Below are positions 1 to 64,000 of a stretch of DNA of 64,000 nucleotides, one piece after another. The notes beneath the pieces are model-generated. The model did not search any database and was not told the origin of the DNA. It saw only the letters and a list, made by a program, of their open reading frames with translations. The position numbers were made by a program, and so were the translations under genes. The stretch spans positions 20,165,001-20,229,000 of the forward strand of contig JALJCS010000010.1 in the NCBI GenBank assembly GCA_023055355.1, read 5' to 3'. Position 1 is the first letter of the stretch, and the number at the start of each line of letters is the position of its first letter. Source of the DNA: Agelaius tricolor. Lineage: Eukaryota > Chordata > Aves > Passeriformes > Icteridae.

Positions 1-114
1 CTCTGAGGAGACAAGAGGCCGCACTAAGCTTCCAGCCAAATGTTTTCATGCAAGGGGAACGAGCTGCAACATGTGTGGTGCCAGCGGGTCCTGCTGCTGT
101 GTGCCTGGGCCACC
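1..114. other. Presumed ASIC4 intron, no feature seen
   Basis: This short edge segment precedes the first minisatellite. Nothing in it is recognised. It is taken as intronic because it lies downstream, in minus-strand direction, of the ASIC4 first exon. Confidence 0.4.
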
Positions 115-271
115 CAGCCCTGTTCCCACATCCCCACTGGGACAGCCAGCCCTGTTCCCACATACCTGCAGGGGCATCCTGCCCTGCTCCCACATCCCCA
201 CTGGGACAGCCAGCCCTGTTCCCACATACCTGCAGGGGCATCCTGCCCTGCTCCCACATCCCCACTGGGAC
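115..271. repeat. Minisatellite, 64-bp unit, about 2.3 copies
   Basis: A 64-bp unit is repeated nearly perfectly. The phrase beginning CAGCCCTGTTCCCACATACC starts at 147 and again at 211. Each unit consists of two related halves that share CCCTGYTCCCACAT. The overlapping open frames on both strands follow the repeat and are not genes. Confidence 0.8.
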
Positions 272-2130
272 ATGCAGCTGACGGGCAGGCCCTGGGCATG
301 GGCACACCACACAGGAGCGATCACCCCAGCGTAGAAGCACCCCTGAGAACAGTCATCATTGGGGCATAATGGGGATGGGGACAGGAATGGGAGGACACCA
401 GAGTGCTGCCCACCTGGACCTGGTGGGGATGCCAGCCCAGGGGTAACCTTGAGGGGCATGTCCAGGTACCTAAGCCCAGAGAGCAAATTATCATGAGCAA
501 GGCTGTGGCACAAAGGAAAGCAGCCTCCAAAACTGGAAATGCTGTTTCCTGCATGTGTGCAGGCAGCTGGAGCACAGGGATGTTCCTGGACAGGAGACAT
601 GGCACAGGAGCCGGAGCCAAACTGGTATGACACTGGTAGAGCTGGGGCAATGGCACACCCACGCACCCTGCCTTCTGCTCTGCTCCTGCCCCACACTGTG
701 GCCATCCCAGCTCTGCTGGAGCCCCTCCCCATGCCAGAGGCCCCCCCCGAGGCAGCCCCCATCCCCACCAGCCCACTCCCCCCGCACAGCACAGCCAGCC
801 CCGCCTGGGTGCCCCGGGAGGGAAGCCGCAGCGCTGACGCCAGCATTACAACTGCCCGGGATATGAGATCCGCTTGGATTCAGCAATTTCAACTCATTTC
901 AAGCCCGATTCTGCAGCAATTTTCTGAGCCAGTGGGATGTTTTTGCCACTGCAAACGTCCCTTCTCATGCATGGTCGCACCATTTCCTTTCCCCGCTCCC
1001 AGGAGGATTTGGGGAACCGTGCCAGTTTGGCTCGACCCCAGCTCTGGCAGTAGCACAACCATCTCCCACACTAGCAGCCCCTCAGTGCAGCCCCCTGCCC
1101 CACATGGAGCTGCTGGGATGCTTCCTGCAGGACAAACAGCCCTGCATATGGGGTCTGGGGCTGCTGCCTCCACGGGGCACCAGGCTCTGCATCCTCAGCC
1201 CAAACAGAGCAGGGCACCTTAGGCACAGCACACACAACTGATGGTTTAGGCTTCTTGTTTCCCCCATCCTGTGAAAGACTAAGCTCTGGAATATCTCCTG
1301 CGGCTCCCTGATCTACCTCCAAAGAAAGAAGGAAAACAGTGTGGGGCAAGGGGGCCAGAGGCTGCTGCAGGCATATCCCAGAAAGGCCAGGACCCCTCCT
1401 GCCACTGCAGCTGTGCCTCTCTCTGTGCTACAGGACAGCCCTTGCCAGCTAAGTCCCCTTGGCTAGGCCTGAGCCAGCAGTGGAGATGTGGGCGTGTGGG
1501 GCTGGCAGAGCCCCTTTCATGCCAAGCAGGCTCGCTGCTGGAATACCAATAGCTCAGCTGTGCTGCAGGCTGTGCTGCTGGCCAGCCAGAGCAGGGGGAG
1601 ACACCCCAGCCACGGCACTGGGCAGGGCAAGCATGTCACAACCACCCTGCTGCATCAGGGACAGTGTGTAACCCATGTCCCCAGGAGCAGGTAGGATCCA
1701 GGCCAAGGCTTCCTGCTCCTAGTGGCTCCGGAGCATAGGGATGCAATGCAAGGCAGAGGGGTGCACCATGCACATGGGCAAGGACACCCTCCTGGAATAT
1801 CTGCCCCAGTACTGCCAGTGGCTGTTAAAGCAGGGGGATGTTGTCACCATCCAGCTTTCAGGATCAGCACCTGTGACAGCATGCCCCAACTCGTGTGCCA
1901 GAGAAAGACCTTTCTCTGCAAACCATTGCCTCAGGAGTCCTGCCCTGGCCAAGCCAGAAGCTGGAGAGGGCTGTGTTGTTCATGCCACATGGAGCCAGGG
2001 TGGCTGTGACACAGAGGGGAGTAGCTGGGGACCCCAGCTCCTCATCTCTTGACTTCACTGCACAGGCATGGCAGCACACTGAGCACACATGACAGCCTGT
2101 TGTAGCAGAGAAAAGTGCCATCATGTGGTT
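272..2130. other. No gene seen (presumed ASIC4 intron 1)
   Basis: GC-rich sequence with no recognisable exon on either strand. Its open frames have low-complexity, Pro/Ala/Ser/Cys-rich translations with no family resemblance. Short AT-richer patches near 860-980 could be regulatory, but nothing specific supports that. Confidence 0.4.
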
Positions 2131-2149
2131 GTACTTTCTACTCCTGCTG

Positions 2150-2420
2150 CTCCTGGGGGGAATTTGTCCCAGAATCTCACTCATTTCCAACCTAAATTTA
2201 TTCACGGCCAGTTTTTACCATTTGTTCTCATGCCAGCATTGTCCCTTAGCTTAAATAGCTCTCTTTCCTCCCTTGTGTTTATTCCCTTGATGTATTTATA
2301 AACAGCAATCCTATCCCCTCGCAGTCTCCAGCCTGCCAGCCTTCACGTGCCAATTGCTTCTGGTTTCCTCTCCTGATTCCGCCTCTGCCTGCCTGCACAG
2401 CCTGGCTGCCCAGCACAGCA
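2150..2420 (-). mobile_element. Decayed CR1-type LINE fragment
   Basis: The stretch around 2270-2330 resembles the reverse complement of the end of CR1 LINE ORF2: a 'ttgatgtatttata' phrase, then 'cagcaatcctatcccc', then a pyrimidine-rich tail. CR1 elements are the dominant LINEs of birds. The match was recognised by eye and limits are approximate; there is no intact frame and no obvious target-site duplication. Confidence 0.5.
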
Positions 2421-3710
2421 TCAGGTCCAGCTCCTCAGCCCTGCCTGCCCAGAGCTCGCACACAGCTCTGCCCCTCATTCCACAGCAAGCAGCCATGGGG
2501 CAGCATCCCAAGCCGTTCGGGACTGCTGCCCCAGCTGGGGCTAGCCTGCTCCCTGCAGATCTCCTGGCAGCTTGTGCTTTCATACAGCTTGTTTTCATTG
2601 TAAGAATCCACCAAAAGCATCACCTGGGCAGGTGAAGGAGCCAACACCAAGGGAATTGCAGAAGATGAAGTGCCAGTGGCCAAGGCATGCTGCAGTGCAA
2701 GGCAGGGATATGAGGAGGAGGGCAGGCAAGAGCAGTGAAATGAGGGGGCAGGGGCTGGGGAAGTCCAGTTCATCCTGTTAGCAGCCAGAAAACCCCTCTG
2801 AGTTGCATAGCATGCTGCCCACCTACCCTGGTTTCTCCCTTAGTACGAGTGGGGTGCTGGAGCTGCAGAAGGTTTCTGCCCCATGTTTCTGCCTCCTGCT
2901 TCAGGAGGTGCTCAGGGTCCCCACGGGAAAGACTGCACCAAAGCTACACCCCCAAAAATGCCACAACGAGTTTGTCGAGCTGCCAAGACTTGGCAGCTTG
3001 GGTTTGGAGTGTGCTGAGCAGCAATCCTGCCATCCCTCTGTGCACCCTCCGGCGCTCTCCAGCCGGCTTCCCACCCTCAGACACCCCCGCGCCGGGCACG
3101 CTGCTCCTGGGCACACAGCACAGCACAGCACGCTAGGGATAAGCACTGGGATGGGCTGCAGCTCAGCCTCCCTGCTGCAAACCCAACAAAACACTCACAT
3201 ACACGGACAGCAATAATTATGGGTTTGGGTAGCGGGCTCCCCTTGGCAGTTGGAGGAGATCCAGCACCAGGCACGGTACTGTGCTGACACAGCTGGCCCA
3301 TGCCACTTGTCCTCAGGACCAGAGAAAGATCCCCAGCCCTGTGGTTTCACAGAGATGTAGCGCTGAGCCCACACGTCTTGCAGGCTGGAGGAAGCAGGGA
3401 ACATCAAGGATACCCAAAAGCGGGGTATGCAATGTCCCCGGGGCTCCTTTGTGGAGCTTAGGCAGCCTCTGTTCTTCGACTGTTGTCACCTCGCAGGAAC
3501 CCCAGTGCCTCTGCATGGTGCTGGTTGGGTGCTGGTGGGTTTTGGCTGCAGATCCTGGGCACCCCCGGCCCTGTCTTGCTCTCCTTCGCATGCGGGGCCC
3601 TGCGGGGATGTGGCCCCGCATCCCCCCTTGGCTCCGCGGGCAGCGCATCCCCCGGGGACCGCTTCTCTTTGAAAGCAGCCGTACAGGGAGCTCTGCCGCC
3701 CGTCCCCAAA
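2421..3710. other. No gene seen (presumed intron)
   Basis: GC-rich intronic-looking DNA. Open frames up to 182 codons on both strands lack family motifs and overlap each other, as expected by chance at this composition. Confidence 0.4.
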
Positions 3711-3905
3711 GGGTTAACAAGCAATTTCCTTTGCTGACAGCTCGGAGACCGTTCTCTATCGACTGCGGGAGAATAAGAGGGGAGAAGCAGCGAGATAAAA
3801 AGGCAGCAGAGCTGGCACCGCCTGCTTAATCCCAGCGTTTAATCTGCTGGGGCAGCGCAGGCAGCCTTATCTCGCCGTCCTTCTGCTGCTCCATCTCATT
3901 ACTGC
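3711..3905. promoter_or_regulatory. Candidate regulatory element with paired GATA sites
   Basis: An AT-richer island inside GC-rich intron. It opens with GGGTTAACAA, a HNF1/homeodomain-like half site. It carries two GATA cores in opposite orientation, AGATAA at 3793-3798 and TTATCT at 3868-3873, and two TTAAT-type cores between them. Conservation is presumed, not measured. Confidence 0.3.
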
Positions 3906-5690
3906 TCCCACGGCTGCCGGGAGATGGGGGAGCTGAGCCGAGGAGCGGGGCCCGGGGCAGGGATGCCGCCTGCCGCCCCGCTCAGCAGCCCCCGCTCCTG
4001 GCACCACCGCACCCCTCGGAGCCCGGCCGGAGCGGGGGGAGCACACGCGGGGATGGGCACTCAGCCTGCGCCCACGAAGCATGCTGCTCACGCCAGGCGC
4101 TGTCACACGGCCTCGGGAACACACTGCCGGTGTCACACACTCAGTCACACGTTTCCTGATCACTGAGCTTCGGTGGTCCAGCCAGCACGATGCCCAAGCC
4201 CCCATGGGCTCATGAAGGATGCAGGGCTCCATGGGACAGTGCATGTAGGGTCAGGACAGCAGCCAGGGCAGTGCCATCTTGTTCTGCATCTCCACTCTCA
4301 CCCATCCAGGTATCCCCCTGCCGAGTCCCAGACCAGGCCTGCTCTTCCCACCAGGCTCACCATGGCCATTGTCCCTGGGACACACCGGCCTGGACCTGGC
4401 AGCTCCCGCCGCCTCAGGGCGGGTTAGGCGGGAGAGGAGGGGGTCCCTCCAGCCGTGGCATTTATCTGTAAATCCACAGCACTGACACGGTGAAGATGAA
4501 GCCTCTGCTCTTGCCGGGTTGTCACGGGGGTTATCCTCCTGCCTACGGATGGGTTTGCACTGATAAGATTTATTGTCACCCTGGCGGAGGTGCCAGCACC
4601 TCTCTGCCTGCTGCTCTCGCAAGGCTGTGCTGCCTGCCGGGGGGTGTTGTGAGGGGGATGAGCAGCACCTCAATGAGCAGTTGCCAGTAGAGTGGGTCCC
4701 CAAACAGAAGGAGAGCCAGACATGACCCTCTTCTCCCCACTGCTGGGGCTGATGGGCTCCCTGCCCACCTGTTGCAAGATGCCTCACACACACTCTGACC
4801 ATTTCAGCAGGATGCAGGGGATACTGGTCCCTGAGCTGGACCATGCAGAGCAGAGGACACATCTGTGCTGCCATAGATTTGCTGACAGTGCTGGCATTGC
4901 AGGTCCTGTCACAGCTCGGCAGCTTTGCGGCGCTCCTGCACAGTGTGAGGTGACCGGGGCTCGTGGGGCTGCTGGGGCAGCCATGTGTGCAGCCACCACA
5001 GGCAATATGGCCTGGGTGGGGAGCAGGGGGCAGACTGCATCCTGCAGCCTGAATTCAGCACCAGAAACAGGGTAGCTATGGGAACCAGGGCTTCATGCAC
5101 CCCTGTGCTCCAGGGTGACATGAGACAAGCAGGAATACCCTCAAAAGGGGAACTTGGCTCCAAAACACCCTGCTGTGCCATGATCCCTCACCTGCTCCGT
5201 GCTGCCTGCCCCCAGGCCATGCTCCCCACCACTGATTTCCCTGGGGCCAGCAGGGATTGCCCTGAGCCACCTGGTGCAACCAGGCAGGGGCTGAACCAGG
5301 CTAAATCCCCGAGCAGCAGGAGGGGTAGCCACCTGCCAGCATCCTCCCCATCTCTGAAGGCACCACATAAGCCCCACACAGCTCTCACACCTCCCTGCCC
5401 CATCCAAACTCCCACCTCTTCCCTTTCTCCTCCCCTCCAGCCGCTGACCCCCGACACTGCTGTGGGCTTTGCTCTCTCTGACAACATGAATTTGACTCCA
5501 ATATGTCAGAACTGAAGGAAACAACATGCAAGGAAACAGCCTGAGTGAGCCCTGGATGCACCCTCCTCCTCAGGGCCAGGGATGCACCCCCTTCCTGGGG
5601 CCAAGAGGCCAGTGGGGATGATGGTGCAACCCGACAGCACACAGGGAGTCCTAGTGAAGTGGGGTGATCACAGCTCAGTGGGAAAGGGCT
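3906..5690. other. No gene seen (presumed intron)
   Basis: Mostly GC-rich DNA with a CpG-rich patch at 3.6-4.1 kb and no exon-like blocks. An RE1-like left half site (TTCAGCACC, near 5055) lacks a convincing right half. Confidence 0.4.
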
Positions 5691-5925
5691 CCTTAATAGC
5701 TGAGCCCTTTTAGCAGAGATTAGGGAGCTGCACTGCTTTGATCTTTGATTGCCAATTTGCATCTTGAAGGCGCTGGGACCTCATCCAGCCTCAGCGCAGC
5801 CCTTTGTGGTTATCTCGTGGCTAATGGATTTGTTCTTAATGCCGGAGCGTGCAGGCTAAAGGCTGATTAAACCCTCTCCGCGGCGCTAAATCAATGGAAC
5901 AAACATGATAGGGGTTGGCTTTCCC
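5691..5925. promoter_or_regulatory. Candidate enhancer: two TCF/LEF cores plus octamer
   Basis: Two adjacent CTTTGAT cores (5736-5742 and 5743-5749) match TCF/LEF sites. Five bases later comes a perfect POU octamer ATTTGCAT (5755-5762). Homeodomain TAAT cores and TGATTAAA follow at about 5820-5870. The dense motif packing in a low-repeat AT-richer island is typical of vertebrate developmental enhancers. No alignment was possible. Confidence 0.4.
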
Positions 5926-7914
5926 CAGCCTGGGTGCTCCTGGGCAGAGGGGCTGATGGAGAGAGCCCCCGCAGCCGGGCACTGACAGGGGATCCCTCCT
6001 TGGGGCTGCCGGCAAGGGGAAGAGCTGCGGGTACTGGCAGGCAGGGACAACCTGCAGCCCATATCCTTCTGTCCCTATCGTCCCCATTGTCTGCTCTCCA
6101 TGGAGGTGATGGGCTGTGTGTCTCAGGACTCCCAAGGCATCTGCTTCTCCTGCATGTTTGGGTCACATTGCCCATATGCTGGTCCTTGGCACCTGCAGGA
6201 GCTCCTCAGTTGTCCTCTTCAGCTCCTCCCAGCTCCCAGGGCTTGCTGTGGGAGCAAGGACAGGGATGGGGGAAGGCAACCTGCCCCTGCAGCTGGGGAT
6301 CTCCTTCTCCCCTCTTTACACCCCTTTGTCTCCCACACAAAGGGGAGCAGCAGTGGCAGCTCCCACCTCCTCTCTTCAGACCATTTCCCCCTACCCCTGG
6401 TTGGATCCAGTGCCTCATTCCTAGGACTGTATGCTGCTCCCAGCATTCCATACATCACATGCTGGGAGCAGATATATCTGTGCACACTTTCCATAATGTC
6501 TGAGATGTCCATTGCATGGCCAGCTTCAGAAAAATACAATTCCCATTGTGTATGCAGGCAGCACAAACAGAGGGGTCAAAATGCTCCCTGCTCACTCATG
6601 CCCCAGGAAAAGCTGATCCTTCCTCCTAATCACTGCCTGGGCTGTGGGCCTGGGAATGGGGGCTGAGCACCTGAGACAGGCAGGACTAAAGATTTGGGGA
6701 CTAGGAGCTGTGGGGAATATGAGTGAAGATGAGGGTTGTGTGGCTGCACGCTGGGAGGAGACTGTCTGAGAGCATTTTGCAACTTCTGGTTTTTGCAGGG
6801 CTCATGGCATTGCCCCGGCTGCTGCCAGGTCAAAGCTACCTGCAGTTGACAGGAGCCCTGATCAGAGACCTTACTCCAGAGCCCTGCTCCTGTGCTGGAG
6901 GATGACACATGACCTGCAACACAGGTAAGCTCAGAACAGCACCCTGCTGGGAACCAGTCCATGGGGAAAAGGCGTTGGAAGCCCCCCATGGGCCCCAGAC
7001 TGTGCCCATGCCAGGCTCAATCCCGGTGAGCAGCTGCCTCAGAAGCAGCTGAGCTGCTGCACAGCATGGAGCTGGTAGGATCACACAGTGAGATTCCCAT
7101 CGGCAAAGCTCACTATTGAAACATCTCCTCTTTGCCAATATTTGCCAAGCATGGGAGATAAAGTAGCTACAAGTCGTCAATGCCGGAATTTCAGTCCACT
7201 AAGGCTGGCAGTGGAGGGGCAGCCAGGCAGTCAGGCAGCTCCCAGAGGTGGGCGGTCCTGCCAGCTCAGCCCACCAAGCCCCCTGCAGCAGTGCAAGGAG
7301 AGCCAGGATCCCTCCATGCTGGTGCACACCTCCTCTGGAGCCTGGGATGGATGCTGCTGCCAAGGGCACCACTGCCTCTGCCACCCTGCCCTGGGCATCA
7401 GCACAGCCCCCCCTCCTGCCAGAACCCCCACCTCTGCACCATGACAGCCATCTCTACCACGTCAGCATCTCCCTGAAATTCTCAATGCAGCACCAATCCC
7501 CTGGCTCCAGCGCTGGGCATCCACTCCATGTCATCCCAGTGACCCCAGTATCACTGCCCTGCCCTGCCTGCACCACACATCCCTTTCTCCCCCTTGCTCC
7601 AGGCTGCCTGTGCAGTCTCTGCAGTAGTCCATAAGAGGATGAGACAGGACACAATGCTGAGATACAGCTCCTGGAGGAGAAGCCCAGAGCATTATCAGCA
7701 CAGGGAGTTAATTAAGGTCATGTCAGGCGATAAGGAAACAGGATGTCAGAGCAGCAGCAGCAGCACAGGGGGGTCAGAGCCTGAAAAACTCCCTCTGAAA
7801 AGCAGCTCCACTGAGATGTGATCAGCCAGGTGCTTGGGGACAGAGCAGCTGTCACGGCCACACAGGCAGGGCTCCATGTATGGCACTGTACATGCTGTAC
7901 CATGCCCAGTAGAG
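5926..7914. other. No gene seen (presumed intron)
   Basis: No exon is recognised. An AT-richer patch at about 7620-7830, containing TTAATTAAGG and GATAAGG, is a weak regulatory candidate. Confidence 0.35.
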
Positions 7915-8012
7915 GACAGAATGGGATGGGGTAAAATGGGATGGGGATGAGGATGGGTGGAGTGGGGTGGGGATGGAGATGGGGTGGAATGGGATGGGAA
8001 TGGGGATGGGCA
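7915..8012. repeat. Purine-rich simple repeat (GGGATGGGGAT-like)
   Basis: About 100 bp of imperfect GGGATGG, GGGGATG and GGTGGGG words on the plus strand, with almost no pyrimidine other than T. It is a low-complexity expansion with some G-quadruplex potential. Confidence 0.75.
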
Positions 8013-11000
8013 GGAGGCCTGGCAATACACCATTTCCTGGGCCAGGAGAGCCTTCTGAACAGTCCTGCTTACTTCCTCCTGTCTTTATGAAGAAGCAATG
8101 CATCTTGGTGTGACCAGTGTCATGCCAACAGGGCAGGAATTACCGTGAACCCCTGCCCATAATTAGCACATGTAATTGCAGACACTCTCTAATTATCAGG
8201 ATCTCAGAGCTGGGTATGGCAGACTGCTTGACAATGCTTGCATTGCTCCTGCCTCAGACTGTTCACCCTCTTGCTCAGTGATGACTTCACCCCCGAGCCA
8301 GGCAGTGCCATGGGGCTGGGAGAGCCAGCCTGACCTGGCATGGCACACCACAGTCACAGCAGGGTGGTGGGAGCAGGCTGTGGACAGGGGGACAGCACAG
8401 GGGACACGCTGCCAGTGCAAATCCATCTTTCCTGCACAAATTGCAGCACGACCTGTTGCCCTGCCTTGCTGGGCAAGTGCTGAGCTGATGGGACATAATT
8501 AATACTTGCATCAATCTCAGCTGGATTTGCATAGTGCCCTCAGTCCCAGGCTGCTCAGGGAGGCAGGCTGCTCCCAGCCTTTCCCAGGGGCAGCAGCACC
8601 AGATGCTGGGCTGGCCCTGCCTCCTCTGCAGGAGTCACAGCCCCAGCATGGCCCCTGACTTGCCCCCACATGCACCCTAGCCCTCCTTGCACTGCAGGCC
8701 CCTTCCCTGCCCTGCTCCAGCCACTGGAGCATTGAAGACAGATGGAGATGCTTCTCTCTGCTGTGGTCTCTCCCTCACTCCTTGTGCTATGAAGAAATTG
8801 TGGAGACAGCAGCTTGGGAGTGAAGGACGCAGCAAGTTTTGGAGGGCAAAGGGATAAGGCTGAGCTGCAAACACCCCCAGGCAGCTGGGAGGGGCATGGC
8901 AGTGCCCACCTCTGCATGCCCAGATGGAGTTAAGGTCCTTGAGAGAAAGGCAGCATCCACAGACAGTGCCTCTTTCCTGGAATACTCAGTTCCCTCCTGC
9001 CCCGGTGCTGCTCCCATGGCCCAGGTGAATCCCCCCATCTCATCAGTGAAGGGGTCTGGGAGGAAGAAGATCCAGGGGAGAAAAGACCCTGGGGTGGTGG
9101 CAGGAACACCAAGATGCAGGCAGGGACCACAGCCCTCACCTTGCTGCCCTGTGGGTGCACAGGCGGGGGGGGGTAGAGGGACGGGGCAGTACAGGGATGT
9201 GCAGGGTGTCACTAACCCCAGAGATGACAGGCTGGTGACATATCCTCATGCAGCTGAGCACAGTGCCTCTGCATGGCTGCTGACACCACTGACAGCTGCT
9301 CCCAGCCCCGTGACACCGCAGGGACCACCACACTCCAGGCACAGCCGGACTATCGACGGATACAGAGCGAGACATGGGCACATCTCCAGCCCCTGGCCCT
9401 GCTCACAAGCTCTCTGCAGCCCCTGCCACCGATGTGTTCCACCCCTGCCTGGCCAGAGGACCCACAGCATCTGCAGCACCGGCATCACCTACAGCACCTG
9501 CTATCCAGCCCACCCTGCACACAGGGGACGTGGCCACTGATTGTGACTGTGTCCAGAGTGGGGTCACACTGATTGCAGCTGCCCAGATGAGTGCATCCAG
9601 CTCAATCAGAGCTGCACAGCCCTCCTGCATGCCGGGCACCAGGAATTAAACTGCTAATGAGCTGCTGGCTGGAGGGCCGGCAGTTAGTCATTAATCAGAG
9701 GCTCTATTCTGACAAGGCTGTGCCTCCTCTCCCTTCCTGCCCTGCACATCCAAGAGCAAGTGGCCAGCAGTGACCAGGGTGTCCCTCAGACCCTGCTCCC
9801 TGCCTGGCTCGGCTCCAACACAAAGAGGGGTCCCCAACCCCTGTGCCACTGGGACACAGTGCCTACAGGTCCTTCCAGCCACTGGCTTTCCTGTCCCCCA
9901 GCTCCTCCTCCACTCACCTCCCCCAAGCTGCCATCAGGTGAGAACCTTTTGTTCTGCTGGAAGAAAACCTGTTGAGCCCAGCTGAGCTCAGCTGATGCTC
10001 ATCATGTGCAGAGTGTGCTCAGGCTTCTGTCTGAGAGCCCAGAGATGAGCCAAGTGATCTGGAGAGCATCTGCAGAGGGGCTTCACCAGGGTGGCAGGGG
10101 AGGATCAGCCATGCAGCCAGTGATATCTCCTGGGGACAGAGCAGGCACATGCAGCAGCCCTGAGTCCCAGTGCACCAGGGTGGAGGTTCAGTCCCCTGAC
10201 CCAATCCAGCAGTGCCATTTTCCACCCTCACCTTCTGCCTTCTGCTGGCACAATGGTGGCATGGTGGGTGATGGAGCTGGCAGAGCCCTGCCTGTGCCTG
10301 GCACAGCACAGAGGGCATGGTGGGGGAAGGCTTTCAATGTGAGCAGGGGAGAGCCATTCACAGAACAGTGCAGGGAGCTGCAGGGAAGCTACTTGACCTT
10401 GAGCCTGCCTGCTCCCTGCTCGAACCCTTCATGGTCATGGCAGAGTCAGGACAGGGCAGGACATGGCAGAGGTGTCAGCACCCTCCTGTCCTCTCACCCT
10501 CCCTTGGCAGTGCCTGGGAGAAAAGGCCAGGAACTGGCAAGGAGCAGGTTAGAGATGCACGTTTTCCTCTATTGCACAATTAATCATGAGAAGTTTTTCC
10601 TCCTTTCATGCATGAAACAGAATTTGGCAGGGCACTCTGACCACAGGGACTGGCTGCATGCTCTCCAGTAAAAACCCAGCCACATCTGGCTAAGAAATAA
10701 CCTCAGAGCATCCCTGTGTGTGCAGGTGGAGAGAGACAATGCTAGGCCAGGCAGAAAAATCCAGTGGGGTTTGGTTTGCAGCCCCTCATGTAGTAAGCAC
10801 CTTCAGCTCCTGGTGTTTGTTCCCCCCTCCTCATCCCCCTGCACACACATGGCCATGTTGAGTTGTTGGTGCCTTCATCCCTGCCTGTAGGCCCTGTTAT
10901 TCCAGTCGTGGACATAAAAATACCCGGGCAGGGACATCCACCCTGTGGCAGCATCCCCTGTCTGAGCTCTCATCCCACCCTGTCTGCCTCCCCCTGCCCA

Positions 11001-11035
11001 CTCCATCCACTAGCCTGACTGGAGCCTCAGCCCAT
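8013..11035. other. No gene seen (presumed intron)
   Basis: GC-rich DNA without recognisable exons. Small AT-rich islands near 8150-8200, 8495-8530, 9640-9710 and 10555-10620 contain TAAT cores and could be short regulatory elements. A G8 run lies near 9165. Confidence 0.35.
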
Positions 11036-11405
11036 CCTTTCCCAGAGGGAAAGCGAGCTGAAGCCTCCCCAACAGCGTTCCAGTTATTTGTTATTGGAAA
11101 AAGGGGGAAATACGTTTTTCTACAATTATTGTTTTTTCCACCTGACTGGCTGCAAACTTGTTAATTTTTTTCTTTAATGTGTGAACAGTGTCGACGGCAG
11201 CTGCATGTCAAATGACTCTACGCCCTATCTGCGGGTCCCTGGCTGGCTTTCAGCACTCACACCGCAAACATTGCCTTCTATAAATAAAGGCCTATATCTC
11301 ATCAATGGCAGAACAGCAGAGCTTTATATAGTCGTCTTACATAAAACCGTCTCTCTTTATGGGCTTCAAACCATTTGCGTCACTTAGTGCAGCTCCGTAA
11401 ACCTC
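11036..11405. promoter_or_regulatory. Strong candidate conserved noncoding element
   Basis: About 370 bp of complex AT-rich sequence contrasting sharply with its flanks. It contains a MEF2-like CTATAAATAA (11278-11287), a CAGCTG E-box near 11200, TGTCAAATGAC, several TTAAT cores and a second AT-rich motif GCTTTATATAG. No frame extends through it, so it is not an exon. It is one of the best enhancer candidates here, on composition alone. Confidence 0.42.
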
Positions 11406-12848
11406 CTTCCCCAGACACTCCCTCATGGAGGGAGACCCGGCACGGCTGCCCCATGCCCCAGGGAGGAGCTGGGATCCCCTCTCTGCCTGGGGCTGTCCCC
11501 CGGTGCCTTTGCAGGGCCAGGTGGCAGCTGGGTCCTTGTTCCCCTACCCCACAGCCTTGGCATGTGCCTCCCTCCAGCCCGCCCAGCCTTGGCACCAAGT
11601 GCCAGGATGGCAGCCGGCACTGCCAGGCACTCCAGAGCTTGGGGATGGTTGGCCAAGGGCCAACATCACTCACTGTGCCCTTGTGACCTTGTCCCTGACA
11701 CCTGTCCTCGGGCAGCACAGTCATGGATGCTGGGAGGTGCTGTTCTGTCCTCTGTCACTTGGGAATCAGGGACCTGAGGGCGCAGGGTGACTGGGGACAC
11801 GGTGCCAGGCTGGGGGGACAGACCAGCTCACAGCAGCTCTAACTCTGACATGCAGAGAGCACAAGTCTGGCCATGGCTTTCAACCCAACTGCCCAGTGAG
11901 CGTCTGTAGTGCAGGATCCTGGGGGCTGCCCCCATGGCCACAGGTCCCAGCCCCAGGCTCCTGCAGTCCCCAGGGCCCCTGGCTCCATATGGCAGAGCCT
12001 TCCCTCCGGCTCGCCCGCAGGCACCCGCCTGCCCGCGGCGATGGATCGTGGGGGGGTGATGAGGGGGGCGGGGGTGCAGAGACTCCTACTGGGGCTGCAG
12101 CAATGCCGGCCTGCAGGAGGCAGCCCACACCCCTTCTGGGACTCCAGGAGCTGGGGGGGGCACGGGGGGGGGGGGGGGGGGGGGGAGGTGACAGAGCTGC
12201 AGAGACCGTGGTGACAAGCCTTCCTTTACCTCCATGACATCCCAGCTGACTACCCCAGGGGGCTGGAGCCAGAAGGAGACAGGGATCTAACAGCATAATG
12301 GCACTGGAGCCTGTGGTGCACTCTGACCCATGGCTGTCCCCAGTGCTGTCCATGGAACCCCTGCCACAGCTGGCACTGGCATAAAGGATGGGGCCACAGC
12401 AATGCCCTTCAGCAGTGGGGCCACATGGCATCCAACCATGCCACTGGCACAGGGCACCTGCACCCCAGCCAGCCCTGCCCCATGCCCAGCCAGCCATGCA
12501 GCACCCCATGAACCCCCCTGCCCCATCTGCCACCCTGCCCCCTGTCAGCCCTACTGCCCTGTGTTCCCACTGCCCCATGGTCCCACTGTGGCCCCAGGCA
12601 CCAGCCAGCACCAGCTCCTGGAGCCAATCCCCTCTGCTATCTTGTCCCCATTCCTCTCGCAGCCATCCGAGGTGCCCAGCCCCCTCTGCAGCCAGCAGTG
12701 CCCCACAGTCACCCCACGGGTGCCCTGGCCCCAGGGGGCAGCACTGTCCCCCTCCATTCAGCCTGGCACGTGGGCCCAGCCTCACGGCACGTCCCACATC
12801 CCTGGGGAGACACACCAGGCGCGGGCGTCCTGGCCGCTGGCTCCCCCC
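11406..12848. other. No gene seen; G-rich tract inside
   Basis: GC-rich intronic-looking DNA. The open frames here (up to 311 codons, minus strand) are low-complexity and cross the poly-G tract, so they are not treated as genes. Confidence 0.4.
12164..12185. repeat. Homopolymer G tract, 22 bp
   Basis: An uninterrupted run of 22 G on the plus strand follows a shorter G8 run. Such tracts are unstable, and their length in an assembly is often approximate. Confidence 0.9.
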
Positions 12849-12990
12849 GTATCAGAGACAGGCTTATTAAGTGTGTGATATTAAATTACCCAGATAAGAG
12901 CATAAGAGCTTTTAAAGTCAATTCATTAAATATAATTATGAAGAGAGCTTTTTTATGCTCACGGTGATCCGATCTCAATCAGGGAGACGG
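12849..12990. promoter_or_regulatory. Candidate conserved noncoding element
   Basis: AT-rich island with AGATAAGAG (GATA core), several TTAAA/TTAAAT homeodomain cores and an ATAATTATGA palindrome-like site, set between GC-rich flanks. It has no coding potential. Confidence 0.35.
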
Positions 12991-13985
12991 TGGGAAAGCC
13001 GTCGGCTCCTCCAGCATCTCTGCTCCCCCGCTGCGTCGCCTCCGCACCCCCCTGCTCCCCCGCCTCGCCCCCCTCCTGCAGGGAGCTGGCACCCACCACC
13101 ATGGCCCTTGATGCCTACCCCACTGCCCTGGCACCCTCTCTGCAGTGCTGCTGCTGGTGTCAGTGCCACCCCACTTGGATGGAGGTGGCATGGGGGTCCG
13201 CTTAGCAAAGGAAGGGGAAGGGGAGGCAATGGGTGTGAGATGGTGGGGGCAGTGGCAGTGGGGTAGAGGGCAGCAGGGTGTGGAGATGCTCAAGCACAAG
13301 AGGCAGGGGGCTGGGAGCCCCGTATAGGTTCTTCCCAGCCATGGATCCCCTTGTCCCCATGATCCAGCCCCCTTGCTGTCCCCTGCAGACCAGCCTCCTC
13401 AGACACCTCATGATGCATCACTCCTCAGGCAGGAGGGGTGCATGCTTGCCTCCCATCCCACATTCATTAATGGCACTTTGTGACCAATTAGTATCTTCCA
13501 ACCAGGTGGAACCTGTCCTGACCCATGGCCAGATCCCTCATGTGCATGCCAGGCCTTTGCACCAGGCACCCCTCTTGCTCCATGCACCCCCAGCCATAGC
13601 CCATGGTGCAGATGCACTTGGGGCTGTTCCCAGATTTATTGGGGGAATCCATGAGGAAGCAGTGGTCTCAAAGATACCTCATGACCCCCACACCAATAAC
13701 GTCTTCCCAGCCATCTGAAAGAGAGTCAGATTGCCAAAACGCCTGCTTGTCCCCTAGTCACCCCACCCCACTGTCATGAGGGACTTTGCAGCGACACCCC
13801 TAGGTGCAGCCAACCCCTTGTTCTCCTACCACAGTGTCCCAAAATCCCATTATCCCCAAATCCACACACTTGCACCTGGGACAAGGAGCAGCAGCATGGC
13901 TGGCAGGGAGCAAGGTGGGCTCCACACTGGGGTCCCTGCAGAAGGCTTCGGTGGGGGCTGGTGGGAGCAGCTACCCGCTGCTGGG
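12991..13985. other. No gene seen (presumed intron)
   Basis: GC-rich DNA with no exon recognised. A short patch at about 13440-13505 has TTCATTAATGG and CCAATTAG cores. Confidence 0.35.
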
Positions 13986-14130
13986 AGCTGCTGGACTGAC
14001 ATTTATTTTTAGACGTGAATTGTATAAATTAGCATTTCTCAGCGGATTAAGCAGCAGGAATTGTGTAAAATTAAATGGCAACGAATTGCATTAAAGTCCC
14101 CCGTTTTCTGGCACAAACAGCGCCTCGAGC
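13986..14130. promoter_or_regulatory. Candidate conserved noncoding element
   Basis: A 145-bp AT-rich island with repeated homeodomain-type cores (AAATTAGC, GGATTAAGC, AAATTAAATGG, GCATTAAAG). The shift back to GC-rich sequence at its right side is abrupt. No frame is maintained. Confidence 0.35.
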
Positions 14131-15780
14131 CGTGCCCAGGCGGCTCATGTGTAACAGCGCCGGAGATGGCGCTGCGCTGCTCCGGACAGAGCACGGCCAA
14201 CCTGCGACGCGTCTGCACTGCCCGGGACACAGGGCTGGAAAGGCACAAGCACAGTGGCCAGACTGCGAGGATGGAGGGCTCCAGATGGGCTGTGAGCCCC
14301 TGAGTAGCTGGCTAAGGCGCTGGGCTGGGACCGCAGGACGTGGATGCAGTGAGTGGAATGCTGTAACCCAGATGGGCACAGATGGGCTCAGTTGAGCAGC
14401 TCGCGGGCATGGGATCAGTGAGGGATGCTCCAGCCTCTCCTGGGCACTGACACCACCAGCCCCAGCCCAGCCAGTCCCTGCCAGGCATGGCAGGACACCC
14501 ATCACAGTCACGGCCATGTCACTCTCCAAAGGAGGTGATGCTGTGCTGGGACCCCAAGAGCCACTCTGTGCCCCAGCCAGGGCAGGTTCTGCAGTACCTG
14601 GAGCCCACTGAGCAGCTGAGGGAGGCCCAGCCCTGCACAGGAGTACAGGGAAAATGGAGTGGTTGAATGCCAGGGGCTGAGCAGGCACCAGGCAGGGCAG
14701 GGCAGGTGAAAAACAATCAGTCCATCTCTTTTACCCAGTAAAAATAGGTTGAAAATGTGACATTTATTAAGTACGATTCTGGTGGAAAGGTCAGAGAGTT
14801 CCCATGTCAGGAACAGTGGGAGAGCCTTGCTGGGAGGAGGCGACAGCCTGCTGCCCCCGCCCACCCCCTGAACCAGGATCTCCTGTGTGCATGTGGAATG
14901 CAACTGAGGATGTTGCCCGTCTCAGCACAGGGCTTCCCCCTCTGGGGTCGGCACGGGGTGCTGGGGAGATCCCTCTCACAGCCCAAATCCCGGGCAGGTA
15001 GGAGGCCTAGCATGGAGAGCCGGGGCCGCTGCCAGCTCCGAGAGGCACTGCCAGCTCTCAGCAACCTCCCTGCTCCCCCCCAGCTTCCAGCCCCGGCACA
15101 ACTGGCTTCGGCAGCCACACATCACAAACAAAAGGCTTTTGACAACGAATGAGGTTTTGAGAAAGGCACTGGGCTCCTTCCCGGCCGCGAGAGCGGAGGC
15201 TCCTGCTGCAGCCACTGCCGGCAAACAGGCGGGATGCTGCTGCCAGCTGAGGGGGGCCCCTCCATGCGCTTCTTCCCACAGCCCCCAAACTCCTGCACAC
15301 CCCATCTGGCTGTACCCCCATCTCCAGAGCACTGTCAGGAAGGCTCCCCCTTGCCTCAGTGCCACCTGACATGGCCAGAACTGGCCTCGGGTTGTGGCTG
15401 TACCGGGGTGCCAGGCAGGGAGCTTAGGGGGATGCAAGCCACCCGCAGCAGCTCAGCCCCAGCCCTGTGGGGACACTTCCCAGCCTCCTGCTGAATGGCA
15501 TGTATAGAGCACCACGGATTTCCTGCACCAGCACCCTCAGCTCTGCAGCTGCACTGCCCAGCCAGGAGTGCTCCCCACCAAGGCACCCATCGGACAGCCC
15601 AGTGTTAGCGGGCACTGGGCAGTGCCCCGAGCACTGCAGGGCCTGGGGGGCTGTGCAGCATGGTGGGCACAGCTCAGTGGGTCAGAAGAGGCTCTGCCAA
15701 GGCTCCAGCATGGCCCTCTAGCAGCCAGCACGGGGGCACATTTGTCAGCAGGGCTGCAGGGAGCCTTGCTGCGGCTCAGG
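14131..15780. other. No gene seen (presumed intron)
   Basis: GC-rich DNA. Overlapping open frames on both strands, including one of 205 codons on the minus strand at 14071-14688, show no family motifs. The ACATTTATTAAGTACG patch near 14758 is AT-rich but short. Confidence 0.4.
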
Positions 15781-15985
15781 GTTGTCCCCGCCGCTGGGGA
15801 GATTTACAGCCCAGCCGGGCTTTATTACATGGAAGATGCTTACGCTGGGGATTTTTTTTTTTCCCGATAGTTTCTTAATTTGCTGTCCCATAAAGAATGT
15901 GGATTTGTGACGTTGAATAGGGGAAGATCATTTAGCACTCACGGCTCTTACTTAAAGGATCCGCACAAGTTATTTATTGCGTGAG
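15781..15985. promoter_or_regulatory. Candidate conserved noncoding element
   Basis: AT-rich island with a T10 run, TTTCTTAATTTGC, a CRE-like TGTGACGTTG near 15907 and TTATTTATTGCG. It is unique, non-repetitive sequence in a GC-rich intron. Confidence 0.35.
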
Positions 15986-17779
15986 CACGGGCTGCAAGCA
16001 GCAGTGCAAGGGGACAGGCTCCAGCCCTGGCACTGCTCCTGCTCCTGGACAGGCAGTCGGCGGCAGCCCCACAGCTTGGCCACTCTCATGCTGAAAAACT
16101 TCCAGCCTCTGGACAAAGTCCACCTCGTGCCCAGAGGGAAGGAAAGACTCCAGCGCTCCTGCAAGCATGGCTGCAGGGAAAGCTCCTTCCCTTCTCCAGT
16201 GTCACTGGGGGACAGTCTCTGCTACAGAGGCTGCTCACTGTGGGCTCAGTGCCCTGGGACCCCAAGCCATTTGCCCTACTGGGATGTGCTGCAGTCTGGG
16301 AGCCCCCCATCACTGCTAGGACATGCTGTGACTCACACACTCGCCCACAGCAGAGCAGGCACAAAAGCTTTCTGAACATGAAGGCTCACATGGGGACCCA
16401 GAAATGGGACCAACAAAGCTTGGAGCTCCCCACCACATAAGCAGCCTTCACTGGGGCCACAGCTACGAGGCACAGGAGTACCCAAGCCCACACAGCACAG
16501 CTGGGACTCAACCCGCCTGCCAAGAAGCCTGTGTTGTGTTTCAGTCATTCCCAGGAGGCACAAGGGACCGATTTGGCTTAGGGAATGGGAGTAGAAGGTT
16601 CCAGCTGCAAATGGTGTGATGCCTTGACAGGTCCCACTGCTGCATGGAAGGGCTCTGGGACATGTTATGTGGCAGAGAGTTGTATCACATCTTCACCATC
16701 CCTCCCCACACTCATCTCTGCAGCCTCTCCTGCCCCAGGTTCACCCCTTTGCTGCAGGCAAGTAAGAGGCGACAGGTACGCCCCTTTCTGCTGACAGCCC
16801 CTGATACCTCAAAGGCCAGAAATGTAGAGCTGTGGACAGGGTGGGTGGAGGGTTTAGGAGCCCTATGCTCCCCTTCTTTGGGCATAAGCCCATGGGTCGG
16901 CTGGCACTAGCCATTCTTACACCTGAAACCTGCTCCAGTGCAGAGTGCCAGCACACCAGAGCCTGGCTGCCTGGGCATCCCCAGGGCATTCTCATAAGCA
17001 GATGAGGTAGGCAGGCCAGCTGGTCCTGCACAGCCACATGCTGAGAAACTGGGTCCCAGTGACTGTCCTGGTGGTCACCCTTCACTGCCACACAGCACAG
17101 CACATGTCACACACTCTGTCCACGCTGTGGGAAACCTGCACCGCTCCATCCACCTGAGCTCTGCCCTGCCAACATCACAGTGCGGCTCAGCACACACCAA
17201 ATCCCATTGCTACGCTGTGCCTCTGCCCAGCACAAGGCTGGGCTCGCTGCCTCCCCCGCAAACCAAGGCTGTGCAGGATCCTCCAGGAGGATCCCAGGGC
17301 TGGAGTCAGCATGGCCAAGCCACGTGCAGGACGGTCCAGCACCAGAGCTTCCTGCTCCAAACCCTGCTGAACCACACTGCTCCCTGGCAAACTCCAGCAG
17401 CTGGCGTAGAGCAGGCACAGAGCCCAGCAAATCCCCAGGAGGAGGAGTGGGGCTGCCCGCCTGCTGTCCCCCGCTCCTTCTTCCCACTCCACTGCAGTGT
17501 CCCCTGCCACCACCAACCCCCCGCACAGGGAGCCCCCCCTGCAAAGTCTCTTTCCCAGGGACAGCATCACTCTGCACATTGAGCAGGCTTTGTACCGATG
17601 GGCACGAAGTGAAACGGAACATGCTGCATCAGCCATTTTCAGCCCCACGGAGCCTCCTCTCTTCCCCAGTATCCTGCACAGCCCATGGCATCACACCCCA
17701 CTCCCCGGCACGAGCGGGGTTCGGCTGGCAGCGCCGCTCCTGAGAAGGCGGGAGCCAGCTGAGCAGTAGCCCCTGGCAG
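15986..17779. other. No gene seen (presumed intron)
   Basis: GC-rich DNA with no recognisable exon. Long overlapping frames at 17107-17743 on both strands have no family resemblance. Confidence 0.4.
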
Positions 17780-17915
17780 CCGTAGGAGAGAGGCGGCTCA
17801 TTTCCAGAGTCATTAAGGTCTGAAAAGGGTCCCATCAGGTATTCCGCCCGTTCAGCACATTTATTTTCCCAAACCACAGCGGGGATTTATGATTCCAGGC
17901 TCAATATTGGTGAGA
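17780..17915. promoter_or_regulatory. Candidate conserved noncoding element
   Basis: AT-rich island about 700 bp downstream of the ASIC4 first-exon donor. It contains TCATTAAGG, ACATTTATTTTCC and GGGATTTATGATT. Its position near the start of the intron is common for promoter-linked enhancers. Confidence 0.33.
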
Positions 17916-18604
17916 GCCGCACACTGGCGGCGGTCGGCCAGGGGCTCTGTGCCTGGGCAGACTGGGCGCTGCTTGGAAGAGGCCGTGCTGCCAGTCCCGG
18001 GCAGTGAGTGGCAGCCCCGGGCAGCCCCCGCTCGCCCGGCTGTAGCCGTGCCTCCAGAGCGGAGCGGCTCGGCATTTGTGCTCGGCATGTGCACACGTGC
18101 GTGTGCAATGCCTGCAGTCCCCACATTTACACACATCCCAGTGCTAATCCCACAAATGCAGGAGGGTTCCCCTGCGTACAAAGGGTCTCTGCCTGCCCCC
18201 CTGTTCCAGCCCCTCTCGCTGAGTGAAGCATCCCGTGTCAGGGCACTTCGATCCGGGGGAAGAGCAGGCTGGAGCAGGACTCTGTGCCACAGCTTTCCCC
18301 CTGGCCGCCGCACACCCACCCTGGGGACCGCTGGACCCTGCTGCTCACCCACCGCGGCTCCTGCCCGTGAGCCCCTCAGTCACAGACCTGCGACAGCCCA
18401 GTCCTGTGGCGCAGAGCCCTGCTGAGAGCTCCCACGGAGGATCCTCTCCCTCTCTCCCTGTGAAACTTGGAGGGAAACTCAAATAGAGAGAGCTGCAAAC
18501 TTCAGCAGCCGGAGTGAGCCAGGGAGCCCTGCTCCGGTGCGACGCGATCGGGTGGGTGCCCCCCGTGCCGGTAGGGGCCCCTAGGGAAGCTGAGCCAGGT
18601 GTGC
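17916..18604. other. Start of ASIC4 intron 1, CpG-rich
   Basis: GC- and CpG-rich sequence directly following, in minus direction, the ASIC4 first-exon donor. It probably belongs to the promoter-proximal CpG island. No exon is seen. Confidence 0.4.
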
Positions 18605-18610
18605 ACTCAC

Positions 18611-19186
18611 CACAGTGAAATCGCGGGATGAGCAGTTCTCGCCGCTGAAGTTGCAGCTCTTGAGCATGTCGTCGAGTTGGTGGCCGGTGCGGTTGACAAT
18701 GTCAGCCATGTCGGGGTCAGGGTAGAGCAAGTCCGTGGCCTTGTGACCATCCCGGTCCTTGGGAGGCAGCCCGGTCATGTTGGCCAAGTGAAAGATGTCG
18801 GCGTCGGTGAGTGCCGAGTGGCGGTAGCGGTTGATGTTGCAGATGGTGATGGCCGGGAACACCATCTCACGGATGGCCTCCTCGTCCAGGGCCATGACGT
18901 GGGGGTGCTCCAGGTAGAGCAGCGCCGACTTGGCCGCCTGGTAGAGGAAGAAGGCGAGGGAGGCCAGGAAGGCAAATGCCCAGAGGGTCTGGCGCACGCC
19001 CAGCCGTCCCGACCGGCAGATGTGTCCCAAGCCGTGCAGCGTGCTGGTGCTGGCAAAGGTGGCCAGATCCCGGGAGCGGGGCCGGGCAGGCTCCTCGATC
19101 AGGCTCTCCTTGTCCCCTTCTTCTTTCTCCTTCTGCTTCTCATCCTCTTCAGCAAATTTGATTTTACACACGATCTCAATCGGCAT
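18611..19186 (-). CDS. ASIC4: ASIC4 first coding exon (proximal, ASIC1b-like N-terminus)
   Basis: This encodes the N-terminal third of acid-sensing ion channel 4, a trimeric DEG/ENaC-family membrane protein of neurons. Mammalian ASIC4 has little proton-gated activity alone and is thought to modulate other ASICs. The exon gives 192 codons. It starts MPIEIVCKIKFAEED, nearly identical to the human ASIC4 start as remembered. The His-Gly gating motif is H51-G52 within STLHGLGHI, the first membrane segment spans about 66-91, and FPAITICNIN (110-119) opens the extracellular palm. N-glycosylation sequons are at N136, N165 and N179. The start is the first in-frame ATG; an in-frame GTG lies 18 codons upstream. 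The exon ends in phase 0 at a perfect GTGAGT donor (18610-18605). Later exons, with pore and second membrane segment, are not in the window. Confidence 0.96.
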
Positions 19187-19499
19187 CTGCCCCGTGCAGC
19201 TGGTGTGCCCAGCCAGCGAGCTGCCCCCTGGCACAGGCACCGGCCGAGAGCCCGGCCAGGCGCTGGGAGGGGGTTCGGGTCCCCCCCAAGCCCCAGCACG
19301 GCACCGGGAGGGCCGAGCCGTCTCGGGAGGGAAGCGCAGCCCCTCTCAGCAGCTCCGAGCCGCCGCTTCCCTCTTGTCTCACTAGTCGATCGTCTCCTTG
19401 TGCCTTCGCTTATCAGCACAAATACAGCTGTCAAAAACCCCTCTCTCTCCTCTCCCTCGCTCTGTCTCTCTGCCTCTCTCCTTCGCTCCTCTCTGGTTA

Positions 19500-19625
19500 A
19501 GACCCCAGCAGATACAGGCAGCATTTAGGCATCATGTGCTAATAAAATCCAGGGAATACTTAATAATTCAAGACATGTCAACATTATTTCATCGTCAAAT
19601 AAAGAGCAAGCGTCAGAGAAAAGAG
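19500..19625. promoter_or_regulatory. AT-rich element inside the ASIC4 CpG island
   Basis: About 125 bp rich in TAAT and TTAATAATTC cores and containing CATCATGTGCTAATAAAATCC. It lies about 315-440 bp upstream of the ASIC4 start codon, between two CpG-rich blocks. The contrast with its surroundings suggests a constrained promoter element. Confidence 0.35.
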
Positions 19626-19738
19626 GCAGTGTGAAGGGCCCGGCGCCTCCGGGGCAGGGAGCCACGCTGCGCCCTCTCCCCAGCTCCGGCCCCGAAGTGC
19701 TGCCGGAGCCACTTGTTTGAATGGCTCGGGAGCCGCCG

Positions 19739-19860
19739 GAGCCGAGCCGTGCCGAGCGGAACCGAGCCGTGCCGCGCCGTGCGATGCCGAGTCGTTCGTG
19801 CCGCGCCGCGCCGTGCGATGCCGAGCCGTGCCGAGCCGTGCCGTGGCGGGCGGGGCACGA
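19739..19860. repeat. Pentamer repeat (GCCGT/GCCGA/GCCGC) in the ASIC4 promoter
   Basis: About 120 bp of imperfect 5-bp periodicity on the plus strand, with GCCGA, GCCGT and GCCGC alternating. A longer duplicated phrase, GTGCGATGCCGAG, occurs twice. The repeat is CpG-dense. Confidence 0.75.
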
Positions 19861-20400
19861 AGCCTGTCCCCCGCCGTCGCCGCTGCCGCCGCGCTCTCCG
19901 CCTGGCCCCGCCGTGCCCCGCCGGCCCGTGCGCCCCGGGGCAGAGCGCGGCGCGGCTCGGCGGGGGCGGGCAGCCTGCGGGCAGCTCGCCCGGCGGCCCC
20001 CTCCTGCTCGCCCGCCTGCGGACTCCTCCTGCCTCGGCGGCTCCCTGGCCGTTAACCGCCTCCCTGCCGCGGCCCGCCGCGACCCACGGCGGCCAGCGCC
20101 GAGTCACGGCCGTCCCGACCCCGGCCCCGGCTGTCCCGGCGGGATCCGGCCGGCGAGACGCCCCCGGAGCGGGGCTGAACACGGGGCGCCAGGGGTGCAC
20201 TTTGCCGTGCCTCCCCCCGGCCCCGCCGTGTTCCTCGGTGCCCCGGAGCCAGGAGAGCGGCAGTATCGCCTCCCGCGCCCTGTGTCCGCCGCCCCCCTCT
20301 TCACCGCGCTCGCTGTGCACCCGGGATGGGCTCATCCGGCTTAATTTCTGCCCCCTTCCCTCCCTCCCTCCCTCGGTGCTCCTCATTGTTCTACGGCAGC

Positions 20401-21740
20401 GCACAAGTGGGGGGCACCACAGGCAGGGACCAACTCTGCTAGAAAGGCTGAGCCGGGGTAGCGCTCACCCTGTCCTGCCCTGCCGAGCCCTTGCTCCTCT
20501 CGGGGTCTGCTCCCTCCAGGGCACGCTGCCGTCGACCCTCGCACAGCCCCATCAGCACCCAGCCCCCGAGGCAGCATTGCCCTGCACGCAGCGTGACAAG
20601 CAGGGTGTCCTCCTGCCCCGTCCTGTCCTGCCCGTGGCAGTGGGGCTCTCCTAGCCTGGCTCGGTCATGAGGTGATGGGTTCAACCTTGAGGCACCAACC
20701 ACATGGCACCTGGGTCTGTCTCTTCCCAATGCACAGCATCTCTGACAGCAAGTTTTAATCTCTCCCAGTTTCCTGCCTTGGTTTCACCAGCTGGGGACGG
20801 AGGGTTTGCTGAACCAACCCACTCACTCACAAGTCAAGCAACCCTCCGTGACACTGCCTTGTGGCACAGTGGTGGGGGAAACACCATCTCCCTGTCCCCA
20901 GAGCAAGCCCAGCACTGGGTACCCCCCCCAGCAGACAGGGCTCTGCTGAGAAGGTGCGTGCCTGGCAGGGAATCCAGGGTCTCCGGAGGACAAGTGATGA
21001 GACAGCCGCCCAGGAGCGCGACAGAGGCCTCGCCTCTCCTCGGGGACTGCGCCGCAGGTCAGCGTGACCTTCACTGTGCTGCCAATGCCAACGGCAAAGC
21101 TTTCCCCAGCCGTCCGGCAAGCGCACATGCATCTTCAATCTTCCCATCGATCTGTGCATGGCACACATGTTTCTGCCTCTCTGTGGGTCAATACAGCATG
21201 ATAGGCTGCCTCCGGCAAGGAGCACGCACAGCCCCAGCCGCCTGTTTTCCCTGCCCAGGGGATGCAGCATGCACGTGCCAGCCCTGCACCTCCAGCTCCG
21301 AAGGACGTGGTAGGAGCAGGCTGGGCAGGTGGCCCAAGCTCTGCTGCCACCACAGGTGCCCCAGCCACACAGCCACCAGGGCCCAGATGCTTCCACAGGG
21401 ACCCTTGGCTCCCTGGGGGATGCTTGGCCCAGCCGGGACCATAGGCGGAAACAGCCTGATCCTGTGGAAGGAGTTTCCATGGAGTGAGCAATGGCCAGCC
21501 CTGAGTCTTTGGTCTGCAGAGCTGGATGTGTAGTCCCTGCCTGCACCTCTCAGATGCTGTGGTGGCAAGGGACATGAGGGCATGGAGGGTCTGCCAGGCA
21601 GGTCACCCCATAAGCACAGACCCTGAGGTACAGGGCAAACTGAGCTGTGTGAGTGTGGGACCAGCTGGAGCCCAGTGTCCTGTGTGCTGGACAGTCATGG
21701 CACAGGAGCAGGACTGTCCCTTGGCTCCCCCCAGGACCCT
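20401..21740. other. No gene seen (between the two ASIC first exons)
   Basis: No ASIC-type downstream exon or other coding block was recognised on either strand. Long frames at 20.7-21.58 kb on both strands overlap each other and lack motifs. Confidence 0.4.
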
Positions 21741-22017
21741 GTCCCCCATACCAAGGGGATCACACACCCCTGCTTTCTCTGTCCCCATACCAGGGGGATC
21801 ACACACCCCTGCTTTCTCTGTCCCCCATACCAGGGGGATCACATCCCCCTGCTTTCTCTGTCCCCATACCAGGGGGATCACACACCCCTGCTTTCTCTGT
21901 CCCCCATACTAGGGGGATCACATCCCCCTGCTTTCTCTGTCCCCATACCAGGGGGATCACATCCCCCTGCTTTCTCTGTTCCCCATACCAAGGGGATGAC
22001 ATCCCCCTGCTTTCTCT
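21741..22017. repeat. Minisatellite, seven 39/40-bp units
   Basis: Seven tandem copies of a unit resembling GTCCCCATACCAGGGGGATC followed by ACACACCCCTGCTTTCTCT. Unit lengths alternate exactly 40, 39, 40, 39, 40, 39, 40 bp (277 bp in total), which implies a 79-bp higher-order unit. Frames through it on both strands are repeat artefacts. Confidence 0.92.
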
Positions 22018-22970
22018 GGGCGTCTTCAACTCCATCATTAACTGCCACCTGGACTAGGGACATGTTTCAGCACCATCCTCACAGCATGATCCCCTCCTGA
22101 GTGGCCAAAGAGGTAAGTCCTCTCCCATCTCCTTTCCTGGCTCTCCTCTCCTGTTGTACTCTACTCCTGCCTGCCCACCCAGCAAGGGCAAAGGGGTGTT
22201 GGGGACTCATCTCCTTGCAGGATTACCCAAGGCTAGAGTGCAGCCAGGGTGGGTTGGGATCAAGCTGTGCCCCAGTGAGTGGCACCCATAGCACAAGCCC
22301 CATGCCCAGCTGCAGCTGCAGGCCTTTTACAAGCCATGGAGAGGGGAGGACTATGGATTCACAGCCAGGGAGCTCTGGGAGAGAGACCATGCTGGGAGAG
22401 ACAGTGGGACGGAGGTGCAGGGAGTGGGGAAGCAGCATGGCTTGGGAAGCCAGGCAGTAGGGCTTAGGGACTGCTTTCTACCCAGACAAGGCAAAGAACA
22501 AAGCATGAGCTAGGAATGGCTGGTGCTGTCTGCAGTGTGTCAGTGTTGCTGACACGTCTGCAGGTCCCCAAGGTTCCACACCGGAGCCTCTCACCTGTGG
22601 CTGAGTGCCTGCACATGGAGGCATGAGGCCACATGGGGGGACTCTGTGGTGTGTAGTGGGGCTCATCTGCCCCTTCACCTGGCCACATGCAGCTACAGAG
22701 TCTGTTCACCCCCTGATGCTCCCTCATCCACTCCTTGGATAGGATGCTAACAGTCAGGAGAAACACAATGCCCTGGGCTCCTGTGCTGACTTCACCAGCC
22801 ACTGTGCAAGCCAACACGATGGGAGAGCCAGCCAAGGGCTTGCCAGCAGACTGGGAGAGTGGAGTCTCTCCTGGTTACCCCTGTGCCCCCCAGCCAGGGG
22901 AATGCTGATCGTCAGGGACTTGGCACAGGGCCCATGTACTCCACTCAGATGATGGGGGGAGGCTGCGGGT
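22018..22970. other. No gene seen
   Basis: No exon or recognisable repeat was found between the minisatellite and the LINE relic. Confidence 0.35.
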
Positions 22971-22979
22971 GCCAGGGAA

Positions 22980-23645
22980 GACAGGACTGGAATTCAAAAT
23001 GATGTTGACAAATTGGAGAAATGGCCTGAAAACAATCAGATACAATTCAAAAGGACAAGAACTGGGCTGGGGTGGGAAGCAAATCTGCCCGGAAAGCAGA
23101 GGGCGAGCGGCTGGAGGGCAGGGCTGCCAAGTGGGCAGGAGGACAGGACAGAGCCTGGCCCAGCAGTGGGCAGCAACATCAGCTTGTCTGAGTTTAACAC
23201 CAGACCCCCGGACAATCCCAGGTGGATAAACAAGGCATGCAGAGGGGTGGAACCCTCAGGCAGGACATGTTCTGCAGGTGCAGTTATCTGTGTGAGCAGG
23301 AGCTGTTTCCCGATGCCCAGCAGCCAGGCAGATGCTTGGAAAAGCAGCTGGGAGTTAGGAGAAAATAGGAGAAACCTCCTTCATTTGGGATATGGGATCT
23401 ATCAGTTTAATGTGGGATCTCTGGCAGCCCTGCAACTGCACTGAACTCAGTGAAAAGGACAATGTTGCTCAGGGCTGCGTGAGAAGGAGAATCATTGTGA
23501 GGCATCTGAGGCGTTTGCTGGCGGCAAGGCCTTACTGGGAGCCCTGTGTCAGGTCTGGGACACACATCAAGAAAAATCCAAACTAATTGTATGGAGTTTA
23601 GAGGATGGCAGTAACAGAGAGCAGTGATGGAAACTGGCTGGAGAC
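22980..23645 (+). mobile_element. Decayed CR1-clade LINE, reverse transcriptase 3' part
   Basis: Two stretches recall the C-terminal part of a LINE reverse transcriptase read on the plus strand. Around 22990-23060 the translation gives DVDKLEKWPENNQIQF, like the 'D.DKLE.W...N...FN' motif. Around 23520-23590 the frame recalls the 'RP.LEYCVQVWGP..KKD' motif. Stops and shifts are many, so the copy is dead and old. The family was assigned by eye. Confidence 0.5.
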
Positions 23646-24390
23646 ACTGGAGCTTTGGGTGAGAGCAGAGGGGGTTAAGAGGCTGTATCCATGGACAAAA
23701 TAACAGCACAGAAGGAGGGGGCTTTCTACAACATCAGGGCTCTGACACACCCACAGAACACAGCAGGAGACAGGTGAAGCCTACACATGGGAGAAGCTGG
23801 CCCCACAGTCTGCAGGGATGCTTGGTGAACCTAACCCTGCTGTGGTGCCCTCCAGCACCCTCATGGTGACTCATCCCCTCCAAGACACAGGCACTGGCTG
23901 TTTCTATTCTTAGCCCAGTCCAGATGAGGGTTTGGATGTGATTTCCCTCTCTTGTCACCCAGCCAAGGGATTGACTCTTCCATACCAAGACCCAAACTCC
24001 CACTGCACTCCATCACTGGTGCTGTGCCACTGCAGTGAGCTCACCCTCCCAGCCAGCCTGTGGGACTGCAGCTCCTCAGGAGGGACACAGGGGATCAGCT
24101 CAGGGCACCAAGAGTGACATGGCAGGGGCAGCCCTGGAGGGTGGGGGACATGGGTGACCAGACAGTTACAGACCTGGGTGGTCAGCAGGCAGCTGTCCAA
24201 CAGGAGACCCCCATCAGGGAGCTCCCACCTGATACCCTGCTGGCCAAACTGGCCAGGATATGGATGCAGCTTGCTGAGTGCTTTACTGCCAGCCCAAGCC
24301 ATGAGCTGGCTGCTACATCTTCCTCACCAGCTCCTCACACTCCAGAGCTGGCGCTGGCCACGGCCCCACGCCCAGAGGGAAGTGGATCTG
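23646..24390. other. No gene seen
   Basis: Unique sequence with no exon or repeat recognised. Confidence 0.35.
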
Positions 24391-24520
24391 GGGCAATCAT
24401 TACTTTTGATCTAATTGAAGGGAACGTGACTGCGGAGCCCAGCTGGCCGCAGCACTCAGCTCTGCCTCATGCAAGTTGCATCCTCTGAGACCCTTGCAAA
24501 CACGTTGGCTTAACAAGAAC
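24391..24520. promoter_or_regulatory. Candidate conserved noncoding element
   Basis: AT-richer unique island: CAATCATTAC, TTTTGATCTAATTGAAGG (a TCF/LEF-like core beside a homeodomain core) and TTGGCTTAAC. It lies in GC-rich DNA and has no coding potential. Confidence 0.3.
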
Positions 24521-24997
24521 AGCCTCCTTCCATGGCCTCCCTGGCATGCTACCGGCGCCTGCCCAGCAGGTCAGTCTGTGCAGCAAGGACAGCAAGTGCC
24601 TCGGCTGTGGGGAGATGTGGGATGACAAGATGTCCACTCTAATTACAGGAGAGCAGGGCTGGCGACAGTGTGATGAGCATGCCAGGCATCAGTGCCTGCT
24701 GTGGAGCTGGCTGGGGGGAGGCACAGGAGCAGTAATGCTGCCTGCACCCCACTTGCTGAAACCTCTGCAGCATCCTCCTGCACCCACTGGGAGTGGTGGG
24801 AGGGAGCTGGACGCACCAGGGTAGGAGCAGAGCCATTGATGTGAGCACTGTTACCAGCTGCATCGTGCTGGCATGGGGAAGATGGCAGCTCCAGTGTGCA
24901 CACCAGCCTCACCGGTGGCCCTGGTCCCCAGTTTGGCCCACTGTGACAGATGAAGGGTCCGCCAGGGTCAGCAGACACATGGGAGATGCAGCACCCC
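24521..24997. other. No gene seen
   Basis: GC-rich sequence with no exon recognised. Confidence 0.35.
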
Positions 24998-25165
24998 ATT
25001 AATGCACTGACCCTATTTACGTAAACTACCCCCATTAAACACAATACCTTATTAAATGCTTTACCCCAATTAAGTGCAATACCTTAATTAATGCAACACC
25101 CCAATTAAAGACAACACTCCCATTCAATTTATTCCTTCATTAAGCACAAAACCTCAATTACAAAG
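24998..25165. repeat. Degenerate 17-18-bp tandem repeat with ATTAA cores
   Basis: About nine imperfect units, each starting ATTAA and followed by a sequence like GTGCAATACCTT or TGCAACACCCC. Clear units begin near 25034, 25051, 25069, 25087 and 25104. Each unit carries a TAAT/ATTA homeodomain-type core about every 17-18 bp, roughly 1.7 helical turns. Confidence 0.75.
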
Positions 25166-26483
25166 TCTCTTTTGTAAGCTGTGTGCATGAGCTCGCACAA
25201 GGTGCCCTGGACACCTTTTGCTGCTGCCAGGAAAGCAGCACTGAGTTTATATGGCTCTTGAGGTCCTGCCTTCAGAAATTTAAGGAGTGGGTTTCGGTAG
25301 GATCTGGGTGTAGGAGCTTCTGTTTGATGGCTGAGAGGACAATGCCTGCATCAGAGCTGGGTTAAATCCCATGGACACTCAATGGGATGATGGGTCCAAT
25401 CCCTGTCTGATCATGGGAGAAAAGGGTTGAGCCCAGGCTGATTCCATGGTATTTAATCCTGGTGAGTGGTGAGATCTCACTCGTCACCCTCCTGAATTCC
25501 TCTTCCCAGAAATGCTCACCCAGCCAGCTTTTGCCCCTGTGCCCAGGAAGAGCAGCGGCAGTGGACACTGTGGAGTTCCCACCCATGTGCAGCAGCCCCT
25601 GCTTCTCTCCACCTGAGACACCCCACGTGCCTCAGACCCATGCTGTCCTGGCTCTGCCAGGCTGAAAGCCAGCACCCCCTGTCCACGTTTTGCTTTGACC
25701 CTGTCAGTACAAACCACCCCCAAACTGAGCCATTCACTTGACTGCACGGCACAAACATTCTCATAGAAAGAAAACAAATCTAAAAGCCTCCCAAATCTAT
25801 GCAGAAGAGCAAAACAGAGTATCCTCCCCAGCAGGATGCCCAGATGTCAGCACAGAGGGTGTTCAGCTTTCCCAGGAGGATGCTCAACCCAGCACCCATC
25901 TCCTGACTCCGGATCTGGCAATGCTCGCTGGCCCATGACCAGCAGGAGGTCAGGCTCGGCTGACGCTGCCCTCCAATCCTGCGTGGGAGGAGTGGAGGAA
26001 ATGGCCTCACCACCCTCAGAGCATCCCCCACGGCTGGAAAGGCTGTGGCAGACGTGACCAGGGAGCGGCTGCATGGCAGCAGGAGCCCTGGCTCTGTGCA
26101 TGGGCAATGGGATGTGCACAGTCCCTCCTGCCCTCAGCACTGTTAGGAAGGGGAAGGCACCCTGGGAGCCATCGGTGCAGTGTGCAGAGACAGCCATTTG
26201 GTTTTACAGCCTTTTATTGCTGCAGCTGCTTGGTGCTCCCTTCTCCCTGCCATCTTGAGGAGGGCAGTGGGGCAGGCTGGCACATGGCCACACTGTGCTG
26301 AGCAGCTCGGCAGTGGCGCACCCTCCTGGGGTGCCACTGGGCTTCCACTGCTAGCAAAAACACCAGCACAGCAGGGAAACAGGCTCAGCCCCCTGCTGGG
26401 ACAGTCCCCAGCACTATTTCCCTCACAGCCCCTCTGTCCAGAGCCTGAGACCCCCCACCTCCACCACTTGTCACCTGCCTGGC
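25166..26483. other. No gene seen
   Basis: Unique DNA with no exon, RNA gene or repeat recognised. Confidence 0.35.
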
Positions 26484-26585
26484 GGTTTATAAAATTTTAA
26501 AGTTAATGGTGTAATAAACGCCAATAATTATATTGCAGCTGCAGCGGGGCATCCTGGGATGAATACATTATGGGAGCTGCAGCAG
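26484..26585. promoter_or_regulatory. Candidate conserved noncoding element
   Basis: AT-rich island with GGTTTATAAAATTTTAAAG, AATAAACGCC and CAATAATTATATTG. The last is a palindromic homeodomain-type site. It ends abruptly at a GC-rich boundary. Confidence 0.33.
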
Positions 26586-27639
26586 CTGGGCAGAGAGGGC
26601 AGCACTGGGAGATGCTCCAGCCAGGCAGCCAGAGATCGACAAGCTTCACCCAGGTCCTGCTGTGAGCGGGACAACAACTTGCTTAACTCCCTCCCAAGTG
26701 ACAGCTGAGCAAAGGTGGCTGGAGGGTGGGCAGAGTGGAAGGGTGATGAACGCTGCAGGGCTGAAGGCCAACACAGCAGTGTCAGGAAGCCCAGCACCAG
26801 GTTCTTCACTGGAGAAGGGCAGCCTGCAAGTAGCCCCAGGGCAGGGCACAGGAAATGCTGGCACTCCAGGAGCACCCACACTGGGCAGCAGGGCTGCACC
26901 CCACTCCTCCATCCCATCTCTGGCCCTGAGGGATGGGAGAAGCTGGACGGGAGTGTACCCAGCCAGCGGAGCATGCGGATCTGCCCTGAGAGACATCATT
27001 CAGCTGCTCCCTCACACTCAGCTGTGCCTGCAGGCCCCATCCTGCCCCAACCCCTGCAGTCACTGGTACTCAGTGCTGGGTCAAGCACCCTGTGACTCCT
27101 CCTGGCCCTGGACTGCTCCTCCTGCACCATCTGCTGTACTTCACCAAGGCAGCTCCTGCTTCCCATTTGGCTTTCCTAAAAACAACAGAGTCATAAACTG
27201 CCAGCAGAGCTGCCTCAGCACAGCAATAGGGCTGAGGTTTTAAATGCACCCAAGTCAGGAGGCTGGGAGTTATGGTTCCCCAGACAGCCATAGCTCAGCT
27301 GCATGGTGCCCATGACGGTCCTGCGCGTGCACAGCCGTGCGCCACGGGCAAGGGGCAGAGTTAGTGTTACCATGGGAACCATCGCTCCCCATTTTCCAAC
27401 ATTTGTGTGATTAAAACTTCAACCTTAATGCCATAGCTCCACTGATGGCATATATGGTGGGGGCACCCTGCCTGCCCTCTCCAGGCTGCTGGGCAAAGGG
27501 TCTGGGAGCCCAGGAGTGCCCCTGCCCCCTGATGGCTGACGGAGATGTGGTGGGCAGACTGGGTCTGCAAGGTGAGTGGGAAACTGGAGACAGTCCCTGG
27601 GAAGGGAACCCTGGACTGAGTACAGCATAGGCACAGCAC
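26586..27639. other. No gene seen
   Basis: GC-rich DNA. Overlapping frames of up to 193 codons on both strands show no family motif. Confidence 0.35.
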
Positions 27640-29425
27640 ACACGTGGCCACCAAGCACACTGCATGGGCCCCTACTTTGGTCATGAGTGCTGAGGGCAAG
27701 GCAAGTGCCCACCTGGCTGTAGAGCACATGGCAAACACGGCACACATGCTGTGCCAGGGGTTGAAGAACTGGTGCCTTCATCACCCTGTGTGCTCCAAAC
27801 CCCAGGCATGCTGCTGGCACCAAGTGCATGTTGCAAACTCCAAACATCTCACTGCTCTTCATCTGCGGCATTCTGCAAATAGGGAAAACATCCTACTGTG
27901 GAGCACCCTGGAAACATCGACCTCAAAGGTGAGCTGGGCCATTGCAAACATGTCACCATCAGGCACCAAGTGCCATCTCCCTGCAGACTGGCAGCTGGTG
28001 CTGAGCATGGAGGGCATTGCTGGTGCCACATGTGCCACAGACACTGAAAACTGTGCTGTGAGCATGGGATGTGTGACGGACTGTGAGCTCTGAGTGCACT
28101 GGAGTGAGCCTCAACAGGGACAGCACAGGCTGCTGGCACTGCTAACGCAAGAGCTGGTGCTAGCAGTGCTCACAGACTGTGCAGCTGCTCCAAAGCAGGC
28201 CAGTGTCCAGCACCACACACAGGCTGGACAGCAGGAACACCGCTAACACTGTGCTGCAAGCTCTGTAAATGGCAAAAGCATCAGGAACCTTGTGCTGACC
28301 ACATCATGGGCTGCACTCACAGAGCACGCTGTGAGTGAGCAGTACCCTGGGCACTGGGGAGGGATGCAGGGCACGAGCTCACACCTGCGGGAGCGAGCGG
28401 GAGAGTGCAGGCAGCGGGAGCAGGCTGTGGGCACCCCACTGCAGGCACCAAGGCTGAGCCCACCACGGGCACCAAGGCTGAGCCCACTGTGGGCACCAAG
28501 GCTGAGCTCACCACGGGCACTGCACATGCACTGGCACTGGGCACCAAGCACAGTGCCAGCAGTGTGCTGTGAACACTTATCACACCACAGGAACCGAAAC
28601 ACCGAGCACAGCATGGAGAGCTGGCTGGTGGGAGCACGGGCTGTGCTCCAAAGCCAAATCGAACAGACGCAGGGCACACCTTGAATGGAGAGATTGCTGA
28701 GCGCTTGGCAAACACAAACCACAGCTGACACCAGATACTGAAGGTGCTGCAAACATCATCAGCGGCGGGGTGCACATCCTGAGCACACTGTGTATGCCGA
28801 GTGCTGCTGACACTGAGTGCAAGGGCTGTGTAAATAACAATGATGCCACAGGTATTAAGTGCTGAGCACTCTGCAATTATCAAGCAAACTGTGGGCATCA
28901 AGCGCTGCACACGCCATGACTGCAAACACACTGCAGGCACCAATTTGACAAATACACTCCTGATAAAAAGCATGTGGCTGGTGCTGAGGGCACTGAAGAG
29001 CATGTGAGTGTGGGTACAGAGTGCCACAGGCTATTGCAAACACCAAATCTGGCACAGGCAGAATGCCTGGGAATGCTGCACACATCAGCTCAGGCATTGT
29101 GTGCCTTGCAAATACCCAATATAGCACGGGCACTGAATGCCAACCAAATCCTTCACTGGTTCCCAGCTATGTGCTGTGCTATAAGAAACGTGCCAAGTCA
29201 CCACCCTCTAATGCTAATACAAACACCAAGTGGATGCAGACACCACGCAGTCTCACACTGACCATTGAGAACTGGTCATGCTGCAGCCAGACCTCTTCCT
29301 GTGCCAGCCTCAATGCCCACTGAAAGGAGCAGCTTCTCCAGGTGCTGCGAACACCAGAGTTGGTGGCACCAAGTGCTGACACAGCACATGTCACAAACCC
29401 ACCCCAGGTGAGCCCCAGCAACTAC
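27640..29425. repeat. Long degenerate tandem-repeat field (about 1.8 kb)
   Basis: The words GGCACCAAGTGC, GCAAACAC and GAGCAC recur irregularly throughout, for example near 27818, 27961, 28539, 28893, 29039, 29223 and 29363. A clear 30-bp unit is tandem three times at about 28444-28520 (GGCACCAAGGCTGAGCCCAC). The field looks like an old expanded satellite decayed by mutation. Its long minus-strand frame (28317-29027) has a repetitive Val/Cys/Ala/Leu-rich translation and is an artefact. Confidence 0.6.
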
Positions 29426-29549
29426 GGCAAAGGCAGCTCAGCCTGGAGGTTCTCCCACACCAGGGTGCGTGGGGTCCTGCCTGTCTCTTGGGGAGCGACA
29501 GCCATGCAGTAGTGCCAACAGTGTGGCGTGTGCCGGTGTGCTCAGGGCC
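29426..29549. other. No feature seen
   Basis: Short unique spacer between the repeat field and the next AT-rich island. Confidence 0.3.
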
Positions 29550-29745
29550 TGTTATTTCATTTTCACTTGTCCCATCCCATTAGCACAGCTGTCTGCCACC
29601 AGAGAAGGGAAAATTGATGCTAAACGGGATATCAATTTATCATGGAGTGTGTCACCCGCCGCACGGCTCTGCCAGCCGAGCAGCAGCGACTGCGCTGCAC
29701 CAGCCAAGCAGCACCTGTAATTAACAGCTCGTCAGCCTCCCCCAC
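29550..29745. promoter_or_regulatory. Candidate conserved noncoding element
   Basis: Unique island with TTATTTCATTTTCACTTGTCC, AAAATTGATGCTAAACGGG, ATCAATTTATCATGG and GTAATTAACAG. A stretch of alternating E-box and CAG cores lies in between. No reading frame is kept. Confidence 0.35.
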
Positions 29746-30700
29746 TCCTGCAGCCTGGGCACCAGCTGGCGGGTGTGGTACGGGGAATCCCAGCTGTGGT
29801 GCCACCCTCCACCTCTGCCAGGACCCTGCCATCACTCCCCAGGGCCATGTGTGCCCACCTCCCAGCCAGGGAGGGAGGCAGTCAGCAGGTTGCATGTGGG
29901 TGTACCGGGGATGCCAGCCTGAGGAATGGCTTGGAGAGAGAGGTTTGCCCCCTGCCTCAGCCCTGCCTCAGCCTTTTTCACCCTGCCCTGATCCCTCCCA
30001 GCACGAGGCAGAACTGCAACTCAAGTGGTGACAGTGCCCAGTGAGCAACGAGCCAGAGCCTGGCTCCCGGGCATGAGTTACAGCCGCTGCCTGTGCTCAG
30101 TGAGACATCAATCCTGTCGGGTGGTGGGGACAGAAATGGAGAGTTCAGCGTGCCAGGAAGGGGCAGCAGGATGGGCCATCAGTCCTGGGCAGGAGGGTGA
30201 GATGCCAGCACAGGCAAGGCTGGAGGGCACCCACTGAGACAGCCCCTGCCCACATCCCCATGTTTACCCCTGGTGCCCCTGGTGCCCCCAGCCCCAGGAG
30301 AATGCAGGCTGTTGTGCCCAGTCGACGCTACCCAGCTGAGGGGCCACAGCAGGAGGGATGGGCCAGATGTGGCTTTCCCCAGGCCTGGGATGCCAGTGGC
30401 CATACTGTGGGAACAGAAAGGAGGGAAGGGCTACTGGGACAACCTAGTGCAGAGCCAGGAATAGGGTCCCAACCTGGTGCCAGAAAAATCTCTAGGTGTT
30501 TTTGTATGAGCAAAACCATCTCCATTCCTGCTACTCCAGGCTGCTCAGCTGTGCTCCCCTCAAAGCCCCTGCCATACAGGGGTGCTGCAATCACACAGCC
30601 CTTTCCCCACTGGAGATGGTAGGAGCAGGACCGAACCCTACCTATCCTCAGCCGGGCACTACCACCCCTGCCCTGCACCCCGCATGCCCGAGTGGTGCAG
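29746..30700. other. No gene seen
   Basis: GC-rich DNA with no exon recognised. Confidence 0.35.
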
Positions 30701-30775
30701 CAATGGCAGTGGCTGTGGCTGTGGCTGTGGCTGTGGCTGTGGCTGTGGCAATGGCAGTGGCTGTGGCCATGGCAT
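30701..30775. repeat. (GGCTGT)n hexanucleotide microsatellite
   Basis: About eight tandem GGCTGT units flanked by variant GGCAAT/GGCAGT units. All three frames stay open through it, giving Gly-Cys, Ala-Val and Trp-Leu type repeats, which are artefacts. Confidence 0.92.
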
Positions 30776-31112
30776 GGTGGGAGGCAGTGGGTGAGCACGG
30801 AGGCCAGCTGAGCTGAGGCTGTTTGCAGCTTTGATGTTAAACAGCCAGAGATGAAATGCATGGCCCGGGGCTGGGTCCCTTGCAGCCAGCCGCTGGCCAG
30901 CCTCTGGCTGCGGAGCCGCGCCAGAAGCGCTGGGGCCGATAATTGGATGCATGTTTCTTCCAATGAGTTTGTATCATTTTTATGTAAATTTGACATTTTC
31001 CTGATGTTCTGTAATGTGCACAAAGCAAGTGCCGCTCCTGCCGTCGGCAAAGCCTATTTCCTTCCTGTCTGAAGTGCTGTGTTGATTTAAGGGCCTGCTA
31101 ATACGCACAGCC
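30776..31112. promoter_or_regulatory. Strong candidate conserved noncoding element
   Basis: From about 30815 the sequence becomes unique and motif-dense: TTTGATGTTAAACAGCC, GATAATTGGATGCATG, TTTATGTAAATTTGAC (octamer-like TATGTAAAT), GTTGATTTAAGGG and CTGCTAATACG. It lies directly after the hexamer microsatellite and before a C10 run. One of the better enhancer candidates. Confidence 0.4.
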
Positions 31113-31769
31113 AGGGCCCCCCCCCCCCGTGCACACACACGTGCTCACACGTGGCTCGCTGGCTCCGATCTGTCTCCACCAGTCTCACGTGCTGCTCCCA
31201 AGCACCTTACCCCATGTCCTGCACCAGGACACCATGGACCTGGGCTCCCCAGGAAAGCAAAGCACCTTCTTTATCCATCTCACATGCCACCAAGTGATGC
31301 TGCTTGGCTGCTCGGCTCATCCTCATGGAGGTGAAGAGGTTTCCCCATGCCCTGTGTGGAAGGAATGCCACCGGCAGTCCCTCGGAGCTCTTTCATCTCC
31401 TATTGGAAAGTAGGAGGAGTTGAGAGCCCAGGAGCCAGAGCAGGAGGAGAGGAAACAGCGACCAAGAGTCACCTTTCTGGCAGCACAAGGAGGTGCTGCC
31501 AGTTAACCACTTTCAGGGGACCGTGCAGTGGGAGCTTTGGACATTGCTGCTTGGGAGCTGCCAGAGGGGCTGGGTGCATTTGCCCAGGCATCCCGTGGCA
31601 CTTCTGGGCAGGGCTCCTATGTCCTGGCCACGGACCACCTGCCTATGGGCAGCAGCTGTGGCACTGGGGGTGCCTTCCTTGGGGTGGGGGCACCTCAGCT
31701 CCCACATCCCCGGTTTCTCCTGCTGCGTGCTTTTCCCGGGCTCTGTCTGTGGCGCAGGCGAGTGGGTTT
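31113..31769. other. No gene seen; C-run and CA-rich patch at left
   Basis: A C10 run near 31119 is followed by a short GTGCACACACACGTGCTCAC patch. The rest is unique GC-rich DNA with no exon recognised. Confidence 0.4.
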
Positions 31770-31995
31770 CAAAGGCAGTGCTGCTATTTAAAGCCCTTAT
31801 TGTTCGCGTCCTTGACACCGACAGCTACATCCTGCTGTCGTTCGATGTGAGCGCATCCTGGCCCGGCCAGCCAGAGGAAGGCAGCTAATGAAGAGCAAGT
31901 GCAAAGACGCCTCTTCTTTGTCCTGTTCACAAAGCAGCTTCCCAAACAGTCCCCCTCCGCCCTTCACTGAGCAGCTATTTATAGTTCCCCTTCCC
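31770..31995. promoter_or_regulatory. Candidate conserved noncoding element
   Basis: Unique island with GCTATTTAAAGCCC, TTATTGTTCGCG (SOX-like TATTGTT), GCAGCTAATGAAG and AGCTATTTATAG (MEF2-like). The flanks are GC-rich. Confidence 0.35.
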
Positions 31996-33304
31996 CAGGG
32001 CATGCTGGGAGTTTCCTCCAGACAGTGATGCCCTGGGATCCCTTCAATGGGCCACAGAGATGAAGGCTTTGTGACCCCTCAGCCCTGAGAGCTGATAGCA
32101 AATCCCATCCCATCCTCGCATGCTCCCCTTCCAGAGACAGCCATGAGGACAGCTGGGTCAGCCAGGGCCAGGGGGAGAGCGGGCTGCCCACAGGGTCATC
32201 TCCCTACCCAGCCTTGGCAGCCAGTGGTCCTGGGGGAGCTTCTCCATCTGGGCAGCATAGCTGCCTCTCTCCTCCTCATTCCTGCAGGCAAGCACACATC
32301 TGCTGCTGCTGCTCCCCTGCCTGCCTCGGGCACAGGGCTGCGCAGCTGTGGGACCCAGCGGAGGGCTGAGTGCCCCATCTGAACCCTGTGTGCCCGGGGC
32401 ACCCTGTCTCCTGCCCCCCATCACAGCGGGCATCTGCTGTACCCCCGTGCCAGGTGCTGCTCCCTCCAGCGAGAGGCTCTGACAGGAAATTAAAGATTAA
32501 TGTTCCCTGCGGCACCTGTGCCAGCGGCGCCCACGGTGCTGAGGACGTGCCCAGCATGGAAACCTGGGAGCTGGGGGGGCGGTGGGCAGGCAGAGGTGCC
32601 TGGGGCATTTGACCAGAGAGCAGGGGGGCTATGCAGGGGGCAGAGGTGGCATGAGGAGGGAAAGGATGTGCCATGTGCCCTGTGCCCTGTCATGGCATTG
32701 GGTATCCAGTGCTGGGCAGGGAAATGCTCCTCTGCAGACAGGTCAGCGTTGGGGTTGAAGGGGCTAGAGAGGCAGCTGCAGAGGATCACAGGTCTGGAAG
32801 TTCTGTGCAGAGCCCTCAGCCCCTTCCCCACCTCCTTCATGGTGGGGAGCCACCAGTCCCTTGAGGAGACACCTCAGGGCAGGCCAGGGGATCCAGCATG
32901 TGGCTAACTGGCCACCTGGCACAGTGAGCAGGCCATGCAGCTGAGCAGGCAGCACCATGCCAGGAGCATTTCCTCCCTCCCACTGGGAGGGGATTAAGCT
33001 CAGCCAAGCTCAGGCTGGCAGTGGCCATGCCCACACAGCTGCATATGTGGCTGCAGCTGCCTCCTCCACTCCCGGTGCAGCCGGGTATTGCATCCTGCTG
33101 CACCCACCGCCTGCTCCTGGGGCAAGCCCCCCTGCTCCCAAGGCACCGGTCTGTGCCAGATCCCATTGCACCCTGTACCAACTCCCACGGGCACATACTG
33201 AGGCCCACGAGGGTGGTGGCACCTGGTCCCCCACTGCCTGCCCTGGACAGGCACCCACCACGACCATGGGTGTCTCCCCACAAACACCGGGCACCTTGGT
33301 GTGC
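31996..33304. other. No gene seen
   Basis: GC-rich DNA. Frames of 132-148 codons on the minus strand show no family resemblance. Confidence 0.35.
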
Positions 33305-33620
33305 AGGGCTATGGTTTTGTGAAATATGGCCCCTATAAATCCCGTCGTGTGCGTGCCATAATTCTCAATATATTTTCAAATATACTTCAATTATTTTTCC
33401 CATATATCATGGGGAAATTGCATTGGCGAGTGGCGGCACTAAGCAGGGAGCGCGTGGCGGGGCGGCATTAATAGGATTGTGCATGGTATTATGCATGAGG
33501 TCGTTCAGGACACAGTGGGGAACCTCCCGTGCTCCAGAGAGACGGGAAGGAATAAATCAGGCTATTAGCCCAGCACCTTGCTCAGGTCTGCAGGGGATTA
33601 ATCTCTACAGCGTGTAGAGA
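33305..33620. promoter_or_regulatory. Strong candidate conserved noncoding element
   Basis: About 315 bp of very AT-rich unique sequence: CCCCTATAAATCCCG, TCTCAATATATTTTC, CTTCAATTATTTTTCCC, GCATTAATAGGATTGTGC, TATTATGCATGAGG and GGCTATTAGCCC. The last is an inverted repeat. No reading frame passes through it. Confidence 0.42.
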
Positions 33621-34034
33621 TCCCAGCTGGGCTCTCTCCCCGGGAAGTCTCCCTGGGCTGTTCTCAGAAGCTCTGTCCCACTCTCTGCCCAAAGCACCAG
33701 GGAGCAGAGGCAGTGCTGAACGTGCCAGACTCGCCAAAGTGGATGTGACATCTCTCTGGGGAGTGGTTTACCATGACCACAGGCAGGGCAGTCCCTGGGC
33801 TGTGTGTGGAGACTGGTGTGATGCTCTGGGAAAACGCTGGGTATCTTGGCCCTTCTCTGGAAAAGCCTCATCCTTGGCTCGAGCTCGCAGCCCTCGTTCC
33901 AGCGCTGTGTGAGGCCCTAGCAGCCTCGAGCCCCACGCTGCAGGAGGGCACCATGGGCACCCTTGCTGTATCTCACTGTAAGACAGCAGCTGCGCCAGCA
34001 GCACCTGAGAGAAGCCGCAGCCCTCAGGACAGGC
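33621..34034. other. No gene seen
   Basis: Unique DNA with no exon recognised. Confidence 0.3.
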
Positions 34035-34130
34035 GCGTATAATCAGCCAGGACAGTCACATTTCCTTCAGCTCGCCATGAATATTTATGCAATTTGTGCA
34101 GAGCTGCCAGAGCCGATCTACTGAGCCAGA
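34035..34130. promoter_or_regulatory. Candidate conserved noncoding element
   Basis: Small AT-richer island with GTATAATCAGCC, CATGAATATTTATGC and CAGAGCCGATC. It ends abruptly at a GC-rich boundary. Confidence 0.3.
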
Positions 34131-34814
34131 GGGGAGATGGCAGCCTGGGCCCCTGGGTCCCTGGGGGGCTCCCTGGGGCTGGTCCCTCTTGTCTGGGCTG
34201 CTGCACACCCCTCCAGGACACCACTGCCAGCAGAGAGATGGGACGTGAGGGTCCTGGGAGCAGTGGGAATGGATGTAAGGAACCTCAGTGTCAAAGGTGG
34301 GGCTGGACACTGCTGTGTTGGGTTTGCAGAGGGAACGTTTGGACTAGCCACTAACCCCATGAACAGCACCAAAAGCAGGTCCTGGAACCTGGGCTTGTGG
34401 ACCACTCACCTCCTGCATGTTCATCTGGGAGAGCCTGGAAGCATTAGCACCACATGAGCTGCTGCAGCTGAGGGGGAGCCCAGCATGCAAGCAGCAGGAG
34501 AACTTGGTTCTATCTCTCCAGGGGGTTTCTGTGTGAGGACAACTGGGATTCCTACAGAGGCCAGACATCCAGGGCTGCCTGTACTCTGGTAGAACGCAGG
34601 ATATTCATTCCCATGCATAGGGCTTGGCCCACTAAGAGCAATGAAGAGGTTCCTGGTGCTTGGCAGATGCCACCCTGGCTGGGTCCTTGGGCGTGCCTGG
34701 CCCTGCAGTGGTGCCCCAGAGCAGGCAGGGGGGTGAAGGACCTGCAGGGCCAGGGCATGGGTGCTTCCCAGCAGCGACAGAGCTGGTAGTGCCAGAGCAA
34801 GCAGCGAGTGCAGG
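34131..34814. other. No gene seen
   Basis: GC-rich DNA with no exon recognised. Confidence 0.3.
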
Positions 34815-34948
34815 TGAGGTTTACAGTAAAGGGAAAAACAAATTATTAATCATGAGAGCAGCCCCAGCCGGGCTGTCAGGGCCGCATGGGCTCATGAATA
34901 TTCAGCATCGGGCTGAGCACTAAATCTCATTTAAATGTCAGGGACCAT
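34815..34948. promoter_or_regulatory. Candidate conserved noncoding element
   Basis: AT-rich island with ACAAATTATTAATCATGAG, GGCTCATGAATATTCAGC and ACTAAATCTCATTTAAATG. It shares the CATGAATATT word with the element at 34.08 kb, which hints at related sites 800 bp apart. Confidence 0.35.
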
Positions 34949-37169
34949 TAGGCAGACAGTGAGGGGGCTGGGATGGCAGCTCCCCACTCTGTGCCAAGCC
35001 CTGCATCAGACAGAGGGGCTGGGACTGGGGTGCTGGCACCCTGCTGGCATGGCTCACAATAGTGCTTTGTGTGTCCTTAGTCCAGCACCTGGGTGCTCCT
35101 TGGGGGTGTCTGAGACTCCCTGACACCTCTGTCAGCCCCAAATATCTTCTGATTTCTGATGGGGGCTGAAAACCCACACCAAACACCTTAGAGATGCAGA
35201 CACTGTGAACTGCATGCTCTGCTCCCTTCTGGCAGAGGAACAAACCCTAAAGGATCACCAAAGGATCAGGTTCAGCCTGGCAGGACAGTTTCCTGGACCC
35301 TGGCATCCCAGCCAATCCTCCTTACTCCTCAAAGCACACACAGGAGCAGCTCCATGTTCTTTCCTGGACACAGAGCTGGAGGGATGCCAGAGGGGCATCC
35401 AGAGGGATGTCTAGGAGGATTGAAGCCATGCCAGGGGGGTGCAGGCAGCACGCCCAGGGCTCCGCACTCTTGAAACTCTCCTTTGGAGCCCATTCTTGGT
35501 CAGTGCCTGGGCACCATCTCTCTCGAGCCGCCTGCCATCCATGCTTAGGGTGGCTGGTGGCTCTTGGTGGTGCCCGCAGTGGTGGCAATGGCAGGAGGCA
35601 GCAGCAGGCAGCAGGAAGGAGCAAGCACTCCTGGGCACTGCCTCCCTGTGCTGGCACTCACACTCTCTCCAGCTCAGCAGGGGCCTGGCAATTACACGGA
35701 TACGTTTAAGCTCTTAATCCTACTGAAGATTATTCCAAGGTCGGGGCACCAGACAGGTCCCCATGCGCCGCAGGCTGTGGTGCATCCTTGCTGCCATCTG
35801 CCGGGACAGCCCAGCTCAGGGCATGCTGGCACCCGGCACTCAGCAGCCCTTCCCAGCCTGGGCCACCATCATCCCTCCATCCATGGAACTGGCCAAAGCC
35901 TTGAGCCTGCTGGCGTCTCCTGAAGGCTGGGGTGGGTGGCCCTGCTGGCAGGCTCTCCCAGGTGCCAGCCGCTGGTACCACCCCTGGCCCTCCAGCCTCC
36001 CAGCTCTATCAGCTCCCTGGTTTTGTCTCATGGTGCTCCATGGGAGGCATGGGTGGCCTGAAGAAGAGATCACTCCAGCAGGGCACAGGAAACATCTCGG
36101 ACTTGTCATGGGTGTGGCTGGGGATCCAGAGCTGCTGTGTGCTCATCCAGGGTAACACTGAAGCTCAGAGCTGCAGAACAGTGCCTTAGCTTGGGTCTGA
36201 AGAACCTTGGCAGCCAAAGAGATTGATCACAAGTTCCAAAACTTTTATAATTGCTGGCATTGGCAGGTGATGATCTGAGAGCAACAAGTGGCTCGAAGAT
36301 GATGCAAACCAACCTAGGAGCAGATCTGAAGCCCACTGCAGAGCAGGGCCATTAACTTCAGCAGCTCATGCCCTGGGCCATGCTGGGGTCTCCTCCAGAC
36401 CCCTCCAGATGAGCAGGTATGCTTTATGGGGCCATGGCCCCAGCCCCAGGCAGGCGGTGGGATTGATTATAACTAAAAGGAGGGAATGTGCCCAAGACAG
36501 GCAATAGGTGCTCAGCCTGGGCAGTGGCACACGGGATTCCCCCTCCTGCCCTCTGCATTGCTTATTGGAAATCAGCACCCACTCCTCAGCATGGCCTCGG
36601 TTCCTCCCTGCCCGCTGCTGACAGCTGATGGAGCCCTGCAGGACCTGGCATTTCCTCCCTGGGAAGATGTGTAAATGCTGCAATCCATCACTGTCCCATC
36701 TCCTGTGGCAGGCCAGCTGGCCAAGGACGGGGCTCTGGGATGGGTGTGGTGTCTGGCATTACTGGCTGGAGACAGTGGGACTCCCAGGAGACAGGGAGAG
36801 AATGATGCACGCTGTGTGTTTGGGTGCTGTGTGTGACACACTGCACCATTTGGATCCACAGCTGACATCAAGCTCACCCTGCTGGGCAGGGGCAGAGCCC
36901 AGAGCAGCATTTTGTACGATCATCACCTCCAGAATCCTAAAATCCCCTCAGCTAGGTGCTTCTCCAGCTTGGCACTTGGTCCCTCCCGCTGCAGGGTGTG
37001 CTGGTGGCCAGCCCTGGGTTGCCCTGCTCTCCCCTCCCAGCAGTGCAGCCATCCCACACAGCACACACAGACACAGCATGGCACACACACTGCACCCCCT
37101 CCTCTCACACCCCCAGCCCCTGCAGCTGCTGCGCCCCAAACCCCTGCATCTCCTCCTACTACTGCTTGG
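34949..37169. other. No gene seen
   Basis: Unique, mostly GC-rich DNA. A minor AT-rich patch at about 35690-35740 contains TTTAAGCTCTTAATCC. A 190-codon plus-strand frame at 36.6-37.2 kb has no family motif. Confidence 0.35.
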
Positions 37170-37660
37170 GAAGGTAAAAGAAAATATTAATGATTATTAG
37201 GAAAGAGCTAAAGCAGAATTGCAAATGTTATTTCTCTGGTAGATGGATGATAGCAGGATGGATGATAGATAGCTGGATGGATGGATCTCTCTCCCTCCAA
37301 GCTGTAACCCCCTTCCAATCGCTCCCTCCGGAGCGCTGCTGTCACCTTGTCTCTGCTCAGAAGGGCTTTTACTGGCTCACTGGGGGATGCACGAGAACAG
37401 GTTATTAATACATGGAGAGGGGGATGGAATCCATTTGACTTGAAAATAGCTGAGAAACTGAACGGCACTTCTAAAATCTGCTTTTAATCAGAAGGAAAAG
37501 AAGAGAAGTTTGAACAATTAGGGAGTAATGAAGAGCTTTGGAAAAAAAAAAGCTCTCTGAAGATTAGCTAAGATTTTTACAGCACTTCAAGCATTTAAAG
37601 AGCTATGCTGGTATTGAGCAAAACGATGCAAATATTCCCTCTGAAAATCAGAGGTGGTGG
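37170..37660. promoter_or_regulatory. Long AT-rich candidate regulatory element
   Basis: Nearly 500 bp of AT-rich unique sequence, the longest such island in the window. It contains AATATTAATGATTATTAGG, several GGATGGATAGATAG-type short repeats at 37.24-37.29 kb, GCTTTTAATCAG, GGAAAAAAAAAAGCTC and TTTTACAGCACTTCAAGC. No splice-bounded frame is seen. Confidence 0.4.
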
Positions 37661-38257
37661 GATTGACAGAAAGTGCCAGAGCCTGGATGTCCACAGGCAG
37701 GCACAGCACTGGTTTGCTGCAAGCAGCGATGCTGTGCTGTCTGCAGGGCACCCAGGGCAGGCCAGCAGCAGGTGACAGCAGCAGGGCTCACCTGTGCCAC
37801 TGCCCGTGAGAGGAAATGGGAGCGTGGCCAGGAGGCAGCCCCAGCTTGGCCGTGGATGGAGAGCCATGGTGGGGTCTCAAGTAGAAGTGCAGCCACCATG
37901 CAAGGCTGGACCCATCCCAAGCCCTTGGCAAGAGAAAGGAGGGGTGATCCCCTATGGGTTTGGCTTTTGTGGGTCCGAGGATGCCCAGCATGGGCAGGGA
38001 CTGCTGACAGCACATCCCTGAAGGAGAGCACATGGAAAAGCTTCCTCAGGCGCTCCCTGAGGCTCAGAGAGAGGCCGGGCAGCCGTGACACGGGCATTCC
38101 CTGCCCTGAGCCAAGCCCTGGCCTCCGGCAGGCGGGGCAGCCGCCAGGCGTCCATCCGTCCATCCCAGCCGAGCTGGCGGCTGCTCCGTGCCAGTACCTG
38201 CCAAGGGCCCGTCACCAGGAGGTGAGCGCGGGGGCTGCACAGCCGTGCACAGCAGCA
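37661..38257. other. No gene seen
   Basis: GC-rich DNA. A 197-codon plus-strand frame lacks family motifs. Confidence 0.35.
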
Positions 38258-38520
38258 GCTGGGTAATTTTCATGCTAAGTGAAAAGTAAAGTGCACAGAC
38301 TCTTTATTAGAGCGAGCACGGTGCGGGGAACAATGAAGGCAGTGATGATCGTTAACTTTCTAATCGGAGGAGAAAAGTCCTCAATGCAATTTTTATGGTA
38401 ATAACATCGACACTAAAGATAATTGCTCCCCGCGTCGCGCTTAGCGCCAGGAAACTGTTTGGGAAAAAAACATCAATTTGCAGGAACTGAGCCAAAGTTT
38501 CCTTAAGGCAGCTGTTCCCT
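38258..38520. promoter_or_regulatory. Candidate conserved noncoding element
   Basis: Unique island with GTAATTTTCATGC, TTTATTAGAGCG, GATCGTTAACTTTC (HNF1-like half), TCTAATCGG and TAAAGATAATTGC. GC-rich sequence bounds it on both sides. Confidence 0.38.
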
Positions 38521-38834
38521 GTGCCACCCCGTCCCCAGCCTATGCCGGCACTGGCCGCTGGCCGACCCCTTGCCCTTCCAGCTCTGCCCACCCCTCATCC
38601 CTTGTGCCAGCCAGGCTGGGTTTGCACCGTGCCGGTGCTGCCTTTCACAGCATCGGCTCCTGGGGCTCAGCTCAGCAGGAAATGCTGGAGACGGTGCAGC
38701 CCACCTCTGCGGTGGTGGAAGAGGGCCAGAAACATTTTGGGTGATGTGATCGAGCAGCGCTCATGCTGCAGTGAAGGGGACGGGCAGGGCTGCCCCGTGC
38801 GCCGGGACCACCGCGAGCAGGGAGGAATGGGAGC
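38521..38834. other. No gene seen
   Basis: GC-rich spacer between two candidate elements. Confidence 0.3.
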
Positions 38835-39310
38835 TCGCCCTCCCTGGGGAATAATAAACACAGGAGAAATTACAGCCAGGTGACATTTTAACGAGCTGGC
38901 GTCCTGTGTGGCATTAATATTCCAGGGGCTGCAATTCCCTCGTGGGTGTTTGAGAGATGAAAAAAAATCCCAGCCCAGTAAAATCAAATAAATAAATCTC
39001 TGCCTAAGCGTGGCGTCTCCCCCGCCCCCGGCACGGAGCGGGTGGCACGCGGTGTGATTTCCCCTGTGATCCCCTGCCGCCGAGCAAGCAATCGTCTCAT
39101 CTTTGAGCGTGGCGGCAGGATGATTTATCCCGGCTCCCGGCGCCCCGGCTGGGGCGAGAGCGCGGGGCCGGGGATGATGCATTGGGCAGGAGCAGAGGTG
39201 GCGGCGGGGGGAAGGCAGGGGAGCAGGGTGCGCACACAGGCCACCACTCAATTCTAAATTAATTTTAATATTTGACAAATCAAATCTACTTAGGTGAGCC
39301 ATGGGCCATG
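38835..39310. promoter_or_regulatory. Long candidate conserved noncoding element, two AT-rich lobes
   Basis: AT-rich lobes at about 38845-39000 (GGGGAATAATAAACAC, GGCATTAATATTCC, AATCAAATAAATAAATC) and at about 39240-39300 (CTAAATTAATTTTAATATTTG) flank a CpG-rich centre. The centre holds TGATTTATCCC, a HOX-PBX-like TGATTTAT. Confidence 0.4.
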
Positions 39311-42004
39311 CAAAGGAGATTTATGAGGGTTTGGGGCTGTCGGTTGCACGTGCAGCCCTTATTGGTCGCTGCCTGATGGGGTTCCAGCACTCACAGCATC
39401 ACCAGCTCCCCCTCCCCAGGAGCAGGGATACACACAGTGAAACAGCATAGCAGTGGCAAGAAAAATGTCCCAGAATCTAAGTCCTGGTTGTTAGGCTGTC
39501 AAGAGTGACAGACCCTTTGCCTGCCCCAGCTCTAAGCCCGCTGGCAGATCTGGCAGGCAAGGCACAGTCCTGGCTATAGCTGGATGTGGTACCTGATGCC
39601 CAGGATGTCCCTGGGAACTCCAGCTAACCTAGAGAAGAGCAGCCAGTTCCAGCCTGCTGGGGATGATGCTGGAGCAGTTTCCCATGGGCTGGGGGGACTT
39701 TAGGTCTGTGGAGGGAAGAGCCATGCGGGGAGCAGGTGGTGGTGTGCAGGGTGTGCAGAGCCATTCGCCTGCAGGACCATTTCAGTCCCAGCTACATCAA
39801 GCCCACAGATTCATGGGCCCTGGGAGGTGACAGGAAACCTGATAGGTTTTAAGACAGCAACATGCCCTGAATCTGCAAGGTGCCTGAGCAGGCGAGGCAG
39901 GGAATCCAAAATGTTTACAGCCTCAAGGGACTGCGGAGCAGTGAAGGCAGGCTGGGCTGCCTGGGATGAGATTTCCATGCTGGGGACAGACTGCTGCCAT
40001 CCCTAATGTGCTGTTGGAAATCTCTCCCTCCGCATGGGCATCCCCTCAGCAGCTCTGCGGAACTGGTACCTGATGTGAGACCAGGGGAGACTCAGGGCAG
40101 CCCACTGCCCCTGAGCTGAACCCTCTCCTGTGGCAAAGCCCCAGCATGGGGGCTCTCCTGGATTGCAGAGGTCTTTCACAGTGATTCTAGAGAGGGGTCT
40201 TTAGTGCTTTCTGCCCCAAAGCCCCTCACACCTGCCTGTGGGTGAGGACCAGCCTGTACTTGTTTCTTCTCGCTGATTACTTGGCACAGTCGGGCAGCCA
40301 TGCCCCAGTGCTCAGGCAGGGAGACCAGGGCTGCCCTCCACCAGCCCTCTCCTGCAGGATGCTCTTACAGAGATGCAGCGCTGGGCTCTGTGCTGCAGAC
40401 CAGCCCCATGTCTGGCTGCAGCCTCAAGCTGGAATATCTCAAGGGACCTACAGCATATCCCTGTATTGAGGGACACACAGTGGTCCAGAGCCCGTGGCAG
40501 GGCAGGCAGCCTTTCCAGCTCCTCCAGCAGCAAAGAGGCAAGTGGTGCACAAAGCTCAGGCCAGCCCAGAACCCCGGGTGGCTCCATTTCCTGTTCTGCC
40601 TGAGCCTCCCCTAGCTCCCACTCTAAGAGTGGCAGAGCTCTCCAACTGCCCCAGATCTGCCAGAGAACAGCCAAGGGCCAGGGCAGAGACATGAGGTAGA
40701 GCAGACACAGCCTGCATGCAGGGATGACATGTACACCTACACCTTGCAAGTCTTACACTATAAAACAGAGACCACAGAGGTCTCAGAGGACTTTAGGAAA
40801 TCTCTGCAAGTTGCCTGGGCCAGTAGGGACCAGCTTTCAGAGGTGATGGATGTAAGGAGAAGGCAGTTTCCAGCCCTTGCCTGGCCCTGTGCTTGGTCAG
40901 GCTCCCAGGTGGGCATGGGTGGCAGCTGCTGCATCCCAGCATATCCCTGCACAGGAATGAAGAAGGATGGGTGGAGGACCATGCCTCTGGGGCTGTGAGC
41001 TTCATCCCCACAATGGCACACAGTTCCTGATGGTGGCCCTCTCCAGCCCACCTCCAGCCCTACAGCTGCCCCATCCACAGCAAACAGTGCCAGCCCTGGT
41101 GATGCACAGCCCATGGGAAAGTGGGCACTGTGTTACAGCTCCAGCTCTTAGCAGAAGCGTATGTTCCCATAAAATATCTACATTTGGATGCAGAGATTTT
41201 CAGGGATTGGAGAACGCTGTGCTGATAATTAAACATCTGCTCTGCATTTGTCTGTCTTCCTGCCACAATGTCGCTCCAGCCCTCATTCCCCCCTCCCTGT
41301 CCTCTGGCAATCAGTCTGGACAGCATTCCCTGCTCAGTGCTCTGTCCTGGCCCTGAGCCACAGCATCCTGGGCCATGGGTGCTGGAAGAGAGATGGCAGC
41401 TCTGGGCACCCTCGGAGCAAACAGCAGCTTCACTGCCAGCACCCACAGTCTTTGAGAGGCTGCAGAGCCAACAGCCTCTCTGTGGCTTGCACCAGCCCAA
41501 ACAGTTCCTCTGAGCCCCACCAAGCATTGCCAGCCAGTGCTTGTCCGTGCACAGTTCCCCTGGGCAGAGCAGGCAGCTGCCACTGCCATGCTGCAACAGG
41601 AGAGCATCAAAACAAGTTCCAAATTGATCCCAGAGACTCTCCTGCAAGCCCCAGTCATGTCCTGCTAGGAGCAAGCGTCTGCTCTAGTTACTGTCTCCTA
41701 GGAGAGCACCGAGGCCTTCAGGCTGTCACAGGAGGAGCAGACCCAAACATGACATCTCCATGGAGCCCAGGCTATGGCAGGCAGGGCCACAGCACCACTG
41801 AGCAGATGGCACCAGGACCTGGATCGATGGGAGCTGGCTGGGGCCCAGGGGGGCTCTACCAGCTCCTACAAGGTTGGGCTGGTGGTGGGATGAGCTCAGG
41901 AAAGGGCTGGGTTCCTTTCCTAGCTGTGGTACCTGACCCCAGCCTCTGGCCAAATGCCCAGCAGGGCTGAGCTGGGGCAGCTGTCCCTGCCCACACTGCT
42001 GGCC
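39311..42004. other. No gene seen
   Basis: Unique DNA of mixed composition with no exon recognised. The 204-240-codon frames at 41.06-41.97 kb overlap on opposite strands and lack motifs. Confidence 0.35.
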
Positions 42005-42507
42005 CTGAGAGCTGCATCCTGCCTGCTCTGAGAGCTGCATCCTGCCTGCTCTGAGAGCTGCATCCTGCCTGCCCTGAGAGCTGCACTCCCTGCCTGCCCT
42101 GAGAGCTGCGCTCCCTGCCTGCCCTGAGAGCTGCATCCTGCCTGCCCTGAGAGCTGCACTCCCTGCCTGCCCTGAGAGCTGCACTCCCTGCCTGCCCTGA
42201 GAGCTGCGCTCCCTGCCTGCTCTGAGAGCTGCATCCTGCCTGCCCTGAGAGCTGCATCCTGCCTGCCCTGAGAGCTGCGCTCCCTGCCTGCCCTGAGAGC
42301 TGCGCTCCCTGCCTGCCCTGAGAGCTGCATCCTGCCTGCCCTGAGAGCTGCATCCTGCCTGCCCTGAGAGCTGCACTCCCTGCCTGCCCTGAGAGCTGCA
42401 TCCTGCCTGCCCTGAGAGCTGCACTCCCTGCCTGCCCTGAGAGCTGCATCCTGCCTGCCCTGAGAGCTGCATCCTGCCTGCCCTGAGAGCTGCACTCCCT
42501 GCCTGAC
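42005..42507. repeat. Minisatellite, 21 units of 23 or 25 bp
   Basis: Twenty-one tandem units start CTGAGAGCTGC. Eleven are 23 bp (continuing ATCCTGCCTGCC) and ten are 25 bp (continuing ACTCCCTGCCTGCC or the GCTCCC variant), giving exactly 503 bp. The two lengths are interspersed irregularly. All three minus-strand frames stay open through the array (267, 279 and 297 codons), producing Gln-Ala-Gly/Ala-Leu-Arg repeats that are not proteins. Confidence 0.95.
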
Positions 42508-42834
42508 CACCAGTGGCAAGCTGGGGCACCCGCAGTGCCGTGCCACATGGGCACTGCCAGCAGCCACACCAGCACCTCTGCCCTGGGACCCAGAGCCCCG
42601 TGGGGTGCCAGCATCCTTGGGGACAGCACCCTGCTCAGAGTGGGGTTCCAGAGCTGAGGTGGGCACAAGGATGGGGGAGGCTGTGCGGGGGGCACTGCAG
42701 AGCACCTGGTGCAGCACTCCAGCCTGTGCCAGCAGCATGCCCCCCTTCACCAGGGCTGCCCTTCCTGCCATCCCTTGTCCCCTGCCTGCTCCCTGCCCTG
42801 CCTCCAGGCCCACACACTGTTTGTCACACTTGTC
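42508..42834. other. No gene seen
   Basis: GC-rich spacer with no exon recognised. Confidence 0.3.
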
Positions 42835-42925
42835 ACCATGGCAAGGGAGAGATTAGCTGTAGACCCTCCGCTCCTGCCCCAAGCCACTGATTCATATTCA
42901 TGAGACTTCAAAGTATCTCTCTGGC
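42835..42925. promoter_or_regulatory. Small candidate regulatory element
   Basis: AT-richer patch with GAGATTAGCTGTAG, CACTGATTCATATTCATGAG and ACTTCAAAG. Weakly supported. Confidence 0.25.
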
Positions 42926-43899
42926 TCTCCTGCACCAAACCTAATCCTCTACTGCAGCACTGTGCCAGCAGCCCCAGCCCTCCTCACTCTCAGCTCCAGG
43001 CTGGGAGCTGGCAGCCCCACAGCCCTCCTGCCCTGGCTGGCCATGGCCATGCAGGCACACACCCACCAACCACAGACGTGGGGGAATGCTCTGCACCGTG
43101 GGAGCCACAAAAACAGGGGTTAGGAGCACAGAGGCGATGGCTTTTGTGTCCTCACCTGCACCTGCCCATCCCTCCACCTCTCAGGGCTGTCCCTGCAGTA
43201 CCCTGCCTGGACTGCCAGCCTAGCAGCAGCTGGGCAGCTCCATCGGAAATCACCAGCCCAATCCCTGCAAGGATTGCAGTCATGCCAACAGTCCTCTGTA
43301 AAGCATGGTTGATACAGGTGCCCCACAGCCCCCTACAAACCTGGCACAATCAGCCAGCAGCAGGCCTTGGAGGGGCAGTGCTGAGGGGCAGCTGGGTATT
43401 CAGAGCACAGCCTTGCTGGGCAGCCTTCCTGCACCCACCTGTGACAAACCCTGCAGCACTGTACCCACAGAGAAGTGGCAGGGAACGTGCTGGAAGCATT
43501 TGGAGGTGCAGGCAGCACCACAGTGAGTACCTGCTCCCAGCCTGCTCCTGCAGAGTTGTGGGGCAGAGAATGGGAGGAAAAGGCTCTCCCCCACCCCACT
43601 GCAGTGTGGGGGCAAGCAGGGCTGCAGGGCCACCCCAGAGCTAACTGGGCCACCTGCAGGTACAGCTCAGTACTCCACAGCAGGATCACACTGGGGTCAA
43701 ACACAGGCAGCCCCACACTGACAGCCAGTGGTACTGTGCCACCTGCAGGTGCTGGCAGCCCCGTGCCAGCCCTGGTGCTGGAGCTGGGAAGGTTCTGGTT
43801 CTGCGTGCAGGTCCTGGCCGTGGGCGGGCAGCGGGCGGCAGGTCCCCCACGGAGCCATCTCCTCCAGATGGTGAAGGCCATTAGAGCCGCTCTCATGCG
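42926..43899. other. No gene seen
   Basis: GC-rich DNA; overlapping frames on both strands lack motifs. Confidence 0.3.
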
Positions 43900-43990
43900 C
43901 ATGGAGCCATAAAGTTTATGGGGCTCATCATTTAGCTGTAATGGAAATAGTTAAATCTGTCTCTGTTTAAGCAAACTCTGCCCTCGTGGG
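43900..43990. promoter_or_regulatory. Small candidate regulatory element
   Basis: Unique AT-rich patch with CCATAAAGTTTATGG (a near-perfect palindrome), CATTTAGCTGTAATGG and AGTTAAATCTG. Confidence 0.3.
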
Positions 43991-44067
43991 AGCGCTCGGC
44001 GCAGGCAGGCAGAAGCCTCCAGTGGCCAGCGGGTGCCTCCGCTCGCCATCCGTCACCCACACTCCTG

Positions 44068-44243
44068 GGACATCCAACCTGGCACTCCCACCTGGGGCAC
44101 CTGGGACATCCAACCCTGGCACTCCCACCTGGCACATCCAACCCTGGCACTCCCACCTGGGGCACCTGGGACATCCAACCCTGGCACTCCCACCTGGCAC
44201 ATCCAACCCTGGCACTCCCACCTGGCACCTGGGACATCCCTGC
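44068..44243. repeat. Minisatellite, CATCCAACCCTGGCACTCCC units
   Basis: Five to six tandem units built on CATCCAACCCTGGCACTCCC plus ACCTGG. Alternate units carry an extra GGCACCTGGGA insert, giving a composite repeat of roughly 64 bp. Confidence 0.85.
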
Positions 44244-44929
44244 CATGTCAGAATGGGGATGGGCAGTGATCCCTGCACTAACAGCCCCAGTTTCTCCTCA
44301 GTGCAGACAATGCTAGAACCAAATTTGGGGTGACCAGGCAAGATTTGGGACTGCATAAATACCCTGAGAGCAGAGGCTGAGAGGTAATGTGCAGAGAGGC
44401 AGGCAGAGAGGGTGGGGAGCTGCAAGAAGGATGGTGCCTGTCTGCTTCAGGCAGGGCACCTGCAGCTGTGTAGGGGTGAGGATTTGGTCAATGGATTTGG
44501 CCACTGCAGAGCTGCCCCGCAGGGCTTTGGCCCAGCAGCCCCAGCAGGACCCAGAGCCTGTCAGAGCACTCTGCATGGGGCAGAAGAGCAGGTGACACAC
44601 ACCAAAAGCCACTTTCCATTCCTCACAGGCACCCTCAGAGCTGGGCAAGGAGATATGATCCCAGCACAGCCCAGATTGTGAGCCTTGCAGCAGGATCTGG
44701 TCAGGAGAAGGGTGAGAGCAACCCCTCAGTGCCTCACAGCACCCCTCAGCCCTGGCCTGGCGGTGTGGGGCTGAGTGCCCAAATGTAAGCTGCCAGTGTG
44801 TTTATGGAGGGCCAGATTCCCCCACGGGGTGGGTGGGGGTGCTGACCTGGGATGGGGTGAGACCCTGGGGCTGCTGCCACTCCTGGAAACACCCATACTT
44901 AGCCAAGGTGGTGCTAAGAGCTGCCTCCC
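44244..44929. other. No gene seen
   Basis: GC-rich spacer with no exon recognised. Confidence 0.3.
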
Positions 44930-45065
44930 CCAGCATGCAAAGCATGATTAATTACAGAGTAAGTCATTAATATTCACAGCTAATTAAAGATCCTTATCAT
45001 GAATAATGGAAATCACTCTCCAAATTATGGGACAAAGATGGAGGAGGGCGGAAAATGCCCTTTGA
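44930..45065. promoter_or_regulatory. Candidate conserved noncoding element
   Basis: AT-rich island with GCATGATTAATTACAGAG, AGTCATTAATATTCAC, GCTAATTAAAGATCC and ATGAATAATGG. The dense TAAT/ATTA cores resemble homeodomain-bound enhancers. Confidence 0.38.
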
Positions 45066-45504
45066 GAGGGGTCTACAGAGGGGCAAAGCTCTTGGGCAGG
45101 GGCATATAGAGTAGGGGTCATACCCTCCTTGTGGGATGCGTGGGTCTGGCAGTGCCCTGGTTGGGATGCAGTGGTGGGCAGAAGCCAAGGCAGTGGGCAT
45201 TGGGGCTGGCAGAGGATTCAGCCACACTGGAACTGGGCCCAGGAGGCCCCAGGGGCACCAGGCAGCCCTGCCTGTGGGTCTCTAACCTGCCACCCCATCG
45301 TGTGCAGGACCCAGTCTCACACACTTTGTGCTGGCCCAGTGTTGCACCTCTCCTCCTGGAGCAGGGATTGTCCCAATCCTGTATCATACGGCCCCCAAGC
45401 CAGCTGGCCCCAGCAGCCACCCAGAGTGAAGGTGGGATGGGGCCGCCTGGTCCTTGAGGGGCAGGTGGGAAAGGAGGGCACCAGCACTTTGCCTGAGCTC
45501 CTGT
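45066..45504. other. No gene seen
   Basis: GC-rich spacer with no exon recognised. Confidence 0.3.
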
Positions 45505-45722
45505 TATACAAATGAAAGGTTTTTAGTGGGAAAGTCGCTGGGAGAGTAATACATCTCCCATATTGATCGCAGGCCAGGGACCAAGGCACGGCTTAAACAG
45601 TAATTGATTTCTAGCCGCCGAGATGTGTTGGGGAGCATTGATTTAACAGCACTGCAGACACACTGCTACTAATCTGATTAAAGTATTTAGCAGAAATGTT
45701 ATTCTTTTAAAAAAAACAGAGG
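45505..45722. promoter_or_regulatory. Candidate conserved noncoding element
   Basis: AT-rich unique island with ATATTGATCGC, ACAGTAATTGATTTC, GCATTGATTTAACAGC and CTAATCTGATTAAAG. GATTTAA/ATTGATT cores recur four times in 100 bp. Confidence 0.38.
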
Positions 45723-46444
45723 GAGGTGACGGCGCTGCCTGGGGCTGAGGCAGGCCTGTGGAGCAGGGACAGCCCAGCACCCTGCCAGCGGGGAGCTGGG
45801 CACAGCTCTGTGCCCGCGCCCTGGTGGGGGTGGCACTGCCTAGGCACACATCCCCAGCCAGTTGTGCTTGCAGCCATTCCTGACGGAGCTGCCAAGGATT
45901 CCTGTGAGCCTGGCAGGATGCAGGCAAGGCAGAGCCAAGGATGTGTGCTGGGAGTGTGGACAACACGTGGAGGAGCGCCAAGCCAGTGACCCTGCCAGTG
46001 CAGCCACCAGCTGTGCTGGGGACAGGGCAGGAGTGGAGGCAGCCTGCAGAGGTAGCCCTGGGTGCAGGCATGCTTGGCTGGTGAGGCAAACACATGGGCC
46101 ACACCAGAGCTGCAGCAGCCAGGGAGGTGCAGGAGCCAAGGCCTAGCAGTGCCTGGGCTTGGAGGAAATGCTGAGCAAAGGTGACCACGCAGGGGCCATG
46201 TGCACTGCTGGCCTACTGGCCGTGCAGCACCCCCATGTTCAGCCTTTCCCCACATTGTGCCCTGCCACAGCTGGTCAGGCCATCACCAAGAGCTCTTGCA
46301 CGCTGTCCCCTCCTTCCCCACTGCACTGCTGAGGGTGGGGATGGATGCTGGGCTACTGAGAATGGAACACCCCCATGCCATTCCCAGCCCTTGTGGAAAG
46401 GTACCAAATGAGCAGGTGGAAGGGTTCCTGCCACTCCCCATCAC
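45723..46444. other. No gene seen
   Basis: GC-rich DNA; minus-strand frames of 181-182 codons lack family motifs. Confidence 0.3.
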
Positions 46445-46535
46445 ACTCATCAGCCCAGTTAATTAACAGGCGATGTCAAACAAATAAATTATTCCTGCTT
46501 CCTATTGATTCTAATTTACTGGCCCCTAGAGAACC
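46445..46535. promoter_or_regulatory. Small candidate regulatory element
   Basis: AT-rich patch with CAGTTAATTAACAGG (palindromic TTAATTAA), AATAAATTATTCC and TCTAATTTACTGG. Confidence 0.3.
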
Positions 46536-49334
46536 CAGGATCGTTTATCCCACCTGTCACCCCTGCACAGCAGCTGCACTAACATCTGCCCTGCTCCCTT
46601 CACCTCTCCTGCCCATCTACCTTCAGGGCAGAGCTGGGCACAGCCATGGGGCCCACAGTGCCCCACATCACTGCCTGTTGTATCCCAGAATGCAGTTGAA
46701 GCCAGGTCTGCTTCTTCTGCTGGGAATGGCAGATACACTGCTGCCAGGAGAGAAACTGTCTGCCCATTGTTGTGGCACCCCTGCTTGCCTGGGGTTCAGC
46801 ATCATCCAGGGGTTCCTTGGCTCCTGCCAGCCCTTTCCCCTCCCCAGCAGCACCAGAAAAGGTGTGGGTGAGAGTTGTGGCTACCTGAGCATCCAGGCCC
46901 CCAGCCCGGGCCATGCCCACCAAGACAACAGCTGGAATTCCCCGTTGTCCCAGAGCGGGGCCCCTGCTGCCCACTCATCAGCCTTTGATGCCTTTCTCCT
47001 CTGCAGGAGGCTGATCAAAGCCTGAGCCCCTCCCAGCTGCCACCCCTATGGATGCTGGATCAATAAATCAATGCCAGCTCAGCTGCTGACTGCACAGTAA
47101 GCTTGGCTGGGAGATCCTGGTGAGGAACCTCCTGGCACCCACGCCTGCCTGCTCCAGGGCCTCAGCTCCTGGCTGATGTCACACTGGGCTAGTGATGCAC
47201 CTCACCAATCCAGGTTCTCAGGCAGGATGAGGATGGCTGCCAGCCCTCAGCAGCCAATCCTGTCTGCTGCTGGGGTCTGGGCAGCACCCGGTGACACGTC
47301 CTGGTCCTGCCCTGGCCAGGGCACCACTGCCCAGTGCTGCCTGCACTGCAGGCTGGAGGCTGCAGGAGCCTCTGGGCTCACAGGCACTGGTGCAGGTGAC
47401 AGCATATATGCCCTTCTCTGGCCATAGGGTCATCAGCTGGCTCAGCTGAGGGATGCTCTGGGCTATAGCCTGCCAGCACAGAGCAGCCCTGGCCTCACCA
47501 CAGTTCCCATAAATGACAGGCCCCGCCGCACTGGGGCAGCTGGAGCCTGGCCAGGGTCATGGGATGGGGTTGTGGGTGCAGCCTGCCTATCTGCCCACCT
47601 GCCTGCCTGCTGCTCCAGGCACTGGTGCTTTCCAGATCTGGATGAGCTGGATTTCCTTGGATTGGAGAGATTAAATTGATCCCGGCCAGACGCCAGCAGC
47701 AGGCTGCTTGCCACATGCCTTTAGTCCGAGCCTGCCTGGAGCATTTGCTGCTTGGATGGGGGTCACCTGGCATCTGGCAGGTGACAGGGAAGGGACACAC
47801 AGGGCACTGGAGTCACTATTGGCAACCCTGCCATGTGTCTTGTGCTGCCTGTTCTTCCACAAGCCCTTGGACATCTCCTCACAGCTCTTCCCTAGCAGAA
47901 AGCGGAGCAGCAAGAGCCCTGCTGCTGTGCCAAGGGGAGGGTGAGGAAGTGCAGTGGGTGCTGCTGCCAGGCTCTGCCGCCAGCGTGGCCAAGGCCAGGG
48001 GGGCCGGCAGGTGACTCACTCGCCCTGGGTGATTCATCCCAGGTGGCTGGCAGGAGCATCCAGAGAGCCAGGGTGCCTTCAGCTGTTTCAGGATGTCTGC
48101 CCAGAGCCAGTCCATCATCCTGGCTTCCAGTATGAATCCGCATGCCTGCTTCCACAAAAGCGCTCCTCATGGATGCAACCGGGCCGTACCAACCCTGGCA
48201 GGTGCCAGCCTCCCACCCCTGACCCAGCCCTCACTGTGAGGACCGTGGGCTGCTCCCACCGGGCTGGGTGTGCTCCCCCGGCAGCGCCTGTCAGAGGGGC
48301 GGCCCCGCAGCCAGGAGATGAGCTCCCTGCTCATCCTCATCGCATGTGACGGGAGGCAGATTTATGGCTCCGAGCCGCGATTTGTGCGCGGCTCCAGCAC
48401 ACCGTATTGATCACTCCTGGTGGCTCCTGCTGCTCCCTCAGCTCCCAGCCCCTGCCTGTTAACCCTTGCAGACCGGCGGGCCCCCGGGGCCAGGCACCCT
48501 TCTGTGCTGCAGCAGCTGGTGCAGCAAGGAGCACCCCGGGTCCAGGCTGCCTGGGATGCCAGGGCCCATCTCCTGGGAGAAAAGCAGATTTTTTCCTGTC
48601 TGGGGCTCAGAGCAGAGCAGGCAGGGGGAGTCTGGCTGGGTTGGCACTTAGGAGCACCCCTTGGAAAGGAGAAGGGCCAAGGGGGCAGAGAGGGGCTGGA
48701 GGAGCCAAGGGCACAAGGATGGCAGTCAGTGATAAGGGAGCAGCGCAGAGGGGATGAGGCATCGTGCCAAGGATTAGGGCTGAGCGTAGGGGGACGGCAG
48801 GTGGTGACAAAGGAGCGGTTCCCAGGGGACAGCGTGCGATGGCCACGGGCAGTGCCAAGGGCACACGGACAGCAGCGTGCAGGAAGCAGTCCCAGGGCCA
48901 GCTGGGGGCTGATGCCAAGGGGATGAGGATGGGGGCAGCCGGGGGGGGACGGGGATGGGGCTGCAGGTGGCTCTGCAGCAGCAGCAGGAAATGATGTGTG
49001 AAATGAAGAGTTCCTGCCCAGTGCCCAGAGGGAGCGTGCAGCATACTGAGCAGGGCCGGGGAGGGGGCTGCAGGGGGGCGCACGGCTGAGGGGGTCCCCA
49101 GCCTTGTGGGGATAGAGAGCTGACAGAGGGGGCTGCTCTGCAGCACGGGGCTGCAGACTTCCTACAGGAGAAGCGGGAAGGGGGCTCTTGGCATGGGGCT
49201 GCGGAGAGGCTGCTGTGGGGCTGGAGGCTGCGTGGGGCACAGCCTGGCTAGATCAAGCCCTCACTGCTCCCCTGCTGCGACGCCCCAGCGCCGTGTCCCC
49301 GCCACCCCCTCCCTGCTCGCTGGTTTCCCGCTGC
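46536..49334. other. No gene seen
   Basis: GC-rich, partly CpG-rich DNA with no exon recognised. A long minus-strand frame at 48362-49240 (292 codons) is Pro/Ser/Ala-rich and motif-free, overlaps two other long frames, and is treated as chance. Confidence 0.35.
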
Positions 49335-49415
49335 TCCGCGGAGATAATTAAATCCGCTATTTCGGCAGGTTCCGCATCCCCTGCCAGGCGGATCTGCAAT
49401 CAGCCTCGAGAGGGC
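49335..49415. promoter_or_regulatory. Small candidate regulatory element
   Basis: Short unique patch with CGGAGATAATTAAATCCGC and CTATTTCGGC inside a CpG-rich area. AGATAATTAAAT joins a GATA core to a homeodomain core. Confidence 0.28.
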
Positions 49416-50109
49416 CGGGGGCCACCCACCTGCGCCCCTCCACCTCGCCGCCCCCACGCTGGGGCACCTTGGCTGGCCCTGACACCTCCGCCTGCCTCGG
49501 GTCCCTGCCTGCACCCTTGGGGACAGTCCTGGGTGCTGTGGGAGGGGTAACACACTCCTCTCCCGTGTTGGTCATATCCCCTCTCCAGCTCCAGGGTCGC
49601 GGTCCCATGCCAGCTGCTCCTGAGGGGTGACTCCTGTCGCCAAGGCCAGCCTGCCTGCAGAGGGACGCTTCCAGGGCTGCCACAGACCCCAAGGATGGGC
49701 AGGAGCTGCTCCCCACCAGCTGCCCAATGCCTCCAGCTTCCCATTCTTCCCCAGTTCTGATGTTATCTTCCTGCAGCACCCGGAGAAGCTGTAAATAATT
49801 CAGGGAGGTGAGCTGGGGCACAGGTGCTCCCGCAGGCACGGCTGGGTGGCAGAGATAGCGCTGCTGTCCCCGCCGGCTGCCCAGGGCCTGCTGGCACCTG
49901 CCAGCTGGGAGGGAAGGGCTTGGGCTGTTCACGGAGGAGAAGCACTGAGCACGTCATTCCGAGAGAGTTTAGCAGAGCCAGGAGGAGAGCAGGGCTCCCA
50001 GGCGGCCCCACACCGTGCTGCTCCCATGCCCAGCCCCGCACCATGCCCCCTGCCTGGCCAGCTGTCCCTTCTACCTCCCTTCTGCCCCCAATCCACTATG
50101 CAGGATGCC
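49416..50109. other. No gene seen
   Basis: GC-rich DNA with no exon recognised. Confidence 0.3.
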
Positions 50110-50210
50110 ACATTGATCCCTGAAGTTGGCGGCTCTGACTGTAAATTTTGATCAATAATTTAAGGGGGTAAAACTATTAATAGAATATTAAACTATCTGC
50201 TCTTGTGTGA
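50110..50210. promoter_or_regulatory. Small candidate regulatory element
   Basis: AT-rich patch with TTTTGATCAATAATTTAAGG, AAACTATTAATAG (inverted repeat) and AATATTAAAC. Confidence 0.3.
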
Positions 50211-51169
50211 TGCATGAAGGTGGGAGTGAAGCTGAGGCTACCTGGATGACCTGCACAGCTACCTCCTGCTCCAGCCAAAACCCCCACCGGGCCCTTTCCA
50301 GTGCAGAGGGGAGAGTGGCAAGCATTGCTGTAGCTAATTGTGGCTGTGCCAGGAGAGGGGAGGGCGGCATCCATCAGAGAGTGCAGTTATTGATGGACTC
50401 CCAGGCTGCTATTACCTGCCAGCCCTGCTATTACACACACCATCACTCAGAGCGGGGCTCGGCCACCACGCCCGCCCCTTGGCGGTCCCTGCTGGCCGGG
50501 AAAACCATTGGAAGCAGGTATAATTACAGAGACAGTGCCCACCAGGAGTGTTCCAGCTGCAGCCCCACTACCTGTGCTGCTGGCTACACGATGCATTGAT
50601 GCCGTTCAGTGCTGCCTGAGTTTTCCTCTAGGTCTTGTGTGCCCAGCCCCACAACAAACCAGCACTGTGCAAATCCCATGGCACCTATCTGCCCCACCCC
50701 AGTGCCCTCTCCACCTTTTGCAGCCAGGTTGGCCCCACACAGCCTAGCTGAGCCACGAAAGGAGGCAGCCCTGCCATCCTGGAGCGGGGAGCTGGCCGTC
50801 ACCACCAGCAGGTGCTGCCCTTGGGAGCCACCGTGCTGCGATGCCGAGAGCCCACCGCAGCCTGACTCATTCCGGGAGGATTAGTCCCTGATCCCCCGCT
50901 GCCCGGACCCAGGGAGGGCAGCTCCAGGAAGCGTGGAAGTGAAATCAGGGAGATTAACCTTGTTCCCCGTGGGATGGAAAATGGAGGCACGTCTGCTCAT
51001 CTGGATGGAAGGAACAGCCGCCTATGGGGGAGCAGATAAAAATAGGCTGACATTTACCTGCCAGCCCCAAGCAGGGCAGGCAGAGGGCACCACGACCAGC
51101 CTATGTCCACAGAGGGATGCAGGCATCCACTCGAGTGCCAGGCACTCGTCACCCTCTGTCCTGCTCAGG
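50211..51169. other. No gene seen
   Basis: Unique mixed-composition DNA. Small AT-richer patches near 50320-50400 and 50505-50535 are the only notable points. Confidence 0.3.
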
Positions 51170-51175
51170 CTGCAG

Positions 51176-51553
51176 TGTCCAAGACGCATTTTATGAAAAT
51201 CCTTTTGTTAGGATTTTTTCTCCTGAGAAGCTGAGAGGCCTCAGGAACAAAATGTAAACAATAATTATCTGCTGCTGTGGAATGCAACAGGTAGGTGCAT
51301 CTTTGATCGGTTCATGTTGGTTGTTTCTAATTAATGGCCAATCACAGTCAGCTGGCTCGGACTCTCTGAGAGTCACGAGCTTTTGTTATCATTCCACTTC
51401 TTTCCTTTCAAGCCTTCTGATGAAATCCTTTCTTCTATTCTTTTAGTATAGTTTTAATATAATATATATCATAAAATAATAAATCAACCTTCAGAAACAT
51501 GGAGTCAGATTCTCATCTCTTCCCTCATCCTGGGACCCCTGCAAACCACCACA
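51176..51553 (+). mobile_element. Solo LTR of an endogenous retrovirus, 6-bp duplication
   Basis: A 378-bp element begins TGTCC and ends ACCACA, so it has the TG...CA retroviral LTR ends. CTGCAG flanks it on both sides (51170-51175 and 51554-51559), a 6-bp target-site duplication as is usual for class II (ERVK-like) elements. An AT-rich U3/R-like region at 51440-51480 leads into an AATAAA signal at 51478-51483, giving plus orientation. No internal retroviral sequence adjoins it, so it arose by LTR-LTR recombination. From memory it resembles a common passerine LTR family, which suggests a fairly recent insertion in the songbird lineage. Confidence 0.82.
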
Positions 51554-51559
51554 CTGCAG

Positions 51560-52439
51560 AGACAGCCTGGGGCATTCAGCAGTGTGGCTGTGACAGCAGG
51601 ACAGTGTCACAGGGCAGCACCAATGATGGGGAGTCCTGCCAAGGCAGGAGTGCCTTCTGGGCACACACAAGCATGGATGCTGGGCAATGGCACAGCAGGT
51701 TGTGTGAAGGGGATTTGGTGTGTTCAGGGCTGCCTGTGTGTGGAGGTGGGCAGCAGGGCAGCTGGCAGTGAGGTGGGAAGTGTGGCATGGGAAGGGCAGT
51801 GAGCTCAGACTGGGCTGGGGCCTGAGCCTGGGGCCAGTTGGGTGCTATTACTCCTAGAGGGGTGGTGGTGAGAAGAGCAGGCAGAGCTGAGATCCACAGT
51901 AGAGGTGCTCAGGCAGATGCTCGAGGATGTTGAAAGAAACCTCTTACCTGGGCATCCTTCCCTACAACCAGCAGGAGGAAACCTTTTCACCTGTCCAAAG
52001 CCCTGCAGTCTGGGCTGCCAAGAAGGGCTGATGGCATTCTCTGCTCTCCTAAGCACCCAGGAGATGCTACAGCAGCTGTTAGCACCTCTGCACTTGCCTG
52101 TAGCAGCTCTGTTTTCCCATGCACAGACCAGAGTTGGGCATCTTTCTACAGTGGCTTTAACATTTCCCAGCAGTGCTGGAAGCATTTCCTTGGGATGACA
52201 CTTGCCTCTTCACAGCCATCTCCAAGCAGCAGGGCCCAGCCACCTCAGCCACAGTCATAGAGGTCAGGATGCTTCCTCCAGTATTGCCAGCTTGGCATCA
52301 CCTCTGACAGGGTTTACCTTGAGTGCCTGCCCAAGCCAAGGCATCGTCCAGCCCAGCCACAGTGATCCAAGCCGAGGCACCAAGAAGCCAGAGCATGGGT
52401 GGGAAGGGTTAATGCTGTGAGAGCAGAGCCTCCCCTTCC
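51560..52439. other. No gene seen
   Basis: Unique DNA right of the LTR with no exon or retroviral internal sequence. Confidence 0.35.
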
Positions 52440-52545
52440 TCCCCCTGCGCTGTGTTTTACAGGCCAGAGCTATTACCAGGAAATGTTCCCATCAGCACCA
52501 TTGATCCCCTTGTTTACAGCCCAGTAATCCTCCGATGTTGACTCA
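52440..52545. promoter_or_regulatory. Small candidate regulatory element
   Basis: Unique patch with CAGAGCTATTACC, CCATTGATCCCC, TTGTTTACAGCCC (forkhead-like TGTTTAC) and CAGTAATCC. Weakly supported. Confidence 0.25.
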
Positions 52546-53897
52546 GGAGCAAAAAGGAAAGAAGGGAAGGGATGGCTCCCATTGGGCATTGCCCCTGCCC
52601 TGCCTGCATCCCACCCAAGCCTGCCTGACACACTGGGCTGACCCAGCCACACCCGCTGGGCACCGGAGTCTCTCAGCCCGTGGGAAGGCTGAGGAGGGTG
52701 GCACAGTGGCAGGAGTCCTGTGGCAGCAGCCATGGCCCCATGGCTCACACAGGTCCCCTCTGCCCAGCCCTGCCCTCCTGGCACACGGCTGGGTCCCCGC
52801 TTGCTGCCTGACACCTGGTGGAAGGGAGGGCCCAGTGTGACAGCCCCGCTTTGTTCTCATTAGGGTGATGAGCAGAGGCGTCATGCTAGATTAGAGACCC
52901 TCCCAGCTCACAGCTCTGCATATGCCAGGCTGGAGCAGCTGCCAGCTGGGAGAGCCAGTGGCAGTGGGCACTCCTGCACTGCCGGGAGAGGCTGCAGCCC
53001 CCAGGCTGCCCCCCGGGCAGTGGCACGGCAGGGCTGGCAGGACTCTGGGTGTGGGCACTGGCCTTGCACAGTCCTGCCAGCTGTGTGTCAGCTCTCCCCA
53101 GCCCAGGAGGGCTCGGAGCCCTGGGCCAGGGCTGTAGTTCTCTCTCACCCTTGGCCCCACTGAGATCCCACAAACCTGTGCCAGGTGTCTGTGCCAAGAG
53201 CACTTGTGTGGTGTCCATCAGTGGGACTTCCATGAGGTTTTTACTTCTTCTGGCTCTGATAACACCAGGGGCTCAGCCACCTCCCTGTGCCCACATCCCT
53301 GGCATGTCCCCATTCTGACTGGAAGGGCAGGATTGTGCCTTCCTCTGCTCACTTACACTACTGCCTGAGTTCATCTCGTGGTACCTGCTCTGCCAGGAGG
53401 GAACATGCTTTGCTTCCTTCTAAAACCCTCCAGGCCCGGATTTACCTCCCCTCCCTCTGCAAACCCTCAGGAGCCTGGCTCTCCCCCAGAGCCCATGGCA
53501 GAGGTAAGGAGTCAGGCTTGCCAGGCAGGCTGGTGAAGGCTGCGGGTCACAGCCTGCCTCTGCTGGGGCTGATCCAGTTTGTGCTAATCCCAAGGCTGGG
53601 CCCCCAGCCCACCCTTTCTCGGTGCCTCTCAGCCTGGCTTCACAGCACAAGCACTGCCAGAGCCCTCCCAGCCCAGCCTGGTGCACCCCAGCTCTGCATG
53701 GGCTCTGCCCCAGCCCCAGCAAACCCAAGGCCTTACAGCCCACCAAAACTGGTGCCTGACATCCTTACCCTTCCCTGATCCCTGGTCACTGGGGGCTAGG
53801 ATCTCCTTATCAGCACCACAGCAGTGCACTAGGCTGTGGTGCCAGCCCAGGGGCCATGCCTAGCCCTCCCTGCCCCCAGAATGTCCCAGCCCTGGCC
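52546..53897. other. No gene seen (downstream of the distal ASIC exon)
   Basis: GC-rich DNA forming the first 1.3 kb of the intron that follows the distal ASIC exon. No continuation exon was recognised. Confidence 0.4.
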
Positions 53898-53903
53898 ACT
53901 CAC

Positions 53904-54557
53904 TGTCTGGAAGTCGCTGCTGTTGCAGTCCTCCTTGGCGAACGTGCAGCGGACAAGCATCTCGCCCAGCTCCAGCTGGTGGCTCGCACGCTCATAAAGC
54001 TCCTCCAGGTGGAAGGGACGGCTCTTCTCCTCCCCACCTACGGCCAGCATCCCCAGCAGAGCCTCCAGCCTGCTCCTCTCAGGGCTCTCTGGCACCAGGG
54101 GCCGGCCAGCGCTATCCAGGAGCCCCAGCATCTCCCCTGCCCAGTACAGGTCGTGGCTGGAGAGCTGCGAGAAGCGGGCAGGGTTGAGGTTGCAGATGGT
54201 AACGGCGGGGAAGATCTTGTTGTGCTCCGTCTCCTCCTCCAGCTGGGTGCTGTGGGGGTACTGGAAGTACAAGCCCACACACTTGGCATAGGCATGAATC
54301 AGGAGGGCCAGCGAGCCCAGGAAGGCCAGCAGCCACAGCAAGTTGCGGACGGTGTAGCGCCGGTGCCGGAAGATGTGATGGATGCCGTGGAGGGTGGAAC
54401 GGCTGGCAAACTCCTCCAGGCTGCACGGGGGCTGCCGTGGGGCTGGGGCACTGCGTGCTGGCTGCTTGTCAGGGCAGTCCCCTGCAGCAAGGGCTGCAGA
54501 GGGCCAGGGGTGACCGCAGGTGCGTGGGGGAGGCCGCTGAGCCTCCTCCAGCCACAT
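53904..54557 (-). CDS. Distal ASIC first coding exon (ASIC1a/2a-like N-terminus)
   Basis: This encodes the N-terminal third of a DEG/ENaC acid-sensing channel subunit, 218 codons. A Pro/Ala-rich cytoplasmic tail of about 48 residues is followed by FASRSTLHGIHHIF with the His-Gly gating motif (H57-G58). The first membrane segment is at about 72-98, then FPAVTICNLN (116-125), SSHDLYWAGEMLGLL (133-147) and a sequon at N212. Layout and wording match ASIC1a and ASIC2a more than ASIC4. The start is the first in-frame ATG, with A at -3; an upstream in-frame GTG is ignored. The exon ends in phase 0 at a perfect GTGAGT donor (53903-53898), so DFQT would join an exon starting V(Y/F)TRYGK. It is read as either a distal alternative first exon of ASIC4, preferred because no ASIC exons were recognised in the 34.7 kb before the ASIC4 exon, or the start of a tandem or relic paralogue. 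Confidence 0.9.
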
Positions 54558-54760
54558 GCTGCCGGCCGGCTCTGCCTCTCCGCGCTGAGACCAAGGTGCC
54601 GGACCAGGTTCCAGGGGTGGGGGACCGTCCCAGCCCCGGGCGGTGCGGCTGTGATGCGCAGCAGAGCTGGGGCGGGACTGTGCCGCCCGCACCGTGCCCC
54701 GAGCGGGAAGCTCGCCGAGTGCCGAGATCACAGATGTACTTAGCGATCACCACATCCTGC
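54558..54760 (-). promoter_or_regulatory. 5'UTR and promoter region of the distal ASIC exon
   Basis: GC-rich sequence upstream of the ATG with a GC-box (GGGGCGGGAC on the plus strand near 54669), a CpG-rich stretch and no TATA box. The transcription start is not determinable. The region between it and the RACGAP1-like gene may carry shared regulatory DNA, since the two genes are divergent. Confidence 0.45.
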
Positions 54761-55964
54761 AGGAACTGCAGCCAGAGGCTGAAACATCCTGCAAAGCCCA
54801 GGGCACTCTCACTTCCTGTCCCCCGGGGTTGTGGGCAATTACTTGGAGTCCTGCTCACTTCCACCCTCTCCGTGCACTTAGTGCGGGTTCCCCGGGGAAG
54901 GGGGAGACAGGCAAATTCCTCATTTTCCCCTGCCAGGACATGTAGATGCCACCTGGGCAGGGCTGCATGGCCCTGGGCTCAGGAGAGATGCCTGGCCAGG
55001 CTTGTGTTGGGGATCAGCCTGTCTTGGGGCATGGAGATGTGGGAGAACCCCAAGGTCTGCACCAGTGTTGCAGAAGCACAGCTCTGAAGAACAGCTCATG
55101 GGGCTGGCCAAGGAGTCAAGATGTCAGTTGTCACTCTTGCCACAGCTCCTGTGCCCTTGGACTCAAACACCTCCTCTGGGATCCCCAAAAGCTGAAAGGG
55201 CCCAGGCTGCCACAAGCACAGGCAAGAGAGAGGGGTGGCAGAGCACATGGGAGCAGTGACACAGACCTCAGGGGAGTGCCAGGTGCTGGCACCACCTGCA
55301 CGCCACCACAGGGATGGTGCCAGGATCTCTACTATGGTGGTACCTCAAGGCCAGGACGTCTCACACAGTGGAGGGCCCAGCAGCACTCAGCATCCCTCAC
55401 CTCCACAGTGCACAGGAAGATGCAAAATCTTTTATGAGGCCAGTGTTGAAGCTGAAAGAAACAGTTGCTTGTGAGTGCTGAGAAGCCTTGTGTACCCAAA
55501 AGCTTGTGTCCCTTTCTGAACAATCTCAATTGCTCTAGTAAAAGATGCTGCTTTCTCTTACTGGGCTCACCATTCAGGACCTGTCTGAGCAGATTCCCCA
55601 GCCCCAGTTTGCTGTCAGGGAGCAGAGCAGAGGCCCAGAGCAGAGCTGTGTCTGTGAGGCCAGGGAGGGCACACCAGCTGGGACAGCAGGCTGCGCTCTC
55701 CAGCTTCCCAGGAGAGCTGATGGGGAAATCAGAGGTAAGGATGCTCAGGCACAGGGAAGAGGTGTTTCCCAGGCCCAGTGGGGCTGGAGGGGAGCAGGAG
55801 GACTGGGCTCTCTCCTGCAGATGTTTGGCCCTGCTGGGCACCCACAGAGCCTCAGAGTGCAGCAAAAGGCACTGCAAGACTCTGGCGGTATCTGTAGCCA
55901 CGGGCTGGCGACACTGGCCCTGCCCAACTGTGCTCCCCTGGCCTGGGCTCCCCAGCACAGCTTT
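54761..55964. other. No gene seen (intergenic)
   Basis: Unique DNA between the divergent ASIC and RACGAP1-like genes. Frames of 146-208 codons overlap on both strands and lack motifs. Confidence 0.35.
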
Positions 55965-56050
55965 AAATCCATTAGCTTTGCATAATTAGATTTTTCTCAA
56001 TTACCAGATTATGATAATTAACAGCTCATTTGTAGGAGGCAGTGCCTAAT
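55965..56050. promoter_or_regulatory. Small candidate regulatory element
   Basis: AT-rich patch with AAATCCATTAGC, GCATAATTAG, CTCAATTACC and ATGATAATTAACAGC. Four TAAT/ATTA cores fall in 80 bp. Confidence 0.33.
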
Positions 56051-56569
56051 CCCGGCATCATGCCTGGCTGGATGCCAGCCTGGCTCTTGGCTGCTGGTGC
56101 TGGGACAGTGGGCAGAAAAGCAAACACCAGGACAGAGGAGCCTCAGGAATGCTCCCAGGACCCCCCAAAACCTCTCAACCACTGCTGACCTTGACCTCCC
56201 CTTCACTGTCTGGCCAGCACAGCCTGCATGGAGGGATTGGACACCAAAAGCAAGGGGAATGAGAGCCCAGGCAGGAGCAGCATTCTCTGGCAAAGAGAGT
56301 CAGCAGGGTTTTAGAAATGGCTCAGGCACCCACATGGCTCCAAAGATGCAGAAAACATCTAGAAAACATCCTGCAGTGCCTCCTCCTACCATCAGCCACC
56401 AAGGCAAAACATGGGAGAGGTTAGCATTGTGGGCTGGGCTGGCACGGCTGCAGTCATTAGGAGTCTCATTAATGAACTTTCCTAGTCAATAATGTTGTGA
56501 TGAAGGACAGGAGAGCAGGGAGGCAGCTGCTGGTAAGGTACCAATCTTCATCACAGGAAGGCAGGGTAG
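56051..56569. other. No gene seen
   Basis: Unique intergenic DNA with a small TCATTAATGAAC palindrome near 56467. Confidence 0.3.
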
Positions 56570-56848
56570 TTCAGGCAATTACTGCCCATCAACAGAGCTT
56601 CATCCCTGGTAACATAATAGAGCAAATATTAAGAGAAAAATGCTGCTGAGGACCTCGAGGGCAAGGGAACAGGGAGCAATAAAGATATGCTTGGAGCTCA
56701 CACAGAATAAATCTACCCAGTCCATCTTCGTAGCATTTTTTTAGGTAAAATTGCTAAGTAAATAGATAGTGAAGGGACAAGAGGTATGAAATATCAGGCT
56801 TTTATTAAAGCATTTGATATAGCATCTCAGGGAACTAATTCCAGTTGG
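56570..56848 (+). mobile_element. Decayed LINE reverse transcriptase fragment
   Basis: Read on the plus strand, the start around 56572-56640 recalls the LINE motif 'NYRP.S.TS.PGK.MEQI' (NY-P, then PGNIIEQILRE in another frame). The end around 56785-56830 reads FIKAFDIASQ, like the 'DFSKAFDTVSH' motif. Between them are frameshifts and stops. A dead CR1-clade or similar LINE relic. Confidence 0.55.
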
Positions 56849-58344
56849 TTGGCCAGCCATCTCCCACTTGGGCTGGGTGCAGCTGAGGAGGCGAGGGAGA
56901 TGGGGTGGCCCTGGGCACAAGGGGAGCGTGGTGGCATCCTGTGCCACCAGATTGCAGTGCCAGCAGGGCAGCCCTCTTCTCCCACCCTGGTGAAGGTGCT
57001 GCAGCTTTTGCTCCATGGACTGTCTCCAGGGGTGGCTATGACAGGAGCAGCAGTGTTACATATGGATAATCCGGATGTCCCTATGGGACAGTGCCCATAG
57101 CCAGCCCAGTGCCCCCACTGCACTTGTTTGGGGCCACCATGTCCCCATGCCTGAGGCTGCTTCAGGGCTCGTCTGCCCCTGCCATGGGCTCTGCTTGCAG
57201 AGCTCTGGCTGGGAGGAGGCACTGAGCGTAGGTAGCAGTCATGCCCAGCCAGGCATGACTGGATGGGATGTCTCAAGCTGTTCCCATGTGCCTACTATGC
57301 GTGGCATTTCTGCTGTTCTGCAATGAGCCTCTCTAGGCAGGGGATCTGGTCCTGCCTCTCCCCCCAGCATGGACTGCAATTTTGGCTCATGCAGGCAATA
57401 AATCAGCCTGCTTGCCCTGAGGTGGCTGTGTGGCCCCTGCTGCTTCAGCTCACATTTCCCAGCCTCAAATTACCCCAGGCTGCCAGAGAGTCGGAATTAT
57501 TTTGTGCAGCTCCTTCACACACCCCCTGCTCTGTTTTTGTTGCCAGATTTTGCCAAAGCCCCTCGAGTATCTGCATGTCCAGGCACAGCGTATTGCAGCA
57601 CATGATCCCAACTGGCAGCTCTTCTGGGGAGCAGAGCTGCACCAGCCCCGACTGCTCAACACCACGGGGTTTTCTTCTTGACTAGATCAGGGTCAGAGGT
57701 CTCCTGCCAAATTTTGACATGTTTTTCTCAGTGGGGGAGCAGCCCAGAGCGTGATTTTTCCTGGAAACCACCTGGAGCTTTTCTTCTTTAAGATCATTTT
57801 TCTCAATGGGGTTCCTTTGATGCTCACACTGGGAGCACCACATGCAGCAGTTACACTCCCAGCTGGAGTCTCCTCTCCCCTCATTGACGATGGGAGGCGA
57901 TGGCAAGCTCTCTGATGGAAAAAGCCCTGCCACAGGGCAGTGAGTGAGGGAATCCTTCCACTGGCAGCACTCACAAAGTGTTGGGGATCAGGAGATGCTG
58001 GGGTAAGCTCGTGGAGAAGGGGCTCATAACAGCACAGCTCACCCCAGTGTCAGACCAGCCAAGCTGCCCCATAAGAAAAGCACTAAATCCCTGAAACTGG
58101 TCAGACATCTCAAGTGAGTGTGATGAACAAAGCACAGTGAGTCAGGGGCCAAGCAGAGAGAGGAGATCTGTGTTTGTGCAGCCTCAGCAGATTTCCTCAC
58201 AGCCCCCATTTTTGGGGCAACAGAGGAAGCGACTAAATGAGGCGAATCCACAGTGGTCCCAGCAGGATCTGCTCCCCTGCATGCTATCTCCTCTCTCTCT
58301 ACAGCCTGGCTTCTTCCCACACCAGCCTCTTTCCAGCTCCTTGC
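56849..58344. other. No gene seen (intergenic)
   Basis: Unique DNA with no exon recognised. A TTTTTCTCA(G/A)TGGGG phrase occurs twice, near 57722 and 57796, without a longer repeat. Confidence 0.3.
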
Positions 58345-58570
58345 ACTGGTGCTAATCCCCTAATCTGTGCAAAGCAATAATTTTCTGCATGGCACAGTGG
58401 CTGCTTTTAGATCTGCACCCCTCCTCCTCCAACAGCCAGTTCTCTTATCAGGAGCAGGTATCAGGTGAGCCAGGCACCATCTACTTCCGATAAACCCATG
58501 TTGTATTTTGCCCTATTTCCATTTATCTCCAAGCTCGTAATTATCCCTCATCTCGCAGTGCGTTGTGCTG
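58345..58570. promoter_or_regulatory. Candidate conserved noncoding element
   Basis: AT-richer unique sequence with CCCCTAATCTG, AGCAATAATTTTCTGC, GTTCTCTTATCAGG (GATA core) and CTCGTAATTATCCC. Moderately contrasted with the flanks. Confidence 0.3.
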
Positions 58571-58734
58571 CCTTGCGTGCCGAGGCACGGAGGCGACGCC
58601 TGCTCTGCCGGGCAGCCCTGAGCCAGCGCCTCCTGCCAGCGGGGTGCAAGGACCCTGTGGGATGATACAGGGGGATGGGACCTGCCCACCATGCTGGCTG
58701 CAGAGCTGTGCTTCCCTTTCCCCGCAGCCGAGCT
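58571..58734. other. No feature seen
   Basis: Short CpG-rich spacer between two candidate elements. Confidence 0.3.
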
Positions 58735-59040
58735 GCGTTGCCTTTAATCTCGCGCAGCGGTGGAGATGGATTTTCTCCCCGTGAGCCAGATGTGTTGCAC
58801 GGAGCATAAACACCCGCGACAGTTGTTGTGCTCCTCGGTGTGAAGGCATCAGATGTCTGCATTAAAACAAAGCTCTCCACTTAATTACTCAGGCTGATAA
58901 TTCAGCGCGTGGAGGCGGCTCTGGCTGAGAGCAGAGGGCTGGATCACAGCTGGGACTGGAGAGCCTTGGAGTGCACATTAATCCTGGCTCTTGCAGCCCT
59001 GATTAACGGTGCTGGAAACCTGCCCGCCCCGTTCATTCCC
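58735..59040. promoter_or_regulatory. Candidate conserved noncoding element with E-boxes
   Basis: Unique island containing two CAGATG E-boxes (about 58788 and 58851), GACAGTTGTTGTG, GCATTAAAACAAAGC (SOX/TCF-like ACAAAG), ACTTAATTACTC, TGATAATTCAGC and CACATTAATCC. The mix of E-boxes with TAAT cores is typical of neural enhancers. Confidence 0.4.
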
Positions 59041-59934
59041 AGGGGAAGGGTCTGTTACTGCCCCACCTGAGGGGGCCCAGAGTTGTGCCCAAGAGGCCCT
59101 GCTGACCCTTCACTGGCCAAGACTCCGCCTTCCCAGTGTCTTCAGGGTGAGGTGGCTGAGGATATGAGGCACCATTGCTCTGAGGGTACTGTGCTGCCCT
59201 GGGAACACCAACCCAGTACCTCTGAAGGCCACAGGAGCTGAGTCCAGGACAGTGAAGTTCAGGCAGGACCCGAGGATCCCCTTGTGCAGGAACCTGCTGC
59301 CAGAGCACAGCTGGAGAGAGCTGGAGACAGACCATGGCTGCGCTTAGAGCAAGACCAGGCAGACCACCCAAGGTTTTCTCTTTGTGGCCAAGGCTGCTTG
59401 CTCCTGCTAACCTGAATTTCTTCTTCCAGGACCAGCAAACACCTTCTGCAAGGTATCTTTGCTCCCCTCAATGATCACCACGGCCTAGGGAGACTCCTGG
59501 GGGAGTCCTTCACTCAGCCATGTGCCCTTGGCCCATGAGCACCCACCTGGCTCTGCCAGTCTGTCTGGATGTGATGCTCCCTGGGACCTCTCTCCCTCCA
59601 GCCTGATCCCCAACCCAGCCCCTCCCTCCTTCCCTCTCATCATCCCTCTCTCTCAATGCCTGGGCATCCCTCTCCCAGCAGAGAGAGCCCCAATCCTAGG
59701 GCACCCTGTGGATCTGCCTGTGGGGTCCTGCCTCTCCAGGGAGACTGATTTCTTCCAGCTCAGTTCCAGCCCTCTTATCTCTCCTCCCTGGTCTGCACGC
59801 TTTGCTTTGTGGCTGGGCTGAGTGGGAGCGACAGACGGCATCTGCCTGGGCTGAGCACCCACGCTGGTGCTGGGCACACAGGGCGCAGGGGCTCAAAGCA
59901 GGCAGCAGGCAGCTGCAGCAGCACATCCCAGCGG
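59041..59934. other. No gene seen (intergenic)
   Basis: Unique GC-rich DNA with no exon recognised. Confidence 0.3.
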
Positions 59935-60255
59935 GGCCCCAAGAGTTAAATTGTCATGTATTCAGGGCCACGCGCTGGCCAGGAATTACACTTTTATCGG
60001 CATGCGGTGCTGCCGCCACTTGAATTGGGACTGGGAACTCTATTTCCGAGCTCACCCAAATTATTCTCCGAGAGATAAAGCGCGGTGCAGAGCAGCGCCG
60101 GCGCTTCATTAACATTCCCCAACCCATTCAGCTTTAAACGAAGATTGCCTGCCTCGGAAAATGATAAAATTGAACATGTGAAGCAGGGCATTATGTTCCA
60201 TCAGCCGATATTATTTCCCACGCAGGGGCCAAGTGGAGACACAAACAGCTATTTA
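59935..60255. promoter_or_regulatory. Strong candidate conserved noncoding element
   Basis: About 320 bp of unique sequence, evenly AT-rich and motif-dense: AGAGTTAAATTGTCATG, AGGAATTACACTTTTATCGG, CCAAATTATTCTCCG, GAGATAAAGCGCGG, CTTCATTAACATTCCCC, AGCTTTAAACG, AAATGATAAAATTG and CCGATATTATTTCCC. It lies about 2.1 kb upstream of the RACGAP1-like ATG. No splice-bounded frame passes through it. Confidence 0.43.
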
Positions 60256-60744
60256 TGCAGTACCTGGCCAAGCCAGGGTGGCTTAGGAGGGGGTAGCAGG
60301 CAGTGATGGGGACTCAGGATGGGTGGCAAGTGCCCCCCACCCATCCCTGGGCATAACAGGGGATGTCTGCTTGTTGCCAAGGCCACTCTGCCCTTCTGAG
60401 GGTTCCCAGGCTTGTGCCCAGGGTCAAGGTGGGTCCAGGACCACAGACCTGCTCCATGCATTCAGTATGGAAAAGGGCTCAGGGGTGTATGGGTGTTCCC
60501 ATGGGCAGCACTGGCAAGGCTGGGGCATCTCCATCTGCTGCCCTGCTCCAGGAATCCATGTCCCCTGCTAGGGCTGAGCAGGTCAGGTGCTGGCTCCATG
60601 TGCAGGATGGGGTCTTACCCCCCATGGCTGGGTGCTGGGCCAGTGGGATTGAGGAGTATCCACAGAGTGGGAGCACGTGCCTCCCCAGAGGCAGGCGGGG
60701 AGGGCTGAGTGAGCAGGAAGGGCTGAGCAGGCAGGCCCCCGGGG
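60256..60744. other. No gene seen (intergenic)
   Basis: GC-rich DNA with no exon recognised. Confidence 0.3.
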
Positions 60745-60835
60745 CTGCAATTGGATTTTGTTCGGCCATGCTGAGCCTATCGATCCAGTAGTAATTAAAG
60801 TCGCTCCAAAACCTGACTCATATTCAACCTTGGGA
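60745..60835. promoter_or_regulatory. Small candidate regulatory element
   Basis: Unique patch with GCAATTGGATTTTG, CCTATCGATCC and GTAGTAATTAAAGTCG. Confidence 0.3.
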
Positions 60836-61374
60836 GGAAGGAGCTTTGCTGAGAAGCACCCTCTGTTCCCCATGGTCTGGCACAGGATGGAGCAAAGCCT
60901 TGCCAGAGTGCTCCCAGCCCCTAGTGGTCTCCTGCCAAATTTTGGTCACAGCCCCCAGTGGTCTCTGTCCCAAAGGGGGACCATGCCTTGGCACTGTCTG
61001 GGGCCCAGGCAGCAGCACCAATCCAGCAGTATCCTGGCCAGTGTCCCCAATGCCACACAACCTTGGTCACAAATGCTGATTAGGTTCAGCCCTTGGAGTG
61101 ACACGAGCCCTATAGTTATTTTACAGATCCCAGCTATTTTCTCACCAAGTGGCTGAGACACATCCCTGGCATGTAATAGTACTCTCCCATAGCCCTTTCT
61201 TGTCACTATCTAGGCTCTGATTGAGGAACTGGCACGCAGAGAGGAGCGTGTTGTGCCCACAGCCACTCCCAAGAGTCACCAAGGTGCTGGGATGGACCTG
61301 GTGCTGTGCTGTGTGTCCACAGGGTGCGGAACCTCTTCTCCAGCTCAATGTCAGCCAGGGAGATGTGAAGGCCC
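60836..61374. other. No gene seen (intergenic)
   Basis: Unique DNA with no exon recognised. Confidence 0.3.
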
Positions 61375-62365
61375 GCGAGGATTCTGCGAGCTGTTCATGA
61401 GTATTTGTATGTGTGTGTGTCTGTGTGCACAGGGACTCGCATGCCCAGCCCTGCCGCCAGCCCCGCTGCTATTCCCGGTATTTGTAGCAGGTCGGGACAG
61501 GCACCGGGGAGGGGGAGCTGCCTTTCACCGGCGCCCCCCGCACCTTGCCCATCCCTCCTGCGAGAAATCAGGGCCGCCAGGGCCCGGGGGCTGCGGCAGG
61601 GAGGGGCACGGGGCCGGGGGCAGCCCTGGGCACCCCCGGGCCAGGGACCCGGGGCAGAGTACGGGCAACGCGCACAGCGACGGGGCTTTGCTGCGGGGAG
61701 GTGGCTCCATCTGCAGGACACGGGCCGGGCCGGGAGAGCCGGCGCGGGGGATCCCCGCCGCCCCCGGCCGCCGCTCGGTGTGCGGGACACGGCTCTGGGG
61801 CACAACGGACAAGGACATGGGCTCCTCCGGCCATACCCGCGCCGATACCGGGATGCGGGCGTGGGAAAGCGGTGCCCTCTCCAGCATCCCTGTACCCCCA
61901 GCGCCTCCCGCGTCCGCTGGTCCCCCGGATACCCCTGCACGCCTCGAGCATCTCGCACCCACTGCCCGTGCACCCCTTAAGTGCTCTCATCAGGTACACC
62001 CAGTGTCTGGGCATCCCCCGCCCCCAAAGGCAACCCTCACCCTGCTCCAGTGCTGCCACCCGCACCCCGGGGCATCCCACGCCCTAGGATCCCGGGAATG
62101 CTGTCCCGCGCCGGCAGCCGCCGGCCCGGCCGGTGAGAGCCCGGTGGCGGCGGGAGGCGGAGGCGGGGCCGGGACGGGCTCCACCCCGGCCCCCGGCCCA
62201 CATAGGCCGGCCGGGAGGGCCCCTCGCCCCCTCGCCTGCGCCGTCCCGAGGCCCCACGGAGTATCTCAGCGGAAAGCGTGGGGCAGGAGCTGCGCGTGGA
62301 GACGTGCAAAGGGGGTGCCTGGCTGCGGGGCCCCGGCGCCGTCCCGTCCCGTCCCGGGCTCTGGG
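61375..62365 (+). promoter_or_regulatory. CpG-island promoter of the RACGAP1-like gene
   Basis: Strongly CpG-rich sequence runs into the RACGAP1-like ATG. It has a GC-box-like AGGCGGGGCC at 62161-62170 preceded by GGCGGGAGGCGG (Sp1/E2F-like) and no TATA box, as expected for a cell-cycle type promoter. A GTATGTGTGTGTGTCTGTGTG microrepeat lies at its left end. A plus-strand frame stays open from 61253 to 62464 and includes the exon-1 frame, but upstream of 62366 it shows no family homology and is taken as GC-driven chance. Confidence 0.6.
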
Positions 62366-62450
62366 ATGCTGCGGCAGCGTTGCGGGCGGCTCCTGGCCCG
62401 GCTGGAGCGGGGGCTGCAGCTCCTGGAGCTCGGCGGCAGCGTGGAGGAAG
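62366..62450 (+). CDS. RACGAP1-like gene, coding exon 1
   Basis: This starts a paralogue of RACGAP1 (MgcRacGAP/CYK-4). RACGAP1 is the GTPase-activating subunit of centralspindlin, which binds the kinesin KIF23 and recruits ECT2 to the spindle midzone for cytokinesis. The exon encodes residues 1-28 plus one base (phase 1): MLRQRCGRLLARLERGLQLL and an acidic end. It aligns with human MLNVRNLFEQLVRRVEIL as remembered. The ATG has G at -3, and the donor is GTGGGT at 62451. In the family this segment begins the N-terminal KIF23-binding region. The gene is divergent from the ASIC locus, 7.8 kb from the distal ASIC start. The C1 and RhoGAP domains should lie beyond the right edge. Confidence 0.85.
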
Positions 62451-62568
62451 GTGGGTGCGTGTAACCCTTCGGCCCGGGGCACACCGGCACCCTCGTCTCT
62501 GGGGTGGTCTGGGGAAGCTGGGGGCTGGCCTCCCGTCCCGGCTGACCACCCGCTGCTGATGTGCTCAG

Positions 62569-62771
62569 ACTGCATCCGGATCGCTCGGTGCTTCGAGGCG
62601 ACGCGCCAGAGATGCTGCCGGCTGGAGCAGGATGGGCGTCGTGCCCGCGAGCAGCTGGCCCGTGTGGAGGCCGAGCGGGCAGCGCTGGAGGTGAAGCTCA
62701 AGCACGCCCGAAACCAAGTGGAGGTGGAGATGAAGAAGCGGCACCGGGCAGAGGCTGAGCTGGAGAAGCAG
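62569..62771 (+). CDS. RACGAP1-like gene, coding exon 2 (coiled coil)
   Basis: Residues 29-96, after a GTGCTCAG acceptor. It encodes the coiled coil with the family signature LKHARNQV (72-79), followed by EVEMKKRHRAEAELEKQ. Human RACGAP1 has the same LKHARNQV plus a RAEA-type segment in the same order, which makes the assignment secure. The donor is CAG|GTCGGG, an unusual +3 C. The exon ends in phase 0. Confidence 0.93.
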
Positions 62772-62854
62772 GTCGGGGGCTGGCCGCAGGGGTACCCTGT
62801 GGGGCTGGCTGTGGGGCCCTCAGCCTGCTCACCACCCCCCCGTTTCACTTGCAG

Positions 62855-62991
62855 GAGCGAAAACTTCAGCTGGTCCTCGAGTTGCTGATGCGGGAACCAT
62901 GGGGCAACGAGGCACTGAGCAGGGAGCAGTGCTCTGTTCTCAGTGCCCTGGCCGGCCGGCGCCTTGGGGCAGCCTTGGCACCCAGCAGGAG
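62855..62991 (+). CDS. RACGAP1-like gene, coding exon 3
   Basis: Residues 97-141 plus two bases (phase 2), after a polypyrimidine tract and a TTGCAG acceptor. ERKLQLVLELLM continues the coiled coil (human ERQIQLIREMLM). LSREQCSVLSAL matches the human LSEEQKSALAFL segment. The donor is AG|GTGAGC at 62992. Confidence 0.92.
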
Positions 62992-63184
62992 GTGAGCAGG
63001 TCCTCACCCCAACCCGTCGGGCAGCCCTGGGGTCAGCTGTGCCCCTCTGCCCCCTCATCACTGCTGGGCTTGAGGGGCTGGCTGGGCAAGGAGGTGCCTG
63101 GGCTCTGCAGAGGCATCAGCTGTGGGCTCCCAGGAGTAGGTGCTGGCTGAGGGGGGAATTGCTCCAGCTGAACTCACTCTGCAG

Positions 63185-63263
63185 GTCATCTGCAGTGGAC
63201 GAGTCGTGCCAGTCCCTCCTGTCCCACTCGGATATCAGCTATGACCGCACTGAGGATGACGTG
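63185..63263 (+). CDS. RACGAP1-like gene, coding exon 4
   Basis: Starts after a CTCTGCAG acceptor, completes Arg142 and runs to residue 168. It reads SSAVDESCQSLLSHSDISYD, then RTEDDV, matching human [23 protein letters not shown]. In the human protein this Ser/Asp-rich stretch lies in the region phosphorylated by PLK1 to bind ECT2; the Ser and acidic residues are kept. The donor is GTG|GTAAGA, phase 0. Confidence 0.92.
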
Positions 63264-63450
63264 GTAAGAAGTGTTCGGCTGTCAGTCTCAGGGCTTACCC
63301 CAATAGTGAGGGGGTTGTTTTGCCCCACTTCTGCAGTGGCACATCTCCTTTGTATATCCATGGTTAGGGGTGGGCTGCTATCAGAGCTGGAGATGAATGC
63401 TGGGGATGCCCCTGGCCTGATGCAGCCCCAGACTCCCTGCTGCCTTTCAG

Positions 63451-63504
63451 GATGTTGATATGACACTGGTGCGGACCCTGAAGCGCAAAGCTCCGGGCAG
63501 GCAG
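63451..63504 (+). CDS. RACGAP1-like gene, coding exon 5
   Basis: Residues 169-186 (DVDMTLVRTLKRKAPGRQ), after TGCCTTTCAG and before GTATGA. It matches human WDSSLVKTFKLKKREKRRS in the LV-T-K-K part. The basic-serine end of the human segment is replaced by KRKAPGRQ, so the serine there is missing. It is in frame with both neighbours. Confidence 0.85.
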
Positions 63505-63639
63505 GTATGAGGAAACGCTGGGATGTGTCAGTTTTGAGGGCTGGTGTTGAGATGGTGTCTGTGCCTTTGTGTGAGTGAGGATCCCCCAACTCTGATCACA
63601 CTCCTTCAATGTGCCCTTTGGGTTCCTCTGCCCACCCAG

Positions 63640-63687
63640 GTCCCAGTGTGCATCCCAGGCTGGGGTGCTGGCTGTGTGCCATGCAAG
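63640..63687 (+). CDS. Possible RACGAP1-like coding exon 6
   Basis: A 48-bp open block follows a good acceptor (pyrimidine-rich, CCCACCCAG) and precedes AAG|GTGAGG; both ends are phase 0, compatible with exon 5. Its 16 residues (VPVCIPGWGAGCVPCK) show no clear match to the human segment after exon 5. It may be a diverged exon, an optional exon or a false call. Confidence 0.35.
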
Positions 63688-64000
63688 GTGAGGACACCCA
63701 GATACTTCTCCATCCCAGTACAGGAGGCTGCAAGGAGCCTGGCAGGGAATTTAATTTATTGATGCTGTGCTGGGAGCATCATCTCTCGGCAAACCTCCCA
63801 CAATCAATAGAAACTCCATTACGCTCCACCATCGCCCAGCTGGGCTCCTCAATAATTCATCACCATGTGCGGGCATCCCGCACCCTGCTCTGCTTGCACC
63901 TCTGCATTGCAGGCCTGACCTGGCTTCCCCCAGCCCCAGGGCTGGCTCTCACCTGGTGGGGAAGCCTCTGTCCCCTTGATGCCTGGTGTGGGGCAGTGCT
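63688..64000. promoter_or_regulatory. RACGAP1-like intron with an AT-rich island
   Basis: Intronic sequence at the right edge. The part at about 63735-63870 is an AT-rich unique island (GGAATTTAATTTATTGATGC, CACAATCAATAGAAAC, CCATTACGC, CTCAATAATTCATCACC) and is a regulatory candidate. The last 130 bp hold nothing recognised. Confidence 0.35.

Follow-up and report, generated by a model that had tools for sequence, protein, structure and literature searches.

A candidate a-type, distal first exon of ASIC4 in the songbird Agelaius tricolor

Results

The window analyzed here is a 64,000-nucleotide stretch of the Agelaius tricolor genome (assembly GCA_023055355.1, contig JALJCS010000010.1, positions 20,165,001 to 20,229,000 of the forward strand) and contains no N. 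It holds the conventional first exon of ASIC4 and, upstream of it on the same strand across a gap of 34.7 kb, a second exon of the ASIC family. Facing these exons in head-to-head orientation is the 5' end of a RACGAP1-like gene. The features are as follows.

18501..20500, no strand assigned: CpG island covering ASIC4 exon 1 together with its 5' flank, from CpG content
18605..18610, minus strand: donor GTGAGT of ASIC4 exon 1, phase 0
18611..19186, minus strand: usual first exon of ASIC4, 192 codons (MPIEIVCKIKF...DFTV), located by tblastn with a hand-entered human ASIC4 sequence (E 6e-80)
53898..53903, minus strand: 5' splice donor GTGAGT of the distal exon, phase 0, after DFQT
53904..54557, minus strand: distal first exon, apparently a type, 218 codons from ATG to donor, with residues 43-217 matching the ASIC N-terminal third
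54558..54745, minus strand: CpG-rich 5' flank of the distal exon, putative distal promoter or 5' UTR (20 CpG, observed/expected 0.82)
62366..63263, plus strand: 5' end of the RACGAP1-like gene, found by tblastn, its start placed by eye
62574-62768, near 62855-62992 and 63183-63263, plus strand: coil exon, next exon and weak third piece of the RACGAP1-like gene

Minisatellites are present between the two first exons at 21739-22018 (40/79-bp units), 42002-42505 (about 21 copies of a unit of about 23 bp, which also shows up in 48- and 96-bp units) and 44064-44239 (28/65-bp units). Rfam at gathering thresholds and a tRNA scan gave no matches.

The distal exon and its donor

Read on the minus strand from 54557 to 53904, the distal exon is free of stops and frameshifts. 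Its residues 50-217 matched the Pfam ASC family (E 1.6e-25; 90.5 bits against a gathering score of 23.6), and its best match among solved structures was an ASIC1 chain (E 7.9e-39, residues 43-217), which together exclude a chance resemblance. The letters of that chain agree, by eye, with what we take to be the sequence of human ASIC1a. In the alignment, the distal exon has a hydrophobic first segment as well as the LHG and FPAVTICNLN motifs, and it keeps the equivalents of C93, C172 and C179 and the histidine equivalent to H73, while the D78 position is E. The Pfam score above gathering, the HG and FPAVT(I/L)CN motifs and the cysteine equivalents place it in the N-terminal third of the ASIC / DEG-ENaC family; the ENaC and degenerin models of NCBIfam scored below their cut-offs for both ASIC exons. 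A first-pass annotation had described a complete ASIC N-terminus with these motifs and a first membrane segment, and the reading frame, the Pfam match and the ASIC1 match bear this out. The second membrane segment with the selectivity filter belongs to later exons, none of which was found in the 64-kb window. The predicted structure of the distal exon alone had a mean pLDDT of 45.8 and was left out of the argument. The first 42 codons (54432-54557, minus strand) are proline-rich.

The two ASIC exons end alike: the distal exon reads ACA/GTGAGT after DFQT, and ASIC4 exon 1 reads GTG/GTGAGT after DFTV. Both donors are in phase 0 and share the same alignment end, and hence the same protein position, so that the perfect, position-matched donor claimed in the first-pass annotation was recovered. 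V(F/Y)TRYGK, which we take to be the start of ASIC exon 2, would follow directly after this end in both cases. Since the distal exon could be transcribed independently of ASIC4, and since its frame continues beyond the donor to a stop near 53832, it might instead belong to a short separate transcript that ends in the 35 kb intron and encodes a truncated ASIC fragment with one membrane span, which could dampen other ASICs. The full GTGAGT donor at the family's exon 1/2 position argues against such a transcript, and we consider it very improbable.

Search for further ASIC exons

Human ASIC1a and human ASIC4, both entered by hand, were used as tblastn queries in six frames over the whole 64 kb. 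ASIC1a matched strongly at two places in the window, with E 1e-37 and 2e-30, and these are the two first exons; among the best 30 matches of ASIC4 the strong ones likewise fell at these two exons only. For residues past the exon 1/2 junction, the best E in the 64-kb window was 0.70 with ASIC1a, and 1.2 was the lowest value among the best 30 matches with ASIC4; both are at chance level. As a positive control, hand-entered human ASIC4 residues 194-539 were planted as 10 pieces of 18-52 residues each, with borders of our choosing, in a block-shuffled copy of the window, which was then searched with ASIC1a. Six of the 10 pieces were recovered at E < 1e-3 and two at 0.08-0.14, while two were missed; the best false match had E 0.012. 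With this recovery, a whole tandem ASIC gene would have shown in the tblastn search, and a single small exon could escape it. This search, with its planted control, rejects a separate tandem gene with its own exons 2-10. The full set of exons 2-10 sought between 19.2 and 53.9 kb was not found, in keeping with the earlier claim that no ASIC exon lies between the two first exons. In viral contigs, two stretches fit a pattern, and neither encodes a relative.

The same two queries found no ASIC4 exon 2 in positions 1-18610. ASIC4 intron 1 thus appears to be longer than 18.6 kb, with its acceptor beyond the left edge of the window, and the next ASIC body on the minus strand would presumably be that of ASIC4.

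Coding signature and CpG content

The homologous core of the distal exon has GC contents of 0.63/0.41/0.87 at codon positions 1/2/3, similar to those of ASIC4 exon 1 (0.59/0.40/0.84), whereas the two flanks are flat. The GC3-GC2 contrast of this 528-bp core was reached by only 4 of 18,136 sliding windows of 528 bp on both strands, and all 4 fall on the two ASIC exons, the distal exon's own included. The first 42 codons (GC 0.79/0.71/0.64) lack the coding pattern of the core, suggesting that the extreme N-terminus may be weakly constrained or that the translation start may be uncertain.

Over the distal exon the CpG observed/expected ratio is 0.45, and in the adjoining 500-bp windows on both sides it is 0.05-0.19. 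Immediately upstream it is 0.82 in 54558-54745 (188 bp, the upstream end picked by eye), 0.68 in 54558-54700 and 0.33 in 54558-55300 (743 bp). Windows outside known islands and exons have a median of 0.15, and 21 of 1248 such windows reach 0.82. The 5' island of ASIC4 is far larger than this distal patch, with an observed/expected ratio of 0.88 over 1.3 kb. Methylated DNA loses CpG quickly, so the patch points to constraint or to a promoter free of methylation, and speaks against a long-dead relic.

The lower CpG content of the distal exon compared to the ASIC4 island, and the absence of a coding pattern from its first 42 codons, would nevertheless fit a dead relic, left over from an alternative first exon of ancient origin. 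Set against this are the 218 codons without stop or frameshift, the retained structural residues, the core GC3 of 0.87 against a GC2 of 0.41, and the survival of CpG where the flanks have lost it. We regard a relic as highly unlikely; judged by these features, the distal exon looks functional.

Relationship to other ASIC first exons

The distal exon was 43% identical to ASIC1a, 43% to ASIC2a and 41% to the window's ASIC4 exon, and 38% to ASIC1b, 38% to ASIC3, 35% to ASIC2b and 34% to human ASIC4 in the alignment; the references for identities and trees were entered by hand, with the exception of chicken ASIC1. In a tree without the long ASIC2b row (8 rows, 185/239 columns), the distal exon grouped with ASIC1a and ASIC2a at 94/96, unstarred. 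When ASIC2b was included (9 rows, 187/254 columns), ASIC1a, ASIC2a, ASIC2b and the distal exon were separated from ASIC1b, ASIC3 and ASIC4 at 86/94, again unstarred. ASIC3 switches sides between the two trees, and the grouping of ASIC4 with ASIC1b is weak in them (69/70 and 75/72). A tree that unites the distal exon with the ASIC4 exon of the window is 6.5 log units worse, and the test does not reject it (p-AU 0.148). The "ASIC1a-type" label of the first-pass annotation thus has moderate support from the trees: both groupings favor it, but neither carries the program's star and the clade with the ASIC4 exon stands unrejected. The conventional ASIC4 exon in the window begins MPIEIVC, and rat ASIC1b presumably begins MPIQIFC. 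With this likeness and the tree grouping, the usual ASIC4 exon has the look of a b-type exon and the distal one that of an a-type exon.

A rival origin for the distal exon is as the orphaned first exon of a tandem ASIC gene that lost its exons 2-10 in the fairly recent past, so that the first exon has not yet decayed. Its nearly equal distance from the window's ASIC4 exon and from ASIC1a is paralog-like, the unrejected clade with ASIC4's own exon would fit, and stray small remnants could escape a search in which 4 of 10 planted pieces were not clearly recovered. However, the 34.7 kb gave no match above chance to exons 2-10 in a search that recovers most planted pieces, and the distal exon still has an intact reading frame and donor as well as its codon pattern and CpG content. 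We consider this origin unlikely, if less so than the short transcript or the relic.

The RACGAP1-like neighbor

The coil of the RACGAP1-like gene is 49% identical over 65 residues to a hand-entered human RACGAP1 sequence. The first two pieces have a joint E of 4e-16, and the third alone has E 1.1; AG and GT splice dinucleotides fit the exons by eye. A PDB search with the coil returned one weak match, another coiled coil (E 0.066), and no RACGAP1 chain, so the name comes from the match to the hand-entered human sequence alone. NCBIfam gave one chance match for the coil. The gene is perhaps a divergent paralog, judging from its sequence, and to our knowledge such a divergent RACGAP1-like paralog is absent from mammals.

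Discussion

The intact ASC frame, the matched donor, the lack of any tblastn match to exons 2-10 of its own, the codon signature, the CpG patch and the retained residues are best explained if the distal exon is an alternative, distal first exon of ASIC4, which we consider probable. The first-pass annotation had reached the same preferred reading, an ASIC4 isoform with a distal promoter, and it gains support from the frame, coding signature, CpG patch and donor. A putative distal promoter near 54.6-54.8 kb would start a transcript whose 218-codon first exon would be joined, over a distance of more than 53 kb that takes in the proximal promoter and exon 1, to ASIC4 exon 2, outside the window on its left side. 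The resulting a-type ASIC4 would have a changed cytoplasmic N-terminus, first membrane segment and early extracellular domain, and would share the remainder with ordinary ASIC4. From the sequence we infer promoter activity, the splice to ASIC4 exon 2 and the channel behavior of this isoform, and likewise the step from a splice-capable exon to an isoform that is actually made.

Two properties of ASIC4 lie in the part of the protein that would be exchanged. In one study, the cytoplasmic N-terminus of heterologously expressed ASIC4 was necessary for its location in early endosomes, ASIC4 lacking 18 N-terminal residues stayed in the ER, and ASIC4 carrying the N-terminus of ASIC2a showed a reticular pattern (PMC4678866). 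According to a review, the ASIC4 of chicken, frog and coelacanth is proton-responsive, in contrast to that of rat; the difference is tied to the 24 residues that follow the first membrane segment, H73 included, and also to a one-residue insertion in mammals (PMC6790391, citing Lynagh et al.). Both exons in the window have the H73 equivalent. The a-type ASIC4 would lack the N-terminus that targets ASIC4 to early endosomes and would retain the H73-type histidine tied to the proton response. We therefore infer, conditional on its being made, a subunit that responds to protons, is trafficked differently and has an expression pattern of its own. The chimera with the ASIC2a N-terminus indicates that retention of an a-type ASIC4 homomer in the ER is also possible.

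Among the matches listed by a literature search, no title or opening of an abstract describes an alternative first exon of ASIC4. A survey of zebra finch ion channels reports each of the five mammalian ASIC genes, ASIC4 among them, in both zebra finch and chicken, and a lower expression of ASIC4 in Area X; the excerpts consulted do not mention an alternative ASIC4 exon (PMC6679542). Such an isoform may well be among the predictions of automatic genome annotation. ASIC4 is poorly understood, and the exon that would be swapped codes for both the N-terminus, which bears on cell location, and the strand after the membrane segment, which bears on the proton response. A natural a-type form would offer a direct route to ask what ASIC4 does outside endosomes, and probes or antibodies designed from the known first exon would fail to report some of the ASIC4 output.

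ASIC1-4 are located in HOX paralogons, and we take human RACGAP1 and ASIC1 to be head-to-head neighbors on 12q13; a literature search on RACGAP1-ASIC1 synteny found nothing. If both placements are right, the order RACGAP1 - exon a - exon b - body would have existed before the two genome duplications. We tentatively propose, as a scenario whose chances we put slightly below even, that the single ancestral vertebrate ASIC gene had a distal a and a proximal b first exon beside a divergent RACGAP1 before these duplications, and that ASIC4 has kept both exons here and b only in mammals. The a/b pair may accordingly predate the separation of the vertebrate ASIC genes from one another. If so, the two-start design of ASIC1 would be ancestral and not an invention of ASIC1, and this lineage would have an unrecognized a-type ASIC4 channel.

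Comparison with known ASIC genes

We know of no a-type exon in mammalian ASIC4. The conventional first exon in the window is 69% identical to the hand-entered human ASIC4, which has one extra residue before FPAV that both window exons lack.

The a and b variants of ASIC1, and those of ASIC2, differ by their first exon. In ASIC1a / ASIC1b, as here, there are two N-terminal thirds, of which one is, or here appears to be, a type and the other begins MPI(Q/E)I(F/V)C, and a RACGAP1 neighbor presumably lies head to head there as it does in the window. Unlike in ASIC1, the shared body here would be that of ASIC4, and identity between the distal exon and ASIC1a is only 43%. The excerpts of the literature examined do not say in which order exons 1a and 1b of ASIC1 lie. 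ASIC2a / ASIC2b also have alternative N-terminal thirds, and the distal exon is as near to ASIC2a as to ASIC1a. ASIC2b, in its hand-entered sequence, has S at the H73 position, whereas the distal exon keeps the histidine. ASIC1 is described as giving two splice variants, a and b, and ASIC2 likewise (PMC4678866; PMC6790391), and ASIC2b alone as not proton-gated (PMC6790391).
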